Assembly (NCBI GenBank): GCA_949358305.1
Contig: OX442320.1
Location: 2,482,501 to 2,546,500 of the forward strand
Source: Strigamia acuminata
Taxonomy: Eukaryota; Arthropoda; Chilopoda; Geophilomorpha; Linotaeniidae
DNA: 64,000 bases
Reading direction: 5' to 3'
Made by a program: the position numbers and the translations under genes. Position 1 is the first letter of the stretch. Each line of letters opens with the position of its first letter. Shown here piece after piece: positions 1 to 64,000 of the stretch. The notes beneath the pieces were generated by a model. That model had not been told where the DNA came from and ran no database searches. It was given only the letters and a program-made list of their open reading frames with translations.

Positions 1-419
1 GTTCTGTTGACAAGAAAAATGTTTTCAATTTTGTTTTGATTGTAATAGTTGTTTGCTTGTTGTTTCCGTTGCCTGTTGGCGTAATTGTTAGTGCTTTAAT
101 GGCACCACTGTGGTATTATGCGATAAAATTCGTTTAGTTTTCACTTATTTACTCTGGATCCAGTGTTCAGTTACACTTCTTCTAGACCGGGTGCCAGTCT
201 TCGATGTTATCTGAATCAGTGCTTCTCAGAGTGCGGTCCATGGACCACCGGTGGTCTGCACATTAGTTTGGTACAAACATGTCAGTTGCATAATTGATTG
301 ATTATAAATTTGGGAAACCCCATTTGTGGTAATACAATCTGAAGTGCATAAAATTTGAATTTGTTTTAATTTTTAATAATCAAAATATAAGCATTTTTCT
401 ATTCGTTTTTTTTTGAAAA
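1..419. other. flank without recognised gene
   Basis: AT-rich sequence with no open frame, RNA gene or repeat that I recognise. It lies left of a degraded MITE end. Confidence 0.4.
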
Positions 420-551
420 TTTGGGAGGGGATTTTAATTTTGATACATAATTAGGAGGTGGAGGTACCGGAATTTGTTTATGACCATGTTATAGAGGGGA
501 GAGGGGCTCTTAAAATCCCAAATTTTGCGTTAAGTAATTTATGAACGGCCT
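420..551. repeat. degraded right end of a GGGGCCGTCC MITE
   Basis: The stretch at 525-550 reads like the right terminus of the MITE family seen intact at 43263, 44176 and 44861 (GCGTTACGTAATTTATGGAC then GGCC), with several changes. The upstream G-rich stretch and 'aaaatcccaaattttgcg' also resemble the subterminal part of those copies. The left end is not recognisable, so this is an old or truncated copy. Confidence 0.55.
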
Positions 552-1164
552 TTGAATGAAAATTCATGGCTTTTTTGTACCACTTTGGCTAATGATCAAA
601 TTATCTGTGAGAACTTTGAAATTCTCGTAATAAATTATCTTCAAATTTATCTGAAATTAAATGAAATTTATGAGCCACGTGTAAAAAAGAGGCTGCCGGT
701 GAAAAGTCCAAATCTGGCGTCCAGAAATTGTTTTGTGCCTTAAAGTTTCCTAAAAAAGGTTTTTCTCTTATTGCATAAAGATATATGTTCCATAATAATG
801 ATTATAATAATAGAAAACACTAATATTTTAGGACTTTATGTATTCGGAAGGAATTTTGTATTTTACACATTCTCGATTTTAATGTAAATTTTTTAACAAA
901 ATCATATTTGTACACTTGTAAATCAAGAAACAATTAAAAATATACAACAGCCAAAATGTCCTGACTGTAGAATGTTTTAGCACTAGCAGTCTTATTTCGC
1001 CAAACAAACGCACGATTGTTTATTTTGTGATTGCTGTCTGGATTAGAGTTACAATATGCCACCACTAGATGCCAACAAGCACAAGAGAGGCATTAACTGC
1101 ATCTTCCCAATCTGCAAACAGCGGTTTGGTTTCATCATCTTGCAGCTGGCACCTCATTGCCGCA
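552..1164. other. host flank, no convincing gene
   Basis: No gene recognised. An open stretch starts at ATG 1055 and runs to the E1 insertion, but it has no family resemblance. The last about 18 bases (1148-1168) match the sequence upstream of the atlastin-like gene at about 62878-62900. E1 therefore landed in a paralogous copy of that locus, continuing at 42137. Confidence 0.4.
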
Positions 1165-1168
1165 AAGT

Positions 1169-2765
1169 TGTGACGGTGACGACCACAACTCCTATCGCAT
1201 GATAGTACCGGGTATAAGTCGCACAAATAGTGAATAAAATACGAGATAATAAAGACAACAGAGTTTCTTAAAACATGACATTTATTGTTACTAAACAATA
1301 TAATCAATCCTAAAAGTTATACAAATTCTAATGCCGACATTTGGCAAGTTAATTTACAAGTTAAACTATACAAATAATTGGCTGTGAAACAGCCCTAAAA
1401 TAATATGATTACGGTTATTGGTGATCCGGGGTTCGGGAACGGCAAAACGCCCGCTCGACCGAGTTAAAGATGTCATCTACGCGTAGCCGGGCTGGCTGTG
1501 TCCTCGCGGCTTCCGTCGGCGCTCCGTAATCGTGAGACTGGTTCCTTCGCGTTCCTTCGCGTTCCTGGTTCGTATCTGGTGTAATGGTCCGTGTAATGCT
1601 TCTTGGTTCGATCCGAGAGGTGCGGTTGACTCATGTGCACCGCCACAACTAGGGTTGGAAATTGGTAATGAATAAATGAAGTCATTTATTCTTCAAGGTT
1701 CCACTTCTAAATTATAATTAATTCGGGATGATGTGAGTTTAATAAATTAACTCAATAAATTGTATTCAATTTATTGTCACGAATTTGATTCGTCATACGG
1801 TGAAACAAGTCTCGTGACTTGCTTCGATTGTTAACTTGTTGCCAAGTTTAAACAATTAAGGTTTTTTATCAACTACAAAATAAATTAGGGTTAGACATCG
1901 CAACACACAATTGCCGTCAAAGTTCGCCTTGCTGAGCAGAACAGTATCGCGCGTGCCCTAAATAACAGTGCGGTGAGAGACGGCACTGGTATTCAGGGGG
2001 ATATAGCCCGCAGTTCTGCACAACAGAATTAATCACCCGAGATACTACTCGTAAGTAGACTGCTTTGGCACCATCACCGAAGAGATATAACATTCCCAAA
2101 CACATAGTGCTACTGGCGGTAACTGCAGTATCGCGCTTCCTGTTGTCAGGGAGTTTTATACTTGGTGGGATTAAGTTCCACCAATCTCGTACCGCAGGAA
2201 GTGGATACGGGGATGCAACTTCAGATTATGCTAATCCTTTAGCAAAACCGGATCTGGATACTCAGGACCGGAAATGGATACCGGGGACACATTCCCAAGT
2301 TACACATTTTAATCCTTTAATCCGCATGGTCACATTTCCAAGAATGTGACCAATTCTTTCTTCCAATCTTTCAATACAATAATATAACTTTATATTATTG
2401 TTAAGTTAAATAATTTACGTGAATATATTAAATACTTATTTAATATATATCTTGTTATTCATTTCCTTCTGCATTTCGAATTTACCGCTGATTTGCGATA
2501 GCGCCATCTAGTGGCGAGATTGCGCATTGACGAATGCGGTTTTTAGCAGACGAAATCTCGCACTTTTGGCCGTGATACTTTGATATCACGAAGTAATGTT
2601 AATTAATATTTATTAATATAACAACTCTGCTTCTGAAACATCATAAATAACTTTATTCAGGACTCTTATCAGTTTTACCTCAAATACAGTAAAATTACAG
2701 TCATAATAGCGCAACAGCGCTTTCTGGAGGAAAATAGGCATTTATAGCCCTTTTAATTTGTCATA
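1169..2765 (-). repeat. E1 left LTR (3' LTR in element orientation)
   Basis: The 1597-bp repeat begins TGTGACGGTGACG and ends GTCATA in plus orientation. It matches 16471-18018 joined to 41794-42136. Compared with the right LTR it lacks about 294 bp near 2124, where the right copy has an internal imperfect duplication and a 7-bp palindrome (CTGCATG/CATGCAG near 17446-17464). Uninterrupted here, it shows the pre-insertion sequence for EV. Confidence 0.85.
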
Positions 2766-2777
2766 CATCCCCCTTAA
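2766..2777 (-). other. E1 polypurine tract
   Basis: On the minus strand the sequence directly before the 3' LTR is TTAAGGGGGATG. This is the expected place and composition of a plus-strand primer tract and fixes E1 as minus-oriented. Confidence 0.6.
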
Positions 2778-3170
2778 TAACACAACTATATAATACTTTA
2801 TAGAGTTTTCGTTATTCTTCTAATTAATATAAATGCCTTTGTGAGGCTTGATATATCTTGGAGTTGCTGTGACTTCCAATTCTGAATTGAGTTGTTTAAC
2901 TTAATTAGATTGCTTAAGTTCAGGATTTTTCTTGTTAGCACAAATTCGATTTTGTACTACGTAATTTAGTCAAGTTTATTAATAAATAATAAAACTTTCT
3001 ACCGATAATATTGACAATTAAGCATCATCACGTCCCCCTTAATTGTCGTGACTATAGTCAATTCTTTAGAAAAGACATCGTATTTTTACTTATCATGTTT
3101 AGTCGACAAGATTTCTTACAAAAATTTTGAGCTCGCGCAATTGCGAATTCCCGAGCTCTTTTAGCTCGCT
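2778..3170. other. E1 3' interior, non-coding
   Basis: AT-rich E1 sequence between the stop of its only open frame (3171) and the purine tract. No gene or structured RNA recognised. Confidence 0.5.
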
Positions 3171-3387
3171 TTAACGATTTTCGGCCCTTTTTCTTGGATA
3201 GTTACACAGTGATGTATAGTGTAACTTGTGTCGTATCTCTAACGACTGCAAACCTGGAGTTGGCATTCGAACACGTCGGTGTGTATGTGCCGATTGCAAA
3301 CATTGGTTTGTAATCAAAGTTACTTCACATCCATCTGGGTTTGGTAATTGAAAACGCTTGTTTTCAGTTCTTAATTCCTCTTTTTCT

Positions 3388-4453
3388 TGCGGCGATCCGG
3401 GTTTTTACTTATTAAATTATGTAAATTCAATAAGCAATCGTCGTAGAGATGCCGTACAGGACTTCTACTCTGTGGCCAAATGTTTGTCTAGGGGAATGAT
3501 TTTACACAGAGTAAAGGAAAAATTAGATAGTTTTAATCGTTCAAAATACAAAGGAGGTATTATTTAAAATGTTTGGGGTCGATCTGGCTTCTTCTTCAAA
3601 TGTACACTCACAGTTGACCGTTGGCTCCAAGATGGCGTCGGTGGCGTCGTGTGAGCGCGGGATTTTAGCGGAGTAAACTCGACGCTAAAATACGTTGCTA
3701 AAATATACTGAAAATCCTCGCGGAGCAAGCTCAACACGAGAATACGTCTTGCACACAGCGGCTTGATTATTACGGAGCAAGCTCGACGTAACAATCCGTC
3801 TTAACACAATCCGCCTTGTGGAGTTAAACTCAACACAAAGCCTTCAAATTGACAGAGCAAGCTCAATGTCAATTTACACACAGAAATGGCTTAAATTACA
3901 CGTAGTAATTCAAGCAGAAGGGCGCTATTCCGTACAGTTGGCACGGACCAGCAATGAATCTCAACTCTTCCAGATATCACAGATCACACTTAGCAGGGTT
4001 TGGCATAAGTTTGACACAGATGTGAATGGTTTGGAAGCAGAATCAAGAATGCGGGAAGAGTGGGCCAAAACCGTTTGGCTCACTTCTAAATCTGCTCAGA
4101 AAAGCTGCGCAGATGACGAGTTGCACAAAGATCACACACGGCCGCCTTCGGGTCGTGTGCAACAATTGAGCCGGGCACGCGCGAGGGGAAGGGATGCTCC
4201 GCCCAGGCACACGCCTAGCAGCATCATCAAAGCAATGCACGCCGCAGCGCGATTGGTTGACGCTGTTGCTGGGCCAAAACTTGCTGCAAAACACAATATT
4301 ATTTGGGTAATATTGTGTCTTGTTTTATATTTAATTAATATATATTTTATTTCAATTTACATTGAAACAAAACATATAAGCTTGTTGAATATGTTTATAA
4401 GACAATTTGGAAATATGGTGCGCACTCAAATAGGAATATTTGAGGTCACCACA
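3388..4453 (-). repeat. G1 left LTR (3' LTR)
   Basis: On the minus strand it begins TGTGGTGACCTC and ends GATCGCCGCA. It contains a run of five stem-loops at about 3662-3875. An antisense open frame crosses most of it but shows no family resemblance. Confidence 0.92.
3662..3875. repeat. array of five stem-loops with a constant loop (G1 left LTR)
   Basis: The five hairpins are: 3662-3691 (9-bp stem ATTTTAGCG/CGCTAAAAT); about 3717-3740 (CTCGCG/CACGAG, one mismatch); 3765-3796 (9 of 10 bp); 3813-3841 (7 of 8 bp); and 3846-3875 (9-bp AAATTGACA/TGTCAATTT). Stem sequences are unrelated. Each loop is a variant of GAGCAAGCTCRA (GAGTAAACTCGA, GAGCAAGCTCAA, GAGCAAGCTCGA, GAGTTAAACTCAA, GAGCAAGCTCAA), and most of these can form an inner GAG/CTC pairing. 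Stem complementarity kept under different sequences points to selection on structure or to a structure-specific insertion process. Confidence 0.75.
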
Positions 4454-4469
4454 CTTCCCCCCCTTTTAA
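4454..4469 (-). other. G1 polypurine tract
   Basis: The minus strand reads AAAAGGGGGGGAAG directly before the 3' LTR start (TGTGGTG). Confidence 0.8.
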
Positions 4470-4625
4470 GAAAGAATCCTATTCTTTTCCAAAAGAGACA
4501 GGTAAGTATGAGAATAAATACACAAGGTTTCAAAGTAAAATGGAACAGGATATATATTTATTCTTTTTTATTACAATATAAAAATAAAAAAGGAATTATT
4601 TTTAATGGACGGGTATGTTCCCTAA

Positions 4626-5655
4626 TTATTTAGGCAACATGTCTGTCGAATGATCATTTGGATCCTTGTGCTCTGTGACGGTGCACAAAGATCGGCCGGC
4701 GTTCGGTCCTGACTGGAAGCCAGGGTTGATGTGAAGCCACACTTGTTTTATGCGGTCCACACCATCCCTTCGTCCGAAACCCATCTCGAAATACTCCTGC
4801 GGGTCTTGAGGCGTAATTCGGGCGAACACCAGGCGTTGATGCAAGATCCACGGCTGTTGTTCCTTGATGTGGTTCTCCAGCCACGCGAGGACTCGGTTGC
4901 ATAAATCCTCGCTGTTCTGGAGAATCGTTTTCGTCGCGCTCGTTATGTAGCAAAAGGCGTATAATGAGCGCAAACGTTGATAGGCGGTGAGGTAGGTGGC
5001 CATATTTGATCCCCTATCTCGTGGTGGCGAATCCTTTGGCGGTGGCGGTGGTGGCGGCGACTTTTTGCAGATCGAGAGGGATCTGGATCTGCGCGAAGCC
5101 GGGGTGCGTGTCTTTGGTCTGGCACCGCTGGCCATAGGCACGACGAACTCGCGATCGTCGCTGTTGAGCCACTCCATTGGAGACGAGATGTTGCAACTCG
5201 GTGCCTCGGTTGCACGGGAAACACTCGACGTTGCCGTGATGGCAGCGTGGAGTGGAGCTGCGGATGACGGTGGTGCGCCAGCGGGACGGGCGGTAGCTCG
5301 TTCTGCTGCGCGTCGCTGCTTCAGCGCAGTCCATTCTTGCCGTAGTCGAATGGCGGATCCAGCCGGAGTTTCGCCAGTCGCCTCGGCTTGTTGCGTTAAT
5401 TCGGCGAGCATCGTTGGAGGATCGGGGCGAACTGACTCCCAATCGTCCAGCAAGGCTCGTGGAAGCCCTAACGGCACGGTCCACAATCGAGTGGCGGCCG
5501 CCAGAGCAATCTGTGGGTCGGGAAAGACTCCTGGGAACAGGATTCGAAGAAGTCCCTCCGACAATTTCCCGTTCATCTTCTGCAGCGTCCGTTGCAGTTG
5601 CTTGTCGGACTTGCACGACGCAAGCTCTCGGGCAAGCCATTGCCATTCCTTCTCA
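4626..5655 (-). pseudogene. G1 third-gene remnant fused to integrase
   Basis: After the integrase catalytic part (near residue 302 of the 646-codon frame 6566-4626) the sequence stops resembling integrase, and the GPY/F C-terminal domain is missing. From here the frame matches the C-terminal half of G2's third gene. One shared block ends around PRALLDDW in G1 and PPALVDSW in G2. Both then have a proline run (PPPPPPP) and a block with LQNSEDL...HQRLVFAR in G1 and LQSPDRG...HQRLLRAH in G2. The simplest reading is an in-frame deletion from the integrase C-terminus to the middle of the third gene. Function unknown; there is no signal peptide or membrane segment. Confidence 0.65.
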
Positions 5656-8600
5656 CCTTCTTTTTTAAGATTAACTCGTCTACGCAAATCTAACACGTGT
5701 GACATCATGTGCTGATATGTTTCGGCGATAACGGCTTCTAATTTTTGCACGTATAAATGTGGGTTTTTTGGATCTACGACCAAAATTCCTTCAGGTATTC
5801 TTGGATCCCAAGGTACTCTGAGTTCGCGAAAAAAGTTAAGAAATGCGGGAGAGAAGTCTCTTCCTCTCGTCACCGTAGTTCTCAAACTAAATGCAAATTC
5901 ACGCAAATATTCGTCCCATTTGGAATGAACAGATGAATAAATTGCAATCAGATATTTGATGTCACGGTTAACCCTTTCAACCGGGTTAGCTTGTGGATGA
6001 TACGTTGAAGTTGGTGTTGGAACCATCTTGAACTTTTCACAAAATTTTTTAAAGACTTGGGCACGAAATTGCGGGCCGTTATCAGAAATAATTTTACGAG
6101 GGAATCCCATACTCATGGAAAGGTGATAAATGCAATTTGCTACTTTTCCAGCAGTGGGGTTACACATTGGATATAGTTCTGGCCAATGAGTTGCCACGTC
6201 AAGTATGACTAAAATATGTGTGTTGTTTTTGCGCGTCCGAGGTTTCGGGCCGGTCAAATCAACACTTAGACAGTCAAATGGGCTGTAAGGACCCATTTGC
6301 GCTGCTTCAATTTGTCCTTTCGTTCGAGGTTTGCAAGCTTGACAACGCTCACAATGTCGAATGAATCTCGTAATGTCCGATTTCATGCCTTTCCAGGTAT
6401 AAATTCGGCGTGCTCGATAAAGAGTCCTTGCAATTCCTGGGTGGCCAGAAAGTGGGTGGCCATGCATCAACCAAATAATTTTATACTTCAATGTCTGAGG
6501 TACAAAAACTTTGAGTGCTCTCCCATCCTCCCCCAATTCATCAGACATTGTGGGATGAAATTGCATTAATAAGTCATCTTCAATTAAGAAGGTGGTTGCG
6601 TGTTTTCTATATTGTTTCCTCTGGAGTCGCGTTGTGACGTGGCGGAAATTGATTACAATTTAAAAAATTACGCATCAATTGGCAAACTTTATCTTCTTTT
6701 TGGGCCTTGATTATGTCTTCCCTTGTGGGGGGTTCACAATCAAGACGCTCTACAATTTTGGCGACAAATGCTTTTATTAAAACATTTGACGAAGGAACTT
6801 GGAATTTCCTTGAAATTTGCGCTCTTATGACGTCATCTGATTCCTCAGAGGGGTCATAGATTTTAGTCCAATAGTTGACGAATTCGTGATCTTCCTTTTC
6901 CTCCAGCGTGGAGACAGGAAGCTCATGAAATTTTCCCATTTTCCAATTTCTTTGTGGTGATGGACAATAAGATAATAATTCATCATTATCTCCATCATCT
7001 TCAGGATTTTCCGGTTTGTCAATCGGTGATCTGGATAAAGCATCCGCTAAAACATTTAGTGGACCTTTAATATATTGTATTTCGAAAGAGTAGCGCATCA
7101 GCTCCATTTGCCAACGCGCCAACCTTCCGGCAGGTTCGTCTAACTGCATCAACCATTTTAGTGCTTGATGGTCAGTCCTAACTATGAATGTGGTAAATTC
7201 CAAATAATGTCGGAATTTACGTAATGCCCAGATTACCGCTAGGCATTCCAATTCTGTGGCGCTGTAATTTATCTCAGCAGGTTGCAAACTTCTGCTGGCA
7301 TAAACACAAGGTACTTCGATATTTTGATCATCGATTTCTCTCATTTGCATAAGCGCGGCGCCTAGTCCTTTTCTGCTGGCGTCGGTATGCACAATAAATG
7401 GTTCTGTCAAATCAGGCATGGCCATTGTTTCTGCATTCGTCAAAGCATCTTTTATTTGATCAAAAGCTTCTTGATGAATTCTTGACCAAATAAATTCCAC
7501 ATCCTTTTTGAGTAAAGGACGTAGAGGTTCTGTCATGACTGCAAGATTTTTAAGTAATCGGTGAAAAAAGTTCACCATTCCTAAAAATCTTTGCAACTCT
7601 TTCAAATTTGAAGGAGCTGGCATTTCTTTAATGGCGGCGACTTTTTTAGGGTCGACACTAACTCCTTGAACACTTAACTTGTAGCCAAGAAAAGTTAATT
7701 CTTTTCTGCCAAATTTTGATTTTTCTGGATGAACATGAAGATTTGCATTTTCAAGTTTACTTAGAATTTCTTCTAGATGAATCATGTGTTCTTCAAAATT
7801 TTTAGATATAATAATTATATCATCGAGGTATGCCCATGCGAATTTTCGATAGGCGTCCCCCAAAATTTTTTCTATCAACCTTTGAAAAGTTGACGGCGCA
7901 TTTACGAGGCCAAAGGGCATGACTCAAAATTGTAGTCGACCCAAAGGGCTCCAAAACGCAGTTTTCGCACGGTCGTTCGGATGAACCTCTATCTGCCAAT
8001 AGCCTTTTGACAAATCTATCGTTGTGACCCATTCAAATCTTCCGAGTTCTCGCAAGATTTCCTCAATGCTCGGCATTTGAGGAGGGTCGTATAATGTATG
8101 TGCATTGAGTGGTCTAAAATCAATGCAGAGTCTCGGATCACAATCCGGACGCATCACTAGAACTATTCGCATCCCATAGTCTCCAGTGGCTTGTTCAACG
8201 TACCCATTATCCAACATATCTTGACAGATTTGACGGATAATTTCACGTTTCTGTGGATTTACGCTTTTAAACGGAACTCTAATAGGAACTGTAGTGTCCA
8301 GTTTAATTTCATGCCTAACGAGGTGTGTTCTACCTGGTCGGCGTGATAAAATCTTTTCATGTTTCTTTAATACCTTTTCAAGCATTAAATTATTTTCCAT
8401 TGACAAATTAGCGTCGCTAACAAGTCTTTGTACTATATTTTCTTCATCGGCAACTTTAGCTTGACATGCAGTGGCGGAACCAGCTTTCATGTGATTTGCT
8501 TTAAGAAAGTCGCGTTTCATTATTTCTTCAGGTGGATCAAGGAACTCTTGATAACGATCAAGAATCGCTTGAGGAACAAAAGGTAAATCTTCTTTCAAAG

Positions 8601-9410
8601 ACTTGACAAAATTCCAAGACATGGTCTTAGGATTTGGTTGAATGTTGAGTCGATTCATGAAATCACATCCTAATAAGATAATAGGATATTTATTTCTTAA
8701 AATTATGAATGGATGACTTAACATCCCGTGTGTCCACGCAAAAGAAAGCAGGAGAGTTCCTTCTGGGACTACATCTTCTGAAGCAGTCGTAACTCTCACA
8801 TCCGGTCCAATTGGTCAAATTTCATCTTCCAGTTTCAGCGAAATTACTACGGAGTAGGCCATGAAGCTTCGATTAGCTCCAGAGTCTAACATCCCTGTTA
8901 TCATACCATTTGCCGTCTGCAATCGAATCGTCGGCAAATCATTGCTGTTTGGTATGTCCGCGTACTTGCACTTAAAACGTCGCGGTGGTTTAATTTCTAT
9001 CGGCGGATCCAATGGTAATTCGTCCAATAAATCATTAGTGACTAGCGTTGTAGCCATTAATTTTTCAATACATTCATCAAGACCAGGTAAATCAATTTTA
9101 TCTGATCCTTCAGTAATTTCAGGTGTTGGCCTAGTTTTTTCATCAAGTAAAGTAACAGCATCTTTTATTTTAGATTCCCAATCAACTTTTATTTGTTGAA
9201 CTTTTTCTTTAAAAAATTCCTCAGTGATGTTTTCATTTTGCAGCACAAGCTTTAAACTGGAAACATCAATGTTTGGAAATACCAAATTATTTTCAATTTC
9301 TAATTTAATCTGAGTATTCAAAAATTCATCTAAAATTTGAGATGGTGTTAGTTCATTTTCCGAGGCGGTAGGCGTCGCATCCACTAAGCCGTCTGGATGC
9401 GCGCTTACAA
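5656..9410 (-). pseudogene. G1 pol (PR-RT-RNase H-IN), inactivated
   Basis: Pol is entered by -1 frameshift from gag. The protease has LDSGANRSF near 8880. RT runs through two in-frame TGA codons (8815-8817, just after the protease, and 7924-7926, before VMPFGLVNAP) to YLDD near 7828. RNase H has TDASRKGLGAAL near 7400. A frameshift near 6605-6610 moves the frame into the integrase part, which has H-H-C-C zinc residues (HGHPLSGH...CERCQAC) and catalytic D103, D162 and E197 of the frame starting at 6566. The GPY/F domain is deleted. Pol is very close to G2 pol (GRLQ/GRLM, MPFGLVNAP, WAYLDDI, NPVERVNRDIK). No functional Pol is expected. Confidence 0.9.
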
Positions 9411-9417
9411 GTTTTTT
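9376..9417 (-). promoter_or_regulatory. G1 -1 ribosomal frameshift signal (gag to pol)
   Basis: On the minus strand the last gag codons contain the heptamer A AAA AAC in the correct phase (plus 9411-9417), two codons before the gag stop (TAA, 9405-9407). A 9-nt spacer is followed by an 8-bp stem CGCATCCA/TGGATGCG (plus 9394-9401 and 9376-9383) with a 10-nt loop. The protease frame is exactly -1 relative to gag and open through the site. Confidence 0.85.
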
Positions 9418-12299
9418 AGAAGTTCGCCGATTGATTTCATCGATTTTTCGAACTCCTCAATAATCTTGTCTTTGCTTGTTTTTCTATCAGGACATTCTTT
9501 AGCCCAATGTCCCAATTTTTTGCAGATGTTACATGGATCAGTAGCGGGCGATTTAGCGACCTTTGGTGAAGGTGAACTTGAACGTTTGGCTTCATCCTTT
9601 TTAGGGGTCGGCGACTTCGATCTACTGAGTGCGTCTGTTTTTGGTGAACCAAAAGTAACGTTTTTAGGCGCCATCTTTGGTCCAAATTTTCTAGCTACTG
9701 CGTTATTACGGGCTAATAAAGCAGCTGCAGCCTCGCTTTCTGGTTCCGAGTCAGATTTCTCTGGTTCAGAAGCAGTTTCCATTTCTGTCACTTCGGCTAA
9801 GTGAGCTTTAGGGGTTGGATGTGGATTTTTCCCATCCGATCCCTTCTTCGATTCCTTAGCAGTTTCTGCCAAAAAATCTCCTCGTTTTGGGGGTTGCAAA
9901 AGAGGGGTGTTAGCAAAACGTGTGTCTTTTGCCAACTCCTTTCTCCGTTGCTGTCGCTTAGCGTACGCAACCTTTTCATCAGCTGGTAGATAAGCTTTAT
10001 AATTTTCGTCAATCCTTATCTGATTGGCTCGCATAAATTTGGCTAATTCAGCGAAACCACCCGGATAAGGTGCTCGTACTGAAAGTAGAACATTCTTTGA
10101 ATAATCTGTCAATTCACGTCGGAATTGACGATCAATGGCTGCGTCTCCCATCGTATAAGGGAGAGTGACCAATAAATCCTCAGTCCTTCTTAAATAAGAG
10201 CGAAGACTTTCGCCTTTATTTTGAGAAAGATTATCCCACATTTGTAATAAGTCTTCACTTGACTCTCCATACTCAGTCATGAATTCTTCTACAAAGTGGT
10301 TCCAATTTTGAAATTGTTTTGAATAAAACCATTTCTCAGCTCGGTCTATAAGAGCTTTTGGTACTACTCTTTTCAAAGCAGTGTGACATGCAATGCCATT
10401 CAACCTTGAAATTCGTAAAACTTTATCTAAAAGAGTGGATCCAGCTTCCCATTCTCCATCGAATAAAGCGGGTTTGATGTGATCCCATCTAATAGTTCTT
10501 TCATCAACTAGATCGTGAGTCCAGTTGTTGGCAGTGTATTGTGCAATTTTCTGTCGTAATGCAATGTCAGCATTATCGGCAGTAGCGTCAGATCGATCAG
10601 AAGATCGACGATCAGCTAATAATCGATCAATTTCTTCAGCAGTGTAATAATGAGTATTACGCCGAGAAGAGTGGCCTCGATGTCGACGTCGATGAGATCG
10701 ATGTCGATTATCGCGTTCTTGTTGTGCATTCACATCAGAATCCGACCTTGAATCAGATTGTGAATTTGAAGGCGTGTTGAAATGTGGCGTTTCAGGTGGG
10801 TCGGGTGGGTCGCCGTCATCGTCTGGCGGTCGGCGTCCACCTCCAGGTGGTCCATCTCCATGTCCATCTGGATTTCCTCCATCTGGTGGATTTCTTCTAT
10901 ACTGACCCCCACCTGGCGGGCTTTCATGTCCGTCCGGCGGTTCGCGTGCTGGATTGGTGTCTCGTCGACTTCTTTTCGACGAATCTTGCTGCTGAGCCAG
11001 TGGTATCGTTCGGGCAACGTGAATGCCGGTTTCATGTCGTCTGTTTCGATCGTCTACCATTCCCAACAGTCGGTCACTATTGTGAAAAATAGGGTTTCGA
11101 TTACCAGGGAGCGGATTGCGATCAGCTCTCCGTTCCTCAGAATCTGAAGGACGTTTTCTTTTTGAGCGATGGCGACGACGCGAACGTTGGTCGTCATCAC
11201 TCGACAATCCAGATTGGCTACTTAACTCTGAAACAACAGAAATTGTTATTGTTTCGGGAGTCAAAATAGGAACAGTTGGCGCAGCCATTTCGGGTTGCAC
11301 CAATTGGTCAGTATAATTTCTTGCTTGCAAACGATCTTTCATTTCTGCAAGCTCTTCTTGAGCGCGCAACAAATCAGCTCGGAGAATTTCATTCTCATTT
11401 ATTTGATTTTGCGATTCGCCCGGTTGTAATCGCTCAGCAGGGCCGCTGGACTTGACTTGTCCGCTCGTACTGGGTTGATCCAGCGAGTGGAAAATCTCGT
11501 CTTCACGCTTGGCTATTTTGCTCTCGCGAGTACGCTGTGTTTTAGCACGTGTGTCTAATTCAGCAGCATATCTCACTAGTTGATTATGATTGCGTTGGTA
11601 GTGTTCTGCCAAATCAATCAATTCTTTGTTTTTCAGCTCCAACTTACTTTTGGTAAGTTCGAGTTGTTTTCGCGCCTCTTGGTGTGAGCGAATTGAAAGT
11701 TCATTTCTAACATTCATTTTAGAAAGATCTTCCACTTCACCTTTTAATCTATATTCTCTAGCTTTTTGGGCTAGAAATTCCTCATTTTGTCGATTGAGTT
11801 CCATGTGTTGAAGCTCAACCTCCGCTTTTTGTTGTTGAAGCTCTGCTTCTTTTCGTTCCATTTCAAATTGTAAATTTGAAACGGCACGATCAGTGTGAAG
11901 TCGTATCATGGCGCGATGAATCTCTTCCACCGTCATGTCGTCCGTTATTTGGGCGCCATCCTGGCGTGCTTGATTTCTCAACGCATCCAGCATGGTCATG
12001 CGAGGAGGTGATTCGTGAGACGATTCGCTTTCCATTTCACGTAACGTATTTTCCACTTCCTCCAGTGGAAGTGGCGGGAGTTCTTGTTCGTTAGAACTCG
12101 CACTTGAAGCGCTTAATGCTCTAGCAACTTCATTTTCAGCATCCTTAAGTTGTTTCGGATCTGGAATTGGTGTTATTTCTTCGGAAATAATTTTCTCCAC
12201 AAGCATTTCAGGCTCGAGAGCCGGTAAAACCGTCGCTGCTCGTTTCTGAGTGCTTGGTCGACCTAGCTGTCGTTTTACAATTTGCATTGGCGTCGCCAT
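9405..12299 (-). CDS. G1 Gag polyprotein
   Basis: The 964-codon frame starts at ATG 12299 in a good context (ATGGCGACGCC) just inside the PBS. The N-terminal third is acidic with a long Glu/Gln/Lys-rich coiled-coil stretch (about residues 110-260). The middle is Arg/Ser/Pro-rich and disordered. A Ty3-type capsid domain lies at about 590-760 (motifs ALIDRAEKWF, WNHFVEEFMTEYG, ESLRSYLRRTEDLL). A single CCHC zinc knuckle (CNICKKLGHWAKEC) is near 925-940. It would assemble the virus-like particle and bind element RNA. The architecture matches G2 Gag. Intact, unlike the pol behind it, so Gag may still be made. Confidence 0.9.
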   Translation of the reverse strand: MATPMQIVKRQLGRPSTQKRAATVLPALEPEMLVEKIISEEITPIPDPKQLKDAENEVARALSASSASSNEQELPPLPLEEVENTLREMESESSHESPPRMTMLDALRNQARQDGAQITDDMTVEEIHRAMIRLHTDRAVSNLQFEMERKEAELQQQKAEVELQHMELNRQNEEFLAQKAREYRLKGEVEDLSKMNVRNELSIRSHQEARKQLELTKSKLELKNKELIDLAEHYQRNHNQLVRYAAELDTRAKTQRTRESKIAKREDEIFHSLDQPSTSGQVKSSGPAERLQPGESQNQINENEILRADLLRAQEELAEMKDRLQARNYTDQLVQPEMAAPTVPILTPETITISVVSELSSQSGLSSDDDQRSRRRHRSKRKRPSDSEERRADRNPLPGNRNPIFHNSDRLLGMVDDRNRRHETGIHVARTIPLAQQQDSSKRSRRDTNPAREPPDGHESPPGGGQYRRNPPDGGNPDGHGDGPPGGGRRPPDDDGDPPDPPETPHFNTPSNSQSDSRSDSDVNAQQERDNRHRSHRRRHRGHSSRRNTHYYTAEEIDRLLADRRSSDRSDATADNADIALRQKIAQYTANNWTHDLVDERTIRWDHIKPALFDGEWEAGSTLLDKVLRISRLNGIACHTALKRVVPKALIDRAEKWFYSKQFQNWNHFVEEFMTEYGESSEDLLQMWDNLSQNKGESLRSYLRRTEDLLVTLPYTMGDAAIDRQFRRELTDYSKNVLLSVRAPYPGGFAELAKFMRANQIRIDENYKAYLPADEKVAYAKRQQRRKELAKDTRFANTPLLQPPKRGDFLAETAKESKKGSDGKNPHPTPKAHLAEVTEMETASEPEKSDSEPESEAAAALLARNNAVARKFGPKMAPKNVTFGSPKTDALSRSKSPTPKKDEAKRSSSPSPKVAKSPATDPCNICKKLGHWAKECPDRKTSKDKIIEEFEKSMKSIGELLKNL

Positions 12300-12371
12300 T
12301 TTGTCAAATTGAAAAAGAACAATGGAAATTAAGGATCTTTTTGCAAAAATCGGATTTTAACAATCAAAACT

Positions 12372-12389
12372 ATCCCGGACGGGCCCCCA
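12372..12389 (-). other. G1 primer-binding site, tRNA-Pro type
   Basis: Two bases inside the 5' LTR the minus strand reads TGGGGGCCCGTCCGGGAT. This matches, with one change, the tRNA-Pro-type PBS known from gammaretroviruses, and nearly equals G2's PBS. Confidence 0.85.
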
Positions 12390-12391
12390 AG

Positions 12392-13457
12392 TGCGGCGAT
12401 CCGGGTTTTTACTTATTAAATTATGTAAATTCAATAAGCAATCGTCGTAGAGATGCCGTACAGGACTTCTACTCTGTGGCCAAATGTTTGTCTAGGGGAA
12501 TGATTTTACACAGAGTAAAGGAAAAATTAGATAGTTTTAATCGTTCAAAATACAAAGGAGGTATTATTTAAAATGTTTGGGGTCGATCTGGCTTCTTCTT
12601 CAAATGTACACTCACAGTTGACCGTTGGCTCCAAGATGGCGTCGGTGGCGTCGTGTGAGCGCGGGATTTTAGCGGAGTAAACTCGACGCTAAAATACGTT
12701 GCTAAAATATACTGAAAATCCTCGCGGAGCAAGCTCAACACGAGAATACGTCTTGCACACAGCGGCTTGATTATTACGGAGCAAGCTCGACGTAACAATC
12801 CGTCTTAACACAATCCGCCTTGTGGAGTTAAACTCAACACAAAGCCTTCAAATTGACAGAGCAAGCTCAATGTCAATTTACACACAGAAATGGCTTAAAT
12901 TACACGTAGTAATTCAAGCAGAAGGGCGCTATTCCGTACAGTTGGCACGGACCAGCAATGAATCTCAACTCTTCCAGATATCACAGATCACACTTAGCAG
13001 GGTTTGGCATAAGTTTGACACAGATGTGAATGGTTTGGAAGCAGAATCAAGAATGCGGGAAGAGTGGGCCAAAACCGTTTGGCTCACTTCTAAATCTGCT
13101 CAGAAAAGCTGCGCAGATGACGAGTTGCACAAAGATCACACACGGCCGCCTTCGGGTCGTGTGCAACAATTGAGCCGGGCACGCGCGAGGGGAAGGGATG
13201 CTCCGCCCAGGCACACGCCTAGCAGCATCATCAAAGCAATGCACGCCGCAGCGCGATTGGTTGACGCTGTTGCTGGGCCAAAACTTGCTGCAAAACACAA
13301 TATTATTTGGGTAATATTGTGTCTTGTTTTATATTTAATTAATATATATTTTATTTCAATTTACATTGAAACAAAACATATAAGCTTGTTGAATATGTTT
13401 ATAAGACAATTTGGAAATATGGTGCGCACTCAAATAGGAATATTTGAGGTCACCACA
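12392..13457 (-). repeat. G1 right LTR (5' LTR)
   Basis: Apparently identical to the left LTR throughout, including the five stem-loops (12666-12879). As the 5' LTR it would drive the element transcript leftward. No clear TATA box assigned. Confidence 0.9.
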
Positions 13458-13871
13458 TTCTATCGAGTTAAGTGAATCAAACCTTTTACTTGAAATAATT
13501 TGATTCGCCAAGTTTCGACTGGGTTTTTCCACAAGCAAATGACTTTGGTTGGGCTTTAACAGAGAATCCACTGAATTCAATGGAACATTATCTGGATTTA
13601 TCCACTGATTTCGTTTATCCATAGTGTTTACATGAAGTATTGCTTCCCTTAGGGTCGCAAATTGATTTTTGAACGGTTGGTAACTTAGATCTAAGTTTGC
13701 CTGCTTTTTTTCTCCTAAAGGTTGATAACTTAGATTTAAACTATCACCTTCATTATCTCCTTCTTCAGAGTCAAATATAGTAAACGGTTGTTGAGCCATA
13801 TTAAAACTTGAACAATTCGGAAATAAAGAATTCTTTATTATTAAAGAATTCAATATACACTTTAATACCAT

Positions 13872-15748
13872 ACACTTTCAAAAGGAAATCACTTCTAAAC
13901 TTTAATAAAGTGAAATTAAACTTCGCGTTGTTTAATACGCGTTAAACTTTCAAAAGAATTAAAACAAAACACTAAATATCAGAATTTTAAACTGGCGTGA
14001 TTAAAAGCACGCTTAATTCAAAGTTAACAATAAAAGAATAAACAATACTTAGCTTTGCAGGTTACGGCGAGGTAATTCGAATCGGGACTGAAATCGGGAC
14101 GGCGTGGTCAAAATGGCACCGGAACACGTCTATACGGGTCTGGTCTGGTGATCTGGGTCCACGCTTAAATCTGGATCCTGATCTGCGCCTCTCTGATTGG
14201 TGAATATTGGTTTCACCTTAATTAGTAGTTCTCTACTAAGTCCGTACTTCTTGGAATTTGGACTTTTTAGCAATCCAAATAATTAAATAATTTTTCTTCA
14301 AAAAAAATATTTTTTCTTTAAATATTCCGTTTGTGTGTAATATCATTACAACCACAGTTTTTAATAAAGTTTTCGACTTTCAACATTGTGTATTTTTATT
14401 TCCGATAGGAAAAAAAGTGATTTGATCCAGTTTTACATTTTCAGGGGTTAAATTCCATTTTTCGAGTGGAAAAGTATAGTTATAATTGTTTAATAACATC
14501 CATTTCCCCCTTTTTTAACAAATTTTTTAACAAATAAAATTCGTTAAAATCTTTTAAATTTGCCACGAGAAAAATTCTCTAATTCTTACTTACAAAGGAC
14601 GTGTTTTTGATTATTAGTTTTAATAATTTGTCCCCCTTATCTCTAATAACGAGATGTTTGTTGAAATCTTTTCAATTCGATTGAAGAAAAAAATGTCACT
14701 TTTATCAGCGGTGTCTTATTTTCAATTTGATTTTTCAGAAAGAAAATAAACGCTGAAACCTCTTTTTTTATTTAAATCAGCCATCTGATTTTAAAGCTTC
14801 AATTCGTCCAAGAAATATTCGATCTGGAAATATTTCACGTGGCCAAGTTCGTAGCCATAAATGGTTTTGCCATTTCAATTACGAAATTTTCCACGTGGAA
14901 AAATGTCCGATTCGATTGGATTGGTTGTTTCTCAAACAGCCAAATTTCATTTAGAAACTTTCACAATTCTTTGAAAACCAAGTATTGGTTGGAAACTTAA
15001 AACATTACTGTTAAATTTCCGAAAGAAAAGATTGGATGAAATCTTTTTACTTTGCCAAAGAAAAGTGTTTATCAGGATTCGTAATGTTCGACGCAAAAAT
15101 ACTACTCCACGTGGTCGGTATCTTTAATCGCCGCCATTTTACATTTCTTTAATTTCCATTGTTTTCGAATGAAAAAATGTACTTTTGAAAATAATTAATT
15201 CCTTCAAATAAAGGTAACTTTTATTTCGATTTGCAACTTTCTTTTTAGTAAAATGAAGTGTGTTGTTTTTTCAAAACAACTAGATCGTTTTTGGATACCG
15301 ACGGTCAGTGAAAACAACTTCGCAACGCTTACACAAATCTCTACGAACCTTGTGTAACGTTTCCACGCTGTTTTTGATACACTGTCCGCCCTAATTTCCA
15401 AGCATTCGTTCGCACCTTGCATCGAAGGTTTGAGTGGCTTTCCTGCCGCGTTTATGACGAAGATCGTCGCTTGTTGAAGCTGCGATTTGGTCGCTTGGCA
15501 TCGGTGTCGACGTACCGCTTCGGAAAACTGAATTTTCCGAAAATATTTTCAAAGTTTAACTTTTCGTTTTTAGTAGGCTTCTACTAAGTCCGCTCTTTGG
15601 TCTGGTCAATCCTTTTTTACCGATTGAATATTTTCGAAGGAAAATAAGTTTTATAAAATATAAACTTCCAGACCATTTCGTGAAAATAAAATAAATTTTA
15701 CTTCAATTTTTTCGATTCTTTATAACACAACATGACATTCCCTTTAAT
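13872..15748. other. E1 5' interior (leader), non-coding
   Basis: About 1.9 kb of AT-rich E1 sequence between its short ORF and a MITE near its 5' LTR. No gag or pol similarity was seen in any frame and no RNA gene recognised. Confidence 0.5.
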
Positions 15749-16297
15749 AGTGAGTTTGCGGTTGTCAATTGTTTCTTATAATTATGAGTTACAAGCTCAT
15801 AATTATAATTATAATTCCTTCTTGGATTAGGCACTTGCGGTACAACAAATGTATTTTATAAATTATACTTATAAATACCACGTGAACAGTACAAATCCCT
15901 TGCATATAATGGTAGAACAAATCCATATGCAAAAGAAAATGAAAATCTGTAGTTTTACTAATTTGACATTTTTCAGACATGAAATTGTCTTCCAGTTTAT
16001 TTATTTGCTTACCTGGAATAATTTTAGTTGTTTCTATCCTTCGATGGCAGAAAGAAATTGTGATTGAGGCTGAATGTTGAAACAGGTCGGGCAGCCATTT
16101 TGAATTTCCATTAGCACCATCAGCGCCATTTGCAATAGTGGGAGGAGCTTCAAATAGTGTTAAGCGATCTGATTGGCTCCCTTATTTTACAAAATAGAGT
16201 AAAAGTTGAGGAGTTACGTTATGTTATAAGTCCATTTTTATAATTATGAGCTTGTAACTCATAATTATAAGGAACAATTGGCAACCGCAAACTCACT
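15749..16297. repeat. MITE with ~55-bp inverted termini inside E1
   Basis: The left terminus (GTGAGTTTGCGGTTGTCAAT and on) is inverted at the right end, with an internal palindrome ATAATTATGAG...CTCATAATTAT in each arm. The flanks are compatible with a TA target duplication (Tc1/mariner-like) or a 3-bp one. No transposase frame inside. It lies in E1's leader, so it inserted into or travels with E1. Confidence 0.65.
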
Positions 16298-16450
16298 AAT
16301 GTTAGAGTTCTCACGAATCCCAACGTTCTTAAAGAGAATTTCCTACTTCGCAAAAGCAGAAACATATAAAATGTTTTGAAATGTTATAATCTTTATTTAT
16401 CTCAATTTTCACTTTTATTTAAATTCGATAAATTTAAAACTGTGCAACCT

Positions 16451-16468
16451 ATCTCGGTGGGACCTCCA
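16451..16468 (-). other. E1 primer-binding site
   Basis: Two bases inside the right LTR the minus strand reads TGGAGGTCCCACCGAGAT. This has the TGG start and T-arm-like end expected of a tRNA 3' terminus complement. A tRNA-Thr-like primer is my best guess, from memory. Confidence 0.55.
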
Positions 16469-18130
16469 CGTGTGACGGTGACGACCACAACTCCTATCGC
16501 ATGATAGTACCGGGTATAAGTCGCGCAAATAGTGAATAAAATACGAGATAATAAAGACAACAGAGTTTCTCAAAACATGACATTTATTGTTACTAAACAA
16601 TATAATCAATCCTAAAAGTTATACAAATTCTAATGCCGACATTTGGCAAGTTAATTTACAAGTTAAACTATACAAATAATTGGCTGTGAAACAGCCCTAA
16701 AATAATATGATTACGGTTATTGGTGATCCGGGGTTCGGGAACGGCAAAACGCCCGCTCGACCGAGTTAAAGATGTCATCTACGCGTAGCCGGGCTGGCTG
16801 TGTCCTCGCGGCTTCCGTCGGCGCTCCGTAATCGTGAGACTGGTTCCTTCGCGTTCCTTCGCGTTCCTGGTTCGTATCTGGTGTAATGGTCCGTGTAATG
16901 CTTCTTGGTTCGATCCGAGAGGTGCGGTTGACTCATGTGCACCGCCACAACTAGGGTTGGAAATTGGTAATGAATAAATGAAGTCATTTATTCTTCAAGG
17001 TTCCACTTCTAAATTATAATTAATTCGGGATGATGTGAGTTTAATAAATTAACTCAATAAATTGTATTCAATTTATTGTCACGAATTTGATTCGTCATAC
17101 GGTGAAACAAGTCTCGTGACTTGCTTCGATTGTTAACTTGTTGCCAAGTTTAAACAATTAAGGTTTTTTATCAACTACAAAATAAATTAGGGTTAGACAT
17201 CGCAACACACAATTGCCGTCAAAGTTCGCCTTGCTGAGCAGAACAGTATCGCGCGTGCCCTAAATAACAGTGCGGTGAGAGACGGCACTGGTATTCAGGG
17301 GGATATAGCCCGCAGTTCTGCACAACAGAATTAATCACCCGAGATACTACTCGTAAGTAGACTGCTTTGGCACCATCACCGAAGAGATATAACATTCCCA
17401 AACACATAGTGCTACTGGCGGTAACTGCATGTTTTGCATGCAGACTGCTTTGGCACCATCAGGTGATGGAGTCAATCTCTTTCAGTAACAGTGCTACTGA
17501 CGGTTACTAAATACTTTGGTATCACACGTGATTCTATTGTCCGACCACGAGGATACTTATGCGGGAGGCTTTCTCCTCGGCAAGACCGTTTGACGGAAAC
17601 ATTAATAGTCCGAACTTCGTCTTCAGTTGACGGGGGTTGCATGGCTCAGCAGAGCCATGCCCTGAGTATAAAGAAACAGTTATTTGACATGCGGAACATA
17701 CCAAATAACCAGAAATCAAGAACTAACTTAACTTCCTGTTGTCAGGGAGTTTTATACTTGGTGGGATTAAGTTCCACCAATCTCGTACCGCAGGAAGTGG
17801 ATACGGGGATGCAACTTCAGATTATGCTAATCCTTTAGCAAAACCGGATCTGGATACTCAGGACCGGAAATGGATACCGGGGACACATTCCCAAGTTACA
17901 CATTTTAATCCTTTAATCCGCATGGTCACATTTCCAAGAATGTGACCAATTCTTTCTTCCAATCTTTCAATACAATAATATAACTTTATATTATTGTTAA
18001 GTTAAATAATTTACGTGATGTGATGCAGGAGTCTAAGCATCTACTTTAATAATTAATATCCTTTGATTGATATAAGTTCAATGTGTTGTTTTTAAGATTA
18101 TATTATTATTATATTATTATATTATAAGGT

Positions 18131-18761
18131 TGTGGTGATTCGGCATCACCTGAAGAAGTAATTAGCGGTGATTATTGTGTTACTAATACTCGCCACTAGA
18201 GCGCGCTAGAAATACCGACTAGACTGACTAGTCTCGTGTTTCTGCGAACCTGCATAATCGGAAGGATTTGCATATGACGTCATTTCCGGTTAGTATATAA
18301 CGCCGATACTTGACCGGAAACGACACTACAGTTACCACATTTCAGCAAGAGCACCATTTACCTCACCTTTCAGGCCGTTTCACGGATTGATCGAGGACCG
18401 GTGCCCGCTGACCATCTCAACTGTACAACAGCCACATTTATTTAGCGTAGCCAATCTACGCTAGAATAAATATTCGAACGATATTCGTTTAATTCGCACG
18501 AGAAAGCGAATTCTCGCGTGTTCATAATAACACGTGGAAATACCCTAGACAACAAACATAGACCACGCGTAGGACTAAACAATTGGATCCGCCATTGTTT
18601 AGCGGCAACTCGTATTCGCAGCCGAATCCGAGGACCAACACAGGAAACATCTTGACTTATATTTGTATTAGTAAGCGTGTTTTAATAAAGCAGTATTTGA
18701 AATATATTGTATTCCCGAGTGTATTATTTATTATCTTTAACCACAAAGTCGAATCACGACA
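18131..18761 (+). repeat. G2 5' LTR
   Basis: Begins TGTGGTGATTCGG and ends CACGACA, two bases before the PBS. It contains a promoter (18275-18300), a run of short hairpins (TAGCGTAG/CTACGCTA at 18443-18463, AATTCGC/GCGAATT at 18491-18512, CGTGTT/AACACG at 18517-18534) and a polyadenylation signal AATAAA at 18684-18689. Confidence 0.92.
18275..18300 (+). promoter_or_regulatory. G2 LTR promoter: CRE and TATA box
   Basis: A perfect 8-bp palindrome TGACGTCA (18275-18282, a CREB/ATF consensus) lies 11 bp before TATATAA (18294-18300). The same arrangement is in the 3' LTR (29431-29456). This suggests the element answers to a bZIP factor of the host. Confidence 0.7.
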
Positions 18762-18763
18762 CG

Positions 18764-18781
18764 TGGGGGCCTGTCCGGGAT
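18764..18781 (+). other. G2 primer-binding site, tRNA-Pro type
   Basis: TGGGGGCCTGTCCGGGAT begins two bases after the LTR. It matches the tRNA-Pro-type PBS closely and differs by one base from G1's site. Confidence 0.87.
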
Positions 18782-18853
18782 AGATTTGCTAACCTTAAGA
18801 CAATACTTTAAATAATAACCGGGATCTTTCGATCGATCATTATATCGTAAGAA

Positions 18854-21700
18854 ATGACAAAAACTACCGCAGAAGATAGAAAAAGGCGTAACGACGAAAA
18901 GGATAGAAAAGAAGCCGAAGAAATCGAACGCCAAAAAGCGGAAGAAGCGAACCACGTGGAACCAGAAGTCGAGACTAACTCGACTAAAGTTTCAACGGAA
19001 TCATCAAGTGAAAGCCTTCCCCTTGCAAGACAACTTCCGTTTACGGGAGGCGAATTCGAAGGATCAGGAAGCTCTCACGAAGAAAACGGACTAAATAAAT
19101 CGTTCGAAAACCCTCGATTCGGATTGAAAAGCCCAAGACCTGTCGAAAAGGATCCCAGTGAAATGGATCTAATGACTCTTCTAAATAAAGCGGCAAACAC
19201 AAGTGCCGCAATGATCAACGAGGCTGCCCGCGCAGACCAAGCAAGAACAGTCGCGTTAGAGAAGAAGAAAAACGAATTGATGGAAGATTTAGCCAGAGAG
19301 CATCGCGAGAAATTAGCTGCCATGGAACAGAGCTTGGCACAAGAACACCAAGCTAAACAAATGGCACTGGAGCGCGAGCTGGCTCGAGAATTGCTCGCGA
19401 AGCAGAAAATAATCGAACGAGAAATGGCAAAGGACTGCCAGATCCGGCCGCCAAGCAACGGGTTAAGCCAGCATTCGGAGCCAAACTCCGTACAGAGCTC
19501 CCCAGAACGGTCTCACACAGCTAAGGAGCTGGTAGCCAAAGCAATAGAAGTAACTCGGGTAGCTTGCGCACACGGCATCGAGATCGACCAGGACAAGGAT
19601 CCCTACGCAGAGCTAAGCCGAGTAATCGACCTAGTAAATCAGAGGACTGAAAAACGATCGGCAGATAACACGGCCAGACGCGGAGAGAAACGACGTCGGG
19701 TCGGAGCAGATCGACAACAGTCCGAGACAGGCGGCGAAGCAACGTCAGACAGCGAAAGTATCGACTCTCAAGCATCTCACGGCAGTATCCGAGTCAACGG
19801 ACTAGATAGCATCTTGAACGAATCGGACGAAGTCAAAGGAGAACTGTACGAGGCGTTTATACAAGATAGGAGGAATAATCAGGGCGCGCAATCATGGGCA
19901 ATAAAAAACTCATTCGCAATGAAAACTGGCCAAACCAGTAATAACAACCCAGGCGACCCTAACGCAGAACTAATCAGATGTATAAATCAGAAGAATCAAA
20001 TACGCAACGAAGTAGGTCAAAATAAACTGGCCATGCCGACGCTCGAGGAGATTAACGCAGTTAAAAATCACCTCGAAAAGAAACACGCCGCCGAAGCGTA
20101 TGCTGGGAGAGATTCCTACGTTTTTATCAAAAAAACGAACGAAGGCCTCACGGGGACCCGACTGGACGATCTGATACCGCCCGGAACAAAGTTGAGCCAA
20201 ACCTCCGCTCCAGAGAAAGCGAACCCAGATAACTCAACCATAGCGCAAGACCTCACGAATAACCCGAACACCGCGGGATCATCAGGGAAAACGTCGTTCC
20301 AACACAATCAGTTCGGACTGACGGGCAACGGTACGCATTACCCAAGCCTCCCTTCCGACAATCCACGATCATCACCGCTGCTTAGTGAGACTGACTCGCT
20401 AAGCAACCAACTACGGACGATGAGAGACGAACTCCTTCAGGCCATGGACCAAAAGCTTCAACAAAGCCGTGGCCAAGAGACCGAGGAGGACGATCGAAGC
20501 GAAGGATTGTTGAAACGTTACTCCGCAGACCGATGGCTGTATTCTCGCAAGGATAACAACATCAAGTGGACGACCCTGAGACTAATTAAGTTCGACGGAT
20601 CCTGGAACGCCGGCAACTTGTTTTTGGACGAAGTCGCCCTGACGATTAATCGCTTAGGAGCGGAACCCGACGAAATGGTTGCACGCGGAATACCAGAAAT
20701 GCTGATCAACCGGGCCCGAAACTGGTACGCTGATGTCCAACCCCGAAACTGGGAAGATTTCGTCATAAAGTTCCACAATCAATATGGCGAGACGAGCCAA
20801 GAAATCCAGAAAAGAGTAAGCTCTATGAAGCAAGCTCCCGGGGAAACTCTGAGGGAATACGTACAACGAGCCGACAGCCTGTTCCGTGAAATGGACAAAC
20901 CATTTGACCAACACGCTCAGAAAGCTCTCTTCGAACAAGGACTAAACGAAACCGCAACCAAAGTCCTACGAGAAATGAACGCTCCTAAGGGGGATAATTT
21001 CAAAGCCATCCTAGCTTTCGTCGAGAAGAAACACACCGAAGTAAATGCTCGGTATAACGAAAATCTGACAAAAGAAGAGCGAGCTCTAGGAGTGGCCCGA
21101 CAGCAACGAATACAGGAGCGCAGCATAGACTCCACTAAGCTGCTCCAATCGCGAAATTATCTAAACGGAAGTATAGAGCCACTCCCCTCAAAGAAAAACC
21201 AACAAGCTTCTAACCCTTTACCACCTCCGAGTAAGGCCTATCGCACGCAAACTAACGCCGCCGAGGAAAAGTCGGAAGACGAAGTAAGCGAAGACTCTGA
21301 GCAATTCTCGGAAAGCGATGAGGCTGACGAAGGTATCAACGATGTGGTACACGCAAACATGGGGAAGGAACTGGCGCCCAGCTACCGACCTCAGATGAAG
21401 TCCAGAAAATCGGAACACCACAACCCGAAAACAGAGGCGACTTCCGAGAAGAAGGACTACCCCAAAAAACCTTTTGAGCGGGAGGGAAAGAAGAAAAGCC
21501 CTTGTAATTTCTGTAACGAAGACGGCCACTGGCGTCAGGCCTGCCCAAAACTGGCAAAGAAAAAAGCCGACGACAAGGCCGCAGAGCGTGAGGAGCTAGT
21601 GAAATTGCTCGCGAAGGAACAAGACAAAATCTTGAAGGAACTCACCGCCAAACTCGACAGTATGACAAAAAACTGGAACTCGCGGGCGGAACAAAAGTGA
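18854..21700 (+). CDS. G2 Gag polyprotein
   Basis: 948 codons from ATG 18854. The N-terminus is highly charged, with a long Lys/Glu/Gln-rich coiled coil at about residues 110-200. A basic and Ser-rich linker follows, then a Ty3-type capsid at about 555-720 (WTTLRLIKFDGSW, MLINRARNWY, WEDFVIKFHNQYG, ETLREYVQRADSLF). One CCHC knuckle (CNFCNEDGHWRQAC) is near 883-896, followed by a short basic coil. It assembles particles and packages RNA. The stop lies inside the loop of the frameshift hairpin, so a fraction of ribosomes should continue into pol. Confidence 0.92.
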   Translation: MTKTTAEDRKRRNDEKDRKEAEEIERQKAEEANHVEPEVETNSTKVSTESSSESLPLARQLPFTGGEFEGSGSSHEENGLNKSFENPRFGLKSPRPVEKDPSEMDLMTLLNKAANTSAAMINEAARADQARTVALEKKKNELMEDLAREHREKLAAMEQSLAQEHQAKQMALERELARELLAKQKIIEREMAKDCQIRPPSNGLSQHSEPNSVQSSPERSHTAKELVAKAIEVTRVACAHGIEIDQDKDPYAELSRVIDLVNQRTEKRSADNTARRGEKRRRVGADRQQSETGGEATSDSESIDSQASHGSIRVNGLDSILNESDEVKGELYEAFIQDRRNNQGAQSWAIKNSFAMKTGQTSNNNPGDPNAELIRCINQKNQIRNEVGQNKLAMPTLEEINAVKNHLEKKHAAEAYAGRDSYVFIKKTNEGLTGTRLDDLIPPGTKLSQTSAPEKANPDNSTIAQDLTNNPNTAGSSGKTSFQHNQFGLTGNGTHYPSLPSDNPRSSPLLSETDSLSNQLRTMRDELLQAMDQKLQQSRGQETEEDDRSEGLLKRYSADRWLYSRKDNNIKWTTLRLIKFDGSWNAGNLFLDEVALTINRLGAEPDEMVARGIPEMLINRARNWYADVQPRNWEDFVIKFHNQYGETSQEIQKRVSSMKQAPGETLREYVQRADSLFREMDKPFDQHAQKALFEQGLNETATKVLREMNAPKGDNFKAILAFVEKKHTEVNARYNENLTKEERALGVARQQRIQERSIDSTKLLQSRNYLNGSIEPLPSKKNQQASNPLPPPSKAYRTQTNAAEEKSEDEVSEDSEQFSESDEADEGINDVVHANMGKELAPSYRPQMKSRKSEHHNPKTEATSEKKDYPKKPFEREGKKKSPCNFCNEDGHWRQACPKLAKKKADDKAAEREELVKLLAKEQDKILKELTAKLDSMTKNWNSRAEQK

Positions 21701-21717
21701 TTCCACATCCGCTCGCG
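21667..21717 (+). promoter_or_regulatory. G2 -1 ribosomal frameshift signal (gag to pol)
   Basis: The heptamer A AAA AAC (21667-21673) lies in gag phase (ACA AAA AAC). A 7-nt spacer leads to a 9-bp stem CGCGGGCGG/CCGCTCGCG (21681-21689 and 21709-21717, one G-U pair) with a 19-nt loop holding the gag TGA. Pol is in the -1 frame and open across the site. Spacing and geometry match known retroviral sites. Confidence 0.88.
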
Positions 21718-24700
21718 ATAACTTCGAAAACGATGGACCTTACTCTGGTGGAAAAACAAATTAAAGAAATGGAAAAATTGTTGGAATTCTTCGAGGAAGC
21801 TGCCAACGAGGAAGTCACAACTCCAACCAAAAAACGGAAATTCGAAATTAGAGACGAAGACGGTATAGCCAACGCTTTCATGACTTTGCCGCTTGACCAA
21901 GGGGCCAATCCTCTTAAAAAGCGAATACTTCGTTGCAACCTATCAACAGAAGCGAAGAGCGTACTGGCTAAAATACCAGTCTCTTTCGGCAAAAAGGTGT
22001 TAATGGGACTACTCGACTCGGGAGCGGATCAGTCGTTTATCTCCACCGACTTATTCGAATCACTCGAAGAAAAAATACAGAAAAAATTACGGGGAATGAA
22101 CGAGAACATTCGAGTTCTTACAGCAGCGGGAGAAGTTAGAGCAGTGGGGACGTTATCAACCGATTTTGTATGGGAAGGAGGCACGATTAAGCATTTCTTC
22201 ATCGTGTTACCAACCCGAGACACAATCCTGCTGATAGGAATGGATTTGATGGAACGGATGAACATCCAGCCCAACCCAGTCACACGTTCGTGGAATTACA
22301 TCGACAACCACGAGGACCCACGACTACCCATAATACCTCCGGAACTCCTAGACAAAGCTAAGGACGACGAGGAATGGGGAGGAGGCGAAATTAAGAAGTT
22401 CATCCAAGACTATAATTTTAAGTCGTTTAATACTATCCTCCAAGAGGAGAATTTAATACATAATCTGGCCATGGACGCCAATCTTGGAGAAGAACAAACG
22501 AAACTCCTCGAGGAAATGCTCAAGAAGCACTCGAAGAACTTAAATAAAGATCCAGGAAAGACTAGTTACGTAATGCACGAGATCGAATTGGTTACGGGAA
22601 AACCGGTGCGAGTACCTTTTAAAACTATGAATCCCCAAAAGAGACATATCGTAAGAACGATGTGCAACGAGTTGCTCGAAAAAGGGATCGTGTCGCACGC
22701 CATCGGAGAATATGGAATGAGGATTGTCCTCGTCATGCGACCAGGCTCCGAACCGCGCCTCTGCATCGATTATAGACCTTTAAACGCCATAACCGTCATC
22801 GACCCCATCCAAATGCCGTCAATAGAAGCGATTCTACGGGAGCTCGCCCCATTTAACTGGGTCACGACCATGGACTTGTCCAAGGGTTACTGGCAGGTTG
22901 AATTGCGGGAAGAGGATAAAGAGAAAACAGCTTTTTGGGCACCACAGGGTCGACTGATGTTTAATGTAATGCCCTTCGGGTTAGTAAACGCACCCGCCAC
23001 CTTTCAAAAACTAATAGAAAAAGTTCTCGGCGATGCCTTACACAAATACGCATGGGCTTACCTCGATGATATAGTCATAGTCTCCCAAACTTTTGAAGAC
23101 CACCTGATACACGTGAATGACGTCATGGAGCGACTCACAAAAGCCGGTCTAAACATTCATCCAGGGAAAAGTAAATTTTGCCGCAAAGAATTGGCATTCC
23201 TGGGTTACACAGTCGGAACAGGTGGCCTATCCATCGACCCGAAAAAGACCCAGGCGATTAGCCAGTTCCCCGCCCCGGAAGATGTAAAAGGAGTCCAACG
23301 TTTCATGGGCATGGTGAATTTCTTCAATCGATTGCTCCCAAATTTGGCAGACGTCGCGGCACCCATCACAGATCTGTTACGCAACGATAAAGATTTCGAG
23401 TGGACTGACCACTGCGAAACATCGTTTAACAAGATAAAACAAATGCTGATCGATGTAAAACGAATTCCCCTACCAGATCTTAATCGAGAATTCACTCTTC
23501 ACACCGACGCCAGTCGAATTGGCCTAGGTGCTGCGTTGCTTCAAAAGCATGACATCGACGGAGTAGTGTTAGAGGTCCCGACGATGTTCATCAGCCGGAA
23601 ATTACAAGCAGCCGAAAAGAATTATAATGCGACAGAGTTAGAATGTCTAGCCGTCGTCTGGGCAATCCGAAAATTCAGACCATACCTGGAATTTACCAAG
23701 TTCAACGTACAAACTGACCACGAAGCACTAAAGTGGTTAATGGCGTTGAAGGAACCGTCCGGAAGAATGGCTCGCTGGCAGCTAGAATTAATGGCTTGTG
23801 ACTTAATCATTGAATACCGACCCGGAAAATTCAACGTCGTGGCAGACGCCCTCTCACGAGCCCCAGCTTCAGACCCCGAAGACGAGACCGACTGCGGAGA
23901 GGACGACTCACGCCTCTTCTACTGTCCGAACCCCGTCCGAAAATGGGAATTTAAAAAGCTAAACGAATTACCCAAGGAGAAACTCGAGTCAGGAGACCAA
24001 AATTATTACAATTATTGGCTCCGAGCATACCAGTCTGTCAAGGACGCTCACCCAAATTACGAGCTAACGATAGAACCTCGAATCTCCGACAAGTACGTTC
24101 GAGCATTCGTCGCCCACGTAAGCAAGGGGACGAATAGTAAGCCGCCCACCAGGGACGAATTAATAGCCGCCCAGATGACAGACGACTTCTGTAAAACTTA
24201 TCGAAACTTCATCACAGATAAAAAATTTCCCGACGAGAATTTCGACGAAATCCAACGCGAAGAATTCGAAAGAGAAGCCTCCACGTACTTAATCGAGGAT
24301 GGACTTCTACTAAAACACCACCCGAATTTCCGCGATGATCTGACGGAGACGGGAACTTCGATGAAAGTCGTTATACCCAGGAGTCTGCTGACAAGGTTTC
24401 TGTGGATGGTCCACGGACACCCGCTCGCCGGACATTCTGGAGTGGCCAGAACGATCTACCGAGCAAATCAACTTTATTTCTGGCCAAAAATGACCCGAGA
24501 TATCGTTCGTTTTATTCATCACTGCCCCAGATGCCAAGCGTGCAAGCCGAGGACGCCCAAGAGCTACGAGAGAATCTCACTTGGCCCTTTCGCACCCTTC
24601 GATTGCTGGAGCGTGGATTTAATGGGCCCAAAGCCCACGTCATCCAATAAAAACAAATATATATTAGTAATCATGGATGTCGCGACTGGATGGCCCGAAC

Positions 24701-25779
24701 TCTTTCCAATGGAGAGACCAACTAAGCAAAAAATCATTCGATGTTTGTACGAAGTGGCGCTTCATTTTGGATTCCCTCGAAAATTAATCTCCGATAATGG
24801 ACCACAATTCGCGTCAAATTTGTACAAAGACTTCTGTAAAAAATTCGACATCGAGACATCATATACATCAACCTATAATCCACGGGCCAATCCCGTCGAA
24901 AGGTTAAATCGCGATATAAAATATGCACTAGCAATTTTCACCGATGTTCACTCCAGCTGGGACGAATATCTTCGTGAAATTGCCTTCAGCATCCGCACAA
25001 CGATCTCAAGGAACCGCAAATTTTCTCCCGCGTTTCTAAACTTCGCTCGGGAACTCAGAGTACCCTGGGACCCACGAATACCGGAGGAAATACTGGAAAT
25101 TGATCCTGAGAAGCCTCATATTTATGTCGACAGACTGGAGCAAATAATTTCGGCCACTTATCAGCACATGATGTCACACATATTCGACATGAGAGATCGT
25201 ATTAGCATTGCTGGAAAGGATCGGCCCTTCTGCAATTTTAAAGTCAATGACCTCGTCTGGAAAGACACACATATTCAGTCCAGCGCCAATAAGGGGGTCC
25301 ACGCAGGCTTAGCAGACAAACGCGACGGCCCGTACGTCATACTCGAAGCCCACGGCGGAAACGCTTTCAAGCTAAAAAGATTGGCAGACAACGTTAATTT
25401 TAGATCGATCCACGCCCGAGAATTAACTCCATACTTACCTGAGTTTCCTCAAGAGGCTTGGACGGAATATCAGACGAAACCAGCGCAAAATCCAATTATT
25501 CGCGACATGTTTTTAGATGAACAAACTGGCCCAACCAATTTAGTTCAAGATGAGTCACACGAAGCGGCCGACGCCCCGGATGAGATTTCGGAGAGGGAGG
25601 AAATAGTCGAAGAATCTCCTAAAAAAGGAAAGCAATCAAACAAAAATAAGACTACAAGAATCCTCAAACCTGATAAAATATACGGTATGCGTCGACACAA
25701 GCCAAACCCGTTCATAAAAGACGGGAAACTCGTCGGAAAACAAAAAGCGACTCCGGCCATTGTCTCAAACAATCGATAA
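21697..25779 (+). CDS. G2 Pol polyprotein (PR-RT-RNase H-IN)
   Basis: 1360 codons, in the -1 frame relative to gag and probably made as Gag-Pol. The open frame begins before 21697, where a GTG is only an apparent start; the first ATG is 21733. Protease LLDSGADQSF is near residue 107. RT runs from about 290, with YLDD at 455-458. RNase H has TDASRIGLGAAL near 600. Integrase has an HHCC zinc domain (HGHPLAGH...CPRCQAC) near 905-945, catalytic D, D and E in SVDLMGP, SDNGPQF and NPVERLN, and a C-terminal GPY/F domain (RDGPYVILEAHGG) near 1210. All catalytic residues are present. The C-terminal tail is acidic then basic. Strongly similar to G1 pol. Confidence 0.95.
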   Translation: MIPHPLAITSKTMDLTLVEKQIKEMEKLLEFFEEAANEEVTTPTKKRKFEIRDEDGIANAFMTLPLDQGANPLKKRILRCNLSTEAKSVLAKIPVSFGKKVLMGLLDSGADQSFISTDLFESLEEKIQKKLRGMNENIRVLTAAGEVRAVGTLSTDFVWEGGTIKHFFIVLPTRDTILLIGMDLMERMNIQPNPVTRSWNYIDNHEDPRLPIIPPELLDKAKDDEEWGGGEIKKFIQDYNFKSFNTILQEENLIHNLAMDANLGEEQTKLLEEMLKKHSKNLNKDPGKTSYVMHEIELVTGKPVRVPFKTMNPQKRHIVRTMCNELLEKGIVSHAIGEYGMRIVLVMRPGSEPRLCIDYRPLNAITVIDPIQMPSIEAILRELAPFNWVTTMDLSKGYWQVELREEDKEKTAFWAPQGRLMFNVMPFGLVNAPATFQKLIEKVLGDALHKYAWAYLDDIVIVSQTFEDHLIHVNDVMERLTKAGLNIHPGKSKFCRKELAFLGYTVGTGGLSIDPKKTQAISQFPAPEDVKGVQRFMGMVNFFNRLLPNLADVAAPITDLLRNDKDFEWTDHCETSFNKIKQMLIDVKRIPLPDLNREFTLHTDASRIGLGAALLQKHDIDGVVLEVPTMFISRKLQAAEKNYNATELECLAVVWAIRKFRPYLEFTKFNVQTDHEALKWLMALKEPSGRMARWQLELMACDLIIEYRPGKFNVVADALSRAPASDPEDETDCGEDDSRLFYCPNPVRKWEFKKLNELPKEKLESGDQNYYNYWLRAYQSVKDAHPNYELTIEPRISDKYVRAFVAHVSKGTNSKPPTRDELIAAQMTDDFCKTYRNFITDKKFPDENFDEIQREEFEREASTYLIEDGLLLKHHPNFRDDLTETGTSMKVVIPRSLLTRFLWMVHGHPLAGHSGVARTIYRANQLYFWPKMTRDIVRFIHHCPRCQACKPRTPKSYERISLGPFAPFDCWSVDLMGPKPTSSNKNKYILVIMDVATGWPELFPMERPTKQKIIRCLYEVALHFGFPRKLISDNGPQFASNLYKDFCKKFDIETSYTSTYNPRANPVERLNRDIKYALAIFTDVHSSWDEYLREIAFSIRTTISRNRKFSPAFLNFARELRVPWDPRIPEEILEIDPEKPHIYVDRLEQIISATYQHMMSHIFDMRDRISIAGKDRPFCNFKVNDLVWKDTHIQSSANKGVHAGLADKRDGPYVILEAHGGNAFKLKRLADNVNFRSIHARELTPYLPEFPQEAWTEYQTKPAQNPIIRDMFLDEQTGPTNLVQDESHEAADAPDEISEREEIVEESPKKGKQSNKNKTTRILKPDKIYGMRRHKPNPFIKDGKLVGKQKATPAIVSNNR

Positions 25780-25964
25780 AAACAACCACAGGGGGGACAC
25801 CTGTTACGTCCCACAATGCGTCTTAATTGGCCAAACCAATCAAAGATGACATGAGACTAATAGTTAACCTCTAACCCGACCCACATTTATCACTGTCATC
25901 TCCGACTAAGCGACGATCACCTCGAGGCAGCCGTAAATCAAAGTATCAAATTAATTTCCGAAAA
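25780..25964. other. G2 pol-ORF3 spacer
   Basis: Short non-coding gap between the pol stop and the first exon of the third gene. Confidence 0.5.
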
Positions 25965-28900
25965 ATGAAAAGAAATGATTGGAAGAAAGAAATTGAACGG
26001 GCCGTAAACAACGCTTCCGAGGATGACGATGAAGATCAAGTGGATTTGTTACAAATCATTGTAAACAACGAAGAGGGAAATTGGGACGAACCCAATGAAC
26101 CCGATGTCCAACCCGACGTAAGTAAAAAAAAAAAAAAAATAGAAAAAATTCAAGTATCGATAATCAAAAATACGAAATAAGTTCGTGGACTGACCACAAA
26201 CGAAAAAATAATTTAACTTTAAGTGACAAATTATCAAAATTAATCAAATACCGAAAGAAAAATTAACTTCAAAACACGTGGTCGAAAAGCACATGGCCGA
26301 CCATGACGCCATCTTGTGTTAGACGAAAGAATCTCTACAAAAATATGACAAATTAATCAACGATCCTAATATATTTATTAATATTCTAATATTTAGGACG
26401 GATATCGCACTACGTGGGGGCAAATCGACCCGAAAAGAGTTTCCGCAGGCAGCTTATGGCGCGAAGTAATCCCCATACTGTTCCGACAAGCGCTCGAAGA
26501 AGCGGTCGACTTTGAACCATGGAAAATTCGCCTTTTATTGTCCCGTGCGATCAGCCGCTACTGGTCCAGCCAGCAAACGTTGATCCACTACATGCCGCGC
26601 CAATATCAAGCAGCTTTACGGGCAGTTATCTCGAGAAATATGGACCCGCCAGCGCCAATCCCGAATCCACTAATCCGAGCCGCCTTTCCTGACGACCAGC
26701 GAGGATGGGACGTTTACGAACAATGGCGCGACGCCGAAACAGATGAAGAAAAACACCAGATCCATATGGCATATTACGAAGAAGTAAGGCGGACCGCACA
26801 TGACGAGGTTTTCAATTATCTACAGCCGGACGGTTACTCGACCGAGGAAATCAGGTTTTGGCTCCTTCAGATCCGCGAAGACCGGCCCGACCGCCCAGAT
26901 TGGAGACCGAGACACGGTTTCATCACCTCGCAACGAGCAATGCATCAATTGCATTTTTTGGGCTTCTTTGGTCGCAAACGCCAGAAAGCCGAGAAACGTC
27001 TCTCCAACGAGCACGACGAAGCAGGCTGCTCAGCGAAGAAACAATGCCTGGACAAGCCAAGCACTTCCAGCAGCGCGCAGAATAAGAAACCCGCGACAGA
27101 GAAACGCCTGGCCAAACCAAGCGCTCTCTCTCGCCTGGGAAAGACGGAGGCCCCACAAACATCGCGATTTCAATCCAGGGACGCCCCGTCAACCAGCCGA
27201 AGAAGAGAAAATGTGCGCGAACGCCCCGACCGTCGAGAGGATCAACGCAGACGCGATAGGAACCAAGAAAATTGGGACGATTATCGTAGAAATTACTTCC
27301 GACGGCGGGAAGAAAACAAGGAATCCTGGAATAGACATCGAGAGGAGTTCCTACGCGAACGTGATGAGAAAGCCCGACGTGAACGAGAGAACCTCCGGTT
27401 ACAGGACGAACGAAGAAGGAGAGGATCGGAGAGTCGCGCACGTTCATGGAAAGCGTATCGCGAAGAGGAATTACGACAGCGAGATAGGAGACGCTGTGAA
27501 GTCATCAAATCGATTTGGGACAGTCCCGAACCGATGAAGATTGACGACGAAGTGATTATCGACGAGGTCCCCGAGCAGAAGAAGATGTATACTCAGGCGG
27601 ATCTCCTCGCGGTGGTTATGAAATACCAACAAATGCAGCCGAAACCAGTCTACCGCCCGACCCCCTCGACCGCCTCGAGTCTAGAGACGGCGCCAAGTGC
27701 TTTCATCAAGCCGGAACTCTCACAGACGAGAAGCGTAACATCCAGCGTCAGCCTCCCAAGCGCCTTTCGCAAGAAAGTGATAATCGGCGCACCGACACTG
27801 AGTTCTGAAGAACAACTCAGACATCGAGAAGCTCGCTTTGGACCGACCAAAGTCGAACCTCTCCCAACTATCCCCGAAGCCTCAACTTCAACGAGAACTC
27901 CAATCGTTTGGGACAAGCCCGAACCGGAAAAATCAAGACGTCTGGTCAGATCTGTGCCTCAGCCAACGACATCCACGGGACCCAATCCGATGTTGCCAGC
28001 CCCAGCAGTCATCCAAGCCTCGACTCCAATCAACCCTTCGGAGGTAACGTTGCAACAGTTTCTGGAGGTAACGACCGTGGAGCAAGCTAGAGCGCTTTTG
28101 TGCGAGATGGACTCCTACCAACAAAACGTGATCCAAAACGTCATCACGAACCTTCAGCGGATCTCAATTGAATATACGCAGAACAAAAATCGGGATCATC
28201 CAAATTGGAATACGAGGATCGTGGTTGCCATTACCGACTTGATGTCGATTTTGCTGGCCGCCGCCACCTTCCGAAACGCACGTGTTGCTGTAGCAGCCTG
28301 GATCGTGGTGGCCCACGAGGGTTTCCAAGTTCCGCCGGCTCTCGTAGACAGCTGGACACGTCTGGTGCCCTCTGCGGCAGTAATTCGAGCCCAAATGGTG
28401 GCCCAGGACCCGGATCCAGAGGCCTCCTACCAGAACGTTCGAGCGATAATTCAACGCTCGCTCCCGTCACCTTCGGCGGCCACGCCAACCGCAGAGGCTC
28501 CGGTTCCCAGGGATCCGACGCCTCCTCCTCCGCCTCCGCCGAGGGAGAAGGGACCCTCCGAGCCACTGGCCGAACCAGTCCCGCTCAAGAAGAAGGAACC
28601 CAAGAAAAAGATGCTCCTCCCAAAGTCGAGCAAGAAGGTTCCAAAGACGACAGAGCCTCAAATCGCCGCCAGACTCAGGATGTACTTCCCAGGGTTGTCC
28701 TTTACGAAGGACACGGAGGCAAAACTACTCCAGTCTCCAGATCGTGGCTATTCTCTTTACGTCTGGATGAAGGACGCTATCGAAGCCGGAGCCGGAGGCG
28801 AGCGCTTCATCCAACATCAACGACTACTCCGAGCCCATCGCGCACCAACCAGCATCGCCGAGGCCCAAAGAATCCACCACACCAATCAAGGTATGTCGGC

Positions 28901-29087
28901 CTTCCTGCCACCAATTTGGGCCCACGAACGAACGGGAAATCCGCTGGAAGCGCCGGGACACCTACGTTTCTACTTGAATGAGAGCGAAGACCCCTCGGAC
29001 TACTCTTCAAGACTGACCACATCTCCCAACCTGGACGAACCAAGTTCGGAAGATAAGCCGAGTTATGCCGATAACTTGAAGAAATAA
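25965..29087 (+). CDS. G2 third gene (ORF3), spliced, function unknown
   Basis: Exon a is 25965-26117 (51 codons, acidic). It ends in GAC|GTAAGT, a consensus donor. The intron is 26118-26396 and ends TTCTAATATTTAG. Exon b is 26397-29087, in phase 0 and open in the same frame to the stop, giving about 947 residues. Exon b has an N-terminal helical region, a long Arg/Glu-rich stretch (many RREE, RRRD and ERDEKARRE motifs), a disordered Ser/Pro/Thr linker, a block around VVAHEGFQVPPALVDSW, a proline run, and a C-terminal block around QHQRLLRAHRAP. The last two blocks recur in G1. No signal peptide, membrane segment, zinc finger or enzyme motif is visible, so it is not an envelope protein despite its env-like place. 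The Arg-rich part suggests RNA binding (inference). The first upstream exon could also be a leader exon rather than ATG 25965. Confidence 0.7.
26118..26396 (+). other. candidate intron in G2 ORF3
   Basis: Donor GTAAGT at 26118 and acceptor TTTAG at 26392-26396 join exons in the same phase. The intron has a long A-run and in-frame stops, so the two coding parts cannot be read through without splicing. Confidence 0.65.
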
Positions 29088-29275
29088 GTAATTAGAAATC
29101 GTGACGAGAAGACTGTCTTCTCCAAACTAGGAAATTATTATTATTTGTTTGCGTATCAATTATTTAAGAATGTAAAATATTTTATGCACCATTCATCATC
29201 ATTTAAATAAAAAGATTATTTTATGATTAGATATTGTTCCTCCTTTTATTTAAGGGACCCCGATGATTTATTCTC
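29088..29275. other. G2 3' untranslated region
   Basis: AT-rich non-coding sequence between ORF3 and the purine tract. Nothing recognised. Confidence 0.5.
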
Positions 29276-29286
29276 GGGGAGGGACG
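29276..29286 (+). other. G2 polypurine tract
   Basis: GGGGAGGGACG directly precedes the 3' LTR. Confidence 0.8.
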
Positions 29287-29917
29287 TGTGGTGATTCGGC
29301 ATCACCTGAAGAAGTAATTAGCGGTGATTATTGTGTTACTAATACTCGCCACTAGAGCGCGCTAGAAATACCGACTAGACTGACTAGTCTCGTGTTTCTG
29401 CGAACCTGCATAATCGGAAGGATTTGCATATGACGTCATTTCCGGTTAGTATATAACGCCGATACTTGACCGGAAACGACACTACAGTTACCACATTTCA
29501 GCAAGAGCACCATTTACCTCACCTTTCAGGCCGTTTCACGGATTGATCGAGGACCGGTGCCCGCTGACCATCTCAACTGTACAACAGCCACATTTATTTA
29601 GCGTAGCCAATCTACGCTAGAATAAATATTCGAACGATATTCGTTTAATTCGCACGAGAAAGCGAATTCTCGCGTGTTCATAATAACACGTGGAAATACC
29701 CTAGACAACAAACATAGACCACGCGTAGGACTAAACAATTGGATCCGCCATTGTTTAGCGGCAACTCGTATTCGCAGCCGAATCCGAGGACCAACACAGG
29801 AAACATCTTGACTTATATTTGTATTAGTAAGCGTGTTTTAATAAAGCAGTATTTGAAATATATTGTATTCCCGAGTGTATTATTTATTATCTTTAACCAC
29901 AAAGTCGAATCACGACA
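29287..29917 (+). repeat. G2 3' LTR
   Basis: Same length as the 5' LTR and apparently identical. Includes the CRE/TATA promoter at 29431-29456 and the AATAAA signal at about 29840. Confidence 0.92.
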
Positions 29918-30405
29918 CGGTGTGATATTAGAACTGATTGTCAAGAGACACTGGTATTGATTCATGCTGAATCATGAACAATGGACAATGGATATGAACA
30001 AAATAACTTGTTAGTTTTCAATAACCATTCTAAAAAGAGAAACAAGCCTGCGACATCCAGAATAGAAGTTGTATGCTGAAGTTGCTGAGAGCCAGGCATC
30101 AGGGTGCTGAGCCCTAGGCCTAAGTGTTTTCGTGTTAGTGCATTGTGCCAAGGATGTTGTGAAATGGAAATCATCCAGAAGAAATCATCACTACAAATCA
30201 TCACTACAACTGAACAGTAACTATTGTGTGAAGAATAGTAGGCTTTATTTTTAAGCTATTTTTATCTTACACTTATTGTATATATTGTTGCTTTCTTAAT
30301 TATTAAACTTTTGTTAATGTTTTGAGAAACTAATGTTTTGAACATTCCAAAGAATAATGTTCCCGTGATACACCCGTCATCGCTCGGTCGGGGTGTACAT
30401 CACAT

Positions 30406-30423
30406 TGGTGGCAGCGGTGTTTT
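30406..30423 (+). other. EV primer-binding site
   Basis: One base after the LTR end (CATCACA) the sequence is TGGTGGCAGCGGTGTTTT. It starts with the TGG expected from a CCA tRNA end. I cannot name the tRNA safely. Confidence 0.55.
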
Positions 30424-30468
30424 CTTGCTTACTCACATAAAATTTAAGGATATCAAATTTCTATTAAC

Positions 30469-31572
30469 ATGGCTGACGCAGCAGTTACTGCTTTACTTCA
30501 AAAAATTGAACAAAAATTGGATGCAGATTTACCTCATGGTGGTCCCAAAACCACAGGTCAAGGGTTGGCAACACTCTTAGAACCTTTCTCAGGGAAGGTA
30601 GGGGGTCTTAGTATCAAAAGATTTTTCCAGTTGTTGGAAGAAGTGGCTGAATTGGCTCACTGGTCAGATGAGCACAAGATTTCCATAGCCAGGTGTAAAA
30701 TGACTGGGGCAGCCAGAGACTATGTTTTTGATAATGAGGATGTCCGAGTCCAAAAGGACTATAAATTATTCAAAGCAGCCTTAATTGAGAGGTTTACTAA
30801 TGAACCCATTGTAATCTGCAGACGAAATTTCCAGGAATGTATCCAACTTGAAACTGAAGATGTTCAGGGTTATGCCACTAGGTTGAGGGCATTACAGGAT
30901 AAAACTTTTATTCCCACTGCAGTAGGCACTCCAGCTGAGAAAGAAGCTAAAGATAAGTTGAAGAAAGAAGTCATGAAAGATGAGTTACTGAGTCAGTTTA
31001 TTAATGGAATAACAGACCCAGTTAGGCGTTATGTCATGACTCATAACCCAGATACATACGAGGAAGCGCTTAAGATTGCTATTAGGGAAGAGCAAAATGA
31101 AACTTTGACAGCCAAACAGGGTAATAAAATCAGAGTTGTAGATAGCAAAACTGAAGAGTTAGGGTTACTAAAAAATCAACTTTATCAGCTTGAAAAAATT
31201 TTAAAGGAACAGAAATTAAACAGTGAAGCACAGGGTACACAGGATGTTAAACCTAAAACACCAAATAATAACAAGAGTATTGTTTGTTTTAAGTGTGGAG
31301 AACAAGGTCATATTAAAGCTAGATGCACTGCTCCGAGTAGAAAATCAGTGACATGCTTTAATTGTAATAAGGAAGGACATATTGCAAAATATTGTAGAGC
31401 TCCTAAAAAAGAAGGGCAATCCCAGACCAGGAATTTTCAGAAAATTCAGTGTCAGATTTGTAATAAAATAGGGCACACTGCAGCTAAATGCAGAAATAGA
31501 TTTACTAGAAATGAAACCCAGTGTGGAGAGCGGACTGAGACAAAAAACGAGTCTCAGCCCCCTCCCCAATAG
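30469..31572 (+). CDS. EV Gag
   Basis: 367 codons from ATG 30469. The capsid region (about residues 35-200) has FSGKVGGLSIKRFF, LAHWSDEHK and the C-terminal motif QFINGITDPVRRYV. Three CCHC knuckles follow at about 273-286 (CFKCGEQGHIKARC), 296-309 and 328-341. Three knuckles is more than the usual one or two. It forms the particle and binds RNA. The stop at 31570-31572 lies in the loop of the frameshift hairpin. Frame intact. Confidence 0.92.
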   Translation: MADAAVTALLQKIEQKLDADLPHGGPKTTGQGLATLLEPFSGKVGGLSIKRFFQLLEEVAELAHWSDEHKISIARCKMTGAARDYVFDNEDVRVQKDYKLFKAALIERFTNEPIVICRRNFQECIQLETEDVQGYATRLRALQDKTFIPTAVGTPAEKEAKDKLKKEVMKDELLSQFINGITDPVRRYVMTHNPDTYEEALKIAIREEQNETLTAKQGNKIRVVDSKTEELGLLKNQLYQLEKILKEQKLNSEAQGTQDVKPKTPNNNKSIVCFKCGEQGHIKARCTAPSRKSVTCFNCNKEGHIAKYCRAPKKEGQSQTRNFQKIQCQICNKIGHTAAKCRNRFTRNETQCGERTETKNESQPPPQ

Positions 31573-31585
31573 AGGGACAGGGGGC
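31542..31585 (+). promoter_or_regulatory. EV -1 ribosomal frameshift signal (gag to pol)
   Basis: The heptamer A AAA AAC (31542-31548) is in gag phase. An 8-nt spacer is followed by a 7-bp stem GCCCCCT/AGGGGGC (31557-31563 and 31579-31585) with an inner CCC/GGG pairing. The gag stop is in the hairpin. The pol frame is exactly -1 and open from just before the heptamer. Confidence 0.9.
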
Positions 31586-31595
31586 ATCAAGAAAG

Positions 31596-34500
31596 ATGAC
31601 CAGAAAGAAACAAAAGCCAGGAGAAAAGCAAATCAAAGTGTTACGTAATTTGAGGACATCAGCCTTTGTGAACATTAAAATAGATGGAATGATTGGCACT
31701 TTTTTCATTGACACGGGGGCGGATTCAACCTTAATTTCAGACCAATTTTGGAAAAAGTTAAATCTCGCAAAAAAGTTTAAATTAGAGCAAGTAGGCCAAG
31801 TTGAGAGTGTAACGGGACACCCGCTTTCAATGGTTGGAAAGTGTGATCTCCCATTACAATTTGGAAGTGAAGTGTATACAAGGTCTGTTGCTATATGTAA
31901 TGATAATTATGTCTCACCAGCGGATGGATTATTAGGAGGTGATATTGTTTTTGGATTGAACATGAGTATATTGGGAGAAACAGAAGAACTTAAAGTACAA
32001 GGAGAAAGTTTACCACTGTTCTTTTCTATTGCACAGGCAAGAAAAATAAATAAGAAATTAAAAGCTACTACAAAGAGAAAGATGAGAGTATGTCGTGTTA
32101 CAATACGAGCAGTTGTCGATTACATAATTCCGGCGCGAAGCCAATTTATAGTAATGGGTCAAATTCCAAAACATGCATGGAAACAAGAGGAGGGCGTAGT
32201 AGAAAGTAATACTATACGAAAAGCCAAGAGTACTTATGTTGCCAATGCGATAGTAAATGTTAGTGAAGAAGGCAAAGTACCTGTGGGTATTTTAAATGTT
32301 TCTAGTCATGATGTTAAGATTAAGAAGGGTAAACCTTTAGGGCAGTTTGTTACTGCAGAAACAAAAACTGAAAATACATCAATTAGAATGATCAAGGAAT
32401 CTGATACATTGGCAGACCAAACTGAAATTTTAGAAAAGAATAGGACAGAGTTAGAAAAGTTATTTACTTTAGATCATTGTACCTTAGAAGAAAAGGATAA
32501 GTTATTGGATCTAATCGCAAATTACAGAGATGTATTTGCTTTAAGTGATTCAGAATTGGGTTATTGTCCTTATGTGACACACAAAATTTGTACAGGAGAT
32601 GCAAAACCAATTTATCAGAGACCTTATAGAATTCCACATACTCAGCAGGCAATTATGAAAGAATCCATTCAGGATCTGTTAAAAAGAGATCTCATCACTT
32701 ATTCAAATAGCCCTTGGTCAGCTCCAGCATTGTTAGTCCAGAAACCAGATGGTAGTCCTAGATTTTGTATTGATTTCAGAAAACTAAATGCTGTAACTAG
32801 AAATGATCCTTATCCTCTGCCTAGAATAACTGAGGTGCTTGATCAGTTAAGGGGAGCTGTATATTTCACGGTGCTTGATTTTTTAAGTGGTTATTGGCAA
32901 TTACCCATGGACCCAAGTGATCAGGAGAAAACTGCTTTTAGCGTTTCATTTGGTCATTTTGAGTGGAAAAGAATGCCAATGGGATTAAAATGTGCACCTG
33001 CTACTTGGCAGAGATTGGCTGACTTGTTGCTTGCAGGACTGGATAATTGTTACATCTATTTGGATGATTTATTACTTGCCAGTCCTAGTCTTTCTGCCCA
33101 TCTTCAAATTTTAGAGGCTATTTTTCAGCGCTTGCAAATGGTAGGATTAAGAATAAAACCAAGTAAATGTCATTTTTTGCAACCTGAAGTTCAGTATTTA
33201 GGTCATGTAATTTCAGCTGAAGGTGTAAAACCAAATCCAAAAAAGATTGATGCTGTTGTCAATTATCCTAGACTTAGTACTAATAAAGAAATAAAAGGCT
33301 TTGTGGGTTTAGCTGGTTATTACCGTAGACATGTTAAAGATTTTGCTAAGACAGCTAAAGCTTTGAATGAACTTACAAAACAAGAAGATTTTGTATGGAC
33401 TGAGGCATGTGAACAAGCATTTCAAGAACTAAAGAAAGCCTTAGTGACTGCACCAGTATTGGTTTATCCCAACTTTGAGAAACAATTTATTGTGTCTACA
33501 GATGCATCTCAGTATGCAATTGGGGCGGTGTTATCTCAAGAAGATGACAAAGGATTAGAGCATCCAGTTGCTTATGCCAGTAGACAATTGAACCAAGCAG
33601 AAATAAATTATTGCACAACAGAAAAAGAACTGTTAGCCATAGTGTACGCAATTAAGGAATTTAGATGTTATTTATATGGACAAAAATTCAAAATTATTAC
33701 TGATCATCGTCCACTGAAGTGGCTAGCTAATGTGAAAGATCCGAGTAGTAGATTAGCTAGATGGGGTTTATTGTTGCAAGAATATGACTTTGAAATTGTT
33801 CATAAAGCAGGAAAGACTCATGTCAATGCAGATGCTTTAAGTCGTGTTGTTGTGAGGCTAACTAATGATTGTATTCCAATATGGGACAGAGATCAAATTA
33901 AAACAGCTCAGAGAGATGATGAGGTATGGAGTGAATTAATTGATAAAATAGAGAAACCAGAGAAAGAGTACGAGGGTACTTACAAAAACAGACTTGATGA
34001 ATTTAAATTAGATCAAGATGGATTGCTTTATCAAATCAAACATGCTACTACCAGACAAGAGACATGGGAAAGACTTGTAGTACCAAGCAGTCTCATTACA
34101 TCTGTTTTGAGAGCATATCATGATGCTCCGACTGCTGGTCATTTTGCAACCAAGAAGTCGAGAAAAAGAATAGAAAGAAGCTTCTATTGGCCAACGATGA
34201 ACAAAGATATTAAGGACTATTGTGACAAATGTGACTTGTGTGCAAGAAGGAAAATGCCTAACAAAACAATGAGGGTCCCAATGCAAGAATTTCCAGAGCT
34301 GTCTAGGCCATTTCAATGTGTGGCTATTGACATAAAGGGTCCACTAGTTACGTCACAAGATGGAATGAAATACATTCTAGTTTTTGTAGATCATTTTACT
34401 CGCTACGTGGAATTTATTCCTATGCGCAATCAGTCAGCAGAAGAGGTGGCAAGTCATTTTGTGACACGTATCTTATTAAGATATGGGACACCTGAACAAC

Positions 34501-35513
34501 TCATTACTGATCGTGGTAGTAATTTTGTTAGCAAATTATTCAGAGAGGTTTGTGCACTTATGCGCATTGAAAAATGTTATACGACACCTTATCATCCAAT
34601 GAGTAATGGTGTTTGTGAAAGAGTAAATAGAACAATTGGAGAAATGTTGACACACTATGTTGAGAATGATCAGAAAGATTGGCCACAATGGATTCCATTT
34701 GCACAATTTGCAGTAAATACTGCTGTGCATGAATCAACAGGGGAGACGCCACATTTTCTATTGTTTCTTCATGATGCTAGCATGCCATGGGATCGAATTA
34801 CGGCACCAAGAAAGGTAGATTATTCTCTTGGAGATAATTATGCAGCCGAGATGATGGCACGAATGCAATATGAACATGAAATGACGACTAAGTTTCTGAT
34901 GGAAGCATCAGGTGATCGCAAAAAGAAATATGATAAACATGCTACAGTTGGAATTCCATTTGAGGTTGGAGACAGAGTATATGCTAAGATTCATGTGAAA
35001 CGACCCGGATTGTCTCATAAATTAGCATATCAATGGAGAGGCCCATTTAGAATAGTAAAACAGACTAGTCCTGTTAATTTTGAATTGCAAGGAATTTTTA
35101 CTAAACAGAAGTTGCATTTGCATGCAAATGAATTAAAGAAAGCTAGGGGTTGGTCTCCACCAGAGTTAGTTGATGTAGATAATAGAGAGGCACAGGCAGA
35201 AGACAATTCTGACCAAGCCCAAAGAGTATGTCAAGAGCAACCACAAGTAGAGCTGGAAGAAGTTCCTGAGGTTGATGATTGGTGTTTGTTGGATATAGGC
35301 GGACCTGTGTTGCCAGAATTTGACATCACAGAACAGGAGGATCAGAATGCTCCATTGGTAGCCAATGTGATTCCACCTGCACCACCCGTAATACCCATAC
35401 CTGCTGTTGTTGCAGCACCTGCACCAGTTACACCTCGTGAAGGACTTCGTAGTCAGGGCACTGTATCTGATCAGCCTTGGATTTTGCCGACATATACTAG
35501 ACACAGACAGTAA
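31596..35513 (+). CDS. EV Pol polyprotein (PR-RT-RNase H-IN)
   Basis: 1305 codons counted from ATG 31596, probably made as a Gag-Pol fusion by -1 frameshifting at 31542. Protease IDTGADSTLI is near residue 37-46. RT runs from about 345 to 560 with YLDD near 488. RNase H has STDASQYAIGAVL near 635. Integrase has HHCC zinc residues near 842-880, catalytic D, D and E in AIDIKGP, ITDRGSNF and NGVCERVN (about 911, 971, 1007), and a GPF-type C-terminal motif (WRGPFRIVKQ). A Pro-rich tail follows. All catalytic residues are present. No break seen. Confidence 0.95.
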   Translation: MTRKKQKPGEKQIKVLRNLRTSAFVNIKIDGMIGTFFIDTGADSTLISDQFWKKLNLAKKFKLEQVGQVESVTGHPLSMVGKCDLPLQFGSEVYTRSVAICNDNYVSPADGLLGGDIVFGLNMSILGETEELKVQGESLPLFFSIAQARKINKKLKATTKRKMRVCRVTIRAVVDYIIPARSQFIVMGQIPKHAWKQEEGVVESNTIRKAKSTYVANAIVNVSEEGKVPVGILNVSSHDVKIKKGKPLGQFVTAETKTENTSIRMIKESDTLADQTEILEKNRTELEKLFTLDHCTLEEKDKLLDLIANYRDVFALSDSELGYCPYVTHKICTGDAKPIYQRPYRIPHTQQAIMKESIQDLLKRDLITYSNSPWSAPALLVQKPDGSPRFCIDFRKLNAVTRNDPYPLPRITEVLDQLRGAVYFTVLDFLSGYWQLPMDPSDQEKTAFSVSFGHFEWKRMPMGLKCAPATWQRLADLLLAGLDNCYIYLDDLLLASPSLSAHLQILEAIFQRLQMVGLRIKPSKCHFLQPEVQYLGHVISAEGVKPNPKKIDAVVNYPRLSTNKEIKGFVGLAGYYRRHVKDFAKTAKALNELTKQEDFVWTEACEQAFQELKKALVTAPVLVYPNFEKQFIVSTDASQYAIGAVLSQEDDKGLEHPVAYASRQLNQAEINYCTTEKELLAIVYAIKEFRCYLYGQKFKIITDHRPLKWLANVKDPSSRLARWGLLLQEYDFEIVHKAGKTHVNADALSRVVVRLTNDCIPIWDRDQIKTAQRDDEVWSELIDKIEKPEKEYEGTYKNRLDEFKLDQDGLLYQIKHATTRQETWERLVVPSSLITSVLRAYHDAPTAGHFATKKSRKRIERSFYWPTMNKDIKDYCDKCDLCARRKMPNKTMRVPMQEFPELSRPFQCVAIDIKGPLVTSQDGMKYILVFVDHFTRYVEFIPMRNQSAEEVASHFVTRILLRYGTPEQLITDRGSNFVSKLFREVCALMRIEKCYTTPYHPMSNGVCERVNRTIGEMLTHYVENDQKDWPQWIPFAQFAVNTAVHESTGETPHFLLFLHDASMPWDRITAPRKVDYSLGDNYAAEMMARMQYEHEMTTKFLMEASGDRKKKYDKHATVGIPFEVGDRVYAKIHVKRPGLSHKLAYQWRGPFRIVKQTSPVNFELQGIFTKQKLHLHANELKKARGWSPPELVDVDNREAQAEDNSDQAQRVCQEQPQVELEEVPEVDDWCLLDIGGPVLPEFDITEQEDQNAPLVANVIPPAPPVIPIPAVVAAPAPVTPREGLRSQGTVSDQPWILPTYTRHRQ

Positions 35514-35639
35514 AGGAAGAGAGGGGAGGGGAATAGTCTTCATGTTTCATACTAATGATTTTTTTTAAATTACTCTAACAAGGTTTAAGAGTTAGAATTG
35601 AATCAGTTAGTTTAGAAATATTTTAACAGTCAAATTTTA

Positions 35640-35655
35640 TTTTTAGGTTGATATA
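35640..35655 (+). promoter_or_regulatory. candidate splice acceptor for env mRNA
   Basis: A T-rich run ends in TTTTTAG at 35646, ten bases before the env ATG. Env of errantiviruses is known to be made from a spliced RNA. The donor was not identified. Confidence 0.5.
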
Positions 35656-37626
35656 ATGGCTATTATGAGATCACCCGTCCATGTGGTTACAGTTTGCTTA
35701 ATGATCATGACTGCCAGCCACACGGCACCTGCAGATGAAAATGTCCAAGCCTTGGATAAAGGAATTGTGTTTCTTAAACAAGGAGAATTTTTGCTGACAG
35801 GAAGCCAATGGACTATCGTGATGGATGTTATGGTTGAACCATACTCACGGTTGATACGAGAAATTACTCGAGGGATAAATACTTTAGAGAAAGAGGTAGA
35901 GAAAACCTCTTTGGGATCAGAAGACTGGAAGGCTATCATTGCCCCTATGCAATTAGAGTTTGAAGATATGAAACAAAACATTCAGTTAGTAACAGATGAA
36001 ATCAGAGACATTCAGAGTGGTGTAATGTTGCCGGTCGCCCGTGAAACCAATAGAAACAAGAGAGGACTCATTGACATTGGAGGAAAAACCTTGAAATTTC
36101 TAATTGGAGTAGCGGAAGACGAGGATATTACTCAGTTAAATAAGAGAGTTGATGCCTTAAAGGAGACATCAAAGCAAGTGTTACACATTTTGGATGAACA
36201 GACCACATTGATGGATCATTTGGTACAAGGATTTCAAGAACAAGAACAACAGATGAAGCAGCTACAAGATGCTGTTGGAGAGTTAAGAAAGGGTTTACAG
36301 ATTTTTGAGCTTAATAATGCTTACGACGCAATTTTGAGACGCTTACAATTAGCATTAATGGGTGTAAGAGTAGAAGTTGCTGCTCTTAGAGAAGCTTTAG
36401 GGGAAACTGCTAAAGGAAGTTTGAGTTTGTATTTTTTACCACCTAGGATTTTGTATAATATGCTTCGCCAAATTAGAAATAAGTTACCAATAGGGTTATC
36501 TTATGTTTTACCATTGCAAAAGGATACAATTTATCGTTTTTATCAATTGTGTGTTGTGATTCCTACTGCTTTACCAGGAAAATTAAGATTGTTTATTCGT
36601 GTTCCATTGAGTTCTAATGATTTAACTTTTACGCTTTTTTATATTTTAAATTTACCAGTTAAAATAGATGATTCAAATTTAGCTTTGTATTATGATGTTC
36701 AATTTCCATATTTAGCTATTTCTAAGGATCAACAAAGCTATATGCTATTAACAAATCAGGATTTACAGGAATGTAAAGGGGATTTTATTCAATTGTGTGC
36801 TCCACAGACTATGGTTCGACGTGACACTAGTCCGTCTTGTGAATTTGCATTGTTTAGAGGAAAGATAGAAGAAGTTGGTCAATTGTGTGTTAGAAAAGTT
36901 ACTCAAGCAGTGACAGTATTCTATCGTTTGGAACAACAAGGGAAATGGGTTTATAGTGTTAAGGAACCGATCACATTTACATTGGCTTGTGGGAGGGCTA
37001 CTGACACCCTTAATACCATCATAGCGCAAAAAACAGGGATGTTAGTGGTTCCGCCTGCATGCGCAGCGATAGGAAAGGAGATTTTACTCCCGCGACATTT
37101 TCAGGGACGCCTGCAAAATGCCAATCAGAAGGTAGAAATGTTTATTCCCCCATTAGCAGAAATTTTACAGGCTGAGGATGAAGTTTTATTGAAAAGATGG
37201 GAGGGAATACAAACAGTAAACAATAGTAAGGATCAGGTTAGATCAAAATTTCAGGATGTTTCGTTAGAAAAGATAAGAATGGATATTCAAGAGGCTTCCA
37301 AGTCTTTGGATAATGAAGCAATGACTAATGGTACTCACACGTGGATATCAACAGTCATAGGCTGGGTATTACCAATCATTTGTTTAATCATAGGAATTTA
37401 TTGGTGTACTAAAAGAATTTGGAGTTGGAGGTCATCAAAGTCAAAGAGACAGAGGCCTAGTTTTTACCCAGACACAAGAATCAGATTTACACCAGTGACT
37501 ATGTCACCAAGCTCAGTAGAAAGTCAGACTGAAGAGATGGAGTCAGTTCCTCTGACCACAGTGCCAGGAACAACTCATTTAGAGTTGCCAGCAATCTCTA
37601 GAGAGTTGCCTGTCGGTTTTGATTAA
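35656..37626 (+). CDS. EV Env, F-like fusion glycoprotein
   Basis: 656 codons from ATG 35656. A hydrophobic signal peptide covers about residues 1-25. A furin-type site RNKR near 133-136 is followed by a glycine-rich hydrophobic stretch (GLIDIGGKTLKFLIG), the pattern of the errantivirus and baculovirus F-protein fusion peptide. A heptad-rich region follows (about 160-250), then a Cys-containing ectodomain, and one membrane span near 563-583 (TVIGWVLPIICLIIGIYW) with a short basic cytoplasmic tail. It acts at the envelope, and the visible features are those of a membrane-fusion protein. The frame is uninterrupted, although both LTRs of this copy are broken. Expression is not shown by the sequence. 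Confidence 0.9.
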   Translation: MAIMRSPVHVVTVCLMIMTASHTAPADENVQALDKGIVFLKQGEFLLTGSQWTIVMDVMVEPYSRLIREITRGINTLEKEVEKTSLGSEDWKAIIAPMQLEFEDMKQNIQLVTDEIRDIQSGVMLPVARETNRNKRGLIDIGGKTLKFLIGVAEDEDITQLNKRVDALKETSKQVLHILDEQTTLMDHLVQGFQEQEQQMKQLQDAVGELRKGLQIFELNNAYDAILRRLQLALMGVRVEVAALREALGETAKGSLSLYFLPPRILYNMLRQIRNKLPIGLSYVLPLQKDTIYRFYQLCVVIPTALPGKLRLFIRVPLSSNDLTFTLFYILNLPVKIDDSNLALYYDVQFPYLAISKDQQSYMLLTNQDLQECKGDFIQLCAPQTMVRRDTSPSCEFALFRGKIEEVGQLCVRKVTQAVTVFYRLEQQGKWVYSVKEPITFTLACGRATDTLNTIIAQKTGMLVVPPACAAIGKEILLPRHFQGRLQNANQKVEMFIPPLAEILQAEDEVLLKRWEGIQTVNNSKDQVRSKFQDVSLEKIRMDIQEASKSLDNEAMTNGTHTWISTVIGWVLPIICLIIGIYWCTKRIWSWRSSKSKRQRPSFYPDTRIRFTPVTMSPSSVESQTEEMESVPLTTVPGTTHLELPAISRELPVGFD

Positions 37627-37724
37627 TGTTAATTAATGTGTGTGGTTTTGAGAACTGCTTTGTTTTTGCTTTGCTAAATATATTGTGAGCATTCTTTGCA
37701 AATTTTTGGGATAATTTGTTCTTT

Positions 37725-37735
37725 AAGAAGGGAGG
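37725..37735 (+). other. EV polypurine tract
   Basis: AAGAAGGGAGG directly precedes the 3' LTR start TGTGATG. Confidence 0.8.
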
Positions 37736-37824
37736 TGTGATGCAGGAGTCTAATACCCTGTTCGCACTACATAGTCTAGATAAAACTTGAGCTAGCTTAG
37801 CTCAATCTAGATTGAGTTTAGCCT

Positions 37825-37956
37825 TGTGAGAATGATAAAGACAACCGATCAAGATGATTGTCTAAACTAGACTGATTTATTCATAAAACCTAGAACCAAT
37901 CATACAAAAGATAGAACAAGTCTCGAAATGACCCCCAGGGGGAGCTATCGCTCACA
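37825..37956 (-). repeat. TRG left LTR (3' LTR)
   Basis: 132 bp, TGTGAG...CTCACA in plus orientation. It contains the C-terminal end and stop of the TRG coding frame. Confidence 0.9.
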
Positions 37957-40331
37957 CGACCCCCCTTTTTGGGTTGTCGCCCTCGACAACAAAACAAAAA
38001 ATTCAACAATTTCGATACAATGCGATTTTCTAATGCACAACAAGCCTCCGATAACTCCTCGCTCATCTTTGTCGAGTCCGTCTCTCCCGTCAAAGTCTCT
38101 TCCTGTTCTTCGGCAAAATATCTCTTAAGCTCCAGGTCCTCCAGCCAGCCCGGCTCCAAATTTTCTCGTACAATCTTGCCCTTGTGACTCGATTCGTCTT
38201 CATTTTCATTCGCCTCATTCTTATCGTGTTCCTCGCCTTTCTCGTCGTGTTCCTCACCATATTTCGCGTCAACTTCATTGAACCCCGAAACCGTTTCGTC
38301 GAATTTTGATCTGTCCTCTCCCAAATTCACATTTTCTACGATCGCAACTAGCTCGATTTTCGTAACGTCAAGTTCTAAGTTCTCCTTCCCGCATTCCACG
38401 CCAAGATCGTCGTCGTTTTCAACAAATTCTTCGTCGTTGTTGTCAAAAATGCCATTTTCGTTTTCAACTTGATCGTTTTTTTCAAATTCGTCAACTTCTC
38501 CGTCCTTGTCGTCGTCTGCTACGTCCAAAATCTTGTCATATTCCACGACCAGTGACAAACACACGTTTTCTCGGTTCGCCTCTTTCTCGAATATTGCGCA
38601 ACCAACAGTCCGAACCTTGCTGCGATCTCTTGAAACATTCATGTCGCCATTCGGTTCCAAAATCAGCCTCAGACCTTCTTGCCTACGCCAGTCTGTGCCT
38701 ACGATGATAGGAAAAGGTAAACCTGACGACACTGCTACATTCCTCATTCTCGATTGAATATCGCCAATACGAAACGAAATGTCGAGAAATCCATCGATCT
38801 CCAACGGGCCATTGACGGAATGAAAACTGGCCCCCGATCTATTCGCTCTTAATTCCGTATTGTCTTTCAAAAATCTGCCGTCGATAATTGTCAAGTTTGC
38901 GCCCGGATCAATCAGCGCCTCAACGTCCGTGTCAAACTCCTCCACACTACACGCAACGACCGTCAAATTCATCTCCGGTTTCCTCGTCTTGACAACACAA
39001 GCTATAACCTTCTCCGGCGTTTTCTCCGTCGTAACTGCTCCCGCACTTGCCAACAAACAGTCGAAAGACACGTGTCCGATCTTACCGCACTTAAAACACG
39101 TGAGAGTAGATTTATCCATCCCGTATCTATATTGCACGTGACGGTGTGAGTTCTTGTTCGTCGACGCCGCCGAAAATGCTTCCTTCGTCGATTCCCTCAC
39201 CACGTCCTCCGCTGCTCGTTTAACTTCGACGTTACTACTATTTTTGTCCGTTGTCTTCACTTTTCTCGCCCCGTCCAAACCCCTCGCGCGATGTAAAAGC
39301 TCCTCAACCGAACCGATGTTGCCAGATGCCAACGGAAACGACACCAACTCCTCGCCAATTCCGCCCAAAATCATCGACACTCGATCCGATTCACTTATAC
39401 GGCTCGCACAACGCTCTAGTAAAGTGTTCTTTGAATAAATGTAATGAACGATCGTCTCCGATGCTTCCAGTTTTCTTTTCTTTTGCATTTCAAAGAATTC
39501 GTTCAAGTTCATGCGGCACTTAAATCTATTTTCTAGAGCCCACATCCAGCCCTCCAAACTCGATATTTTCTTTCCTTCAGTCTTCTGCCAGTCGCTGGCG
39601 TGACCTTCTAGCCTCGTTGCTGCGTTCAATAGCGTCAGATCGTCCGTCCAGGCCGAAAGCTTCGCCACGCGTTTTACCTCCTTCACCCACGAATGCACGT
39701 TCTCCTTATCGTCGCCCGAAAAAGAGGATATGGCTTTTACGGTGTCGACGGTTGAGTGCATCTGCACCACCGTGGTCGCGGGACCCGTCTGCGAACACTG
39801 GGACGCGATGAGGCGGTTCATCACCAAAGTATTTTGTGCCAACAACTCCGAATTCCGCGTCTCCTTCTCCGCATTACGCGCCTCCGTTTCCGCATTACGC
39901 GCCGCCGTCTCCGACTTGTCCCGCATCAACATCTTCATCATCTCGGCCATTTGAAAAACCATCAATTCGGCGGACGATGCCCCACTTCCGCCGGCCGGAC
40001 GTGCCGCCTCCTCCGCTTCCAGTTTCTCCGCCTCCAACCTTTCTTTCGCCAATTCCTCCGCTGACGTTTTCTCTACGATCTCCGCATCGTCTTCCACCAA
40101 CTTCTCCGCCGCGATTCTCTCCGCCTCCGCCGCCTCAAACGCAACGATTTCCTTGTTATTTTGCAAAAGTACCGTCATCAAGTCTTGCTTCAAATTGCTC
40201 GTCGATTCCAATCCGCGCCTGTCGATTTCTCCTTTCAAAATCGTCACCGTGAATACGTTCAGGACGTCCTCGACGACGGACAAAAGCGACGAACGACATC
40301 CTTGCAAAATTACCGCCAAATTTTCCGCCAT
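37890..40331 (-). CDS. TRG Gag-protease protein
   Basis: The frame is open from TTG 40385; the first ATG is 40331 (about 813 residues). The N-terminal half is Ala/Glu-rich coiled coil. A retrotransposon Gag domain follows (VHSWVKEVKRVAKL, LEGHASDWQ, IVHYIYSKNTLLERC). Then come one CCHC knuckle (CFKCGKIGHVSFDC, near 410) and a retropepsin-like domain (ALIDPGANLTIIDG, near 475; DPG in place of the usual DSG or DTG). The remaining about 250 residues are extremely acidic (Asp/Glu/Asn-rich), ending inside the 3' LTR. No polymerase domain. A cis-encoded capsid could package its own RNA while enzymes are borrowed (inference). Confidence 0.85.
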   Translation of the reverse strand: MAENLAVILQGCRSSLLSVVEDVLNVFTVTILKGEIDRRGLESTSNLKQDLMTVLLQNNKEIVAFEAAEAERIAAEKLVEDDAEIVEKTSAEELAKERLEAEKLEAEEAARPAGGSGASSAELMVFQMAEMMKMLMRDKSETAARNAETEARNAEKETRNSELLAQNTLVMNRLIASQCSQTGPATTVVQMHSTVDTVKAISSFSGDDKENVHSWVKEVKRVAKLSAWTDDLTLLNAATRLEGHASDWQKTEGKKISSLEGWMWALENRFKCRMNLNEFFEMQKKRKLEASETIVHYIYSKNTLLERCASRISESDRVSMILGGIGEELVSFPLASGNIGSVEELLHRARGLDGARKVKTTDKNSSNVEVKRAAEDVVRESTKEAFSAASTNKNSHRHVQYRYGMDKSTLTCFKCGKIGHVSFDCLLASAGAVTTEKTPEKVIACVVKTRKPEMNLTVVACSVEEFDTDVEALIDPGANLTIIDGRFLKDNTELRANRSGASFHSVNGPLEIDGFLDISFRIGDIQSRMRNVAVSSGLPFPIIVGTDWRRQEGLRLILEPNGDMNVSRDRSKVRTVGCAIFEKEANRENVCLSLVVEYDKILDVADDDKDGEVDEFEKNDQVENENGIFDNNDEEFVENDDDLGVECGKENLELDVTKIELVAIVENVNLGEDRSKFDETVSGFNEVDAKYGEEHDEKGEEHDKNEANENEDESSHKGKIVRENLEPGWLEDLELKRYFAEEQEETLTGETDSTKMSEELSEACCALENRIVSKLLNFLFCCRGRQPKKGGRVSDSSPWGSFRDLFYLLYDWF

Positions 40332-40614
40332 TACGTCCGCCACGTGTTTCGCAAAATTTTCAACAACAATCACCGATCTCGTCAACCACCGACAATGATC
40401 ACCAACAACTTTTCAACTGCTTATATACGTCTCCGTCTCCAAATCGAACGTTATCTGGACGTTTTCCACGTGTAACGCGCGTCGTCTCCTTCGTCTCCGT
40501 CCCCAAATTTTTCCGCAACTCGATTTTCGAAAATGTTAAGCCCACGCGCTCTTCATCCAAATCGCCGTCATCAATTTCCAACTGTTTCAACTATTTCACC
40601 TTCCCCAAAGTCTT

Positions 40615-40632
40615 TTTATGTCGACTGCGCCA
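40615..40632 (-). other. TRG primer-binding site
   Basis: Immediately inside the 5' LTR the minus strand reads TGGCGCAGTCGACATAAA. The TGG start is as expected; the tRNA is not identified. Confidence 0.55.
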
Positions 40633-40764
40633 TGTGAGAATGATAAAGACAACCGATCAAGATGATTGTCTAAACTAGACTGATTTATTCATAAAACCTA
40701 GAACCAATCATACAAAAGATAGAACAAGTCTCGAAATGACCCCCAGGGGGAGCTATCGCTCACA
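40633..40764 (-). repeat. TRG right LTR (5' LTR)
   Basis: 132 bp, identical by eye to the left LTR. Confidence 0.9.
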
Positions 40765-42140
40765 AGCCTAGTTGTTGAGCCAAACTGTTCGCACTAGCAC
40801 TGTTTTTGAGGCTATTCCAGACATTACTTAGCAATAAATCCAGGAATAAATAATGCAAAAAAAAGTGCCGATAAACAAGTCACGATGTTTTTGTCTACAT
40901 TTTTTCAAAAGCAGTGCATTGTTTTGACGAGATTAATATGAAATCAGACTCGACTGTTGCAATTACTACAATCAAGAAGACAAAAGCAACGGTATTTTCC
41001 ATTTGGTTGACCACTGGTATGGAAGCCATGTTTGTTTGACCAAAAATGGCGATGCATTATGGGTACCAAGACATCCCAAGCTAGCTTAGAACTAGCTAAT
41101 CCAGTTCCCTGAACTAGATTATTTTATCTAGTTTCAAAACTGATAAACTAGCTTAGGATAAGCTAGTTGTGTTTGCACTACATTTATACAACTAGTTATA
41201 AAGAGTTAAGCTAGCTTAACTCTGTAGTGCGAACGGGGTATAAGCATCTACTTTAATAATTAATATCCTTTGATTGATATAAGTTCAATGTGTTGTTTTT
41301 AAGATTATATTATTATTATATTATTATTATATTATAAGGTATTGATTCATGCTGAATCATGAACAATGGACAATGGATATGAACAAAATAACTTGTTAGT
41401 TTTCAATAACCATTCTAAAAAGAGAAACAAGCCTGCGACATCCAGAATAGAAGTTGTATGCTGAAGTTGCTGAGAGCCAGGCATCAGGGTACTGAGCCCT
41501 AGGCCTAAGTGTTTTCGTGTTAGTGCATTGTGCCAAGGATGTTGTGAAATGAAAATCATCCAGAAGAAATCATCACTACAAATCATCACTACAACTGAAC
41601 AGTAACTATTGTGTGAAGAATAGTAGGCTTTATTTTTAAGCTATTTTTATCTTACACTTATTGTATATATTGTTGCTTTCTTAATTATTAAACTTTTGTT
41701 AATGTTTTGAGAAACTAATGTTTTGAACATTCCAAAGAATAATGTTCCCGTGATACACCCGTCATCGCTCGGTCGGGGTGTACATCACAGTGAATATATT
41801 AAATACTTATTTAATATATATCTTGTTATTCATTTCCTTCTGCATTTCGAATTTACTGCTGATTTGCGATAGCGCCATCTAGTGGCGAGATTGCGCATTG
41901 ACGAATGCGGTTTTTAGCAGACGAAATCTCGCACTTTTGGCCGTGATACTTTGATATCACGAAGTAATGTTAATTAATATTTATTAATATAACAACTCTG
42001 CTTCTGAAACATCATAAATAACTTTATTCAGGACTCTTATCAGTTTTACCTCAAATACAGTAAAATTACAGTCATAATAGCGCAACAGCGCTTTCTGGAG
42101 GAAAATAGGCATTTATAGCCCTTTTAATTTGTCATAAAGT

Positions 42141-42500
42141 GACTGACTTCCTTCCTGCTTTTTTTAACTTTAAACTTTAAATTATTAAGCAAACATTTCG
42201 TTACAAGTTTCAAGAATTTCTCCTCATGTGACATTTAACATGTTGGTACCCGTCTAAAGAATGCTAAGTTCCAACTACCCTAACTAAATCAAGTCTTCTT
42301 TTTACCGAACAAGCAGAAAAATGGCTGACGGGACATTATACTCTCCACTTGTTTCCCTTATTTTCAAAACAAAAATTCCAGCTGGACAAAGCCCATCTGT
42401 TTGTTCCAGTGCGAATTTGAATGACCAAGAGAACGCCAAAGACTTGACAAACAGATAGTATCAATCAACGAAAAGATTGGAAAGATTTGTGACTGGTATG
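42141..42500 (+). pseudogene. atlastin-like pseudogene, 5' part
   Basis: The sequence aligns with the upstream region and first coding part of the atlastin-like gene at 62895-63260, including the stretch ACTTGACAAACAGATAGTAT shared by both. From ATG 42321 the frame is shifted relative to the gene and stops within about 50 codons. The alignment fades after about 42500, so the GTPase motifs are absent. E1 sits just upstream of this fragment in the paralogous 5' region. Confidence 0.75.
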
Positions 42501-42721
42501 GTCTGGTTTGGGACGCATACTCACGTTCTGTAAATGAAACACAAGGGACTCAGATTGTTGGGTTGTTGGCCTTTAATCCGTGTCTAGGGGTTGAACTCTC
42601 TTGTCTACCCGCATGTTGGCAGGACACAAGTTCCGCCAGGTTGCGCTCCGGTTTGCTTATATTTTGCCGTAAATCAGCATTTTATTTTGTTTTTCCAGTC
42701 TACAGCACTTAAAAATGAGTC
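42501..42721. repeat. spacer with one copy of a 70-bp direct repeat
   Basis: 42618-42690 repeats at 43893-43965 in the same orientation (core TTCCGCCAGGT then GCGCTCCGGTTTG). No gene recognised. Confidence 0.55.
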
Positions 42722-42758
42722 TTTTTAAAGGCATTTATTTAACTTGACTTGAACGTTT
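42722..42758. repeat. isolated copy of a MITE terminus
   Basis: Matches the 37-bp left terminus of the MITE at 43094 in direct orientation (TTTTTAAAGGC...GAACGTTT), about 370 bp away. Confidence 0.6.
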
Positions 42759-42799
42759 GTTTGTTTGTTTGTGTGGCCGGGATTCAGATTAGTGCGAAT

Positions 42800-42940
42800 C
42801 AAATTTGCGCGATCCGTATTTGCACAAACAAGTAAAAAAAATCATAATTTTGCGCAAACCAAATTAGCGTGATTCATATTTGCGCGATTCAAATTTGCGC
42901 GATCCGTATTTGCACGAACAAGTAAAAAAAAATGTACATG
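42800..42940. repeat. local tandem duplication, about 81 bp
   Basis: The motif GCGCGATCCGTATTTGCAC followed by an AACAAGTAAAAA run occurs twice, 81 bp apart. No coding value seen. Confidence 0.6.
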
Positions 42941-43093
42941 AGATATGTATGCCCATACATTTTGTTTTTCAATTTTTATGTGAAATATTCATTAGTTGTG
43001 ATTTTCGGCTCGTACACAGCAATCACGAAAAAATCTGCGGCACTCTGGCGGCAATTAAAAAAACCAATTTAAAAGCCTTTTCCAAAAACGTAG

Positions 43094-44151
43094 TTTTTAA
43101 AGGCTTTTATTTAACTTGACTTGAACGTTTGTGTGTGTGTGTGTGTTTCAACTTCCGGTTTGTGTAATTTTCCAAAAATCAATTAAGCATGAAAAAAATT
43201 AAAATTTGGGCTTTGTCGGCCATAGAACAGGTCATTCCAAACAATAAAAAAAAAATAAACAAGGGGCCGTCCATAAATTACGTAACGCCTGGAGGGGGAG
43301 GAGGGGGTTTCAACTTTTGTTACGGGTTGTTACGACGGGGAGGGGGGAGGGTTCTTAATAATGTTACATAACAAATTTTTTTTTTAATTTTTGAAAATTT
43401 TTAAATTTTTTTTTAATTTTTTGTAAATTTTTTTTTTGTATTATAATAAGCTTGTATCAAATTTTATTTTTTTTTTTTGGGGGGGGGGGGGGTGGTAAGT
43501 TTTGTTACGTAATATAATATTCTAGGGGGGGTTTGTGGATTAGTTACGACCTTGTTACAAGGGGGGGAGGGGGTCTAAAAATCGCAAAATCAGCGTTACG
43601 TAATTTATGGACGGCCCCCAAGTAATATAAAAAACCAAGTTTTTGGAAAAAGGCTTTTATATTGGTGCTTCAAATCGCCGCCACAGTGCGCTACTACCGC
43701 AAATTGTTTCGTGATTGCCGTGATCGTGCCAAAAAACGTTTCAACAAAGTACTTTTTCTTAACAATATGAAAAAACAAAATATATGGACAGATAGGAATT
43801 TTTTATTTAACCTGGTTTCAGAATTTTTAAATTTGTTTTTAGTACCGAAAACATCAAAATTTGTATGGGGCGAACATTTTGACATCCATTAAAGGACAAG
43901 GGTTCCGCCAGGTGGCGCTCCGGTTTGATTACATTTTGCCGTAAATCAGCATTTTCTCCCTTTTAATTACATTTAATCTTAATTTTATCATATTAATTGG
44001 AAAGTAGACCAAAAACTCCACCAGAAAAGTCTATTTTCCAATCTTATGATTAATTTTTTAGTTCATTATTTTCCAAATTCTAAATAAACCGTAAGTTAAA
44101 ACACACAAACAAAAAAACGTTCAAATCAAGTTAAATAAAAGCCTTTAAAAA
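43094..44151. repeat. MITE with 37-bp inverted termini, carrying a nested MITE
   Basis: The left end 43094-43130 and right end 44115-44151 are inverted copies with one mismatch. A GT microsatellite adjoins the left end. The copy is split by the MITE at 43263-43618. Part of the interior repeats 42618-42690. No transposase frame. Confidence 0.65.
43263..43618. repeat. GGGGCCGTCC MITE, copy 1 (TSD CAA)
   Basis: Inverted ends GGGGCCGTCCATAAATTACG enclose G- and T-rich tracts. The 3-bp TSD CAA is at 43260-43262 and 43619-43621. Confidence 0.82.
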
Positions 44152-44175
44152 GAAGAATGTTAGAAAACGTACATA

Positions 44176-44609
44176 GGGGCCGTCCATAAATTACGTAACG
44201 CTAATTTTTGGACTTTTAGACCCCCTTTCCCCCCCTGTAACAAGGTCGTAATAAATCCATATACCCCCCCCCCCCTAGAATATTACGTAACGAAACTAAC
44301 CACTCCCCCCCCCCTAATTTTGATACGTTACACTAAATAGAAATACAATTTTTATTTAATAATGACTATTTATACAATTTTATACAAAAAAAAATAATAA
44401 TAACTCAAAAATCAATTATTTATAAAGTAAAATTTTCAGTTTTTAAAAATATAAAAATTTCAAAGTTTCAGAATTTCAAAATTACAAAAAAAAAATAAGT
44501 TACGTAACATTATTGCGAACCCCCTCCCCTCCCCCATCCTAACAACCCGTAACAAAATTCAAAACTCCCTCTCCCCCCTTAAGGCGTTACGTAATTTATG
44601 GACGGCCCC
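44176..44609. repeat. GGGGCCGTCC MITE, copy 2 (TSD ATA)
   Basis: Same inverted termini. TSD ATA at 44173-44175 and 44610-44612. The interior has C-rich tracts in place of the G-rich ones, so it sits in the opposite orientation to copy 1. Confidence 0.82.
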
Positions 44610-44860
44610 ATATGTTGAGAAACTTGAACAGCTTTTGGTTTTTGTTTGTTTTGTTTTTGTTTGAGTAATTAATGAAGAAAAAAATGAATGAACGAATGAA
44701 TTTTTTTACAAACTTAATTGCTTTATCATATATTTTATATATTATATATAAAAAATAATATTTAATTATATAAAAAAAGCAGTTTATAAAATAATATATA
44801 TAATATATACGTATATACTGTATTTATTTTTGTTTGAGTAATTAATTACCTTAGGGATAA

Positions 44861-45148
44861 GGGGTCGTTCATAAATTACGTAACGCAAATTTTGGCCTTT
44901 TTAGACCCCCTCCCCCCCCCCCTCCGTAACATGGCCGTAACAAATTCCCAAACCCCACCCCCCTAATTACGTAATAAAACTGAAATTACCCCTCTCCCCG
45001 CGTATATTTTCAATTTTTAAACATTTAAAATTCTTTTTCATGGACCGTAACATTATTAAGAACCCCCCCTCTTCCTTACTAATGATCCGTAACAAAATTT
45101 GAAACCCCTTCCCCCCCTTGAAGCGTTACGTAATTTATGGACGGCCCC
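44861..45148. repeat. GGGGCCGTCC MITE, copy 3 (TSD TAA)
   Basis: The left end has two changes (GGGGTCGTTC); the right end matches the family. TSD TAA at 44858-44860 and 45149-45151. Confidence 0.82.
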
Positions 45149-45151
45149 TAA

Positions 45152-46500
45152 CAGCTGCGGCCAATATGGAAAGACATACCAAATAGGGTTTCTGTTTTCC
45201 CGCCGCTTACCTGTTTCCGGTTACCGGTACCAAAATGGCCGGTATTCCCGGGAAATCGGTATTCCCGGTACCAAAAACGATCTAGCAACGTAAAGTTTTC
45301 TTCGAAAATGGCCCTTTTTAGTCAATTTTTAATGAAAAAATGAGTAAACAGTACAGTACTAATACAAATAATACAAAAATAACACAGAACAAATTTTGTA
45401 CTGTCTTATTTTTGCATTATTTGGCCATTTTTCGTCATCTGATCTTGTACTGTATTATTTTTGCATTATTTGTATTTGGTGTGATAAAGAAGACGAAAAT
45501 TGTAAACACAACAAATATAAACAACTTTCGAGTTGAAGACGAATCGAATTGAAATTAGAAATTAAATCAAAGGCAAGAGGCAAAGGGCAAATGAAAAGGC
45601 GAATACAAGCGCGGCGACCGCAAAAACGAGTGCGGCAACGGCTAAAACGAGTGCGGCGAGGGTAAGGACAATTGCGGCGACTGTGAACTACTCAAACAAA
45701 ACAAACAAAAACCAAATTCTGTTCAAGTTTCTCAACATCTGTACGTTTTCTAACAACTTATCTTAATTATCTTAAGTTAACTGTTTCTTTTTTTTTAAAA
45801 AAAAAAGGAAAACAAATTAGCAAATTGAAATTTTTTATTCTTAGAAAATAAAATAATTTAGGCATTAGAAAAACCAGTCGTTTTTCTTCTTTACCTGCAT
45901 AATAATGCAAATTTGAATACATTTATTGAAGAAATTCAGTACTTTTGCAGTGGAAATTTAATTTGTGCCACAATGGCTGGCTTTATTTCAGCTGATTTGT
46001 TTTCATTTTAAAATGAAAAAATTTAACTTAAGATGACTAAGATAAGTTGGATAGTCCTAATTTGATCCTGCTCTACAACTTTGTAATTGGAAATTTTGCT
46101 CTATCTCGACCTGCTAACGAGTTAGCAAATGAAAAGTGCATTGTTGCATGTCTGGCATAAAATTTGATTACACTATTGGATTCGTCATCCCTACTTTGCT
46201 ACAGGCTAGTCTGCTTGGTTTTTTGAAAAAGCATATACTTATTCTGTAAATTGACTGTAACGTCTTAAACGAAAGACCCTGTATATAAAATTACATATAA
46301 AATGATATATAAAATTATATACACAAAATTATATATAAAAAATATATATTTGTTTTTGTTTGAAGTAAAATTAGAAGAAAATTCCCCACTTAATTGCATT
46401 ATTTGCTATAGTTAATTAGTTCTTCACAATTTTTATGATAAACATCTGTACAAAGCAATAACTAATTAAGCACGTATTATTCGTAAAGCGGGCTAAAATT
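45152..46500. repeat. intergenic, minor repeats only
   Basis: No gene recognised. 45359-45475 holds a 22-bp inverted repeat (one mismatch) with a loop of about 70 bp. 45600-45690 is a degenerate 22-24 bp tandem repeat with the core ACGAGTGCGGC. 46290-46360 is AT-dinucleotide-rich. CCGGTATT-type motifs near 45210-45270 recur inverted near 46970-47060 and may be decayed hAT ends. Confidence 0.45.
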
Positions 46501-46585
46501 GCATATAAGGCAACTTGAGAAACGAAGCAACACCGAAGAGACAACTGACGTACTCTCTATCAACTTTCAAAATACAACTCTGAAA

Positions 46586-46641
46586 ATGAAAGCAACTGCT
46601 CTCCTAATGCTGTGTATCTTCATATTAGCTGCTCCATACTT
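46586..46641 (+). CDS. orphan first exon of a knottin-type secreted peptide
   Basis: ATG 46586 opens 18 codons of hydrophobic signal peptide (MKATALLMLCIFILAA), then a consensus donor GTAAGT in phase 2 at 46642. This is the same phase and place as in the two knottin genes downstream. A TATA-like TATAAG lies about 80 bp upstream. No cysteine exon of its own follows before the next gene's own first exon, so it is an alternative first exon for 47792-47909 (intron about 1150 bp) or a relict of a third paralogue. Confidence 0.55.
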
Positions 46642-46642
46642 G

Positions 46643-47633
46643 TAAGTAAAGACATAAGTTGAAAAGTAGATTTTGTTTTCTGATTATTTACCCACGAAAA
46701 AGTAATTTATTTACCATATATGTTTAAAATGTATTTTAATACAAGTTGCACATATGTGGAATATATATTCTAAAAGTGGCCCCTTTTTTAGTTATTTCAA
46801 ATGTATCTATTATACATTAAATAAATACCATATATGCATAATATATACAGAATACATCAAGAATATTTTCTCCAACTAATTGAAATTTATCTGAAATGTA
46901 TTGAAATCACATATAAAATGTATTTATATATTTGATATATTATGGACATACCGTACTGCCTAGACTTTTTCAAAAATCGGTACCAATACTGTACTAAAGT
47001 CGGCATTTGGTATTCGGTTTTCGTTTTAAAAATACCGGTTTTTGATGCCGGTAGAAAAACCCTGGAACTGCCTCAAATAGGCGCCGGGACTCGTGTGAAC
47101 GCTGGGGGAGTCAGCGGCGTTTATTGCACAGCGCACCGCCCCGAAAATTAATAAACTCCCCGGCGTTCATTCGAGGCAGCATGGTATATGTGATGCAAAA
47201 CATATCTAGGTTATAATATATTTCAACTACTGTATATTGGTTATACATTGTAAATATGGTGACATGCGGACTATAAGTTGAATATATTGTAAACTATCAA
47301 AACTATTGCTAGCTGACTTCTTGAAATAACAAGGCGGACCAAGTGGTCCGCGACACACACCGTTTAGTTATAATTCAACAAGTGATCTTTATTTTAATTC
47401 AACTGGTTTATATACTACAATGGTCAGTCCCTATTGGCTGTTACAATAAAACGTTTATCAGACGTATAAACAATGCGCGTATTACGCTCAAACGTCCTCT
47501 GGCGACATGTTGTTGCCCGTCCAAATACAACACAAAAACACACTCTCTCATTCTCGAAACCCGAAAAAGTCCACAATACTCTGTATCAACAAAATTATTG
47601 TCGTGCATAGTTTATTTATATTTCACTCTGATA
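46643..47633. repeat. spacer with a hairpin repeat
   Basis: 47068-47179 is an inverted repeat with CTGCCTC/GAGGCAG ends and a GC-rich inner stem (GAACGC...GGGGGAG against CTCCCC...GCGTTC). The rest is AT-rich without a recognised gene. Confidence 0.5.
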
Positions 47634-47909
47634 ATGAAAAGATTCTTATGTATCCGTTTGTGTTTTTTATTCCTCGTTTTGGCACTAACTGAATTGTGGG
47701 TTAAAATCAAATCTATCAAATTTATTTTTCATTTCTTGATTTTATTGATTAATTTGTCATTTTATTGATTTTTCTGTTTATTTTTTAAAAGTGTTGCCGC
47801 TGCTAGTGAATGTAAAAAATACCACCAATATTGCGATGACAACGAACCTTGTTGCGGCGGGCTTGATTGCAGTCAAGATCCAGAAGTGCGATGCGTAAAC
47901 AAGTACTAG
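47634..47909 (+). CDS. knottin-like secreted cysteine-rich peptide, gene 1
   Basis: Exon 1 is 47634-47695 (ATG, strongly hydrophobic signal peptide, donor GTGGGT in phase 2). The intron is 47696-47791 and ends TTTTAAAAG. Exon 2 is 47792-47909. The precursor is about 59 residues. The mature part has six cysteines spaced C-x6-C-x5-CC-x4-C-x7-C, the inhibitor cystine knot pattern of arthropod toxins, antimicrobial peptides and channel ligands. Role unknown; secretion and three disulfides are expected. AATAAA occurs at 47962. The second copy (53167-62538) shares signal peptide, intron place and cysteine frame, which supports the model. G3 is inserted about 230 bp downstream. Confidence 0.75.
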
Positions 47910-48139
47910 TAGCTCGTTTTGGATGAAAAAAATGTGATTTAAATGTATGAATACAAATTAAAATAAATTATACCATCACGTGTGATGGTGTATAAATAAC
48001 AACGGTCTCAAATTTTTTGCACAAAAAAAGAAAAATTAATAACAATTTTCAAAAACTTCTCTGTGAATTGTTAAAAATAGTTGCAGGACGCAATCGATCT
48101 GGGTAAAACGATATTTTTAGGAGATTTTTATTTTTAGGT
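47910..48139. other. 3' flank of knottin gene 1
   Basis: AT-rich. It shares short stretches with the 3' flank of knottin gene 2 (62545-62645) and ends in the TAGGT target of G3. Confidence 0.5.
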
Positions 48140-48267
48140 TGTAGTGTTGTTAAATGTAACCGATAGAGGGCGCGAGGCGCAAGGAGGAGTGCAAGGTCAT
48201 AGAGTACATTAAACACAAGTTAGCTAGCGTTCAAGCAATGAGGTTATCCTTTATTCACTATGCTACA
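48140..48267 (+). repeat. G3 5' LTR
   Basis: TGTAGTG...GCTACA, 128 bp. Confidence 0.93.
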
Positions 48268-48268
48268 T

Positions 48269-48286
48269 TGGCGACGAGGGAAGTTT
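48269..48286 (+). other. G3 primer-binding site
   Basis: TGGCGACGAGGGAAGTTT begins one base after the LTR. tRNA not identified. Confidence 0.55.
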
Positions 48287-48346
48287 GATGAAATAGACGC
48301 GATACGAGTGCATACGAACAGTAAATGAGCGGTGTGGTTGCGGCTG

Positions 48347-51300
48347 ATGGAATTGTGCGAGGAGGAGAGTAAAACAGACGCGAAACGCGACAATATGGCG
48401 GATGAAACGGCGACGTCTGGTTTTCTGCGGTCGGCAGGCATCCCACCATTCGATGTTCATGGCGAGACCACCACTCAATCCCAGCGTTGGCAAAGGTGGA
48501 TTAGCAGGCTGGAAATGTTTATGTTGGCGGCGGGAATCAAGGACGATATGAGGAAAATGGCGACGTTACTTCACCAGGCGGGTGAGGAGGTGTTCGCCGT
48601 TTATGAGACTTTAGTGATAGAGGAGGAGGATAAGAACTATAAAACGGTAAAGGACGCATTAACTGCCTATTTTATTCCCAAAAAGAATACGGAATTTTGC
48701 ATTTATACATTCCGAATGTCCCGCCAGGAGGCGACGGAACCGTTAGATAAATACCAGATGAGATTGAGACATTTAGCGGTGGGATGCGATTTTAAGGACG
48801 ATGACCGCGAGATTAAATCCCAAATAATTCTGGGGACAAGTTTGAACCGATTACGACGACAGGCGTTGCGTGATGATACGCTGACATTGAAAGAGCTTCT
48901 GGACCTGGGCCGAGGATACGAAGCCTCGGAGTGGCAAGCAAAACAAATGGAAGGTAGCGAGAAAGAGGTAACGGGTGAAATTAACCTGGTTCGAGCATCG
49001 ACTGAGGGCAGGAGGAGAGCGAACAGTGAAACGGGGTACCGTAGGAGAGAATCGACAGGTGGCGCGGCTCGTGGCGGATTCGGCGGATCCCGTGGCTCGG
49101 GAAATAGGAAGTGTTTTAATTGCGGTCGAGCGTGGCCACACGTCACGCCACAGGACTGTCCGGCGAGGGGAGTGGCGTGTCGGGGATGCGGTAAGACGGG
49201 TCATTTCGTGCGCTTTTGTCGAGTAAAGCGAGAGGAGGGGGCGGAAGCTAATAACAAAATAAATGCAGTGAAGTGCGACTATGTCGAGGAGAGTGATGAT
49301 GAGGAGTTGTTTACAATCGGTTTGTGTTCAGACGGCAGAAAGGGGAGCCCAAAGATGCCGGAAGTGTGTTTGACAGTGGGGGAAGAGCGTAGGGATACGA
49401 GATTCATCGTTGATTCGGGAACTTCAGTGAATGTTTTGGGCAGAGAGGATTATTGGGCGATGAAGTTAAAACCGATGTTGAAGGAAAGTCGTGCTAAGCT
49501 GATGACGTATGGATCATCCGAGCCGCTGCCATTATTGGGCCGAGTGACATTAATGATCCGTTACGAAGAGATGGAATTAGAAGCGACGGCGTACGTGGTG
49601 GATCGGCCGGGTGAGTCATTGTTGAATTACGCAACGGCGAAACAACTGGGAATCGTGCAGGTGGTGAACAATATCAAGAAAACAACGTTGGAGGAGGAGA
49701 CGCCGCGGGTCTCACCGATCCACTGCGTGGACAAACCCAAAGACCCGGACCCCGACGCGATCCGCCTCTGTGTTGACGCAAGGGAAGTGAACAGAGCGAT
49801 TAAAAGGGTTAGGCACACTTCGCCGCGGTTGGAAGACATTGTGGCGCTGGCGGAGGGAGCGCGGTTTTTTTCAAAACTCGATTTGAATCATGGATTCAAT
49901 CAAGTTGAGTTAGATGCGGAATCTCGTAAATATACTGTCTTTGCGACTCATGTGGGCCTATTTCGTTTTAAAAGGCTATTGTTTGGGATAAACTCAGCTT
50001 CTGAGTTATTCCAGGACACCATACGTCAAGTGATCGAGGGTTTGCAGGGTTGCATTAACATTGTTGATGACATTTTCATTGTAGGAAAAACTGTGGAGGT
50101 ACACGACGCGGCGCTGCACGCCGTTTTGAAGCGACTGGAAAAAAAAGGACTGACTTTAAACGAGGACAAATGTGAGGTGCGCCGTGGTGAGATAGTGTTT
50201 TTTGGACATGTATTTTCAGCGGCCGGGGTCTCAATTGACCCACGAAAAGTGGAGGCAATCGATAAGATGGAAATCCCAAAATCGTCAGCGGAGGTAAAGA
50301 GTCTGCTCGGTATGGTAGTTTATTGTGCTCGTTTCGTCAGAGATATGGCGAAAATTTTGAAACCGTTGCGGGACCTGACGAAAAGTTCAAATGGGCCGTT
50401 TCGATGGGAAAAGGAACATCAGGAGGCGTGGATGTGCATAAAGGAGCAGCTCGGAAATAGGAACACGCTGGCCTATCATGACCCGACGGCAAGCACGCAC
50501 CTGACGGTAGACGCGGGGCCAAATGGACTCGGCGCAATTTTGGCGCAAATTAGGAGCGGCGAGAGCGAACCTCGAGTAGTGGCGTATGCCAGCCGGACTT
50601 TAACGGATGTAGAGAGTAGATACTCTCAAATTGAACGTGAAACCTTGGCGGCAATTTGGGCCATCGAGCACTTCTATTTATACTTATATGGAACAATGTT
50701 TACCCTTTTCACAGATCACAAGCCGTTAATAAGCATTTTCGGGAACCGCAAAGCGCGACCTTCGGCAAGGATAGAGAGGCTTTGCCTTCGAATACAACAA
50801 TATGTGTTCGAGGTAAAGTACACGAGAGGAAATTCCAACCCCAGCGATTATATGTCGCGACATACGGGGACAAGAGGCCTGAAGGACGGCGCCATGTCGA
50901 GGACCGTGGAGGGATATGTTAATTTCGTGGTCAGGACTCGTGTGCCGAAATCACTAACACGGGAGGAGATTGCGAAGTGTACAAACGAGGATGTCAGTTT
51001 GAAACTTTTACAACAAGCGCTGACACAGGAGGGAGCAGAACGTGAGAAAACATGGAAAAAAGAATGTTTAAAACCGTTTAAAATGTTGCAGGAAGAATTT
51101 ACGAATACTGAGGACGGAATCATCCTTCGGGGCGATCGAATTGTGGTGCCCGAGTCACTAAGAGACAAAGTAGTGGAGATCGCTCACCGGGGACATCAGG
51201 GAGTGGTGAAAACCAAGATGCTCTTACGCCAAAAGGTGTGGTTTCCCGGAATTGATATGCGGGTGGAGCGGCTTATAGCGGGATGCATTCCTTGCCAAGC

Positions 51301-52414
51301 AACCGTGGTGACAAAATCGAGGACCCCATTGGAGATGTCCAGTTTACCCGACCGGCCTTGGCAGAAGGTCGCAATTGACTTTTTAGGACCGTTTCCCGAC
51401 GGCAGGATTTTATTTGTCATCGTAGACGAGTATTCACGCTTCCCATTTGTGGACGGCGTGTCGTCGACGGGGGCTCGGGGCGTCATCGCGCTTCTGAGAA
51501 AGCGTTTCTCGGAGTTGGGCATCCCGGAGACGGTGAAGTCCGATAACGGACCGCCATTTTCGTCATGCGAGTTCGCGGATTTTCTGGCCGAAATGGGCGT
51601 GCGACACCATCGAGTTACGCCGCTGTGGCCCGAAGCGAACGGAGAAGTTGAACGTTTAATGAAAACTTTAAACAAAGCGATCTTGACGGCGGTTACGGAG
51701 GGACGGAAATGGCACGAGGAAGTCCACGAGTTCCTTCTAAATTACCGCGCGACTCCACATGCGACCACGGGAGTTTCGCCGGCCGACGCGATGTACGGCA
51801 GACCGATTAAGACCAGGTTACCACAAGTTTTCGTGAGGCCAAACGATGCGATAATGAGGAAGAGAGATGAGGAAAAGAAGGGGAGTATGAAGAGTTTGGC
51901 AGATGGAAAGAGGCATGTTCGGGAACACGGGCTATTGGTGGGAGACGTAGTCCTGGTGAGAAGAAGGAAGGTGAATAAACTAACAACACCGTATGATCCG
52001 GAACCGTTCAGAATTATAGCGATAGCGGGTTCTCAAGTGACAGCCAACAGGGGAAGACAGAACGTGGTGCGAAACTCATCGTTCTTCAAGAAGATACGTC
52101 AAGAGAGAGGGGAGGAATTGGAGAGAGTAAGACAGGGGGATGGGGAGATGGATGAGGATGACGGAGGGAGAGGAAGGGACCCGCAGCTGGAGACGAGTGA
52201 TGAAAGTGAGGAAAAAACGCCATTATGTGATACGGAGTCGAGAGTGGAAGAGAGAGGGGAGCAGGGAATTGTTCCACCCGCTCAGGAACCGGAGGATATC
52301 CCGGCTGTGCCGGAACCCGAGGATCCATTCGTGCTGAGGAAATCAAATAGGAAAACAAACAAGCCGTCGTGGCAAAAGGACTATGATATGTGTTGCAAGA
52401 AGAGAAAAAAGTGA
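48347..52414 (+). CDS. G3 Gag-Pol polyprotein
   Basis: One frame of up to 1355 codons. The open frame begins at a GTG at 48332; ATGs are at 48347 and 48395 (the latter, MADETATSGF, fits the usual Gag start). Gag runs to about residue 300, with a zinc-knuckle pair (CFNCGRAWPHVTPQDC, unusual spacing, then CRGCGKTGHFVRFC). Protease FIVDSGTSVNVLG follows. In RT the usual YxDD is replaced by VDD (NIVDDIFIV), as in K02A2.6-like Gypsy elements, with FFSKLDLNHGFNQVEL upstream. RNase H has TVDAGPNGLGAIL. Integrase has HHCC (HRGHQG...CIPCQ) and D, D and E in AIDFLGP, SDNGPPF and NGEVERL. No frameshift is needed, unlike the other elements here. Confidence 0.93.
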   Translation: MELCEEESKTDAKRDNMADETATSGFLRSAGIPPFDVHGETTTQSQRWQRWISRLEMFMLAAGIKDDMRKMATLLHQAGEEVFAVYETLVIEEEDKNYKTVKDALTAYFIPKKNTEFCIYTFRMSRQEATEPLDKYQMRLRHLAVGCDFKDDDREIKSQIILGTSLNRLRRQALRDDTLTLKELLDLGRGYEASEWQAKQMEGSEKEVTGEINLVRASTEGRRRANSETGYRRRESTGGAARGGFGGSRGSGNRKCFNCGRAWPHVTPQDCPARGVACRGCGKTGHFVRFCRVKREEGAEANNKINAVKCDYVEESDDEELFTIGLCSDGRKGSPKMPEVCLTVGEERRDTRFIVDSGTSVNVLGREDYWAMKLKPMLKESRAKLMTYGSSEPLPLLGRVTLMIRYEEMELEATAYVVDRPGESLLNYATAKQLGIVQVVNNIKKTTLEEETPRVSPIHCVDKPKDPDPDAIRLCVDAREVNRAIKRVRHTSPRLEDIVALAEGARFFSKLDLNHGFNQVELDAESRKYTVFATHVGLFRFKRLLFGINSASELFQDTIRQVIEGLQGCINIVDDIFIVGKTVEVHDAALHAVLKRLEKKGLTLNEDKCEVRRGEIVFFGHVFSAAGVSIDPRKVEAIDKMEIPKSSAEVKSLLGMVVYCARFVRDMAKILKPLRDLTKSSNGPFRWEKEHQEAWMCIKEQLGNRNTLAYHDPTASTHLTVDAGPNGLGAILAQIRSGESEPRVVAYASRTLTDVESRYSQIERETLAAIWAIEHFYLYLYGTMFTLFTDHKPLISIFGNRKARPSARIERLCLRIQQYVFEVKYTRGNSNPSDYMSRHTGTRGLKDGAMSRTVEGYVNFVVRTRVPKSLTREEIAKCTNEDVSLKLLQQALTQEGAEREKTWKKECLKPFKMLQEEFTNTEDGIILRGDRIVVPESLRDKVVEIAHRGHQGVVKTKMLLRQKVWFPGIDMRVERLIAGCIPCQATVVTKSRTPLEMSSLPDRPWQKVAIDFLGPFPDGRILFVIVDEYSRFPFVDGVSSTGARGVIALLRKRFSELGIPETVKSDNGPPFSSCEFADFLAEMGVRHHRVTPLWPEANGEVERLMKTLNKAILTAVTEGRKWHEEVHEFLLNYRATPHATTGVSPADAMYGRPIKTRLPQVFVRPNDAIMRKRDEEKKGSMKSLADGKRHVREHGLLVGDVVLVRRRKVNKLTTPYDPEPFRIIAIAGSQVTANRGRQNVVRNSSFFKKIRQERGEELERVRQGDGEMDEDDGGRGRDPQLETSDESEEKTPLCDTESRVEERGEQGIVPPAQEPEDIPAVPEPEDPFVLRKSNRKTNKPSWQKDYDMCCKKRKK

Positions 52415-52547
52415 AACTGTGAACTATATACTGAATTGTGATAGAACTTATTGATTGTCGAATTTTATTAATTATTGTTTTGGTGTCGAATTATTGTTAT
52501 CAAATTTAATGTTTGTCGAATTGTTCTTGATTGTTGTTGTACTCCGG

Positions 52548-52560
52548 ACAAGGGGAGGGA
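52548..52560 (+). other. G3 polypurine tract
   Basis: ACAAGGGGAGGGA directly precedes the 3' LTR. Confidence 0.8.
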
Positions 52561-52688
52561 TGTAGTGTTGTTAAATGTAACCGATAGAGGGCGCGAGGCG
52601 CAAGGAGGAGTGCAAGGTCATAGAGTACATTAAACACAAGTTAGCTAGCGTTCAAGCAATGAGGTTATCCTTTATTCACTATGCTACA
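52561..52688 (+). repeat. G3 3' LTR
   Basis: 128 bp, identical by eye to the 5' LTR. Confidence 0.93.
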
Positions 52689-52693
52689 TAGGT

Positions 52694-53083
52694 TTTCTCA
52701 TGTCAGTGTCAAACGGATGTATTTTAAGATGGTGATTTTTGAATTCGGCGCTTTAGCAGACTGCTGTGAGATCTGGTGGTAAATGATGCAACTTTCTCAA
52801 ATGCAACAATGCAACACAGAGATAATTTTGTTTTTATTTTGTAAGTTCATCACAAACTGCACACCTAATATCTGTTTTTGTCTTCACTAAATTAATAATA
52901 ACTAATACCAGTAATGCAACATTAATCCACGTCTATGATACTGCATAAATATTCATTTAAACTAACCTTGGGTTTTATTAGGGATTCTTAACGCTAATAT
53001 ACTTTCTAATTCAATGAGAATGCAGTCGAGACGATTATTTAATTAGTTAACGATGATGTTTAGTGTAGGTACTTAAACATAAG
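52694..53083. other. spacer between knottin genes 1 and 2
   Basis: The first about 100 bases (GAATTCGGCGCTTTAG and around) resemble 62645-62740 downstream of knottin gene 2, so the unit is a segmental duplication. No gene recognised. Confidence 0.5.
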
Positions 53084-53166
53084 TATAAAAACATCCGCTA
53101 ATTTTCAGACAGTAGCGAAGCAAAGTAGTCATTTATTGTCGTGCATATTTGATGAATATTTTCACA
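53084..53166 (+). promoter_or_regulatory. promoter and 5' UTR of knottin gene 2
   Basis: TATAAAA at 53084-53090, then a possible initiator about 25-30 bp downstream, and the stretch TTATTGTCGTGCATA, which also precedes knottin gene 1 (about 47595-47610). Confidence 0.6.
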
Positions 53167-53186
53167 ATGAAAAGAGATTTGTATAT

Positions 53187-53679
53187 TGTTACGTGGCCAA
53201 ATGGCCAATAGTGACCACGTAACTTATTACTTATTTTAACTGTTTACTAAACTGAGTTAAGCTCAGTTACTAAGAGTGAGGTAAATGAAATAGAGCCAGA
53301 GTTTAAGATTGAAAACAATACAGTGTCTTTATTCTTCAAATCAAAACACTTAAATCATAAATACAAAATGTAAACTAAATCTAAACTTAAACCTAATAAA
53401 TACTCTAAGATATGATTAACACCTTGATTCAATTTGGAGGGAAACAATCACACCACGCCATTTGCTGGCTGGTGCTAACTGTTTAGAAGCCCGGGATGGA
53501 CTGAGCTCTAAGAGCCAAAGTGGCTCTTTTATACTAGAGTCACCCCCTGAGTTAATCCAGATTGACCAGCCCGTGATGTCACCATCACGTACGCTGGCTA
53601 GTGATAGATTTTGACAACTTCTTTAATTCTATCGCTGGTTTGAGCTGGTCGGCAGACGACGCAACTCAACCGCGTGACA
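53187..53679 (-). repeat. G4 left LTR (3' LTR)
   Basis: TGTTACGTGGCC...CGCGTGACA in plus orientation, 493 bp. Confidence 0.93.
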
Positions 53680-53690
53680 GCCCCCTCTTT
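53680..53690 (-). other. G4 polypurine tract
   Basis: The minus strand reads AAAGAGGGGGC directly before the 3' LTR. Confidence 0.78.
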
Positions 53691-54023
53691 AAATTTTTTG
53701 GTCTCCAAAAACCACAGTACTTTAGAATTCAAGCCAATTATTTTATATGCCAATCATACCTTAAAAATAATCAAATATATGAGTCCCACCCCAGTGTTAA
53801 TCATATCTTTTACAAAGTAAAACAAAATTCCACATTTCACTAAAAAAAATTACAATGAAATTCAACACTTTACTATTCAAAATAACACTTTTTGGATTTT
53901 TCTACATTTTTATATTACTTTTTTTTCTTCGGGTTTTCTAACATTTTCTATATCAAAAAAAAAATTGTGAGATTTATATCTCAATTAAAATAAAAAAAAA
54001 AACAAAGTATTTAACTCAAAAGT
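53691..54023. other. G4 3' untranslated region
   Basis: Very AT-rich, no open frame of note. Confidence 0.5.
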
Positions 54024-55394
54024 TCATAAAAGAGGAGCCTTTAACTTCTCTTTTTCTTCTTCGAATGGTTCCAAAGTCTTCTGATGTAATTCGTAAAGAA
54101 TCCGGTGGCGTAGATGAATCGGATGCGCATGGCGCATGTAGTCCCGGTCCACCAGATAGCGCCGTGCAAAGTACAGCACCGCTGGCCCACACGAATCTGG
54201 GTCAAGCTGCTGAACTCGCGGCGGGTCCCACTGCCTCAGTCTGTGCGGGAAATAAATCCCCGCACCTGTAAAGCAGTTGTGGATGGTCTGCCATTGAATG
54301 CTTTTAGTGTCCAATGGACCCGATGGGTCGTACAAAACAATGTCCGTTGGGAATTTGGTCCAGTCAACTATCAGAAACTGCCAGTGCTCCTCAATCGGAA
54401 TTGGAAGCAGCCAAATAGGCCTCGCATTACCCGGCCGATCCTGTTTAATCAAATTTATGGCCTCAAGAAATGACTCGCGGGCCAACATCAAGGCAACAAG
54501 CTCTACAGTAAAATAACACACGTGTTTATAATATCCTGCAAGTAATTCCAAATACGAGTTAATAACACTCGCATGAACCCAAGAGCCTTTCCCCGGCTCT
54601 AAGCTACCGAGAGCTGCCATCTCATGATTTTTAATAATCATCGGTGGTGTCCCGTCCATAGTGACCGCTGCGTCATTGATCGGTTTCCAAGCGTAGTCAC
54701 GCGCGAGTTGCAATGCCACTAGTTGTTTGTCGGCATCCAACTGAACTTTATATGAGTACAAAACAGGCGGCAAGTCAAAATAAGGATCTCCATATGATGT
54801 CCTGTTGGCTAAGGCTTTCGCCTTTTGTATGTTCTTACGGATGACAGCTTCGTGTAACAGCAGCCTGTCTGCCGCTTGAAACCAAGCTTCATATATCACC
54901 TTGCCATCTGTCCCTTTCAAGTTCAGCTTGTCCACTGCAATCGCCATGTTCCTTTGCTCTAGCCTAAGTTCGCGTAGACGCTTTTCATTTCGCTTGATGG
55001 TTTTGGCGTTCTGCTTCTTCATTTCCTTAATTCCCTGTTCCGAAAATTCCTGTTTCTCCTCCTTCATCTTCTGTCTCTTCACCTTCTCACTCGCCTTTCG
55101 CTTCTCAATCTTATGCTTTTCCGCTGGCGTCAAAGGGCGCTCGTGAACCTTCGGTGCCTGTCTTTGTTCCTTACCATCCGAAAATGGTCGTTCAAACTTG
55201 ACAAAGTCCGTCAGTTTAGGAGTTTCCTTTGAGCATGACGCCGTCGCTCCCTCTTCAATCTGCTCCAGGCGAGACGTACAGGTGAATAAATCAGCGAGTC
55301 GAGTTGACGCACCCGAACGTGTCGACATTGCATCGTCCTCGTCCTCCGACTCATGGATCCTCACGTGCTTAAATTTGTTAGTCATCTCCTCCAT
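54024..55394 (-). CDS. G4 third gene: Ulp1-like (C48) cysteine peptidase
   Basis: 456 codons from ATG 55394, in env position. Residues 1-80 are acidic and disordered, and 90-150 form a strongly basic Lys/Glu-rich coiled coil. A C48 fold follows: W272 with VHASVINSYLELL (the substrate-groove motif, compare W-L-N-D-x-V-I-N), His337-Trp338, Asp356 in VLYDPSG, Gln396 and Cys402 in QLDPDSCGP. The order H, D, Q, C and the Q-x5-C spacing match SUMO/ubiquitin-like proteases and adenovirus-type relatives, so an active enzyme is predicted. No signal peptide. A T-rich tract ending in AG at 55400-55401 just before the ATG could be a splice acceptor for a separate mRNA. Possible substrates are a SUMO or Ub-like modifier on host restriction factors or chromatin, or Gag itself (inference). 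Confidence 0.82.
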   Translation of the reverse strand: MEEMTNKFKHVRIHESEDEDDAMSTRSGASTRLADLFTCTSRLEQIEEGATASCSKETPKLTDFVKFERPFSDGKEQRQAPKVHERPLTPAEKHKIEKRKASEKVKRQKMKEEKQEFSEQGIKEMKKQNAKTIKRNEKRLRELRLEQRNMAIAVDKLNLKGTDGKVIYEAWFQAADRLLLHEAVIRKNIQKAKALANRTSYGDPYFDLPPVLYSYKVQLDADKQLVALQLARDYAWKPINDAAVTMDGTPPMIIKNHEMAALGSLEPGKGSWVHASVINSYLELLAGYYKHVCYFTVELVALMLARESFLEAINLIKQDRPGNARPIWLLPIPIEEHWQFLIVDWTKFPTDIVLYDPSGPLDTKSIQWQTIHNCFTGAGIYFPHRLRQWDPPRVQQLDPDSCGPAVLYFARRYLVDRDYMRHAHPIHLRHRILYELHQKTLEPFEEEKEKLKAPLL

Positions 55395-55774
55395 TCATGC
55401 TTCATAAAAAAAAAACAAAATAAATTAATATACGGTTGACCAAAATCAAACATAATCCAATTTAATTCCTATCAAATTCGTCTATTGCAACTATCCTTCC
55501 AATTTACTATGTAAAATTCAAATTATTCTCTATGAACTAATTAATTATTCAATGTGAAAAATGTCCAAGTTAATAATTTCAATGCAGCTTCTTGAAAATC
55601 ATTCGCATTAATTTCGTTTTCAAACTCTCCAGATTTCCGCTCTATTTAATCTTCAATTTCAATTGTTTAATAATACGTACTGTCACACACGAGCTTTCTA
55701 AATATCACGTTGTTAAGTTCAATTGAAAATTTTCTCCGGTCACAACAATATGCTTGTGTTCCCTTTGAAGAAGT
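55395..55774. other. G4 pol-ORF3 spacer
   Basis: Non-coding. On the minus strand it ends in a T-rich tract and AG just before the third gene. Confidence 0.5.
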
Positions 55775-58700
55775 TCAGTAGAATGCAGTGTAATCGCGCC
55801 GTGCCTGTTTACGTAGGCGGCGTGACCAGAAACTGCCAACCTCAGGTGGTCGCGCATGCGCGTCGTTGTCGACCGCACTTGCGACGCCTGGTGACGGTTT
55901 CGGAAGTTGATTTTCCTCATTTTTCGCCGGAAGTTCATCCTCGAATAAGCCTCGCAACGATATTTGATCGTCATCGTCAATGAAACGTTCCGTAGCTGCA
56001 GAAATAGGTTTGTTTGACGAATTTACGTTGTTTTTCGCGATAATTTCCTTTCCGCTGTCTATTTCCTTCAAATCCTCAGCAAATGTAACCTTTTTAGCTG
56101 TTAAAGGCCTCATAATATCTTCTGAAAGTTCTTCTCTCATTTTGTACGGTTTCAGTCGCTCTATGTTCACAATGTCCATCTTTTTGCCTGATGAACTTCG
56201 AATTTCGTAGTCATTCGGCGCTGTTCGTCGTACGATCTCATATGGCCCAGAGAATTGTGGCAAGAGCTTTTCACTCAAACCAACCTTTCTATTTGGTGTT
56301 TTCAAATAAACTAGCTCTCCTGGATCGAATTCCACATGTACTCTGTCCAAATCAAACCTTTTCTTGCTTTTCAAACCTTGTTCTTGTATTCTTTCATTGG
56401 CAATTCTCCTTGCCTCCCTGATAAATCTGGAAGTACGCAAAGTGAATTCCTTACGAGGAAGATTTAAGTTGACATCCACGTTGAGATCTGCTTCATAACC
56501 TCGTAATAAATAATACGGAGTGTAACCTGTTGTTTCATGGACTCCAGTGTTATAAGAGAAGAGAAGAAATGGCAAAAATGCGTCCCAATCGGTATGATCT
56601 TTATTTACATAGCTCTGCAACATCTTAGCTATTGTTGCATTAAATCTTTCCGTAAGACCGTTTGTTCTTGGATGGTATCCGGAAGTAGATTTGTGAAGGG
56701 ACCTAAACAATGCAGATATTTCCTTAATCATTTCATTTCTATATTCTGTTCCCTTATCACTCAGAATCTCTCGTGGGCTTCCTTCTTTCAGCATGACTTC
56801 ATAAACAAGGGCATTCGCTGCTTCAATAGCTGTGCAAGCTGGTGCTGCTCTAGCTATTGCAGTGCGTGATAAATAATCCGTAATAATGAAAACGTACTTG
56901 TTTCCTGTGTCAGATGTTGGAAAACTGCCTAACGTGTCTATGGCTACTCGTTCGAATGGTCGAGACACTGTCGACCACGGCTGCATCAATCCTTTTGGCG
57001 GTGTTGTCATGGTTTTTGCACTTGCACACTTCGGACATGAGAGTACGTAATTCCTTACGTCCCTATAAATCCTTGGCCAGAAGAAACGTGTTCTAATTTT
57101 CTTCCAAGTTCTACTCAGGCCTAAATGAGCGCCTGTAAGACCATCATGCATTTCTACTAAAACATCTTTTCTCAAATGCTGTGGAATATACAGTAATTCT
57201 TCCGTGTTCAAGGAATTAATTTTCTTCTTAAACAAAATATCGCCTTGAAGTACGTACTGCTGTAGCGGACGTCTTCTTTTGCGCGGAAGTTGCTCTATTG
57301 TCTGCAGTGATGTGATGAGTTCCATAATCTTCTGATCTTTACGCTGCTCTGCAGGTAAATCGAGATTTTCGAGCAATAATGAAGGAATAATTACTTCTTC
57401 TTCACTAATGTCCTCAGGAATCCTACTTAACGCATCGGCATCTGTATGTTTCTTGCCTGACTTATGCTGTACTTCATAATCATAGTCAACCAACTGCAGA
57501 CTCCATCGTGCTAACCTACCATTTGGATTTTTGACGCTTTTCAGCCATTGAAGTGCTGAGTGGTCCGTGATGATGGTAAACTTCTTTCCATACAAATAAG
57601 GGCGAAATTTCTGTATGCCAAACAATATGGCCAGACATTCCCTTTCTGTCGCGTTATAGTTCTGTTCGGCATTGCTCAATAACCTACTAGCATAACAAAT
57701 CACATGCTCTTGGTTGTTAAGCTTTTGCTTCAAAATGGCTCCCAAACCGTAAGCGCTTGCATCCGTCGATATGATGAAAGGCTGTGCGAAATTAGGATGA
57801 GCCAAAACTGGCACTGTTACCAAAGCTGTTCTTAGTTGTTTAAATGCTTCTTCATGAGGCGGTCCCCAGTCGAATTTCTCGTCTTTCTTCGTAAGGTTGA
57901 CCAAGGGTTTGGAAATATCAGCAAATCCTAAAATGAATTTTCTATAATATGAGCACAAACCCAAAAATCCCCTTAACTGCTTCACATTTAATGGAATTGG
58001 AAACTTTGCTACAGACTCGAGATTTCGTGGATCTGGTGAAATGCCTTCTGAATCAATCACATGTCCGAGATACCGGATGGTATCCGTCCCGAACGTGCAT
58101 TTACTTAGCTTTACCTTTAAATTCGCAATTCGCAGTTTTTCAAAGACTGAGTCCAGATCTTGTAAATGTTGTTCAAATGTTTTAGAAAAAATTATAAGGT
58201 CGTCAAGATAGGCTATACAGACTTTTCCAAGGAGGTTGCCCAATACTTTATTCATCAATTTTTGAAACGCTGCTGGGCTGTTACATAACCCCATTCCAAG
58301 GACATTAAATTCATAGTGTCCGGTTGAAGTGGTGAACGCTGTCTTCTCTCGGTCTTGTTCATTTATTTCAACTTGATGGTATCCTTGGATTAAATCCATC
58401 ATCGAGAAAAACTGGGCCCCTGCTAGTTGATCTAACGTGTCATCTATTCTTGGCAGTGGGTACACCATTTTCTTTGTAATTGCGTTCAACCTTCTCCAAT
58501 CAACACAAAACCTCCATTTACCGTCTCTTTTCTTGATGAGTAAAACTGGCGCGCTCCAGGGACTTTCTGATTCCCTTATGACTCCTTGTTCTAACAATTT
58601 TCTGGTTTCCTCAGCTTCTACTTCTTTTTCTGCAATTGAACGTCTGTACGGCTGCAAGTGAATAGGTTCATGATCACCTGTATCAATTTTATGACTAAAG

Positions 58701-59593
58701 TTGGTTACTCTTCCTAAATCTTTATCTGTCATGGCAAATCTGTCCTGATTTTTCTGAAGTAACTGCTTCATTTGTTGCTGTTGGTTCTTGGTCATCTTAC
58801 CTTCGGCTATTGCGGAGTCAAAATCAAAGCAATTTGCTTGTTTTTCATTCGACAACTCAACAACCTTAGAACTTGAGGAGTTAGAGTCAAAACAATTTGC
58901 TTGTTTTTCATCCATCAACCCAATATCAATAATATAATGTGCCTTACCAATCGCAGACTTCTCTTGCAGAAAAATGGACTTAGATGTTGGATTCGCCACT
59001 CGTATTACGCCTTTGCCGTTCTCAAACTTTGTTAACGTCTTACAACACATAATACCAAACCTATCAATTACATTTCCTAAAGGTTCCAAAAACATTTCTT
59101 TCGTTAAAGCTGTGCTTAGGTTAACTGGAACTGCACATTCATGCATTGGTGGAATTGCTATGCCTTTTGTCACTCTTGCTACGTAATTCTGGTCCACATA
59201 CGTCTTATTCATCGGGAAAACTGCTTCTAATCCACTTTTTCGGCCCACAAAGATTTTTTGTAAATCGTAATCAACAACACACCTCGCAAAAGTCATAAAT
59301 GGATCCCCCAATAAAAGTTGGTAATTGAAACTTCTAACTATCAATACTTCTACTGAATACTGCAATTGTCCTATTTGAATGTTCAAATTTGTTTTACCCA
59401 CTGGAGTTATTAAATCAGTTCCTATTCCTCGTAATCTAACGTTAGGTGTAGGTTGATAATCCAACTGTAATATTTCTGCTAACTCTTCACTCAAAATGTT
59501 CTTCTTAGCTCCAGTGTCCATGACTGCCTTTATTTCCAAATTCTTTACAATTACCGGGATTTCCAACAATGATTCCGAAATTTTTATATCCAT
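55775..59593 (-). CDS. G4 Pol polyprotein (PR-RT-RNase H-IN)
   Basis: 1272 codons from ATG 59593. The frame is open further upstream across the gag stop, in the -1 frame, so it is probably made as Gag-Pol. Protease AVMDTGAKKNIL is near residue 27. RT has YLDDLIIF, RNase H STDASAYGLGAIL, and integrase an HHCC domain (HDGLTGAHLG...CPKCASA) with D, D and E in AIDTLGSF, LSDKGTEYR and NGLTERFN and a GPY/F domain (FSGPYEIVRR). All catalytic residues are present. Closer to EV-type than to G1/G2-type Pol by eye. Confidence 0.94.
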   Translation of the reverse strand: MDIKISESLLEIPVIVKNLEIKAVMDTGAKKNILSEELAEILQLDYQPTPNVRLRGIGTDLITPVGKTNLNIQIGQLQYSVEVLIVRSFNYQLLLGDPFMTFARCVVDYDLQKIFVGRKSGLEAVFPMNKTYVDQNYVARVTKGIAIPPMHECAVPVNLSTALTKEMFLEPLGNVIDRFGIMCCKTLTKFENGKGVIRVANPTSKSIFLQEKSAIGKAHYIIDIGLMDEKQANCFDSNSSSSKVVELSNEKQANCFDFDSAIAEGKMTKNQQQQMKQLLQKNQDRFAMTDKDLGRVTNFSHKIDTGDHEPIHLQPYRRSIAEKEVEAEETRKLLEQGVIRESESPWSAPVLLIKKRDGKWRFCVDWRRLNAITKKMVYPLPRIDDTLDQLAGAQFFSMMDLIQGYHQVEINEQDREKTAFTTSTGHYEFNVLGMGLCNSPAAFQKLMNKVLGNLLGKVCIAYLDDLIIFSKTFEQHLQDLDSVFEKLRIANLKVKLSKCTFGTDTIRYLGHVIDSEGISPDPRNLESVAKFPIPLNVKQLRGFLGLCSYYRKFILGFADISKPLVNLTKKDEKFDWGPPHEEAFKQLRTALVTVPVLAHPNFAQPFIISTDASAYGLGAILKQKLNNQEHVICYASRLLSNAEQNYNATERECLAILFGIQKFRPYLYGKKFTIITDHSALQWLKSVKNPNGRLARWSLQLVDYDYEVQHKSGKKHTDADALSRIPEDISEEEVIIPSLLLENLDLPAEQRKDQKIMELITSLQTIEQLPRKRRRPLQQYVLQGDILFKKKINSLNTEELLYIPQHLRKDVLVEMHDGLTGAHLGLSRTWKKIRTRFFWPRIYRDVRNYVLSCPKCASAKTMTTPPKGLMQPWSTVSRPFERVAIDTLGSFPTSDTGNKYVFIITDYLSRTAIARAAPACTAIEAANALVYEVMLKEGSPREILSDKGTEYRNEMIKEISALFRSLHKSTSGYHPRTNGLTERFNATIAKMLQSYVNKDHTDWDAFLPFLLFSYNTGVHETTGYTPYYLLRGYEADLNVDVNLNLPRKEFTLRTSRFIREARRIANERIQEQGLKSKKRFDLDRVHVEFDPGELVYLKTPNRKVGLSEKLLPQFSGPYEIVRRTAPNDYEIRSSSGKKMDIVNIERLKPYKMREELSEDIMRPLTAKKVTFAEDLKEIDSGKEIIAKNNVNSSNKPISAATERFIDDDDQISLRGLFEDELPAKNEENQLPKPSPGVASAVDNDAHARPPEVGSFWSRRLRKQARRDYTAFY

Positions 59594-59679
59594 TATTGTA
59601 ATGTTGTCCTTTTTCCATCTTTTCTTCTTTTTCTTCTTACTTCTATTCGGATGGTGACAATCTCTCTGTGGCCGACTTC

Positions 59680-60684
59680 TCAGTTTTCCGTCTGTTGTTG
59701 GGTGTTGACTGTAGTGCTAGGACCTTCTCTTCTACGTCTTCTAGGTCTTCCAGCAGTACCACCTCTATCCTGTTGGTACCTTGGTGGATTATAAAACTCG
59801 CAAGTAAAGTGATGATAGCATCCACAAGATCGAGTATTACTATTATTACTATTATTGTTATTATTGTTAGTATTATAATTTTGACTACCACCTCTATTAC
59901 CACCTCTCTGAAAATTCTTATACTGAAAATTCTGACCTCCTCGCTTCATTGGTGTATACCACTGGCTTCCTATCAAGATGGGTTCTTCTGACGTCGGTTC
60001 CACCGTCTCAAGAGCTAATAACCGTTGCCTTAACATTGCATTTTCAGCTAAAAGCTCGGCGTGGGTTAATGAGGTTTCCACAGTTCCACTCAGTTTACCT
60101 GATGTCGCTGGAGTTACCTTTTCATCCACCACCTTTTTGAAAAGTGAGAGCAGTAAATCCGCTGGATCCTTAACCTTGTGGGTCTCGTACAACTTCACCC
60201 TCTGTTCCATCTCTGCCAGTGTGGATGGGAATACTGTAATTATCATCTTCTTCATATCGGGTTTCATACCTTGATAAACATAATTAATCTTTTGATGTTC
60301 AGTGAGCTCCGGCCTTACAAAAGCACACTCAGCCAAAACTTTTTTCATATAGGCATCTGCTGTTCCTTCTGTATGCGACATAAAATGAAGAGTATTTAAA
60401 ACATTTTCCTGGCCTCTACGAAATTTATCTTCTAGTTGTGGTTTCCACTCTGTCCAAGTCCATGTTGGATTTTTCTTGAGCAATTCCACATACCACGCCA
60501 GACCATCAGTTTTTAACGCTAATGGCAATTGTTTAACTCTCTCATCATCTGTGCCTATTGTTGCTTCGTAAGCCACGAGCCACTGATCAATATTCCCTTT
60601 TTCCGTATCAAAACAAACGACAGGTCGCTTTTGTATCATCAAACTCTTAAATAAATCAGTTAGTACTGCCGTTGGGTCCGCCAT
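59680..60684 (-). CDS. G4 Gag
   Basis: From ATG 60684 (AAGATGGCGG context) the protein has 334 residues. The capsid domain has WLVAYEATIG, LKTDGLAWYVELL, FRRGQENVLNTLHFM and YVYQGMKPDMKKMI. The C-terminus is Asn-rich with a Cys/His cluster (CGCYHHFTC) in place of a canonical CCHC knuckle, then a basic tail. The same frame is open for 118 further codons upstream (to 61038) with no ATG, so a non-AUG or spliced start is possible. The stop is preceded by G GAA AAC, a non-canonical slippery candidate; no clear hairpin follows. Confidence 0.82.
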   Translation of the reverse strand: MADPTAVLTDLFKSLMIQKRPVVCFDTEKGNIDQWLVAYEATIGTDDERVKQLPLALKTDGLAWYVELLKKNPTWTWTEWKPQLEDKFRRGQENVLNTLHFMSHTEGTADAYMKKVLAECAFVRPELTEHQKINYVYQGMKPDMKKMIITVFPSTLAEMEQRVKLYETHKVKDPADLLLSLFKKVVDEKVTPATSGKLSGTVETSLTHAELLAENAMLRQRLLALETVEPTSEEPILIGSQWYTPMKRGGQNFQYKNFQRGGNRGGSQNYNTNNNNNNSNNSNTRSCGCYHHFTCEFYNPPRYQQDRGGTAGRPRRRRREGPSTTVNTQQQTEN

Positions 60685-61038
60685 CTTGGATACTATTCCT
60701 TTTGATGTGGATCCTTGTGTATTAGTTTTTAATAAAGGTGTTTGTATAGTCTTTATTGGTGTTAGTAACTCAAAAATCGATTTCAACTCTTTTGGTTTTA
60801 TTAATTTCAAAGGTGAGGACAAATCAAGTTCTTGTTGCGATAATGAATCTTGAAATTGATCTTCCTCCTTTATTTCAACAACTGGATCTTCCTCCTTTAC
60901 TTCCGATCCCGAATGTGATTTTGATTTCTTCCTAGTTTTGGTTATATTAGGGTTATCCACTAATCTTTGTAATTCTTGGTTCTGTAAATCTAGTAAACCG
61001 TCCGTTTGTGTCTGTGTAAGCTTCACTGGTTTATCCAC

Positions 61039-61774
61039 TATTAAGCCTTGAAATGCACTATAATTTTTATTTCCACTACTCTATAATGCACTTCCACACA
61101 TTCACTATAACCAAACTTCACCAATCACTTATTCTGAAATAAATCTTTATACTATTAATCATCAAAATTAACATAAACCTCAACATAAACCAGAAAAAAC
61201 ACATTGCCTCTAATGGAATCGTTATCAATCAATGTTTTATCATTAAATAAACACTCAACATTCACAATCCTTATCCTGAAAAATATTCTCATTTTTATGT
61301 TTCACAATTATCCAAATTCTGGAAAATAAACAATTATTATTATTAGTCAACAACAGAATCTATATAAATTATCACTAATTTATCAATTTCCTGTAAAAAA
61401 AAATTAAATTTATTAAACTTTATTAAGTATATTATTATCAAAATAAATTTTCCTGCAAAATTCAATATTCAACAATATTAAACAACTTTAATAATTAAAT
61501 CCAAAATATTACTTAATTCAATGCAACTCAATTAAATATTCAATCACTATACTGTCTTCAAACTCTGAGTCACTCTATGATTCACTCTTATTTCTATCTA
61601 ATATGCAAATTAATCTGCACTATTCCTAAATTTTATAAGAATTTCTTATTTTTAACTGAGTTTTTACGGGGTTTTAGCTCTAATTATTCAATTTTTACAC
61701 AAAACTGGCTGATTTTTACTGTAAATTTTCACTTTTCACTACTTTTATCAAACCAATTAATGGGTCTAAAAAGA
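61039..61774. other. G4 5' leader
   Basis: About 700 bp of very AT-rich non-coding sequence between gag and the PBS. Nothing recognised. Confidence 0.5.
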
Positions 61775-61795
61775 AAACCGCAATCTCCACCACTT

Positions 61796-62288
61796 TGTTA
61801 CGTGGCCAAATGGCCAATAGTGACCACGTAACTTATTACTTATTTTAACTGTTTACTAAACTGAGTTAAGCTCAGTTACTAAGAGTGAGGTAAATGAAAT
61901 AGAGCCAGAGTTTAAGATTGAAAACAATACAGTGTCTTTATTCTTCAAATCAAAACACTTAAATCATAAATACAAAATGTAAACTAAATCTAAACTTAAA
62001 CCTAATAAATACTCTAAGATATGATTAACACCTTGATTCAATTTGGAGGGAAACAATCACACCACGCCATTTGCTGGCTGGTGCTAACTGTTTAGAAGCC
62101 CGGGATGGACTGAGCTCTAAGAGCCAAAGTGGCTCTTTTATACTAGAGTCACCCCCTGAGTTAATCCAGATTGACCAGCCCGTGATGTCACCATCACGTA
62201 CGCTGGCTAGTGATAGATTTTGACAACTTCTTTAATTCTATCGCTGGTTTGAGCTGGTCGGCAGACGACGCAACTCAACCGCGTGACA
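61796..62288 (-). repeat. G4 right LTR (5' LTR)
   Basis: 493 bp, apparently identical to the left LTR. Confidence 0.93.
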
Positions 62289-62538
62289 ATATCCGTTTGG
62301 GTTTTCTATTCCTCGTTTTGGCAGTCACTGAATTGTAGGTTAAAATCAATCAATTTGAATAACATTATCGATAAAATTAATTCATAATTTCTGTTTTATT
62401 CATTTTTTTATTTCTTTAAAAAAAAGTATTGCCGGTGTCAGTGGATGTGGCAGATTTCGAGCAAATTGCAAAACGAAGGATGAGTGTTGTTCAGGCTTTA
62501 GGTGTGAGATTTACGATTATGGTGGGAAATGTGTATAG

Positions 62539-63088
62539 TTCATTTGGGACGCAAAACAACCCATTTAAATGTATGAATACCATCTTATATGATGCGTGTG
62601 GTGTATTAATAACAACGATGTTCAATGTTTTTGCGAGATTTTTAGGTTGATGACAATTTTTGAATTTGGCGCTTTAGTGCATCGCGACGAAATCTCGTGG
62701 TGAATTCATCAACTTTTCTAAATTGAAAAAATGCAAAATTCTAAGACCATTTTGATTTTATTCATTTCTTCACGGGCAAAACATTATTTTTCAAAAGAAA
62801 TTTCACAATATTACAATTCTTATTTTTTTTCAAATATTACATCACAAACTGTACTGATCAAGTCTATTTTCTCTCAACGCCTCATTGCCGCAAAGTGACT
62901 CACTTCCTTTCTACTTTTTTTAACTCTAAACTTTAAATTACTAAACAAACATTTCGTCATCAGTTCCAAGAATTTGTTTCTCTTCACGTGACCTTCAACA
63001 TGTTGGCACCCGTCTAGAGAATGGAAAGCTCCAATTATCTGCATCTGATAACTAAATCTAGCATTCGTTTTGCCAAGACGGTAGAAGA
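62539..63088. promoter_or_regulatory. knottin gene 2 3' flank and atlastin-like upstream region
   Basis: The first half resembles the knottin gene 1 3' flank (52694-52800). The second half (62878-63088) matches 1148-1168 joined to 42137-42320, and includes the undisturbed site CCGCAAAGTGACT corresponding to the E1 target. No TATA box assigned. Confidence 0.55.
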
Positions 63089-63820
63089 ATGGCGTTTTAC
63101 TCTCGATTAGTGCCAAATTTTATAACAACAAAAACGGCAGCTGACCAAAACTCAGCATTTGGTACCAGTGGGGATTCCAAAGAGCAAGGGAACGCCGTAG
63201 AAAAACCAAGACTTGACAAACAGATAGTATCAATCGACAAAAAGACGGGAAAGATTGACCTGAAAACTGATGTGTTGAAAAGCATTTTATGTTGTCAAGA
63301 AGTGGAAAATATGAAAGTTGCCATTGTGAGTATTGCAGGACCGTTTCGCAAAGGCAAGTCTTTTCTGCTCAGTTTCTTCATTCGCTACTTCCGACACATG
63401 CGCAATCCCAACTGGCTCAATGTGGATCAAAATTTGCCGTTGGAGGGATTTCACTGGCGCCAAGGATCCGAACCCGACACGAAAGGCATTTGGATGTGGC
63501 CAAAACCGCTAATTGTGGGCGATGTGGCCATATTTTTAATGGACGTACAAGGGTCATTCGATGCCGAGCAATCCGATCAAGCAAACACGAACGTATTGGC
63601 GTGGAGCACCATGATTTCCACCGTTACCTTATATAACTTACCGGGCGGCTTGCAGAAGAATTATCTGGACAATTTAAACTACTGCGCAGAATATGCCAGA
63701 ATTGCTGTGAGAAATCAGAATGAAAATCCATTCCAGAAATTAATATTTCTTATCCGCGACTGGCCGTGGATTTATTCCCACTCATTTGGATTTGATGGCG
63801 GCAAAGAGTATTTAGACTAA
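63089..63820 (+). pseudogene. atlastin-like GTPase, N-terminal half only
   Basis: 243 codons from ATG 63089. GTPase motifs of the atlastin/GBP family are present: P-loop GPFRKGKS (83-91), switch region FHWRQGSEPDTKGIWMW, MDVQGSFDAEQS (the DxxG motif), STMISTVTLYNL and the guanine-specificity motif RDW near 223-225. Atlastins fuse ER membranes, are about 500-550 residues long, and end in a helical bundle and two membrane spans. Here the frame stops shortly after FGFDGGKEYLD, where a CGGATC-rich repeat begins, so the second half is missing from this window. It may be 3'-truncated, or the repeat may lie in an intron, but I see no good donor. One switch-region residue differs from the usual DTTG (here DTKG). 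Confidence 0.7.
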
Positions 63821-64000
63821 GCTTGTTAATCCGATCCGACCCATCCGCCAATCCGCGGATCGGATCGGATCGGATCGGATGCGGATCGTATCGAAATATC
63901 CGGCCGCCATTTTTTTGCGGATCGGTTCGGCGGTCCATCCGCACGGTCAATCCGCGGATGAGAATCCGCTGATCCGCGGATTGATCCGAGCCATCTGCAC
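63821..64000. repeat. CGGATC-rich low-complexity repeat
   Basis: Degenerate tandem of CGGATC/GATCCG units with inverted stretches (ATCCGCGGAT). It abuts the stop codon of the atlastin-like frame and runs off the window. Confidence 0.7.

What the first reader, a model, noticed from the sequence alone, without database searches (positions are those of the whole stretch)
54024..55394. A Gypsy retrotransposon encodes a Ulp1-like (C48) cysteine peptidase in the env position
The third gene of G4 has the full C48 signature: W272 groove motif, His337-Trp338, Asp356, Gln396 and Cys402 with correct spacing, preceded by a basic coiled coil. Ulp1-like domains are known in some DNA transposons and Mavericks. 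I am not aware of an established LTR-retrotransposon lineage with one as a separate third gene. An intact enzyme in a copy with identical LTRs suggests it helps the element, for example by removing SUMO or another modifier from silencing factors or from Gag.
Basis: partly seen in the sequence, partly recalled or inferred. Interest (0 to 1): 0.9.

Follow-up and report, generated by a model that had tools for sequence, protein, structure and literature searches.

The report
Retrotransposon gene for SUMO-type protease
A family of virus-like jumping genes in this genome carries, where related elements keep an envelope gene, a gene that looks like the proteases that strip SUMO tags from proteins; selection keeps it intact in many copies, yet several spreading sub-lineages have lost it.

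Summary
ORF3 at 54024-55394 (-) is an intact 456-aa gene between pol and the 3' LTR of a Gypsy element with identical 493-bp LTRs. Alone it is a weak Pfam match (PF02902, E=0.05, below cut-off). A profile of ten relatives from the same genome, however, finds SENP1, SENP5, SENP2, Ulp1, SENP3 and XopD in the PDB (best E=6.8e-10) and nothing else at E<1. Trp272, His337-Trp338, Asp356, Gln396, Cys402 and Gly403 are invariant in 35 of 35 relatives of at least 440 aa. ORF3 follows a homologous Pol C-terminus in the six families tested, its divergence tracks Pol's, and dN/dS is 0.04-0.29 in 16 of 17 usable pairs. It is a resident gene of a lineage, not a chance capture. Unexpectedly, three families contain copies that lost ORF3 by different deletions; these forms multiplied. 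That suits a product acting in trans. I propose it removes SUMO (or a related modifier) from host silencing proteins. Activity, substrate and spread beyond this genome were not testable; both structure predictions failed. Captured enzymes as third ORF, and Ulp1 domains in other transposon classes, are known; this combination was not seen in seven literature listings.

The parts
54024..55394 (-). ORF3, 456 aa: basic N-terminal part and C48 (SENP/Ulp1-like) cysteine protease domain
54057..54656 (-). C48-like domain, about residues 247-446 (W272, H337, D356, Q396, C402)
   Evidence: limits approximate
55775..59593 (-). pol, 1272 aa: aspartic protease, RT, RNase H, integrase, p58 C-terminal domain
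59680..61038 (-). gag, 452 aa from a GTG; weak Ty3_capsid match, E=0.0024, below cut-off
53187..53679 (-). 3' LTR, 493 bp, identical to the 5' LTR
61796..62288 (-). 5' LTR, 493 bp
53680..53690 (-). purine tract directly before the 3' LTR
   Evidence: read; role inferred
53183..53186 (.). ATAT, left copy of the probable target-site duplication
62289..62292 (.). ATAT, right copy of the probable target-site duplication

Best explanation
An ancestor of this Gypsy lineage acquired a C48 (SENP/Ulp1-like) cysteine protease gene between integrase and the 3' LTR, and the gene has been inherited with pol since. The protein has the catalytic His-Asp-Cys, the oxyanion Gln and the Trp motif and probably cleaves behind the C-terminus of SUMO or a related modifier. 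Most likely it acts in trans on host proteins: the basic N-terminal part targets it, and removing SUMO weakens SUMO-dependent silencing of the element. A trans-acting product serves every related copy in the cell, which would explain why copies that deleted ORF3 can spread beside copies that keep it. Shown: homology, conserved catalytic residues, position, co-descent with pol, low dN/dS, repeated loss. Inferred: enzyme activity, SUMO as substrate, silencing factors as target, sharing in trans.
For: Profile match to SENP1 at 6.8e-10, Ulp1 at 1.3e-4, with the catalytic blocks aligned. Seven motif residues invariant in 35 of 35. ORF3 behind a homologous Pol C-terminus in families A-F. Mantel r=0.85, p=0.01 for one copy from each of 6 families. 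dN/dS 0.04-0.39 in 17 of 22 pairs with a defined ratio, 0.00-0.14 for the protease part. Three different ORF3 deletions in families A, B, C, two of the junctions at 12 and 5 places, LTR pairs of matching shorter spacing. Literature, passages or abstract only: loss of SUMO conjugation raises Ty1 expression in yeast (PMC8585004); Argonaute-directed silencing in C. elegans needs SUMOylated HDAC1 (PMC8131101); Vandal elements with a Ulp1 domain on VANC cause hypomethylation of related copies (PMC13317346).
Against: No activity, expression, location or substrate data. Structure predictions failed. Repeated loss equally suits an env-like function. The residue before the catalytic Cys is Ser (Ala in L065), not the Asp usual in SENP/Ulp1, so the substrate may not be SUMO. 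The review that reports Vandal hypomethylation says the function of the Ulp1 part there is unknown. That ORF3-less copies depend on ORF3-bearing ones is not shown.
Confidence: 0.45

Rival explanations
1. Env-like role: ORF3 serves a step outside ordinary intracellular transposition (release, spread between cells or hosts, a particular tissue) and is lost when a sub-lineage becomes purely intracellular, as env is.
For: It sits in the env position; a neighbouring Gypsy element of the window has a baculovirus-F-type env there (E=1.4e-34); ORF3-less forms multiply. Env-less endogenous retroviruses as superspreaders: title seen in a reference list.
Against: The domain is a protease with conserved catalytic residues; no Pfam match to an envelope protein. 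Transmembrane segments were not searched for with a predictor.
Confidence: 0.22
2. ORF3 acts on the element's own proteins: it trims Gag or Pol, or removes a modifier from Gag or integrase, and can be supplied by another copy.
For: Viral proteases of related clan-CE type process viral precursors (recalled, no call). Co-descent with pol.
Against: Pol already has an aspartic protease domain. ORF3-less forms with open gag frames and, where read, an open pol frame have multiplied.
Confidence: 0.17
3. The catalytic site is kept, but the selected function is binding, for example recruiting a SUMO-modified host protein, rather than cleavage.
For: Residues outside the catalytic ones are also invariant.
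Against: Catalytic Cys, His, Asp and the Gln are invariant in 35 of 35, which binding alone would not need.
Confidence: 0.05
4. Chance capture of a host gene in one copy, or a chance motif.
For: Single-sequence Pfam score below the cut-off; ORF3 is absent from some sub-lineages.
Against: Relatives in several divergent families, linked to pol in six, invariant motif, low dN/dS.
Confidence: 0.02

Closest known systems
SENP/Ulp1 (peptidase family C48), e.g. human SENP1 6nnq, yeast Ulp1 1euv
   Same: Order and alignment of the Trp motif, His-Trp, Asp, Gln and Cys-Gly; profile E down to 6.8e-10
   Different: SCGP in place of DCG, a basic N-terminal half without a Pfam match at its E-value limit that recurs across families, and encoded by an LTR element
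Bdelloid rotifer LTR retrotransposons Vesta and Juno with enzymatic ORF3 (PMC5408684, passages)
   Same: A captured enzyme gene as ORF3 behind pol, with gains and losses between families
   Different: There GDSL esterase/lipase and DEDDy exonuclease; 'Ulp' has 0 occurrences in that text
Ginger1 and Mutator DNA transposons with Ulp1 domains (PMC2836005, passages; Vandal/KIU in PMC13317346, passages)
   Same: Ulp1-type domain carried by a transposon; for Vandal, a trans-acting anti-silencing protein that bears it
   Different: DNA transposons; in Ginger1 the domain is fused to the transposase
NeSL and Utopia-1_TSP non-LTR retrotransposons (PMC4640811, passages)
   Same: Retrotransposon with a Ulp1-like cysteine protease
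   Different: N-terminal domain of the single non-LTR protein; no LTRs, no gag-pol-ORF3 layout

Membership tests
Peptidase C48 (Ulp1/SENP) | Sequence match to the family above its curated cut-off | tested here: inconclusive
   Single protein below the PF02902 cut-off (13.9 against 20.7 bits); 8 of 10 family members match at E<=1, best 1.2e-4; profile against PDB finds C48 chains in 17 of 22 rows, the other 5 at E>=1.5
Peptidase C48 (Ulp1/SENP) | Catalytic His, Asp, Cys and oxyanion Gln in this order, Trp motif before | tested here: met
   Invariant in 35 of 35 and aligned to SENP1
Peptidase C48 (Ulp1/SENP) | Papain-like Ulp1 fold | tested here: inconclusive
   Two single-sequence predictions, mean pLDDT 36.2 and 34.8
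Peptidase C48 (Ulp1/SENP) | Cleavage of SUMO or another ubiquitin-like modifier | not testable with these tools
   needs enzyme assay
Ty3/Gypsy LTR retrotransposon | LTRs, gag, pol in order PR-RT-RNase H-IN, short target duplication | tested here: met
LTR retrotransposon with a captured enzymatic ORF3 (bdelloid type) | Separate enzyme ORF between pol and 3' LTR, present across related families | tested here: met
Errantivirus-like element with env | Envelope glycoprotein in ORF3 | tested here: not met
   No envelope family among Pfam matches of 10 members; the window's element with Baculo_F env is another one
Ulp1-bearing DNA transposon or NeSL-type element | Ulp1 domain fused to transposase or to a non-LTR RT protein | tested here: not met
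   ORF3 is a separate ORF in an element with LTRs, gag and pol

The most novel reading that the evidence does not exclude
ORF3 is a retrotransposon-encoded anti-silencing enzyme that strips SUMO from host silencing factors. As it works for every related copy in the cell it is a public good, and the ORF3-deleted forms in families A, B and C are repeatedly evolved cheaters living on it.
Probability: 0.3. Interest if true: 0.88.

Novelty: new variant of a known kind. Interest (0 to 1): 0.72.

Why it matters
SUMO-dependent silencing is one of the ways in which eukaryotes hold down transposons. A retrotransposon lineage with its own SUMO-type protease would be a direct counter-weapon. Because keepers and independent losers of the gene lie side by side in one genome, one can test whether a transposon gene is shared between copies, a question that is usually only modelled.

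Tried and rejected
Structure: two AF2 jobs on the window's own sequence (292 and 200 residues) gave mean pLDDT 36.2 and 34.8; no conclusion drawn, no fold search made. Relatives from this genome were not handed to structure prediction, because its stated list does not name genome-search loci.

Relatives elsewhere: viral contigs scanned twice, none; the protein database is switched off; genome contigs, phages and plasmids were not searched (prokaryotes, phages and plasmids). Presence in other eukaryotes is unknown. Host not identified: the COX1 search did not complete. An invertebrate animal is my guess from the env type next door.

Spliced-copy idea 1, that ORF3-less copies are reverse-transcribed spliced RNA: rejected for family A, no GT-AG at the deletion ends, 3 shared nt (GCT) instead. 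Idea 2, that L056 joins a leader to ORF3 at an AG: rejected, its upstream is the pol C-terminus. Most of the 20 copies printed have a T-rich stretch and an AG before ORF3, which would suit a spliced ORF3 mRNA; the DNA is AT-rich, L056 lacks it, no control was made, so I do not use it.

Other PF02902 genes of this genome (29 matches; the window ORF is not among them) as the same thing: those whose frames I read around the match (L004, L006, L007, L009, L011, L012) do not show a Gypsy pol followed by a separate ORF3 in the stretch held; several look like Mutator-like or other DNA transposons (my reading). L009 and L011 have Copia-like ORFs some kb away.

Error of mine: one base was doubled where two neighbouring pieces meet; it changed the L056 tail, and repeats the comparison without it. 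Only one search's Mantel values are used.

Full report
WHAT IS THERE. The window lies on contig C9 of a genome of 237.5 Mb in 157 contigs; the host is not identified. The element runs on the minus strand from 62288 to 53187. Both LTRs are 493 bp and identical, TG...CA, with ATAT on either side. Gag (452 aa), pol (1272 aa) and ORF3 (456 aa) lie in three different frames, with about 380 nt between pol and ORF3. Pol has aspartic protease, RT, RNase H, integrase zinc-binding and core domains and the p58 C-terminal domain; a few of these matches are below Pfam's cut-offs, for example rve.

IS IT A C48 PROTEASE. The single sequence does not settle it: PF02902 E=0.05, 13.9 bits against 20.7; no C48 entry from phmmer against the PDB. 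The same genome holds many relatives: 95 matches with 93 of 679 candidates scored, in groups of about 96-100, 67-72, 46-50, 40 and 33-38% identity. I located the ORF in 47 of the 48 loci L024-L071 (two of the 47 show the same copy). The 35 of at least 440 aa were aligned: W272, H337, W338, D356, Q396, C402 and G403 are invariant in 35 of 35, D400 is D in 34 and E in 1. The 12 set aside are partial or broken, among them the C12 copy with an in-frame deletion between about residues 263 and 296, which takes the Trp motif. Ten representatives under 90% identical form alignment A1. Its profile against the PDB finds SENP1 (6.8e-10), SENP5 (6.7e-8), SENP2 (5.5e-7), Ulp1 (1.3e-4), SENP3 (1.6e-4) and XopD (1.7e-3): 17 of 22 rows are C48 enzymes, and the other 5 have E of 1.5 or more. 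In the SENP1 alignment the Trp motif and the His-Trp, Asp and Gln...Cys-Gly blocks correspond. PF02902 matches 8 of 10 members at E<=1, best 1.2e-4. An HMM of the domain finds frames in other loci of this genome that had been fetched for PF02902, best E=3.2e-7 among 561 frames, while an HMM of the N-terminal part finds none below 0.23. The fold itself could not be tested.

IS IT A GENE OF THE ELEMENT. For one search I entered 40 of the 95 ORF3 rows (those of 46% identity and more except one fragment, and some of family D) and 83 of the 95 gag rows (12 partial ones left out). Where both were present, ORF3 starts 5636-5668 nt after gag starts in families A and B (8 copies), 5930-5958 in 8 of 11 copies of family C (the others 5758, 5782, 6489), and 5670-5691 in 3 of family D. 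Seventeen of the 40 ORF3 rows had no listed gag. Just upstream of ORF3 lies the homologous Pol C-terminus in copies of families A to F; L033 and L067 showed none in the flank held, and family G (L065) was not examined. Similarity of ORF3 and of the pol tail goes together: Mantel r=0.90, p=4e-4 for 9 copies; r=0.85, p=0.01 for one from each of 6 families. Family D departs somewhat: its pol tail is closer to A (72%) than C's is (64%), its ORF3 is not (40 against 48%). Of 22 pairs, 17 gave a defined dN/dS (NG86): 0.04 to 0.39, with 16 of 17 at or below 0.29 and the highest from a pair with very few changes; for the protease part it is 0.00 to 0.14 in the same 17. The pol C-terminus of five pairs gives 0.05 to 0.32. 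ORF3 is about as constrained as this part of pol.

THE UNEXPECTED PART: REPEATED LOSS. The LTR as DNA query (40 of 141 candidates scored) shows five ORF3-bearing pairs 8.5-8.6 kb apart, a sixth 21 kb apart, and seven pairs 7.17-7.21 kb apart. One of the latter, read in part at C5 (L072), has an open pol frame over the last 828 residues, DNA 98% identical, and lacks 1425 bp: 191 nt before ORF3 and its first 411 codons, Cys402 included, with 3 nt shared at the ends. The junction occurs at 12 places with up to 3 mismatches, control 0. Of the 17 gag matches of family A entered (95-100%), 6 have ORF3 downstream (one of them the broken C12 copy), 7 have the deletion junction and 4 neither; the 7 gag frames show no stop. 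In family B, L074 lacks another stretch, 73 nt before ORF3 and 418 codons; that junction occurs at 5 places, control 0. In family C, L073 lacks the whole of ORF3. LTR pairs of its spacing (7.46 kb) occur four times, beside four ORF3-bearing pairs at 8.97-8.99 kb and one at 8.45 kb; three of the four short pairs were not read, and pairs at 7.3-7.84 kb were not explained. The family C junction itself was not counted, as that search did not complete. Breakpoints differ in the three copies read, so I count at least three losses. Many further gag copies had no ORF3 match, but with part of the candidates scored this does not prove absence.

HOW IT MAY WORK. A gene under purifying selection that is deleted again and again in forms that keep gag and pol and still multiply is not needed by its own copy. 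Either its product serves all copies in the cell, or it serves a step outside ordinary intracellular transposition. For a SENP-like enzyme I prefer the first. In yeast, loss of the SUMO-conjugating enzyme or of two SUMO ligases gave a significant increase in an assay of Ty1 expression (PMC8585004, passage). Argonaute-directed silencing in C. elegans needs SUMOylated HDAC1 (PMC8131101, abstract). Vandal elements with a Ulp1 domain on their VANC protein cause hypomethylation of related copies, the part played by Ulp1 being unknown (PMC13317346, a review, passages). I give 0.45 to action in trans on host proteins through SUMO or a related modifier, 0.22 to an env-like role, 0.17 to action on the element's own proteins.

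COMPARISON WITH WHAT IS KNOWN. Enzymes as third ORF of LTR elements are known from bdelloid rotifers (PMC5408684, passages). Ulp1 domains are known in Ginger1 and Mutator DNA transposons (PMC2836005, passages) and in NeSL and Utopia-1_TSP non-LTR elements (PMC4640811, passages). A note on accessory domains of retrotransposons has 0 occurrences of Ulp1 (PMC6338049, passages). Seven searches that combined Ulp1, C48 or SENP with retrotransposon or third-ORF words (listed 20 of 36, 20 of 41, 25 of 468, 2 of 2, 20 of 97, 9 of 9, 8 of 8 papers) showed no title or abstract start reporting a C48 gene as a separate ORF of an LTR retrotransposon. The library holds open-access papers only and Repbase could not be searched, so this is no proof of absence. 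I file it as a new variant of a known kind.

Noticed in passing
window 26538-29087 (+), element with LTRs 18131-18763 and 29287-29919: Another Gypsy element has an 849-aa third ORF behind pol with no Pfam match at E<=0.1: a second, unidentified occupant of the env position.
   Followed up: partly
window 35656-37626 (+): A third Gypsy element carries a baculovirus-F-type env (PF12259, E=1.4e-34); its pol is the closest to that of the finding's element among the window pols compared (38% over 911 residues).
   Followed up: partly
L006, L007 (C1, C4) and L009, L011, L012: Several DNA-transposon-like proteins of this genome carry Ulp1-type domains; the 1075-aa frame is found six times with the same score.
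   Followed up: partly
window 53183-53186 and 62289-62292; 3' flanks of L031, L032, L037, L038, L040: The flank behind the LTR begins NTAT in 5 of 5 printed copies of families B and C and ATAT at the window copy: a possible insertion preference. The other flanks were not checked.
   Followed up: no
G000:C3:3641483-3655195: Three LTRs follow each other exactly 6601 nt apart, two ORF3-deletion junctions between them: probably a tandem array sharing LTRs.
   Followed up: no
L056 (G000:C135:70400-72400): A family D copy has another stretch between pol and ORF3 than L054 and L055, without their T-rich part.
   Followed up: partly
window 48137-52692 (+): A Gypsy element with gag and pol in one 1360-aa frame and terminal repeats of only about 132 bp.
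   Followed up: no
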